Virus record (IMG/VR): IMGVR_UViG_3300049448_000154
Location: 1 to 21,578 of that record
Source of the DNA: a virus
Reading direction: 5' to 3' (one strand)
Length of the DNA stretch: 21,578 nucleotides
The notes beneath the pieces are model-generated. The model was not told where the DNA came from. It searched no databases and was given only the letters and a program-made list of their open reading frames with translations. Within the stretch, counting starts at the first letter, position 1. Each line of letters begins with the position of its first letter. This document shows positions 1 to 21,578 of the stretch, in pieces. Both the position numbers and the translations under genes were made by a program.

Positions 1-1
1 T

Positions 2-1975
2 GTCTGCGAGGGCCTACTGCAGCCGCAGCTCCAGATGTTATTGGCGCAGCCGGGCATCGAGGCGCAACGCATCGTCCGGCGCCCGATGACGGACGAAGAA
101 GTCTCCACCCTGCAAAAGACCCCCGATGGGGCGATGTATCTGCAGTCGGGTGGTGCTGCGGAAATGTGGAGCGCCACCATCACCCGCACCGCGCAGCAGA
201 ACTGGCCGGTGGTCGAGGCCGTGCCCGCCGAGTGCGTCTGGGTGGTGGCCGACGCCGATACCGTCGATGGCGCCCGCGGTATCTTCCACGTGCGCGATGT
301 ACCGGCCAGCGACCTGATCGAGATGGGTCTGCCCGAGGACAAGATCCTGGCCTACTGCGACACCATGATGCGGCCGCAGCAGCGCCGCGAGATGATCGCC
401 CGCAACCCCGCCCAGGGGCACAACATCAAGCCGTCGCCCCCAGGTGACCGCAGTATGGGCATCTGTCGCTACGCGGAAGGCTGGATACGCTGCGACACGG
501 ATAACGACCATAAAGCGGAACTCATCCACGTCCACATGCTGGGCAATGCCACCAGGATGATCCAGTGGGAGCGGGTGGATGAGATCCCGCTCGCTTGTTT
601 CACCCCCTACAGGGAGCCCGGGCGGCTGATCGGCTATTCGCAGGCCGACATGGTGATGGACCTGCAGCGGGTCGAGTCGCGGGTGATGCGGGCGACGCTC
701 GACAGCCTGGCGCAGAGCATGTTCCCGCGCACGGTCGTCACCTTGGGGCAAGTCAACCTCGCAGACGCCAGACAAACGGCCATCGGGTCGATCATCCGCA
801 CCACCCAGGCGGGCGCCGTCACCGAGCTGGTGAAGCCGTATACGGGTCAGGCGGCGCTTGAGATGATGCAAGCGCTGGAGGCCATCAGGGAGAGCAGGAC
901 AGGGATTACGCGAGCTTCGCAGGGGCTCACCGTGGATGAGCTGCAGAGCACGGCACCCGTGGCCGTGTCGGCGCAGACCAGCGCAGCTCAGGACCGGCTC
1001 GACATGATGGCGCGGACGTTGGCGGAAACCGGATTGGCGCCGCTCTACAGTGGGCTATTGCGCATGATGGCGCGGCATCAGGACCGGCCGAATGTGTACA
1101 GGATTAGAGGCCAATGGGTGCCGATCGATCCGCGTGCCCTCGGCGTGATGTGGCAGACCAGCGTCAACGTCGGCGGCAAGGGCATGCCGATGGAACGCCT
1201 GGCGATGCTCGCCCAGATCGCCGGCAAGCAAGAGATGATCATGCAGACGCAAGGGTTAACCAATCCCTTGGTCGGTGTGCCGGAATACCGGAACACGCTG
1301 TCGCGGATGCTGGAAACCGCCAACATTGCCGATGTGTCCTCGTACTTCAAAGCCCTGCCGCCCGGGTTCCAGGCGCCGCCGCCACCACCGACACCGCCCG
1401 ATCCGTCGCTGATCCTCGCCCAGGTGCAGGCCGGCAAGACCGCGGCCGATGTCGAGAACGATCGGGCATCCGAACAAACCAAACGCGCGCAGATGCTGAC
1501 CGATGATGATCTGAACAGGGACAAAGCTGCGCTCGATGCGTGGACCAAGACCTGGGTGGCCGGAGCGCAGTTCGGCACCCCTGTGCCGTCGCTCACCGAA
1601 TTCCAGCAGGCGATGGCCAGCAAGGCGCCCTCGGTCCAGCTGCTGGGCAATCTGCCGCCACCCACCAGCCCGCAGATGCCAGCCACGGCAGGCCCACCCC
1701 CAGGCCAGCCGGCACAGGGGCCGCCACGGCCTCCGCAGGCGCCAGCTGCCCCTGGGCCATCCATGGTGCCACCACACCCACAGCAGCCCATGGGGCCGCC
1801 CGTAGGCTCGACCAATCCGGCGCAGGCGATGGCCACCCGCCAGGCGCTCATGCAGGGCCAGATGCCAAGCGCCTATGGCAACATCGCCGCCAACGCCGCG
1901 GCGAAGTCGTTGTTCGGTCCCGGGGGGCCGCCATTGCCGCGGCCGGGCGGGCCACCACCACAACCAGGGCAGTAA
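2..1975 (+). CDS. Phage portal protein (5' partial)
   Basis: Portal (head-tail connector) protein: in this family a dodecameric ring at one capsid vertex through which DNA is packaged and ejected. The frame is open to the left edge, so the N-terminus is missing; the first ATG in view (35) is probably internal. About 657 residues are visible. Supporting segments are the basic stretch leading to IPLACFTPYREPGRLIGYS, the helical part MVMDLQRVESRVMRATLD, and the TGITRASQGLTVDELQSTAP motif typical of P22/SU10-type portals. From about base 1375 the C-terminus is proline-rich and low in complexity, as in related portals. Bases 1625-1656, encoding APSVQLLGNLP, resemble the spacer of the CRISPR unit at 2773-2862. 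Family assignment is by recognition of motifs, not a search. Confidence 0.9.
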   Translation, partial: VCEGLLQPQLQMLLAQPGIEAQRIVRRPMTDEEVSTLQKTPDGAMYLQSGGAAEMWSATITRTAQQNWPVVEAVPAECVWVVADADTVDGARGIFHVRDVPASDLIEMGLPEDKILAYCDTMMRPQQRREMIARNPAQGHNIKPSPPGDRSMGICRYAEGWIRCDTDNDHKAELIHVHMLGNATRMIQWERVDEIPLACFTPYREPGRLIGYSQADMVMDLQRVESRVMRATLDSLAQSMFPRTVVTLGQVNLADARQTAIGSIIRTTQAGAVTELVKPYTGQAALEMMQALEAIRESRTGITRASQGLTVDELQSTAPVAVSAQTSAAQDRLDMMARTLAETGLAPLYSGLLRMMARHQDRPNVYRIRGQWVPIDPRALGVMWQTSVNVGGKGMPMERLAMLAQIAGKQEMIMQTQGLTNPLVGVPEYRNTLSRMLETANIADVSSYFKALPPGFQAPPPPPTPPDPSLILAQVQAGKTAADVENDRASEQTKRAQMLTDDDLNRDKAALDAWTKTWVAGAQFGTPVPSLTEFQQAMASKAPSVQLLGNLPPPTSPQMPATAGPPPGQPAQGPPRPPQAPAAPGPSMVPPHPQQPMGPPVGSTNPAQAMATRQALMQGQMPSAYGNIAANAAAKSLFGPGGPPLPRPGGPPPQPGQ

Positions 1976-1982
1976 TTCCACG

Positions 1983-2012
1983 TTTCCAGGAACTTTCCAG
2001 GAACTTTCCAGG
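1983..2012. repeat. 11-bp tandem repeat after the portal gene
   Basis: TTTCCAGGAAC occurs at 1983-1993 and 1994-2004, followed by a partial third copy TTTCCAGG (2005-2012). Each unit contains the dyad TTCC-A-GGAA. The block lies in the 69-bp gap between the portal stop codon and the next start. It could be a small operator, an RNA element or slippage-generated repeats; nothing decides between these. Confidence 0.7.
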
Positions 2013-2044
2013 GCGAAATTCCTAATTCCACCAGGAGATCCACC

Positions 2045-2194
2045 ATGGTCACACGCGCATCCGGGAGCCAGAGCACGAAGACAGTGCCCAAGCAGGGCCA
2101 GAACAAGCCGGTGAGCGGCGGGGCGGCCGGGGCCGGCAAAGACCGCGGGGGCGCCAAGCTGCCCACCATCAGCAGAACCACAACCCGGAAGTGA
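2045..2194 (+). CDS. Small basic protein, 49 aa, unknown function
   Basis: Short frame from ATG 2045 to TGA 2192-2194, preceded by a strong ribosome-binding sequence (AGGAG at 2033-2037). The product starts MVTRASGSQSTKTV and is rich in Lys, Arg, Gly, Ser and Thr, with no hydrophobic core; it is probably disordered and may bind nucleic acid. It sits between the portal and another small gene, six bases before the next start. I recognise no family. The good Shine-Dalgarno sequence and tight spacing are the reasons to call it. Confidence 0.6.
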   Translation: MVTRASGSQSTKTVPKQGQNKPVSGGAAGAGKDRGGAKLPTISRTTTRK

Positions 2195-2200
2195 GCGGTA

Positions 2201-2506
2201 ATGCCAGCCAACGGGCTCCTCGGGCCAGTGTGGTCGGATAGCGGCGGAACGCCTGCGTCCGGCCCGATCCCGAGCGCAGATCCGGGCTGGTCGTTCGGTA
2301 ATTTCCAGCAGTTGCCGACAGCGCCGCCACAGCAGACCTACACCGGAGCGATCCCGACGCCCCGCGCTGATTATGCGGCCACCGCCTACGACCTGCCGCA
2401 CGATTACTATCAGATGCAGCAGATGATGAATGCGGCTGGGCCGGATAATCCATTGCTCAATAAGGTGCTCCAGCTGCTGTCCCTCCAGCACAGGACCCGG
2501 ACATGA
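2201..2506 (+). CDS. Hypothetical protein, 101 aa
   Basis: Starts MPANGLLGPVWSDSGG and is rich in Pro, Gly, Gln and Tyr in its first two thirds; the C-terminal third (about residues 65-101, including YQMQQMMNAAGPDNPLLNKV) is predicted helical. There is no obvious Shine-Dalgarno sequence, but the start lies 6 bases after the previous stop, so translational coupling is likely. Its end overlaps the next gene by ATGA (2503-2506). The position between portal and scaffold suggests a minor head or packaging role. No family recognised. Confidence 0.7.
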   Translation: MPANGLLGPVWSDSGGTPASGPIPSADPGWSFGNFQQLPTAPPQQTYTGAIPTPRADYAATAYDLPHDYYQMQQMMNAAGPDNPLLNKVLQLLSLQHRTRT

Positions 2507-2775
2507 GCGACCTCTCGCGCGAGGAACGCTACGAAATCCAGCGCCGCGGCGGCGAGGCGCACCGCCTGCTGCAGGATGCCGAACTGATGAGCATCCTCAC
2601 CTTTATCCGGGAAGGCGCGGTGCAGACCGCGGTGCATGGTGCCGATGTCCGTGAGCGTGAGGACGCAAGGCAGTTAGCCAGAGCCATCGACCACCTGGCC
2701 ACCGAGATGCGCTCACGCCTCGATACCGCCCTGCTGCAGAACCAGCGCGAGACTGATGGGCGGCGATTCGAGTAG
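2503..2775 (+). CDS. Hypothetical helical protein, 90 aa
   Basis: Begins MSDLSREERYEIQRRGG in an ATGA overlap with the upstream gene. Highly charged and almost entirely alpha-helical in composition, with a repeating heptad-like pattern around DARQLARAIDHLATEMRSRL (about residues 53-72), compatible with a short coiled coil. Its TAG stop (2773-2775) is also the first three bases of a CRISPR repeat on the opposite strand. Small helical proteins of this kind are common between portal and scaffold genes, but I do not recognise this one. Confidence 0.75.
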   Translation: MSDLSREERYEIQRRGGEAHRLLQDAELMSILTFIREGAVQTAVHGADVREREDARQLARAIDHLATEMRSRLDTALLQNQRETDGRRFE

Positions 2776-2862
2776 TTCATCCCCGCTGACGCAGGGAACA
2801 CGGTAGATTGCCGAGCAGTTGGATGCCGGGCGCCGGTTCAACCCCGCACGCGCGGGGAACGC
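2773..2862 (-). CRISPR. One-spacer type I-E-like CRISPR unit, minus orientation, no cas genes
   Basis: Two 29-bp repeats (2773-2801 and 2834-2862) enclose a 32-bp spacer (2802-2833), giving the 61-bp period of type I-E arrays. Read on the - strand, the first repeat (2834-2862) begins GCGTTCCCCGC and ends GCGGGGTTGAACCG; the second begins GTGTTCCCTGC and ends GCGGGGATGAACTA. Against the repeats at 4072 they match at 23/29 and 21/29. The 6-bp stem is kept in both (CCCCGC/GCGGGG and CCCTGC/GCGGGG, the latter with one G-U pair), as needed for Cas6e-type recognition. The most diverged repeat is at the trailer end for - strand reading. The spacer is homologous in frame to the phage's own portal gene. 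No convincing - strand promoter is visible to its right. Confidence 0.85.
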
Positions 2863-2898
2863 TCCACCCTACACACGCGAAACCCAAGATGGAACTCC

Positions 2899-4041
2899 AT
2901 GAGCGAGAATAGCGGCACATCCGCCCCGGCTGCCCCGGCAGCACCCGCAGCAGCCCAGCCGGCCACACCAGCGCCAGCCACGAACCAAAATGTCGTCAAC
3001 GCCCCCGCGCCAGCGTCGCAGGAAAGCATCAGCCTCTCCGATGCCGGCCGCCTGCTTGCCAGACGCCGCCAGGAGGCCGCACGCGAGGCGCAGGGGCAAC
3101 CCACAGCACGCCTCAACCCCGTGCAGCAGGGGCCCGGAGAGGCACGCGCCACGCCAGCCCCTGCACAACCGGCAGCGCAGCCAACCGAAGCGAAGGCCGC
3201 TCCCACCGACAGCTACGACACCATCGCCAAAGCGCTCGGGCTGCAGGAAGGGGCGCAGCCGGCCGCACCCGACGGGACGGCACCAGCCGCAGACGCGTCC
3301 GAGAGCGGCATCTACGAGATCGACGGCCACCGCGTCACCGCCGCTCAGATCCGCACCGCCATGGGCATGGCCGCGGACTACACCCGCAAGACCCAAGAGT
3401 TGGCTGCCCAACGCCAGCAACTCCAGCAGCAGGCCGAGGCACTCGCCACCGTGCTGCCCCACATCCAGCCGGAACTCGCTAAGCTGGGTGAGCGGCTCCA
3501 GGGAGCGACCCCGCCAGACCCCAGCCTGATCGAAAGCGACCCACAGGGCTATCTCCGCCAGTTCGCCGCCTACCAGCAGGCTACGGCTGAGCAACAACGT
3601 CTGGGCAGCCTCACCCAGCTCCAGCAGCAGGCGTTCGAGCGCGCCATGACCCAGCAGGTCGAGGCCGGCAACAAGATGCTCAGCGAGAAATACGAGTTCT
3701 GGCGGGATGATGCGCAGCGCACGACCGTCCAGCGCGATATCGCCCGCTGGGCCGAAAGCAAAGGCGGCTACACCCGCCAGGAACTCCAGGGGCTCTCCGA
3801 CCCGCGCCACGTCGAGTCGATGATGAAAGCGATGATGTTTGACAGATTGGTCGAGGGCGCCAAGACCCGCGCCCCCCAGCCGGTGCAGACCGCACAGGCG
3901 CGTGGCGTGCGCCCACCACCAGCCGCCGCCGCCCAGGTGCAACAGGCCGAACAGGCGTTCGAGGCACGCCCCAATGCCCGCAACGCCGCCGCCCTGCTCA
4001 GCGCCCGACGCTCCAATGCCAACGGCAGCACCCGGTATTGA
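2899..4041 (+). CDS. Putative phage scaffolding protein
   Basis: 380-residue protein immediately before the capsid gene, the normal place of the assembly scaffold. The first 110 residues or so are Ala/Pro-rich and disordered. Then come IYEIDGHRVTAAQIRTAMG and MAADYTRKTQELAAQRQQLQ (about residues 135-180), a pattern widespread in podovirus scaffold-like proteins, followed by long Gln-rich helices and coiled coil to about residue 310. The C-terminus is basic (ALLSARRSNANGSTRY), as expected for a tail that contacts the coat protein. GGA at 2891-2893 is a modest ribosome-binding site. The gene is flanked by two CRISPR loci in opposite orientation. Assignment rests on composition and position. Confidence 0.75.
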   Translation: MSENSGTSAPAAPAAPAAAQPATPAPATNQNVVNAPAPASQESISLSDAGRLLARRRQEAAREAQGQPTARLNPVQQGPGEARATPAPAQPAAQPTEAKAAPTDSYDTIAKALGLQEGAQPAAPDGTAPAADASESGIYEIDGHRVTAAQIRTAMGMAADYTRKTQELAAQRQQLQQQAEALATVLPHIQPELAKLGERLQGATPPDPSLIESDPQGYLRQFAAYQQATAEQQRLGSLTQLQQQAFERAMTQQVEAGNKMLSEKYEFWRDDAQRTTVQRDIARWAESKGGYTRQELQGLSDPRHVESMMKAMMFDRLVEGAKTRAPQPVQTAQARGVRPPPAAAAQVQQAEQAFEARPNARNAAALLSARRSNANGSTRY

Positions 4042-4065
4042 TCCATGAACCGGTTGGAGTATATA
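4038..4065 (+). promoter_or_regulatory. Candidate promoter abutting the CRISPR array
   Basis: TTGATC (4038-4043), 16 bp, then TATATA (4060-4065). Each hexamer matches the sigma-70 consensus at 4 of 6 positions. A start site 6-8 bases past the -10 box would fall at about 4072, the first base of the first repeat. The -35 box overlaps the scaffold stop codon. The alternative is that the array is simply read through from the structural operon. Confidence 0.35.
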
Positions 4066-4071
4066 CGAAGG

Positions 4072-4283
4072 GTGTTCCCCGCAGGCGCGGGGATGACCCG
4101 TGTGCATGGCCTGCACCATTGGCGCTGTCGTTGTGTTCCCCGCAGGCGCGGGGATGACCCGGGGAGTGCCGAGGCGAAGGTGTGCTGGATTGCGTGTTCC
4201 CCGCAGGCGCGGGGATGACCCGACCCGGGAGCAATGCGATGTTGAAGATCGCATCGCGTTCCCCGCCGTGCGGGGATGACCAA
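4072..4283 (+). CRISPR. Three-spacer type I-E-like CRISPR mini-array, plus orientation, no cas genes
   Basis: Three identical 29-bp repeats (4072-4100, 4133-4161, 4194-4222), each beginning GTGTTCCCCGC and ending GCGGGGATGACCCG, plus a degenerate 28-bp repeat (4256-4283) with one loop base deleted and an altered end. The stem CCCCGC/GCGGGG is intact in all four; the loop is AGGC, or CGT in the last. The spacers are unrelated to each other: 4101-4132 (32 bp), 4162-4193 (32 bp) and 4223-4255 (33 bp). Repeat form and 61-bp period are those of type I-E. The degenerate last repeat and the orientation both indicate reading on the + strand with the leader at left. Only about 30 bp separate it from the scaffold gene, so there is no normal leader. 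I see no match for these three spacers in the window. Confidence 0.95.
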
Positions 4284-4284
4284 G

Positions 4285-4321
4285 GGGCAGGCGCCAGCCC
4301 CGCAGGACTGGCGCCCTGCCC
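4285..4321 (+). other. Strong GC hairpin directly after the array
   Basis: GGGCAGGCGCCAG (4285-4297) pairs with CTGGCGCCCTGCCC (4308-4321) with one bulged base and a 10-base loop. It begins two bases after the last CRISPR repeat. There is no T-run after it, so it is not a typical intrinsic terminator; it may protect or bound the 3' end of the array transcript. Confidence 0.6.
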
Positions 4322-4676
4322 TACCGCCGACGTATGGTGATGATCTTGAGGAACTTGTGATGTCCTACCGTCACATTGCTCCCTTGGAGATGCCGGGCAG
4401 GCCATTCCTGTCCGGCGTTTCTCGTTTAGCCGCTTGACGACGCCGTATCCACACCCGTAGCGTGCCCCCGTCGCCCGAAGGAGTGCTTGCACCAACCGGT
4501 AGGGCGAGACGTGACGTCGCAGGACGACCAAGCCGGCTATCGGCACGCAGCGCAGTCGGGATACCGACCAAGCAGCTAAACGCCCGAGTAGCCTCCAGTC
4601 AGATCCATTGCGAACCAGCAATTTTGGTTCAACCGGCACCAGGCGCCCAGCGCCGTGCTAAGCAATGGAGTAGACC
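4322..4676. other. Untranslated region before the capsid gene
   Basis: About 355 bp with no convincing gene on either strand. It holds a terminator-like hairpin (4387-4421), a possible -35 box TTGACG (4434-4439) with only a poor -10 partner, a short dyad GAACCA/TGGTTC (4612-4617 and 4625-4630), and the capsid ribosome-binding site GGAG just before 4677. A 25-codon frame at 4360-4437, with AGG 8 bases upstream, runs through the hairpin and is not convincing. The length is unusual in an otherwise gapless operon. Confidence 0.6.
4387..4421 (+). terminator. Possible intrinsic terminator
   Basis: CCGGGCAGG (4393-4401) pairs with CCTGTCCGG (4407-4415) around a 5-base loop, with one G-U pair, and the stem can extend outward through weaker pairs. 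It is followed by a T-rich stretch (TTTCTCGTTT, 4418-4427). It could end the scaffold/CRISPR transcript before the capsid gene. The T-run is interrupted, so confidence is moderate. Confidence 0.4.
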
Positions 4677-5660
4677 ATGGCCGTTCCCGCACAGGGAGCC
4701 GCACCTGCAGGCACTTATATCGAGACAGCGGCTGTTGGTGTTCGCGAGGATCTTGCGGATATCATCTATCGCATCGATCCCGACGAGACACCGCTCGTGT
4801 CAAGTTGTTCCAGGGTCGGTTCCAAGCAAGTCCTGACCGAATGGATCGTGCAGGAACTCAACCCGGCCGCAGATAACGCCCAACCCGAGGGCTTTACCGC
4901 GGTCATGCAGGCGGTGATCAAGCCAGTAAGACTGAATAATGTCTGCCAGTTGCTGGCACGCACTGTCGGGGTATCGAATACGCTCCGCGTCGTGGACGTG
5001 GTCGGGGGGGAAGACGAGTATAACAGGAATATGATTTTGAGGGGCATGGAGGTTAAGCGCGACCTCGAACTGGCGGTAACGTCCCCGCTGGTGCGCACCA
5101 TCACCGACCCGAGGCATATGAGCGGCTTGCCCTGCTACACCAACTTCGGCGCACGCGGCGCCGGCGCCGGCGTCATGCCGATCGGTGACGGCTCCAACGC
5201 AGGCACCGCAGGCACCCCCTACGATCTCACCCTCGCCGTGGTGAACACCGCCGTGCAGCAATGCTGGCAGGCAGGGGGTAATCCGACATTGGCGATCATG
5301 TCGGGGAATATTAAGAATTACTTCGCGACATTGTCGCAGGGTGGGACCGGCAACCCAATCGTCGCCCAGAACATCGTCCAGGCGTCACCCACCGGCGAGA
5401 TGACCATCCAGGGCGCGGTCGACGTGTACCGCACTAACTTCGGGACGATACAGTTGGCGCCCGATCGCTTCATGCCAGCGCATCAAATCCTGCTTGTATC
5501 TACGGACTATGTCGAGATGGCACCGTTGCCAGAGCGCGATATGATCCAGCAGGATTATGCCCAAACTGGGGACAACTCACAGGGTGGTGTGGTTTTCGAA
5601 GGATGCATCCGGCCTACAGCGCCTAAGGCCCACGCGACGATCTTCGATCTTAATCAGTAG
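4677..5660 (+). CDS. Major capsid protein, DUF5309/SU10-like
   Basis: 327-residue coat protein that forms the icosahedral shell. The N-terminal segment TYIETAAVGVREDLADIIYR followed by IDPDETPLVSS is the recognisable start of the DUF5309 (SU10-type) major head proteins. Other family-like parts are the central EWIVQELNPAADNAQPEG loop, the helical NMILRGMEVKRDLELAV spine segment, and the C-terminal domain with PDRFMPAHQILLVSTDYVEM. Length is usual for the family. GGAG lies about 8 bases before ATG 4677, supporting this start. It follows the scaffold as in most tailed phages, but is separated from it by the CRISPR array and a long untranslated region. Confidence 0.9.
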   Translation: MAVPAQGAAPAGTYIETAAVGVREDLADIIYRIDPDETPLVSSCSRVGSKQVLTEWIVQELNPAADNAQPEGFTAVMQAVIKPVRLNNVCQLLARTVGVSNTLRVVDVVGGEDEYNRNMILRGMEVKRDLELAVTSPLVRTITDPRHMSGLPCYTNFGARGAGAGVMPIGDGSNAGTAGTPYDLTLAVVNTAVQQCWQAGGNPTLAIMSGNIKNYFATLSQGGTGNPIVAQNIVQASPTGEMTIQGAVDVYRTNFGTIQLAPDRFMPAHQILLVSTDYVEMAPLPERDMIQQDYAQTGDNSQGGVVFEGCIRPTAPKAHATIFDLNQ

Positions 5661-5675
5661 ATCGTAACAAACCTG

Positions 5676-5703
5676 TTGTCTAGGGGCTGAAATGGTGTAT
5701 AAC
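5676..5703 (+). promoter_or_regulatory. Candidate promoter of the HNH gene
   Basis: TTGTCT (5676-5681), 16 bp, TATAAC (5698-5703). The -10 box matches sigma-70 at 5 of 6 positions. The expected start site, about 5709-5711, coincides with the ATG at 5711, which has no Shine-Dalgarno sequence, so the transcript may be leaderless. Confidence 0.5.
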
Positions 5704-5710
5704 CTCTGGT

Positions 5711-6283
5711 ATGAGAAAAGGCATACCTTGGCAAGATCGCCTGGTCGAGAACCGGGAGACCGGTTGTTGGCTGTGGACTGGCGCAATCGGGGATTTTGGA
5801 TACGGACAGGTCACGATCCGCTACCGGCGCCACAGAGTGCATCGCCTGGCCTGGGAGGACGCCTACGGGCCAATCCCAGACGGGATGCAAGTCTGTCATC
5901 ACTGCGATGTGCCGGCCTGCTGCAACCCAAGGCATCTCTTCTTGGGCACCCAACAGGACAACATGCACGACGCCCTGAACAAGAGTCGCTTCAAGGGCAA
6001 CGCTCATCTCAACAAGCAGAAGACCCATTGCCCGAAGGGTCATCCGTACGACGAAGAGAACACGCTGATCGCCAACGGCAAGCGCCACTGCCGGGAGTGC
6101 ATGCGGATCTATGCTCGGGCCTACAAGGCAGCGCGCAAGACGCCCAAGCAGGAAAAGCAGCCGCAGACCCATTGCAAGCGTGGTCACGAGTTCACGCCAG
6201 AGAACACATACGTCCACAACGGAATACGCAACTGCAAGGAATGCCAGCGGCAGCGTGTGAGAGATCATCGCGCCAATCGGTAA
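5711..6283 (+). CDS. Free-standing HNH endonuclease with two zinc-finger repeats
   Basis: 190-residue DNA endonuclease of the HNH_3 type, probably a homing nuclease. The N-terminal half holds GCWLWTGAI (18-26), RVHRLAWE (42-49, conserved His44) and the core VCHHCDVPACCNPRHLFLGT (61-80), with His63/64, Asn72 and His75 as the metal and catalytic positions. The C-terminal half holds two copies of a C-x3-H-x15-C-x2-C unit (Cys107/His111/Cys127/Cys130 and Cys155/His159/Cys175/Cys178) spaced exactly 48 residues, probably zinc-binding and DNA-contacting. It sits as an insertion between the capsid gene and the next late gene with its own candidate promoter, as expected for a mobile gene. Confidence 0.9.
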   Translation: MRKGIPWQDRLVENRETGCWLWTGAIGDFGYGQVTIRYRRHRVHRLAWEDAYGPIPDGMQVCHHCDVPACCNPRHLFLGTQQDNMHDALNKSRFKGNAHLNKQKTHCPKGHPYDEENTLIANGKRHCRECMRIYARAYKAARKTPKQEKQPQTHCKRGHEFTPENTYVHNGIRNCKECQRQRVRDHRANR

Positions 6284-6299
6284 TTCTGGCGGTCAGCCG

Positions 6300-6623
6300 A
6301 TGACCGACAGACCGTTCTTTGAGTCCTGGAACCCGGTAACGCAGCGGTCAACCGAGATCGTGACCGATGCGGAAACCGGGCTTCCGGTCATCATCACCTC
6401 GCAGAACACGCGCCCCATTGTCGAGAGCGCCAAGCAACTGGCGTCCAACTTCGACAAACACCGGCCGAACCCTGACGGCATCACCCATGTCGCGCGCATC
6501 CCGATGGTGATCTGGCAGCAACTCCAGAAGCTCGGCATCACGAAAGACCAGAAAGCGCTCAACGCGTGGTTGGACGAGAGAGACAACCGCGTGTTCAGGA
6601 CCGACGACGGACGACGCATCTAA
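6300..6623 (+). CDS. Hypothetical virion-region protein, 107 aa
   Basis: Begins MTDRPFFESWNPVTQRSTEI. It contains a short beta-rich start, then a helical C-terminal half (PMVIWQQLQKLGITKDQKAL, about residues 69-88) ending in a charged tail. Starts 16 bases after the HNH stop; the upstream GGCGG is only a weak ribosome-binding site. Its place just after the capsid gene (ignoring the HNH insertion) suggests a head-completion role. I do not recognise a named family. Confidence 0.75.
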   Translation: MTDRPFFESWNPVTQRSTEIVTDAETGLPVIITSQNTRPIVESAKQLASNFDKHRPNPDGITHVARIPMVIWQQLQKLGITKDQKALNAWLDERDNRVFRTDDGRRI

Positions 6624-6634
6624 AGGAGACCGCC

Positions 6635-7003
6635 ATGGCCAGCCCAACGAAACACGACGCACCGCATGCTTCGCAGATGAAGCCCACACCCGGCGTCGGT
6701 GGCGCCCCAGCAACCGCAGGGAGCATGCAGCCGATGGCGGGGCACATCGCGCAGACGCCCGAGACCAAGGGCGCTGAGCCGGTCATGGTCGAGGGCATCG
6801 ACCCCGTGCTGCTGCATCGCCTCTATCCCGACGCTGACAGCGCCGAGGACGTGGCAGCCAAAGCGATGGCGCAGGGCCAGCAGACCTGGGAGCAGGGCGC
6901 CACGCTGGTTGCGGCGCAGCAGGAGCCGATCTGGATCGAGGGCGACCCCGCAGTGGCGCCCCAGGTGATGCCAGGGCAACCAGCGCCAAAGACCAAGCCA
7001 TGA
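6635..7003 (+). CDS. Hypothetical protein, 122 aa, paralogue of the next gene
   Basis: ATG 6635 is chosen because AAGGAG lies just before it; the frame is open further upstream without a better start. The N-terminal 45 residues are low complexity. The remainder (EPVMVEGIDPVLLHRLYPDA and the helical part to about residue 105) is clearly similar to the N-terminal part of the next protein (EPVLVEGIDQVLLIRLYPEA), so the two are tandem duplicates. Ends Pro/Lys-rich and overlaps the next start by ATGA (7000-7003). Function unknown; position suggests a minor head or neck component. Confidence 0.8.
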   Translation: MASPTKHDAPHASQMKPTPGVGGAPATAGSMQPMAGHIAQTPETKGAEPVMVEGIDPVLLHRLYPDADSAEDVAAKAMAQGQQTWEQGATLVAAQQEPIWIEGDPAVAPQVMPGQPAPKTKP

Positions 7004-7494
7004 GCGGCACCATTGAGCCGGTGCTGGTCGAGGGCATCGACCAGGTGCTGTTGATACGTTTGTATCCCGAGGCAGAGGCTCTCAGCGCTGCCGGCGATAT
7101 GGCGCTGGCACAGGGCGTGGAGACTGCGGCCGCCGGCGCGGTGCTGGAGGCCAGCCAATACGAGCCGGTGCTGGACATCGATGCGCCAGAGGGAGGCGGC
7201 CCCGATCCGGCACCCACCGCACCACCGGTCAACGTCGACGTGCCCGTCGTCTCGCAGAGCGGCGACACGCTCACCTGCACCATGGGCAACTGGGAGGGCA
7301 TGCAAGCAGAGCCGCACAGCTACGCCTATGCGTGGAGCCTGGACGGCACCTCCATCCCAGGTTCCGGGGCAACGCTGCCCGTCGTGGCAGCCGACGCCGG
7401 CTCGACGGCGACGTGCATCGTCACCGCCACCAATGCCATCGGCAGCACAGCAGCCCCACCCTCCAACGGCGTCGTCGTGGCCGCGCCGCCCTGA
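7000..7494 (+). CDS. Virion-region protein with C-terminal Ig-like domain, 164 aa
   Basis: Residues 1-60 repeat the module of the preceding protein. After a Pro-rich linker (about 60-80), residues 80-160 form a predicted beta-sandwich: GDTLTCTMGNW, YAYAWSLDGTSIPGSG and AGSTATCIVTATNAIGS are the strands, Trp and two Cys typical of bacterial/phage Ig-like or PKD-like domains. Such domains decorate capsids and tails and often bind surface carbohydrates weakly. Starts in an ATGA overlap; its TGA overlaps the next ATG (7492-7496). Domain call is from strand pattern; exact Ig class not resolved. Confidence 0.75.
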   Translation: MSGTIEPVLVEGIDQVLLIRLYPEAEALSAAGDMALAQGVETAAAGAVLEASQYEPVLDIDAPEGGGPDPAPTAPPVNVDVPVVSQSGDTLTCTMGNWEGMQAEPHSYAYAWSLDGTSIPGSGATLPVVAADAGSTATCIVTATNAIGSTAAPPSNGVVVAAPP

Positions 7495-8171
7495 TGGCAT
7501 CGCTCGCGCAACTCCAGGCCGACGTGGCCAGCTACCTCAACCGGCAGGACATCCTGACATCGGGTGTCATGCCGGGCTGGGTGGCCGCGGTCGAGACCGA
7601 GCTTGCCGAGACCCTGCGGGCGCGCTGCCAGGTAGCATCGGCCATCCAGCCGATCGATGCGCCCTACATCGCGCTGCCTTCCGACTTCGCCACCATGGAG
7701 TCTATCCGCGACAACACCACTGGTGAGCTGCTGACGCTGAAGGATGAATGGTCGGGACATTGGAACAACCAATATGCTCCGATAGGATGGCAGCCCTACG
7801 ACGCCATTACCGCGCTGAGCGGCCCCAGCGTCGCCTACAGGCTGGTGGCCAACTGCATCGAACTACTTCCTCATCCGGCCATTCCTAATCCCCCGGACCC
7901 GAACTGGCAGCCCCAGCAGATTTTAATGGGATGGTACAGGAAGCCCAGACCACTCCTCTTGCCGACCGATACCAACCCGATCCTGGAGAACCTCTATCCG
8001 GTCTATTTGTGGGGTGTTGTTAAGCAAGGCGCTATATGGGCGCTCGATGATGACCGCGTCACGCAGATGGACGGCCTCTGGCAACAGGCGATCACCAGGG
8101 CAAATTTGTGGAAGCAACAATCTGACTATTCTGGTGCTCCGCTTAGGTCCGAGCTTGCAACGGTATTCTGA
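7494..8171 (+). CDS. Head-tail adaptor protein (SU10/P22-type)
   Basis: 225 residues, starting MASLAQLQADVASYLNRQD in a TGATG overlap; the frame is open further upstream but this start is the coupled one. The pattern of an N-terminal helical segment, VETELAETLRARCQ, then IALPSDFATMESI and later MGWYRKPRPLL and YPVYLWGVVKQGAIWALDDD is typical of phage adaptor proteins that dock under the portal and join it to the nozzle. Order capsid-small genes-adaptor fits. Confidence 0.8.
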   Translation: MASLAQLQADVASYLNRQDILTSGVMPGWVAAVETELAETLRARCQVASAIQPIDAPYIALPSDFATMESIRDNTTGELLTLKDEWSGHWNNQYAPIGWQPYDAITALSGPSVAYRLVANCIELLPHPAIPNPPDPNWQPQQILMGWYRKPRPLLLPTDTNPILENLYPVYLWGVVKQGAIWALDDDRVTQMDGLWQQAITRANLWKQQSDYSGAPLRSELATVF

Positions 8172-8189
8172 GCATGTCAATGTCCATGT

Positions 8190-8669
8190 ATGAAAAAGCA
8201 AGCTCAGGACTATCAAGAATGGCTGGCCTATCAGCGCCAGTGGTTCAAGACACCTCGTGGTCGATACCACCAACACAAAGGCAAAGCCGGAGCGCGCGGG
8301 ATCGAATTCCTGCTGACGTTCGAGGAGTGGTGGGACATCTGGCAAGCCAGCGGCAAATGGGAGCAACGGGGGCGCCGCAACGATCAATATGTGATGGCGC
8401 GAGTTGGGGATCGCGGGGCCTATGAGCATGGCAATGTCAGGATCTGTCTTACCGGCGAGAACACTGACGAGATGCGTCAAGGGTTGCCGCCTCGTAGTCG
8501 GCAAAACCTCCAGGAACGGCGCGCGGCAGACAGAGAGTATAAGCAGCAGCAAAGACAGGGATTGCCGAAGAACCCTGCCAGATACGAGAAGGCATTTGGC
8601 CGTCGAATGGTTATCCGCGATGGTCAGCGGCGCTGGTCGCGTCCGGGTGATGCGGACTACCCCGACTGA
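8190..8669 (+). CDS. Possible homing nuclease-like protein, 159 aa
   Basis: Begins MKKQAQDYQEWLAYQRQWF in the same frame as the adaptor, 18 bases after its stop, with no good Shine-Dalgarno sequence. The core (about residues 41-92) includes LTFEEWWDIWQASGKW, GRRNDQYVMAR and GDRGAYEHGNVRICL followed by GEN. The D-x-G-x-Y-x3-N-V and later Asn pattern is reminiscent of the second half of HNH (His-Me finger) nucleases and recurs in stand-alone phage proteins. The C-terminus is very basic and Gln/Arg-rich. Codon use is visibly less GC-biased than its neighbours, which fits a mobile insertion. A canonical HNH histidine pair is not clear, so function is tentative. Confidence 0.55.
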   Translation: MKKQAQDYQEWLAYQRQWFKTPRGRYHQHKGKAGARGIEFLLTFEEWWDIWQASGKWEQRGRRNDQYVMARVGDRGAYEHGNVRICLTGENTDEMRQGLPPRSRQNLQERRAADREYKQQQRQGLPKNPARYEKAFGRRMVIRDGQRRWSRPGDADYPD

Positions 8670-8681
8670 GGCGACCTTCTG

Positions 8682-10076
8682 ATGGCAGTCCTGCAGCGCC
8701 TCGCCCTCCGCGGCACGCCCAAGGCCACCAAGCAGGCGGCGCGCTACACGCCTGCCGGCGGCGCCGAGCGCTGCGGCATGTGCCGACACTTCGCCCCCTC
8801 CAGTTCCTGCGCGCGTATCGAAGGGCCAGTGTCCGCCGCGGGTTGGTGCCAGCTGTATTCGCAGCAGGTCGCCTGGCGCCCGCGTGCCGGACAGCTCGCC
8901 GGACTCAACCCGGGGCTCGTTCCACCGGGCGTGACGCTCGACCTATCGTTCATGGCACCAGGCACGTTGCCCCCTAATGTCGTGTTCACTCGCGCATCCA
9001 CCGCCGCCTACTTTGATGCCACCGGCACGATGCAGACCGCAGCAGTCAACGCACCACGCTGGGACTATACCGGAGGCTCGCTGCGCGGGTTGCTGATCGA
9101 GGAAGCGCGCACCAACATTGTGCTCAATAGTGGTGATGCGAGCAACGCATCCTGGGTGAAATCCAATGGCGGTATAGGGTTGCCTGTCGCAACGGCTAAC
9201 CAGGCAGTCGCGCCAGATGGCACTACGACGGCTGCGCGGGTTAGTTTCCCTGCGGTATCCTCCGCAGGTGACTGGAGCCTGTTGAACCCGATCATATCCT
9301 TCACGGCAACAGTAGCGCCCTGGACGCTTTCTATGTGGCTGCGTGGAAACGTAGGCGGGGAGCGGGTGTATTTAAGTTTCACACCAGATGGTGTACTGTA
9401 TTACCGCACAACCTGCAATCTAACCACATCCTGGCAACGCTTTACGCTGTCCACACCGAACCTGACTGCGGCAACATGGTTCATAGAGGTTGGCACGGAT
9501 CGCCGCGACGCCTCACAACTGGCAACCAGCGCACAGACCACGTTCATCTGGGGAGGGCAGCTTGAGGCAGGCGCATTCCCCACCAGCTACATCCCGACGA
9601 CAGCAGCGAGTGTGACGCGGGCGGTTGAGGTGTGCTCGATCCCGACAGCGGCATGGTTCACCCCAAGCGTGGCATCGCTGTTCTACGAAATCATGCTACC
9701 TCTAGGCGGGGCTAATACGTTTGGCGGCTTCTGCGATACGAATTTCGGCAATGCGTTTTATATCGGATACGTGGGACCTGGCAGTGGTGTATCCGTGAAC
9801 CGAGCAAGCGGCTTAAGCGCGCCGCCAACCCAGGCACTCGTTCCCGGCATCAACAAGGTCTGCGGCGTGATCAGCGCAGCGGGCGTGGAAGCCTGTGCGA
9901 ACGGCGGCACAGTTCAGAAATCTTTGGGCGCAACGACAACACTTGCCACGTCTACCCGGCTGGCAATCGGCAATGATCCCTGGTCACTGACGACAGCAAT
10001 CAACACTTGGATCAGGCGGGTCCGTTACTGGCCTCGCGTGCTGTCTGACGCCGAGTTGCAGTCGGTGACAACGTGA
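8682..10076 (+). CDS. LamG-like tail fibre/receptor-binding protein with N-terminal HiPIP-type cysteine motif
   Basis: 464 residues. Residues 31-59 carry four Cys (31, 34, 43, 56) as C-x2-C-x8-C-x12-C ending GWCQLY, the signature of high-potential iron-sulfur proteins. From about residue 85 follows the common phage fibre module LDLSFMAPGTLPPNVVFTRA, then STAAYFDATGTMQTAAVNAP and RGLLIEEARTN, and a concanavalin/LamG-like beta-sandwich (about 180-460, e.g. WTLSMWLRGN and TWIRRVRYWPRVLSDAE). Such proteins are expected at the virion surface and bind host glycans. The start has little ribosome-binding sequence. The last codons overlap the next GTG start. Confidence 0.75.
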   Translation: MAVLQRLALRGTPKATKQAARYTPAGGAERCGMCRHFAPSSSCARIEGPVSAAGWCQLYSQQVAWRPRAGQLAGLNPGLVPPGVTLDLSFMAPGTLPPNVVFTRASTAAYFDATGTMQTAAVNAPRWDYTGGSLRGLLIEEARTNIVLNSGDASNASWVKSNGGIGLPVATANQAVAPDGTTTAARVSFPAVSSAGDWSLLNPIISFTATVAPWTLSMWLRGNVGGERVYLSFTPDGVLYYRTTCNLTTSWQRFTLSTPNLTAATWFIEVGTDRRDASQLATSAQTTFIWGGQLEAGAFPTSYIPTTAASVTRAVEVCSIPTAAWFTPSVASLFYEIMLPLGGANTFGGFCDTNFGNAFYIGYVGPGSGVSVNRASGLSAPPTQALVPGINKVCGVISAAGVEACANGGTVQKSLGATTTLATSTRLAIGNDPWSLTTAINTWIRRVRYWPRVLSDAELQSVTT

Positions 10077-10300
10077 CCGGCAGCGACATCGAGACATGGG
10101 TGCCGACGCAGATGTGTGAACCCGGCACATGGGCGCCCTTCCCGCTGCCGGACAGTGGCCTCGGCTCACCCTATGATGTGGGTCCATATGGCGCCGGCCC
10201 CTACGAGATGCTGGTTGCCACGTTCATCCCGATTGCGCTGTGCGGCAATCAGCCGGGGGACTGGGTGCCAGGCCCGTTCGATGTGGTGGCAGTATCATGA
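10073..10300 (+). CDS. Small hypothetical protein, 75 aa, GTG start
   Basis: GTG at 10073 overlaps the previous TGA (GTGA), and its own TGA overlaps the next ATG (10297-10300). Rich in Gly, Pro and aromatic residues (DSGLGSPYDVGPYGAGPYEM), with two Cys. No transmembrane segment is obvious. Sits between two fibre genes and may be a fibre-associated structural peptide. No family recognised. Confidence 0.65.
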   Translation: MTGSDIETWVPTQMCEPGTWAPFPLPDSGLGSPYDVGPYGAGPYEMLVATFIPIALCGNQPGDWVPGPFDVVAVS

Positions 10301-11463
10301 GCGGCAGCAGCGACTATACCCAGACGCCCAACCTGCTGCTCTATAAACCGATCTCCAACCGCGCGATCGGCACGTGGGGCGATCTGTGGAACTCCAACGC
10401 CGACAAGCTCGATACGGCATTAGGTACAGGCGCTGGCGGCGTGTTCCTGCCGATCACCGGCGGCACCATGACCGGCGCTGTGGCGCTGGCTGGCATCAGC
10501 ACCGCGCCCACCGCAGTCCCCGGCACCAACACGCTGCAACTGGCCAATACGGCATTCGTGGCGGCGCTGGTTGCGTCGCAGGGCGGCGTCACCTCGTTCA
10601 ACACCAGGGCCGGCGTGGTCACGCTCACCAGCGCCGATCTGACGGCTGCGGGCGGCGCACTTCTCGCCTCCGTCCCTCAACCGTCTTCGACCACACCCGT
10701 CATGGACGGCACCGCCGCGGTCGGAACCGGCACCACTTGGGCCCGCGCCGATCACGTCCATGCAAGCGATACCTCCCGGTATGCCGCATCCAATCCGAGC
10801 GGGTATCAGACCGCTGCACAGGTGTCCGCAACGGCTGCGACCTATCTGCCGCTGGCAGGCGGCAACCTGACGGGGAACCTGAGTGTGAACTCTGGTGTTG
10901 TGGCGGCATGGCAGTCTGGCGGTCAGGCCCCTACGTTTGCCTGTTGCAACAGCGGCGGCACGAGCACCGGCGGCATGGCGCAGGTTGGCGGTAACCTGAC
11001 CCTGTACGTCACCAGCGGAGGCGCAACGATAACGCTGGGAACCTCCAACAATATGGTGTTCAGCGGCGCAACTGCCTCTAAGCCTGGGGGTGGGGCGTGG
11101 GGCGATAGTTCGGATGCGAGAATAAAAGACGTGCTGGGCGACTATGCGGCCGGGTTGGCGGAAATCACGGCATTGCGGCCGGTGCGGTATCGCTACAAGG
11201 GCAACGATGCCGCGAGCAAGGAGGCCGTCTCGCCGCACGCCCTTGTGCTGGATCGCGATTTCGTCGGGCTGGTCGCGCAGGAAGCCGAAACCGTCATGCC
11301 GGAACTCGTCACGCAGGGCGACGGGTTCGTGGACGGGGCAGCGGTCAACGATCTGCGATCACTCGATGCGACGGCGCTGACATTCGCCCTGGTCAACGCG
11401 GTGCGGGAGCTTGCCGCCAGTGTGGCGGCTTTGGAAGCGACACCATCAACAGGAAAGGCGTGA
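10297..11463 (+). CDS. Tail fibre with C-terminal S74 intramolecular chaperone
   Basis: 388 residues from ATG 10297, chosen for the ATGA overlap. The N-terminus (TPNLLLYKPISNRAIGTWGD followed by LWNSNADKLDTAL) is the usual virion-binding start of phage fibres. The middle has FLPITGGTMTG and YLPLAGGNLTGNL collagen-like or triple-beta repeats. The C-terminal 120 residues are a Peptidase_S74 chaperone: SDARIKDV with Ser272 and Lys277 in the S-D-x-R-x-K catalytic pair, then LRPVRYRYKG and VGLVAQEAETVMPELV. In this family the domain helps the fibre trimerise and is cut off autocatalytically. Paralogous to the gene at 11793. Confidence 0.9.
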   Translation: MSGSSDYTQTPNLLLYKPISNRAIGTWGDLWNSNADKLDTALGTGAGGVFLPITGGTMTGAVALAGISTAPTAVPGTNTLQLANTAFVAALVASQGGVTSFNTRAGVVTLTSADLTAAGGALLASVPQPSSTTPVMDGTAAVGTGTTWARADHVHASDTSRYAASNPSGYQTAAQVSATAATYLPLAGGNLTGNLSVNSGVVAAWQSGGQAPTFACCNSGGTSTGGMAQVGGNLTLYVTSGGATITLGTSNNMVFSGATASKPGGGAWGDSSDARIKDVLGDYAAGLAEITALRPVRYRYKGNDAASKEAVSPHALVLDRDFVGLVAQEAETVMPELVTQGDGFVDGAAVNDLRSLDATALTFALVNAVRELAASVAALEATPSTGKA

Positions 11464-11466
11464 TCC

Positions 11467-11790
11467 ATGGCCACGTTCGCCGGATCGATGTCCAACACCG
11501 CGCAGCCCAACCCGCAGTGGGTGGCATGCAGCGGCCAGCCGCTCTACGTGCTCGACGCCAAGCAGCCCGTGCGCACCAAGGGCGTGCTGAGTGAAGGCAA
11601 CCGCCAGGATTATCTGCGCCAGGTCGGATGGCAGGGGCGTCGCCGCGGCCTCGGCCCCCTTGGCTGGCTGATCCTGATGCCATTTGATGCAGGCGCCACC
11701 TACAAGATCTCCACCGCCGACGATCCCGTCGAGACAGCACTGACGCCGCCGATCCCGTGGCCAGGCAAGCCGCCAGCGGGGATCAAGTAG
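11467..11790 (+). CDS. Hypothetical protein between two fibre genes, 107 aa
   Basis: Begins MATFAGSMSNTAQPNPQWVA three bases after the preceding stop; a GGAAAGG sequence lies upstream. Contains a compact mixed segment (QPLYVLDAKQPVRTKGVL, about residues 24-41), a basic Arg/Gly patch (QVGWQGRRRGLGPLGWLI) and a Pro-rich C-terminus. No signal peptide and no family that I recognise. Ends two bases before the second S74 fibre, so it is probably a co-translated fibre accessory or assembly factor by position only. Confidence 0.7.
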   Translation: MATFAGSMSNTAQPNPQWVACSGQPLYVLDAKQPVRTKGVLSEGNRQDYLRQVGWQGRRRGLGPLGWLILMPFDAGATYKISTADDPVETALTPPIPWPGKPPAGIK

Positions 11791-11792
11791 CG

Positions 11793-12857
11793 ATGAGCGA
11801 CACCACCACCCCGAACTATGGTTTCGATTTACCAACAGTTGGCGCCTCGCAAGACACCTGGGGTGGCAAGCTCAACGCCAACTTTGTCCTGGCCGACAGT
11901 GCGATCCATGGGCTGGCGTCCGGCTATCTGCCGATCAGCGGTGGCGGCACGATCAACGGCAATCTGGCCATCGCGCCAACGAGCGGTTACGCGAGCCTGG
12001 CGCTGAGCAAGCCGACCGGCGCGAACGGCAACCAGATCGAGGGCGCCACGGCCGGCAGGCCGCGCTGGGCCTTGTTACTGGGAGACGCGACAGCCGAAAG
12101 CGGCGGCAATGCCGGCTCGAACTTCTCGATCAATCGGTTCGATGACAGCGGCAGCTACCTCGGCACGCCCCTCAGTATCAACCGCGCCAATGGTAACGTC
12201 AGCATCCAGCAGAGCTTGTTTGTCAATGGTGGGGTGTACGCGGCTGGCGGCCGCATCATGTCAACCGGTGCAGGCAACAACCCAAGCGTCGCGGTCTACA
12301 ACACCAGCGTCAATTGGGCCGGCGGCTGGTGGGTTGGAGCGGCCGGCGCCCTGCAGTTCGGCACCGTCGATGCTGGTGGCAGCCCAAATAACCCGTATGG
12401 CTACCTTTCCAACACCTCGTTGGGGTTCGCGGCTGGCACTGTCTCGATCGAAGTCAACACCGGTGCGAACAGCCTGTGCTATGGCAGCGGAACCGACTTC
12501 AACGTGCCAGGGCAGGCGTGGAAGCCTGGCGGTGGCCCGTGGGCCGCGCTGTCCGATGATCGGGTCAAACGCAATGTGCGGCCCTACAGCGCGGGGCTTG
12601 CCGACATCTGCGAGCTGGCCCCCATCCGCTTTGAATACAACGGCGATGGCGGCTCCGCTGACGACGGGGTGACGCGCTACGGCCTCTCGGCACAGGCCAC
12701 GCAGCCAGTCATGCCTGAGTTGGTGCATGAGATGCCGGTGAGCCAACACTCGCTGCCGGGACAACTCGCGACCGATCTCGGGCCACTCACATTGGCGCTC
12801 GTTAATGCGGTGCGTGAACTCGCAGAGCGCGTGGCGTCCCTGGAGCTGCAGGGCTGA
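11793..12857 (+). CDS. Second tail fibre with C-terminal S74 intramolecular chaperone
   Basis: 354 residues. The N-terminus TTTPNYGFDLPTVGASQDTW followed by GGKLNANFVLAD is the same virion-attachment pattern as in the fibre at 10297, and the C-terminus carries ALSDDRVKRNV with Ser254 and Lys259 as the S74 pair, then LAPIRFEYNG and GLSAQATQPVMPELV. The middle is beta-rich and unlike the first fibre. The C-terminal helices LTLALVNAVRELAERVASLE match LTFALVNAVRELAASVAALE of the first fibre almost residue for residue, showing duplication. ATG 11793 lies two bases after the previous stop. Its TGA overlaps the next ATG. Confidence 0.9.
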   Translation: MSDTTTPNYGFDLPTVGASQDTWGGKLNANFVLADSAIHGLASGYLPISGGGTINGNLAIAPTSGYASLALSKPTGANGNQIEGATAGRPRWALLLGDATAESGGNAGSNFSINRFDDSGSYLGTPLSINRANGNVSIQQSLFVNGGVYAAGGRIMSTGAGNNPSVAVYNTSVNWAGGWWVGAAGALQFGTVDAGGSPNNPYGYLSNTSLGFAAGTVSIEVNTGANSLCYGSGTDFNVPGQAWKPGGGPWAALSDDRVKRNVRPYSAGLADICELAPIRFEYNGDGGSADDGVTRYGLSAQATQPVMPELVHEMPVSQHSLPGQLATDLGPLTLALVNAVRELAERVASLELQG

Positions 12858-12997
12858 TGGGCCGTATCTACAGTAGAGACTGGCACGATCATGTTATTCC
12901 GGTTCCATGGGCTCGTGCTTACTATCTAGCAAACAAGGAGGCATACGCAGAACGAGCACGCAAGCATCGTGAGAAAAAGCGGGGTGCGCGGCAATGA
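12857..12997 (+). CDS. Small basic protein, 46 aa
   Basis: ATG 12857 overlaps the fibre stop (TGATG), and its TGA (12995-12997) overlaps the nozzle start (ATGA), so it fills the gap exactly. Begins MGRIYSRDWHDHVIPVPWAR; the second half (AYYLANKEAYAERARKHREK) is a highly charged helix. The tail resembles basic helices seen at the ends of small phage DNA-binding or HNH-related proteins, but no catalytic residues are present. Codon use is more AT-rich than its neighbours. Real translation is likely from the double overlap; function unknown. Confidence 0.6.
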   Translation: MGRIYSRDWHDHVIPVPWARAYYLANKEAYAERARKHREKKRGARQ

Positions 12998-14592
12998 CCC
13001 GCCTAACTCAATCACCTCCTCCTGGGATAGTCAGACAGTCAACTTCCGAAGCGACAGCCAATCACTGGTACGACTCGAACAACATCAGGTGGAGAGGTGG
13101 CGTGCTGACGCCAGTCGGCGGCAATGCTCTGCTGCAGGGCACCGAGGTGTCAGACACCCCGCGCGATGTTCTCACCTGGCACGATAACAGCTATCAGCGC
13201 TGGGCGGCGTATGGCACCGATACGCACCTTTATGCGTATTGCTTCGATACCGGCCTGCAGTACGACATCACGCCCACCGGAGCCCCGCCGATCCTGCCGC
13301 CGGGCTATCCCTCTGGCTACGGCCTCGGGTTCTATGGCGATGGCCTCTATGGCATCAGCAGCCCCAGCGGCTCGCCCATCGGACCGCCCGGCATCCTCGG
13401 CAATATCACCGACTGGTGGTCGATGGACACCTTCGGTGAGCTGCTCGTGGTGGTGCCGACCCAGGACGGGCATCTGTATTCCTGGAACCCGACGACACCG
13501 ACCGTGCATGCCACGCAGGTACTCAATGCGCCCACCGGTAACCGCGGGGTCATCGTCACCGATCAGCGCCAGGTGGTGCTGTACGGGGCCGGTGGCGATC
13601 CGCGCGCCGTGGCGTGGTCCGATCAGGAGGATATGACGGTCTGGACGCCCGACGTGACCAACCTCGCCGGCTCCAAGCAACTCGTCACCAACGCCCATGC
13701 CCTGACCGCCTGCAAGGTGGCTGCTGGCATCCTGCTGTTCACCACCAACGACGTGCATCTGATGACCTATGTCGGGCCGCCATACGCCTATGGCATCAAC
13801 CAGATTGCGGCCGGCTGCGGGCCGATCTCGCCGCGCGCGGTGGCGGGCGCCGGCGGCTTTGTTGCCTGGATGAGCCTGCAGAACTTCTGGCTCTACAACG
13901 GCAACGTGCAGGTGCTGGGCTGCGATGTGAAGAACTGGTTTTTCAGCGTGCTGAACGCCGGCAGCATCGGCCGACTGTTCGGCTCGGCCAATCCTCAGTA
14001 CGCCGAAATCTGGTGGGACTTCCCGGATGAGAACTCATCGGGCGAGTGCAACCGCTACATCGCGATGAACTACTCGGGGGTGTTGCCAGGCGTCTATTCA
14101 GGCCAGGCCGGATCGGTGGCGGGCTACTGGCTGCTGGGTCGACGCGCGCGCACCGCTGGTGATCGCATCGGCACGCTGGACTACCCGATCCTGGGCGGCC
14201 TCGGGCCCGGCGGCACGGGCGGCGCGCTGTATCAGCACGAAACCGGCTGGACCGATAACGGCGCACCGCGCGCCAGTGCCGGCGAGGTGTTCGTGGAAAG
14301 CGGCAGCATCAACCAGGGCGAGGGGGATATCCGGTTTGCGGTCAAGCAGCTGGTGTTCGACAGCACGACAGATCCGGTATTGGCGCCCAACTTCGGGTTC
14401 AGATTTTTCGCCCGCGAACAGCCTTGGGATAGCGCCGAGACCGATACCGGGCTGTACACCGGCGTGCATGCAGGTCTGATGGACACGCGGGTATCGGGGC
14501 GCAGCATCCGGATGCGGCTGGAGGCGACGGCCGATGCGCCGTTCTCGGTCGGTCGCACACGCATCGATCTGGCCAAGGCGGGGAAGCGCTGA
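12994..14592 (+). CDS. Tail nozzle / DNA stabilization protein (beta-propeller)
   Basis: 532 residues, starting MTRLTQSPPPGIVRQSTSEA and then WYDSNNIRWRGGVLTPVGG, the characteristic opening of phage nozzle or P22 gp10-like stabilization proteins, where the distal ring closes the short tail and holds packaged DNA. Repeated propeller-like blades follow (TWHDNSYQRWAAYGTDTHLY, ELLVVVPTQDGHLYSWNP, QRQVVLYGAGGDPRAVAWSD, FVAWMSLQNFWLYNGNVQV). The C-terminal beta domain includes VESGSINQGEGDIRFAVKQL and SGRSIRMRLE. Length agrees with the family. Adaptor-fibres-nozzle order supports it. Confidence 0.85.
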   Translation: MTRLTQSPPPGIVRQSTSEATANHWYDSNNIRWRGGVLTPVGGNALLQGTEVSDTPRDVLTWHDNSYQRWAAYGTDTHLYAYCFDTGLQYDITPTGAPPILPPGYPSGYGLGFYGDGLYGISSPSGSPIGPPGILGNITDWWSMDTFGELLVVVPTQDGHLYSWNPTTPTVHATQVLNAPTGNRGVIVTDQRQVVLYGAGGDPRAVAWSDQEDMTVWTPDVTNLAGSKQLVTNAHALTACKVAAGILLFTTNDVHLMTYVGPPYAYGINQIAAGCGPISPRAVAGAGGFVAWMSLQNFWLYNGNVQVLGCDVKNWFFSVLNAGSIGRLFGSANPQYAEIWWDFPDENSSGECNRYIAMNYSGVLPGVYSGQAGSVAGYWLLGRRARTAGDRIGTLDYPILGGLGPGGTGGALYQHETGWTDNGAPRASAGEVFVESGSINQGEGDIRFAVKQLVFDSTTDPVLAPNFGFRFFAREQPWDSAETDTGLYTGVHAGLMDTRVSGRSIRMRLEATADAPFSVGRTRIDLAKAGKR

Positions 14593-14813
14593 TGGTCGCG
14601 CATCTCCGTCATCCCGCAGCGCCGTTCGTTGCCCCGCTCTCGGGCGACATCAACCAGCGGCTGGCGCAAGTCGCGGACGCACTCAACCGCAAGGCTGACG
14701 CCAATGGCGCGACGGTGTTTCCCTATATCGGGCTGACCTCGCCAAATGGGACGACATGGAAGGTATCGATCGATGATACCGGGGCGCTTCATTTCGACGC
14801 GGTGCCGCGATGA
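14592..14813 (+). CDS. Small hypothetical protein, 73 aa
   Basis: Overlaps the nozzle stop by TGATG and the next gene by ATGA (14810-14813). Begins MVAHLRHPAAPFVAPLSGDI; residues 20-40 are a short amphipathic helix (NQRLAQVADALNRKADANGA) and the C-terminus is a beta hairpin-like stretch (TWKVSIDDTGALHFDAV) similar to the small repeat found at the ends of phage fibre/neck proteins. Function unknown, probably structural. Confidence 0.7.
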   Translation: MVAHLRHPAAPFVAPLSGDINQRLAQVADALNRKADANGATVFPYIGLTSPNGTTWKVSIDDTGALHFDAVPR

Positions 14814-15178
14814 GTTTGAGCGGGGGCGAGAAGGCACACAGGCTGCAGCAGGCGCTGGAGTATGGCGGCCCGACCCACAGGCTCGATGACGTGGTGCGGA
14901 TGCTGAAGGCAGGACAGGCGCAACTTTGGGAGAATGAAGGCGCGGTGATCGTTACCGAGATCAACGATTACCCGCTGCGGAAAGCTATCCACTATTGGCT
15001 ATTGGCCGGCGAGTTGCGCGATGTCCTGGCGCTTGAGCACGAAATCAACCCATGGGCGGTGGAGAATGGCTGCACCGTAGCGACGGCATGTGGCCGGCGT
15101 GGCTGGGGCCGCGTCGCTGCCCCTACGGGCTGGAGGCCGTGGCTGCCTAACTTCTACAAGGATTTGCGCCATGGGTAG
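14810..15178 (+). CDS. GNAT-like phage protein, 122 aa
   Basis: The pattern LKAGQAQLWENEGAVIVTEI then NDYPLRKAIHYWLLAGELRD and ENGCTVATACGRRGWGRV, ending in LPNFYKDL, is one I associate with small acetyltransferase-like (GNAT-fold) proteins encoded among podovirus tail and internal-virion genes. The GRRGWGRV segment lies where the acetyl-CoA-binding turn is expected. Whether it is an enzyme is unclear; such proteins may be structural. ATGA overlap with the previous gene; its TAG lies inside the start of the next gene. Confidence 0.6.
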   Translation: MSLSGGEKAHRLQQALEYGGPTHRLDDVVRMLKAGQAQLWENEGAVIVTEINDYPLRKAIHYWLLAGELRDVLALEHEINPWAVENGCTVATACGRRGWGRVAAPTGWRPWLPNFYKDLRHG

Positions 15179-16259
15179 TAAGGGCGGCAGCCAGCAAACG
15201 GCAAATAACGGCACCAGCAACACGTCCGGCTCATCCTCGACGCAACTCCCGTCATGGCTGACCGGCGCGGCACAGCAGGCTGTCGGCACCGCACAGACGC
15301 TGTCGCAAGACCCCAACCTGTTCAATCCCTACCCAGGGCAACAAGTTGCCGACGTGTCGCCCGGCATCCAGGCCGGCTGGAACTACGGCACCAATGCCGA
15401 CCCGACCGCTATGGCGCAGCAGATCGGCGGCACCACCGGCAACATCTACTCGGCCATCAGCGGCATGGCGCTGCCGCAGCAACAGCAGTATCTACAGGGC
15501 GGCCTGCAGCAGGCGCAGGGACTGCTCGGGGGGTGGGCGGGGCAGGGACCGGCCAGCGCGCAGGGCGTGGCGCAGGACGCCCAGTCGATGATGTCGCCCT
15601 ACATCCAATCGGTGATTGACCCGACCAGAGCATTGGGTCAGCAGGCACTGACCCAGAATTTGCAACAGGTGGGTGCCAACGCAAATCAGGCGGGTGCATT
15701 CGGTGGCTCGCGCCAGGGCGTCATGGAAGGCGTGGCGCAGTCGCAGGAGGCGCTCGGCGAAAGCAACATTCTCGGCAACCTGCTGAACACCGGCTACGGC
15801 CAGGCGCTGACCCAGGCGGGCAACCTCGCCAATACGCGGCAGCAGCTAGGTGCCACTGCGGCCGGCAATCTGGCGTCGATGTATGGCAACGTCGGCAGCG
15901 CCATGGCCGGCTACGGGCAGGCCGACCTCACCAACGCGCTCAACGCAGGACAGGGCATTCCACAGCAGTATCTGCAGAACCTGCTCGGCATCGGTGCCGG
16001 GCAGCAGAGCCAGCAGCAGGCGCTGCTGAATAGCCAGATGGGCAACTACTACGCGCAGCAGCAGCAACCGATCCAAAATCTCGATCTACTGCTCTCCGCC
16101 GTCACTGGCGTGCCCTACGGCACCACGGGCACGACCTCGGGCACGGGTGGCACCACCGGCACCACGACGGGCAGCACAAATCCCGGCGTCGGGAGCACAG
16201 TAGCGAGTGGTATCGGCACTGCGGCCGCCGTCGCCGGCACCATCGCGCTGATCGCATGA
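15171..16259 (+). CDS. Putative DNA ejection / internal virion protein, Gln/Gly-rich
   Basis: 362 residues. ATG 15171 is preferred (AAGGA about 10 bases upstream, overlap with the previous stop); the frame extends further 5' only through the GNAT-like gene. The segment MMSPYIQSVIDPTRALGQQA, then NANQAGAFGGSRQGVMEGVA, is a common phage motif in ejection or pilot-like proteins. Long Gln/Ala/Gly helices make up the middle. Residues about 318-338 are a Gly/Thr tract (GTTGTTSGTGGTTGTTTGST), followed by a hydrophobic C-terminus (VASGIGTAAAVAGTIALIA) that could insert in a membrane. The role is inferred from composition, motif and position. Confidence 0.7.
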   Translation: MGSKGGSQQTANNGTSNTSGSSSTQLPSWLTGAAQQAVGTAQTLSQDPNLFNPYPGQQVADVSPGIQAGWNYGTNADPTAMAQQIGGTTGNIYSAISGMALPQQQQYLQGGLQQAQGLLGGWAGQGPASAQGVAQDAQSMMSPYIQSVIDPTRALGQQALTQNLQQVGANANQAGAFGGSRQGVMEGVAQSQEALGESNILGNLLNTGYGQALTQAGNLANTRQQLGATAAGNLASMYGNVGSAMAGYGQADLTNALNAGQGIPQQYLQNLLGIGAGQQSQQQALLNSQMGNYYAQQQQPIQNLDLLLSAVTGVPYGTTGTTSGTGGTTGTTTGSTNPGVGSTVASGIGTAAAVAGTIALIA

Positions 16260-16903
16260 CGCAGCCCACCGCCCCCTTGGATACGCTCATGGGCCTGCGC
16301 TTCAACGTGCTGCAGGGTGCCACGTTGGCGCTGACCGAGGCGGCCCACGTCAGCGCGCTGCTGGCGATGATGGAGCCTGAGCAGGACGCCACGGTACTGG
16401 ATCTCGGCTGCGGCATCGGTGGCGTGGCGCAGTTGATGGGCGCCGAGCGGCCAGATCTGCGATTTGCGCTGGTCAACAGCGAGCCGCTGCAACTCGCGAT
16501 GGCCGACCCGAAGCTGCTGCGGGTGCTGGCCGATTACCACCACGTCCCGCTGCCGGACGGCTACGCCTCAGGTGCCATGTTCCTCTACTCGCTGTGCTAC
16601 GGGCGTCTGCTCGATGCCCTGACTTCGGCGCACCGTCTCGTGCAGCCGGATGGCTGGCTGTTCGTGTACGACTTCGAGCGTCTTGGCGGTGACAACACGC
16701 TGATGGAGCAGCGGCTGGGTTGTCACGCCGTAAGCGTCGAGGAGACGCAGGCAGCAGCCGAGGCCGCCGGCTGGCGCATCGCATCCTGGGAGCGTCTTAA
16801 GCCGCATCCCGAGCGGTTCTCAATGGCCTGCGCTATCGTGCCCGATGGCGCCGCTATCTTCAGCCAGATTGCCCTGGTTGCCTGGCGCGCGGTGCGGCAA
16901 TGA
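16256..16903 (+). CDS. Class I SAM-dependent methyltransferase
   Basis: 215 residues of Rossmann-type methyltransferase. Motif I is VLDLGCGIGGVAQ (47-59), the SAM-binding loop; the second strand gives FALVNSEPLQLAMA; the VPLPDGYASGAMFLYSLCYG segment (97-116) is the post-motif region of Methyltransf_11-type enzymes, and LVQPDGWLFVYDF is strand 5. There is no DNA-methylase catalytic motif (DPPY/NPPY or PC), so the target is more likely a small molecule or protein. Overlaps the preceding gene by ATGA and the following PP-loop gene by ATGA, so the last two are probably made together. Confidence 0.85.
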   Translation: MTQPTAPLDTLMGLRFNVLQGATLALTEAAHVSALLAMMEPEQDATVLDLGCGIGGVAQLMGAERPDLRFALVNSEPLQLAMADPKLLRVLADYHHVPLPDGYASGAMFLYSLCYGRLLDALTSAHRLVQPDGWLFVYDFERLGGDNTLMEQRLGCHAVSVEETQAAAEAAGWRIASWERLKPHPERFSMACAIVPDGAAIFSQIALVAWRAVRQ

Positions 16904-17634
16904 GGGAGCGGCTGGATCGACATGATAAGGTGGCGCTTGCGTTTTCCGGCGGAAAAGACTCCCTCGCGTGCGTCTATCTGCTCAAGGACGACTGGGACCG
17001 TATTTGCATTTACCATGTCGATACCGGCGACGAGCTGCCGGAGATGCGCGACGCGGTAGCAGCCATCGAAGCCATGGTGCCGCATTTCGTCCGCGTGCAA
17101 ACCAACGTCACCGACTGGATCACGCGCAACGGCGTGCCGACTGACCTGGTGCCGCACACAGCGCACTACCTCGGGCAGGCGATGGGCGAGGGCAGCACGC
17201 GACTGGCCTCACGCTACGATTGCTGCCGGGACAATCGCGCCGGCCCGCTGTTTGCCAGGATCGTGGCAGACGGCAACACGATGATGATCAGCGGCATTCG
17301 ACAGAATGACATGCGGATCATGCCATCGCATGACGGCGATGTGCTGGACGGCATCGAGGTGTTCTATCCGCTGGAGACGTGGAGCACCGCCGACGTGCTG
17401 GGGTACCTGGCGCGTGTTGGGGCGCCCCTGCCGGCGTTCTATCCGGAGCTGGAGCACGGCGTGGACTGCGCGGGCTGCAGTGCCTGGTGGTCGGAGAAAC
17501 GTGGCGCGTGGCTGCGGCGGAAGCATCCGGAGATCTATCGGCGGTATCAGGCGCGGCTGCGGATGATCGAGCAGGAGATCAGCGAGCCGCTGCGGTTGCT
17601 GACCAGCGAGATAGCGACGGAGCATGTGCGATGA
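16900..17634 (+). CDS. PAPS/APS reductase-like PP-loop protein with Fe-S motif
   Basis: 244 residues of the adenine nucleotide alpha-hydrolase superfamily. Residues 14-22 are AFSGGKDSL, the PP-loop for ATP or nucleotide; YHVDTGDELPEM (38-49) is the next conserved strand. Cys108-Cys109, then 80 residues, then Cys190-x2-Cys193 is the [4Fe-4S]-ligand layout of assimilatory APS reductases. However, the C-terminal catalytic Cys of CysH (ECG(L/I)H) is absent; the tail is the basic helix WLRRKHPEIYRRYQARLRMI. It may therefore activate or transfer sulfur rather than reduce sulfate. Overlaps the methyltransferase upstream and the next gene downstream (ATGA). Confidence 0.85.
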   Translation: MRERLDRHDKVALAFSGGKDSLACVYLLKDDWDRICIYHVDTGDELPEMRDAVAAIEAMVPHFVRVQTNVTDWITRNGVPTDLVPHTAHYLGQAMGEGSTRLASRYDCCRDNRAGPLFARIVADGNTMMISGIRQNDMRIMPSHDGDVLDGIEVFYPLETWSTADVLGYLARVGAPLPAFYPELEHGVDCAGCSAWWSEKRGAWLRRKHPEIYRRYQARLRMIEQEISEPLRLLTSEIATEHVR

Positions 17635-18017
17635 GTGGTTACACGCCGCTTCCCGATGTGCTCGCCCAGTGGGGCAATGAAGAAATCCCTGTGGGCCAGG
17701 GCGGGTTCGTTGATAGCGGCTCGTTCGACACACCAAGCAGCGGTGGCATCGACGCTGCTGGTCTTGCCAAGGCGATGGAAGGGCTCAAGGCCGGTACCCC
17801 ACAGCAGCCGGCGGCGTCAAACCTGCCGGCAGGCGCGTCAGCGGCATCGGGCGGGGCTTCCTCGGGCGCCTACAGTGGCAACCCGGCGGGCATGCACGGC
17901 CTCGTGCAGATGCTGATGGAGCGCGTGCAGGCGCTGCGAGCCGCATCCAATCCGGCCAATGCTAGGCCGGTCAATCTCCAGGGCGGTTCACGGCCTAGCG
18001 GCTTATTGGGGTTGTAA
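17631..18017 (+). CDS. Hypothetical virion-associated protein, 128 aa
   Basis: ATG 17631 overlaps the previous stop (ATGA); the frame is open farther upstream only inside the PP-loop gene. Begins MSGYTPLPDVLAQWGNEEIP. Largely low complexity, Ala/Gly/Ser-rich, with a helical segment GMHGLVQMLMERVQALRAAS (about residues 87-106). Three bases separate it from the next large gene. Probably a small internal-virion or ejection component by context; family not recognised. Confidence 0.65.
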   Translation: MSGYTPLPDVLAQWGNEEIPVGQGGFVDSGSFDTPSSGGIDAAGLAKAMEGLKAGTPQQPAASNLPAGASAASGGASSGAYSGNPAGMHGLVQMLMERVQALRAASNPANARPVNLQGGSRPSGLLGL

Positions 18018-18019
18018 CC

Positions 18020-20260
18020 ATGGCAGCACCTGACACCGAGACACAGGCCCCACCTGACTACTCTGGGGCATCGCCAGACCTGCTAGCGGCGCTGAAGAAC
18101 CTAGGCGGCGGCGGTGCCCCGCTCGATTACGGCTCGCTTGCACAGCAACTCCTGCAACAGCCCACGCTGCCGCAACCCGACACCACGCCGGTCACCCGCG
18201 GCTTACTCTCGCGGCTCGGTGAGGCACTCGGTGGCGGCCAGGTCAGCGGCGTCATGTCGCCGGCACAGTCGGAGACGGCCGGGCTGCGCTCGCTGCGTGA
18301 CTTCGGCACCAGCCTGATAGCGGGCTCTGGCTACTATCCCGGCAAGCCGGCGCTCGGTGCCTTCGCGGAGGGCTTCCAGGGCGCTGAGCGGAGCCAGCGG
18401 GGATCGGAGCAGCAGGCGGCTGCCACTCTCGCAGCGCAGCAGCAATACGCCGCCGGGCAGCAGGAGCAGTACCTCAAGCGGCTCAAGACGGCGCTCCCGC
18501 TGCTGCAGATGGAGGCCGGTTCGAACATCCCAAATGCGCTGCTCAGCGCCAACACGCCGGCCGTGCCGGGAACAGCGGGCGGGGCCGGCAAGCCAGGAGG
18601 CGGTGGCATTGCTCTCGGCATGCGGCAGAACAATCCGCTGAACCTGACCTTTGCCGGGCAGCCAGGCGCGCAGCCAGGACAGGGCAACCGGTTCGCCACG
18701 TTCTCCGATCTTCCGAGCGGCGTTGCGGCAACAGCGGATCAGCTCGCGCTCTACCAGACACAGCACGGCATCAACACGGTGCAGGACGCGGTCAAGCGCT
18801 GGGTCAGCGATCCGAAGGCCGATCTGACCAGCTACACGGCCGATGTCGCGAATGCCCTCGGCGTCAAGCCGACCGACAAGATCGATCTTACCGACCCCGC
18901 CGTGCAGCAGAAATTCATCCTCGCTGCCCAACCCCACGAGAGCGGCGGCGGTGGTGCGACGCTCAATCCGGCCGATGTCGCAAAGGGCGTGCAACTGGCG
19001 GCCGCCAACCGGGGCCAGACGGTGCAGGGGCCCCAGGCGCCCTATAAGGTAGCCACGGCAGGCGCGACCGTTCCTGGGCCTCCCAGCGGCTCTACGACGG
19101 CGCCCGCCGCAACGCCTCCACCCCCGGGCCAGACGCCGCCAGCGGCCTCCACAGCCCCACCCGCGCCGCCCACGTTTGCCGACTTCCAGGCAAAGAACCT
19201 GATCCCGACCACGCCAGAGGAGCAGACGACGCTCGATGGCCTGAGACGGGTGCAACAGCAAACGGCGACGGAGTTGCAGCGCGCGCCACAGACTGGCGTC
19301 GATCGGGTCAAGGTCGTCCAGGCAGCCCGCGAGGCAGCCGACAATCTGGCCAACGCGACGCGCCAGATACAGGACGCCCACACCGCCCATCAGGTGACGC
19401 TGTACAACGCTGACCAGCAGCGGCAGGCGCAGGCCGGCATCGAGACGCAGAGGATACAGGCGGCGGCAGCCGAGGCCGAGAGGCAGCGGCAGGCGGCTGA
19501 GCGGATCGAGAACATCAAGGCCGGCATCACGCAGCGCCAGAAACAGGCCGATGCGGACGTTGCGGCTGGCAGTAAACTCTCGGAGACGTACGACGCCAAC
19601 GCAGCGCACGCCGGTGAAATCCACACCATGCTCGCGCAACTCGGACCTAACCTACAGAACCTGCCGCAAGGCTTTACCGCTCAACTCATGGCGCAGCATC
19701 CAGGGTTGGTCACGACAATGGCCAACGCTGGCCTGGTTGATCCGAAGACGCGCGATGCCGTGCAACTTGTGACCGGCCTCAATAATTATCTGTCAGTTGC
19801 ACTGAGGCCGCTGCAATCCGGCTCGCTGCGCAATGTGGAGATGGAGAAGTTCCAAGCTGCGTTGCCTAACATGCTGCAATCGCCTGCCGGACAGCAGAAG
19901 GCATTGGCATTCCTACTGAACATGACCGACCGGGTGCAGAAAGAGGCCGACTACGTTCGTGGGCAATTCCATCGGCAGATACCAGATCCAACAAACCCAA
20001 ACGCGACACTCCCGGCCTATAATCTGCCGCCGGATCTCTTCTCAAAGATGGACAAAGAGCTGGGCCCGGTGCTGCCTCATTATAGCGGTGGGGCGCCGAC
20101 AGATGCGACGGCTGCCGATTATCAGAAGTATGTGCAGAGCCAGAAGCCAGGCATGCCATATTACGGCTACACGCGGGTGGTTCGTAATGGACAGCCAGTA
20201 CTCGATAAGAACGGACGGCAGGTTATGCGGGAGGAGCTGCAAGTGGCTCCGGAGGAGTAA
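18020..20260 (+). CDS. Large putative internal virion protein with lysozyme-like domain
   Basis: 746 residues. Residues 1-195 are Ala/Gln/Gly-rich helices with linkers. Residues 201-308 resemble the virion peptidoglycan-hydrolase-like module of phage structural proteins: MRQNNPLNLTFAG, FATFSDLPSGVAATADQLAL, INTVQDAVKRWVS, SYTADVANALGV and PHESG. In these proteins the module opens the cell wall during DNA entry; the catalytic Glu is not certain here (Glu307 lies in a possible place). A Pro/Thr-rich linker (about 345-390) leads to a long coiled coil (about 400-520, e.g. AEAERQRQAAERIENIKAGI) and a helical C-terminal part. Starts three bases after the previous stop. Confidence 0.7.
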   Translation: MAAPDTETQAPPDYSGASPDLLAALKNLGGGGAPLDYGSLAQQLLQQPTLPQPDTTPVTRGLLSRLGEALGGGQVSGVMSPAQSETAGLRSLRDFGTSLIAGSGYYPGKPALGAFAEGFQGAERSQRGSEQQAAATLAAQQQYAAGQQEQYLKRLKTALPLLQMEAGSNIPNALLSANTPAVPGTAGGAGKPGGGGIALGMRQNNPLNLTFAGQPGAQPGQGNRFATFSDLPSGVAATADQLALYQTQHGINTVQDAVKRWVSDPKADLTSYTADVANALGVKPTDKIDLTDPAVQQKFILAAQPHESGGGGATLNPADVAKGVQLAAANRGQTVQGPQAPYKVATAGATVPGPPSGSTTAPAATPPPPGQTPPAASTAPPAPPTFADFQAKNLIPTTPEEQTTLDGLRRVQQQTATELQRAPQTGVDRVKVVQAAREAADNLANATRQIQDAHTAHQVTLYNADQQRQAQAGIETQRIQAAAAEAERQRQAAERIENIKAGITQRQKQADADVAAGSKLSETYDANAAHAGEIHTMLAQLGPNLQNLPQGFTAQLMAQHPGLVTTMANAGLVDPKTRDAVQLVTGLNNYLSVALRPLQSGSLRNVEMEKFQAALPNMLQSPAGQQKALAFLLNMTDRVQKEADYVRGQFHRQIPDPTNPNATLPAYNLPPDLFSKMDKELGPVLPHYSGGAPTDATAADYQKYVQSQKPGMPYYGYTRVVRNGQPVLDKNGRQVMREELQVAPEE

Positions 20261-20263
20261 GAG

Positions 20264-21578
20264 ATGGCAGCTTTCCCCGGCGCTCCTGACGCTGCTCCAA
20301 CTCTCAACGATGTTGTCCCCACCTCTGAAGCAGACGACGCAACGATGACGCCAACAGAAGCGTCGAAGGCAGCAGCCGACGCTCAGCGCGTGCGATCCTC
20401 GCAGCCAAACACCGTCGCTGATGTCACATCCACGACGGATGTGGCGCCGCCGCCTGGAATACTGAGCCGTGCATGGACCTCTCTAGCCTCCATCCCGAGT
20501 GAAATCGCCAATCCAACGCCTGCCACAGCCAGCGGGCCTCCTGGTGTCGGGAAGGAGTTCGGTGAAGGCTTCGTCCGCGGCATTCATGACGTGGCAAGCC
20601 CACCGACCACATGGCTGCTGCGGCAGCTAGGCGTTGGTGACGCGGCAACCAAGCAGGCCGCAGAGCGTCAGCAGCAGTTCGAGCAGCAATACGGCAACAG
20701 CCCCGTCGCCTCTGTTGGGCGCACCGTCGGCCAGACGGTTGCCACACTGCCGGCGACGAGCGGCGCTGGCGCCCTGGTGACGCGCGGCGCTGCCACCATT
20801 CCTGGCGTGGCCGGACGGGTCGTCCAGGCAGTAGCGGGATCGACGCCTGCCGAGGGCATTGTGGGGCGAACCGCCCAACTGGCCACACAGGGCGCTGCGA
20901 CGGGCGCAACGCAGGCAGGGCTAACATCATCGGCGTCAGATCAGCCGATCAGCGATCAGCTGCTGACAGGGGCGACAGTCGGTGGTGTCGCAGGCCCGGT
21001 GATCGGTGGCCTGACCAAGGCAGTCGACATGCTGCGCGGCTACGTCGGTGGCGTGCGGCCAGAGATCGCTGCCTTGGCCGACAAGGCGCGGCAACTCTAC
21101 CGCGTGAATATCCCGGCGCCATCGATGCTGGACAACCCGACGCTGCGCATGATGGCGGACCAGACGGCAAAGTGGCCGTTCAGCGGGGCTGATGCAGCAG
21201 CGCTCGCCAGCCAGCGGCAAATCCAGGGTGCCATCGCCAACCAGATGGGCTCGGACGCCAATACATTCGGCCCCGCCACGATGAAAGCGGCCGCAGATAA
21301 TCTCAGCCAGGGCTATAAAGACGCGCTGGCCAAGGTGCCGAACGTCGTTGGTGGTCAACCGCTGGTCGATGCGCTTTCTGATATTGGCACCGACGCTTCC
21401 AAGTATACCGTGGGCGATGCGACAACTCATGTTGGGAGGGCCATTCGTGAGGTGGCCGACGCTTTTAAAAGCGGCCCGATTACTCCGGAGGCTTACCGGA
21501 CACTGACCGGCTCTGACGGCCCTTTGGCTAAGATTTCCAATGCGGCGCCATCGGCGGCGCAGGACTATCTCGGCAGGA
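20264..21578 (+). CDS. Large putative ejection/structural protein (3' partial)
   Basis: ATG 20264, three bases after the upstream stop; GGAGGAG at 20251-20257 is an excellent ribosome-binding sequence. The frame is open to the right edge (438 codons seen). Residues 1-85 are polar and disordered. FGEGFVRGIHDVASPPTTWL, then Gln-rich AERQQQFEQQYGNSPVAS, and alternating Gly/Ala helices with VGGVAGPVIGGLTKAVDMLR (about 240-270) follow; the last can be membrane-active. The later part is helical (TMKAAADNLSQGYKDALAKV). This composition is typical of the largest podovirus internal-virion proteins that form the ejection channel. Confidence 0.65.
   Translation, partial: MAAFPGAPDAAPTLNDVVPTSEADDATMTPTEASKAAADAQRVRSSQPNTVADVTSTTDVAPPPGILSRAWTSLASIPSEIANPTPATASGPPGVGKEFGEGFVRGIHDVASPPTTWLLRQLGVGDAATKQAAERQQQFEQQYGNSPVASVGRTVGQTVATLPATSGAGALVTRGAATIPGVAGRVVQAVAGSTPAEGIVGRTAQLATQGAATGATQAGLTSSASDQPISDQLLTGATVGGVAGPVIGGLTKAVDMLRGYVGGVRPEIAALADKARQLYRVNIPAPSMLDNPTLRMMADQTAKWPFSGADAAALASQRQIQGAIANQMGSDANTFGPATMKAAADNLSQGYKDALAKVPNVVGGQPLVDALSDIGTDASKYTVGDATTHVGRAIREVADAFKSGPITPEAYRTLTGSDGPLAKISNAAPSAAQDYLGR

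Follow-up and report, generated by a model that had tools for sequence, protein, structure and literature searches.

A one-spacer mini-CRISPR unit of a tailed phage that probably targets sister phages, and its place among putative cassettes of guide and resistant allele

Mini-CRISPR arrays carried by viruses have been described in the Saccharolobus portogloboviruses SPV1 and SPV2 (Medvedeva 2019, PMC6858448), and the available part of that work reports, for archaeal viruses, mutual targeting, mutated loci in the carriers themselves and a closeness of array and target that it calls unclear. Phages carry leaderless mini-arrays as well, some of which are directed at neighbouring genes in relatives while sparing the carrier, according to a 2019 survey (Faure 2019) as rendered in the available parts of PMC6858448, PMC7099407 and PMC11656645. 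The bacterial tailed phage described here has two arrays of this kind, with one (array A) and three (array B) spacers between repeats in a virus genome, within the range of one or two to three spacers typical of virus-borne mini-arrays. As in those, cas genes appear to be absent from the virus: 48 ORFs of a longer, nearly identical record (G001) gave matches to 23 Pfam families, none of them Cas, the record analysed here being a genome fragment, and the PADLOC listing used for cas genes comprised 25 of 59 families. Likewise, the spacers match related viruses and not the carrier, the exact target of the array A spacer not having been found.

The record is an IMG/VR virus record of 21,578 bases, analysed over its whole length (hereafter the window). 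G001 (40,309 bases) represents an almost identical phage, with 99.99% identity over positions 6589-21578 of the window and 99.07% over 1-6644, and its arrays A and B are identical. The first 691 bases of the window hold 61 of the 62 differences from G001, the remainder being nearly identical; this clustering points either to a recent recombination event within the portal gene or to a mixed assembly. A search of the portal region against a collection of named phages gave no match, nor did Rfam at gathering scores. The capsid gene is adjoined by a homing-type HNH endonuclease gene (HNH_3, phrog_826; 5711-6283), a niche of the same kind as that of the arrays, and a methyltransferase gene followed by a PAPS-reductase-like gene occupies 16256-17634. 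Array A is antisense to its neighbour genes; its parts and surroundings are as follows.

2-1975, plus strand: portal gene (Pfam SU10_portal), its 5' part cut by the window start
1622-1624, plus strand: AAG, PAM-like triplet retained at the phage's own portal site
1625-1656, plus strand: counterpart of the protospacer in the phage's own portal, 25/32, with positions 7-10 mismatched (two of these in the seed)
2503-2775: small ORF, one flank of array A
2773-2862, minus strand: array A, whole, type I-E-like, with a single spacer
2773-2801, minus strand: terminal repeat of array A, 29 nt, hairpin retained, degenerate tail (ATGAACTA)
2802-2833, minus strand: sole spacer of array A (spacer A), 32 nt, homologous to the portal gene
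2834-2862, minus strand: proximal repeat of array A, 29 nt, hairpin and intact 8-nt handle TTGAACCG
2899-4041: scaffolding gene, other flank of array A
4677-5660, plus strand: major capsid protein gene (Pfam SU10_MCP)

The original prediction, made from the window alone, rested on the homology of spacer A to the phage's own portal gene, and this homology was confirmed. The spacer aligns without gaps to 1625-1656 (plus strand) at 25/32 bases, with mismatches at its positions 7, 8, 9, 10, 15, 21 and 30; in the portal frame it encodes APGIQLLGNLP against APSVQLLGNLP in the own portal, those at 15, 21 and 30 are synonymous in that frame, and AAG (1622-1624) precedes the site on the correct side. 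The mismatch block at 7-10 falls in two codons and replaces G by S and I by V. Elsewhere in the window, spacer A reaches at most 19/32 among the matches listed. None of 1000 dinucleotide shuffles of the spacer attained 25 (maximum 24), and among 1000 real 32-mers sampled from the window 4 attained at least 25 somewhere in it, frame, PAM and gene being ignored. A chance or self-targeting match was rejected on the grounds of the shuffles, the frame, the PAM and the relatives. The idea that the phage's own portal site is strongly diverged was also considered and rejected, its divergence being only mildly above that of other 32-bp stretches of the portal: the fraction of windows at least as diverged was 0.017-0.371 over 22 relatives and fell below 0.05 in 4 of them.

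We put at roughly 78% the probability that array A is a one-spacer mini-CRISPR unit against closely related phages, which would borrow a type I-E system of the host and would belong to a class of cassettes carrying a resistant allele. Once the array is transcribed, host Cas6e would excise its crRNA, and this would guide Cascade-Cas3 to cut the portal gene of a sister phage infecting the same cell. The carrier itself would escape through the changes that its portal has in and beside the seed, at positions 7-10. Members of the class would combine a guide with a diverged, poorly targetable allele of the targeted gene within about 0.06-1.2 kb.

That spacer A targets the portal of a competitor, as the original prediction had proposed, was examined with 65 related-portal loci taken from IMG/VR, in which the portal alignment spans the spacer A site in 55 other contigs. 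The site matches the spacer better than the carrier's own in 28 of them (26-29/32 against 25), so that related portals do not all differ from the spacer more than the own portal does; one contig ties and 26 match worse (14-23). The 29 better or tied contigs are exactly those with the closest portals, 87.9-98.3% identical to that of the window, and the portals of the 26 others are at most 83.8% identical. Among these close relatives, the triplet 5' of the site is AAG or AGG in 26 and AAA, AAA and AGA in the rest, and the encoded peptide is VPG(I/V)QLLGNLP, once GPGIQLLGDLP, APSVQLLGNLP being found in the window phage alone. At spacer positions 7-10 it is the phage's own portal site that deviates from the others. 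The first six bases of the spacer, by contrast, are shared within this set only with the carrier's portal, and position 2, in the seed, is mismatched in 29/29 close relatives, which makes the potency of spacer A against them uncertain. The near-perfect portal match expected from databases did not turn up: a degenerate pattern fixing position 2 returned array A itself as its sole match in IMG/VR, the phage collection gave only a 21-base partial match and plasmids only weak partial matches, with no full-identity plasmid locus that would point to another target. The competitor proposal is thus upheld insofar as close relatives match better and sisters carry analogous arrays, and falls short in that the exact victim is absent and every close relative mismatches position 2. 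The likeliest source of spacer A is an unsampled close sister with APGIQ, positions 7-10 of the carrier having changed afterwards.

Array B, beyond the scaffolding gene, has one spacer with an exact target.

4072-4283, plus strand: array B, whole, three spacers, three 29-nt repeats of identical sequence and a degenerate last repeat
4072-4100, plus strand: repeat 1
4101-4132, plus strand: spacer 1, 32/32 in G018 (36202, minus strand), ATG PAM
4133-4161, plus strand: repeat 2
4162-4193, plus strand: spacer 2, no target among the contigs searched
4194-4222, plus strand: repeat 3
4223-4255, plus strand: spacer 3, 33 nt
4256-4283, plus strand: terminal repeat, degenerate, 3-nt loop
4665-4667: ATG PAM of the capsid-start protospacer
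4668-4699, plus strand: protospacer at the start of the window phage's capsid gene, 32/32 to a spacer of G018 and G010

The window phage and G018 (G010 is the same phage as G018) target each other, with 32/32 identity and an ATG PAM in both directions, and the capsid-start target of the G018 spacer is likewise 32/32 with ATG in G007, L008 and L012. Spacer 1 of array B and spacer 1 of G018 are directed at distant genes. In three relatives, spacer 3 of array B matches sequence immediately upstream of the capsid gene at 27-28/32 with no canonical PAM in register. It opens with a copy of the repeat end (ACCCG), after which the relatives' match begins, with AAG in a shifted register; this guide looks as if damaged.

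Such arrays are widespread in the phage group. A hairpin-aware scan of 76 contigs, from whose later counts one false array (G020) was removed by hand, yielded 37 spacer instances, 27 of them distinct, in 19 contigs, with up to five array sites per genome (G039); 24 of the approximately 27 distinct spacers lie outside the finding of the original prediction. The type I-E PAM set, from work on E. coli, comprises AAG, ATG, AGG and GAG. For thirteen distinct spacers the best target outside the carrier reaches 26/32 or more, and one of these four triplets accompanies a top-scoring outside site in 10 of the 13 (background 0.055, binomial 6e-11), tied top sites being scored positive if any one fits; the remaining spacers have no target among the contigs searched. 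Examples of close matches are those of G018 spacer 1 in G008 and G019 (31/32, AAG), of a G049 spacer in G004 (31/32, ATG), of the spacer common to G038 and G042 in L089 (31/32, ATG), of that common to L006 and L089 in G012 (30/32, ATG) and of a G048 spacer in L089 (28/32, ATG). The array A locus and its proximal repeat are common to G014 and the window phage, and the spacers are different.

Several other arrangements were observed in the group. Different spacers in G018 (10425), L006 (2303) and G049 (8080) lie beside, and are directed against, the same small gene, at two target places; its peptide in G004 is MKHVVSVPWTDEERALLRQMWENGLGPVLIGR. At 25825-25918 of G039, the terminal repeat is followed by a stretch with 30/31 identity to the spacer, and so abuts a copy of its own target and occupies the PAM position. 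A different unit stands at the array A locus in L003 (10030-10170) and in G002, G035, L005, L217 and G033, consisting of two inverted 10-bp arms and a ATTGAAGC-ended flank around a variable stretch of 36-38 nt, which resembles (27-31 of 36-38) the end of the adjacent ORF or the start of the scaffold gene in other relatives. It is possibly a guide unit of another CRISPR subtype; its RNA folds no better than shuffles. No portal was detected in 13 records that carry arrays, and G037-G041 and G047-G051 may have other or more distant portal lineages, or portals missed at first look.

The local arrangement of array A, in which the carrier holds a diverged copy of the target nearby, recurs in many other arrays of the group. 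For 9 of 25 spacers, the closest match within the carrier's own genome scores 23/32 or higher at a distance of 61-1177 bases from the array, whereas composition-preserving shuffles gave 0.02 such spacers on average and never more than 1 over 200 replicates, duplicate carriers and the short contigs L006 and L089 being left out of this test; the pattern is absent in the other 16. In most cases the own copies are in-frame homologues. Such units of sister phages, beside an altered copy of the targeted gene, look like a natural weapon-plus-immunity cassette for competition between phages, in which the closeness of guide and resistant allele would tend to make recombination move weapon and immunity jointly, a linkage that may itself be selected.

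One island holds both parts. L006 and L089 have mostly unalignable flanks, yet share about 0.25 kb at 97-98% identity, which contains an array and the altered tail of the adjacent gene. Compared with the target in G012, 21 of 24 codons of this tail are changed (18 synonymous sense changes, one stop swap and two amino-acid changes) and the C-terminal peptide is the same, at a G+C of 0.42 against 0.64 in G012; the tail looks like a recoded, uncuttable allele abutting its guide. G038 and G042 have a second array in common, within an island of 92-100% identity over about 0.8 kb, outside which identity falls to about 80% on one flank; this island yielded no altered own site, and L018 and G014 gave no clear island. 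AT-rich recoding as a general rule was rejected, as it occurs only in L006 and L089 among 11 own sites. Islands of this sort raise the possibility, which we regard as rather doubtful, that the cassettes are natural cleave-and-rescue elements, i.e. crRNA units linked to a recoded, uncuttable allele of the very gene that they cut. Host Cascade-Cas3 would then damage the sensitive allele of a rival in mixed infections and recombination, for which G001 has a RecT gene (Pfam), would swap in the resistant allele together with the array, so that the cassette could spread through the phage community in the manner of a homing element, at several loci and possibly with more than one CRISPR subtype.

The state of the own sites bears on both the mini-CRISPR reading and a regulatory one. 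A site was called protected if its PAM is lost or if two or more mismatches fall within seed positions 1-5, 7 and 8. By this definition, 10 of 10 own syntenic sites are protected against 30 of 74 distinct sites in other phages (p = 3e-4), or 12 of 14 when four own sites of G039 are added (p = 2.7e-3); sites were admitted by similarity (24/32 for other phages, 20/32 for own), spacers with no recognisable own site were left out, and own rows at non-syntenic chance matches (G014, G018-10425) were replaced by the syntenic sites before counting. CreR-type guides should keep PAM and seed at the own site and lose distal pairing. We think it quite improbable that the units are guides of this kind, whose partial pairing to the carrier's adjacent gene would let Cascade bind and tune that gene with no cutting. 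Degenerate repeats, a single spacer and a partial match to an adjacent own gene would suit such guides, and the G039 own sites at 27625 (AGG) and 30166 (ATG), unprotected by our definition, do keep the PAM and nearly all of the seed. Apart from these two exceptions, however, most own sites reverse the expected pattern, such as that of the G018 capsid, which has four seed mismatches and a perfect distal part, and those of G047 and G049, with ATC where the PAM is expected; several relatives, moreover, are matched at 30-32/32.

The repeats themselves are those of a type I-E system, of about 29 nt with the I-E hairpin and separated by spacers of about 32 nt. The hairpin is retained in proximal (27) as well as terminal (21) repeats and the handle only in the proximal ones, a pattern required by a crRNA made of handle, spacer and 3' hairpin. 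Conservation of the last six repeat bases is 0.93-1.00 in proximal repeats, except at one A/C position, and 0.19-0.71 in the degenerate terminal ones. That of the handle arises partly by selection, because the array search demanded an intact handle in the first repeat and the detector scored against a consensus handle, so that both favour intact handles; among arrays found by the terminal hairpin alone, the proximal handle is kept in 4/4. No sigma-70-like promoter was found on either strand of 2500-4700, and no leader was seen. Repeats of the array B pattern adjoin Cas5e, Cas6e, Cas1e and Cas2e in Jhaorihella thermophila and Rubellimicrobium thermophilum, and Cas7e in one of them. The precise sequence of the array B repeat was not found among the genome contigs searched, and a relaxed pattern matched 10 stretches in unrelated bacteria; we therefore claim no host, including these two species.

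Degenerate terminal repeats, the lack of a visible leader or promoter and the best match of array B spacer 3 being out of PAM register could also indicate non-functional relics, either fragments of host arrays or local duplicates picked up through recombination and now drifting. We give this no more credence than the regulatory reading, since hairpins persist in both repeat classes and variation is found in the loops and the unused tail, the arrays recovered by terminal hairpin alone all keep the proximal handle, perfect 32/32 targets exist and different spacers occupy the same locus. Least probable of all is that the repeats are RNA anti-CRISPRs (Racrs, described in phages according to the available part of PMC10651486), acting as decoys for host Cas proteins with incidental spacer content, for although the units are phage-borne, no Cas family was found and near-solitary repeat units occur (L018 2549), array A is not a solitary repeat but two repeats around a 32-nt spacer, the group's spacers have real targets, and neither a fixed spacer length and in-frame homology to adjacent genes nor canonical PAMs in 10/13 and reciprocal perfect targets are expected of decoys, even if one transcript could serve both roles.

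The preferred reading, a mini-CRISPR unit aimed at sister phages, can be set against the closest known systems. Compared with what the available part of the description of SPV1 and SPV2 contains, the arrays reported here occur in bacterial tailed phages with a portal and capsid of the SU10 kind, have type I-E repeats that vary from array to array, show no leader and mostly hold one spacer, reach five array sites in one genome (G039) and include an island with what looks like a recoded allele. They resemble the arrays of the Faure survey, as its citing papers present them, in being leaderless phage mini-arrays directed in some cases against adjacent genes of close relatives, with the carrier spared; unlike those, whose repeats are described as identical to the host's, they show strong drift of loop and tail. 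Similarly to free-standing phage homing endonucleases and marker exclusion, a small intergenic element would attack the locus of a rival from beside a resistant own site, but by means of a guide RNA and a borrowed host nuclease instead of an encoded one, and its copying into the rival is hypothetical. With engineered cleave-and-rescue or home-and-rescue drives they share a putative cutter linked to what looks like a recoded, uncuttable copy of its target (L006 and L089), and differ from them in being natural and phage-borne, with a putative drive behaviour.

Among the matches listed from the mini-array, homing, gene-drive, lytic-phage and type I-E literature, the parts available contain no description of an array and a resistant allele as one mobile cassette. 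What is added to the known mini-arrays is the linked protective allele, the Faure 2019 survey entering this comparison through the citing papers. The phage group further supplies many independent cases in one community and a quantified closeness of array and target, and the closeness left unexplained so far receives a concrete reason, namely that weapon and resistant allele would travel jointly. If this is true, local sequence oddities in phage structural genes may record CRISPR conflict among phages and not only with their hosts, and cassettes of a guide and a recoded allele would have evolved in phages before engineers built them.
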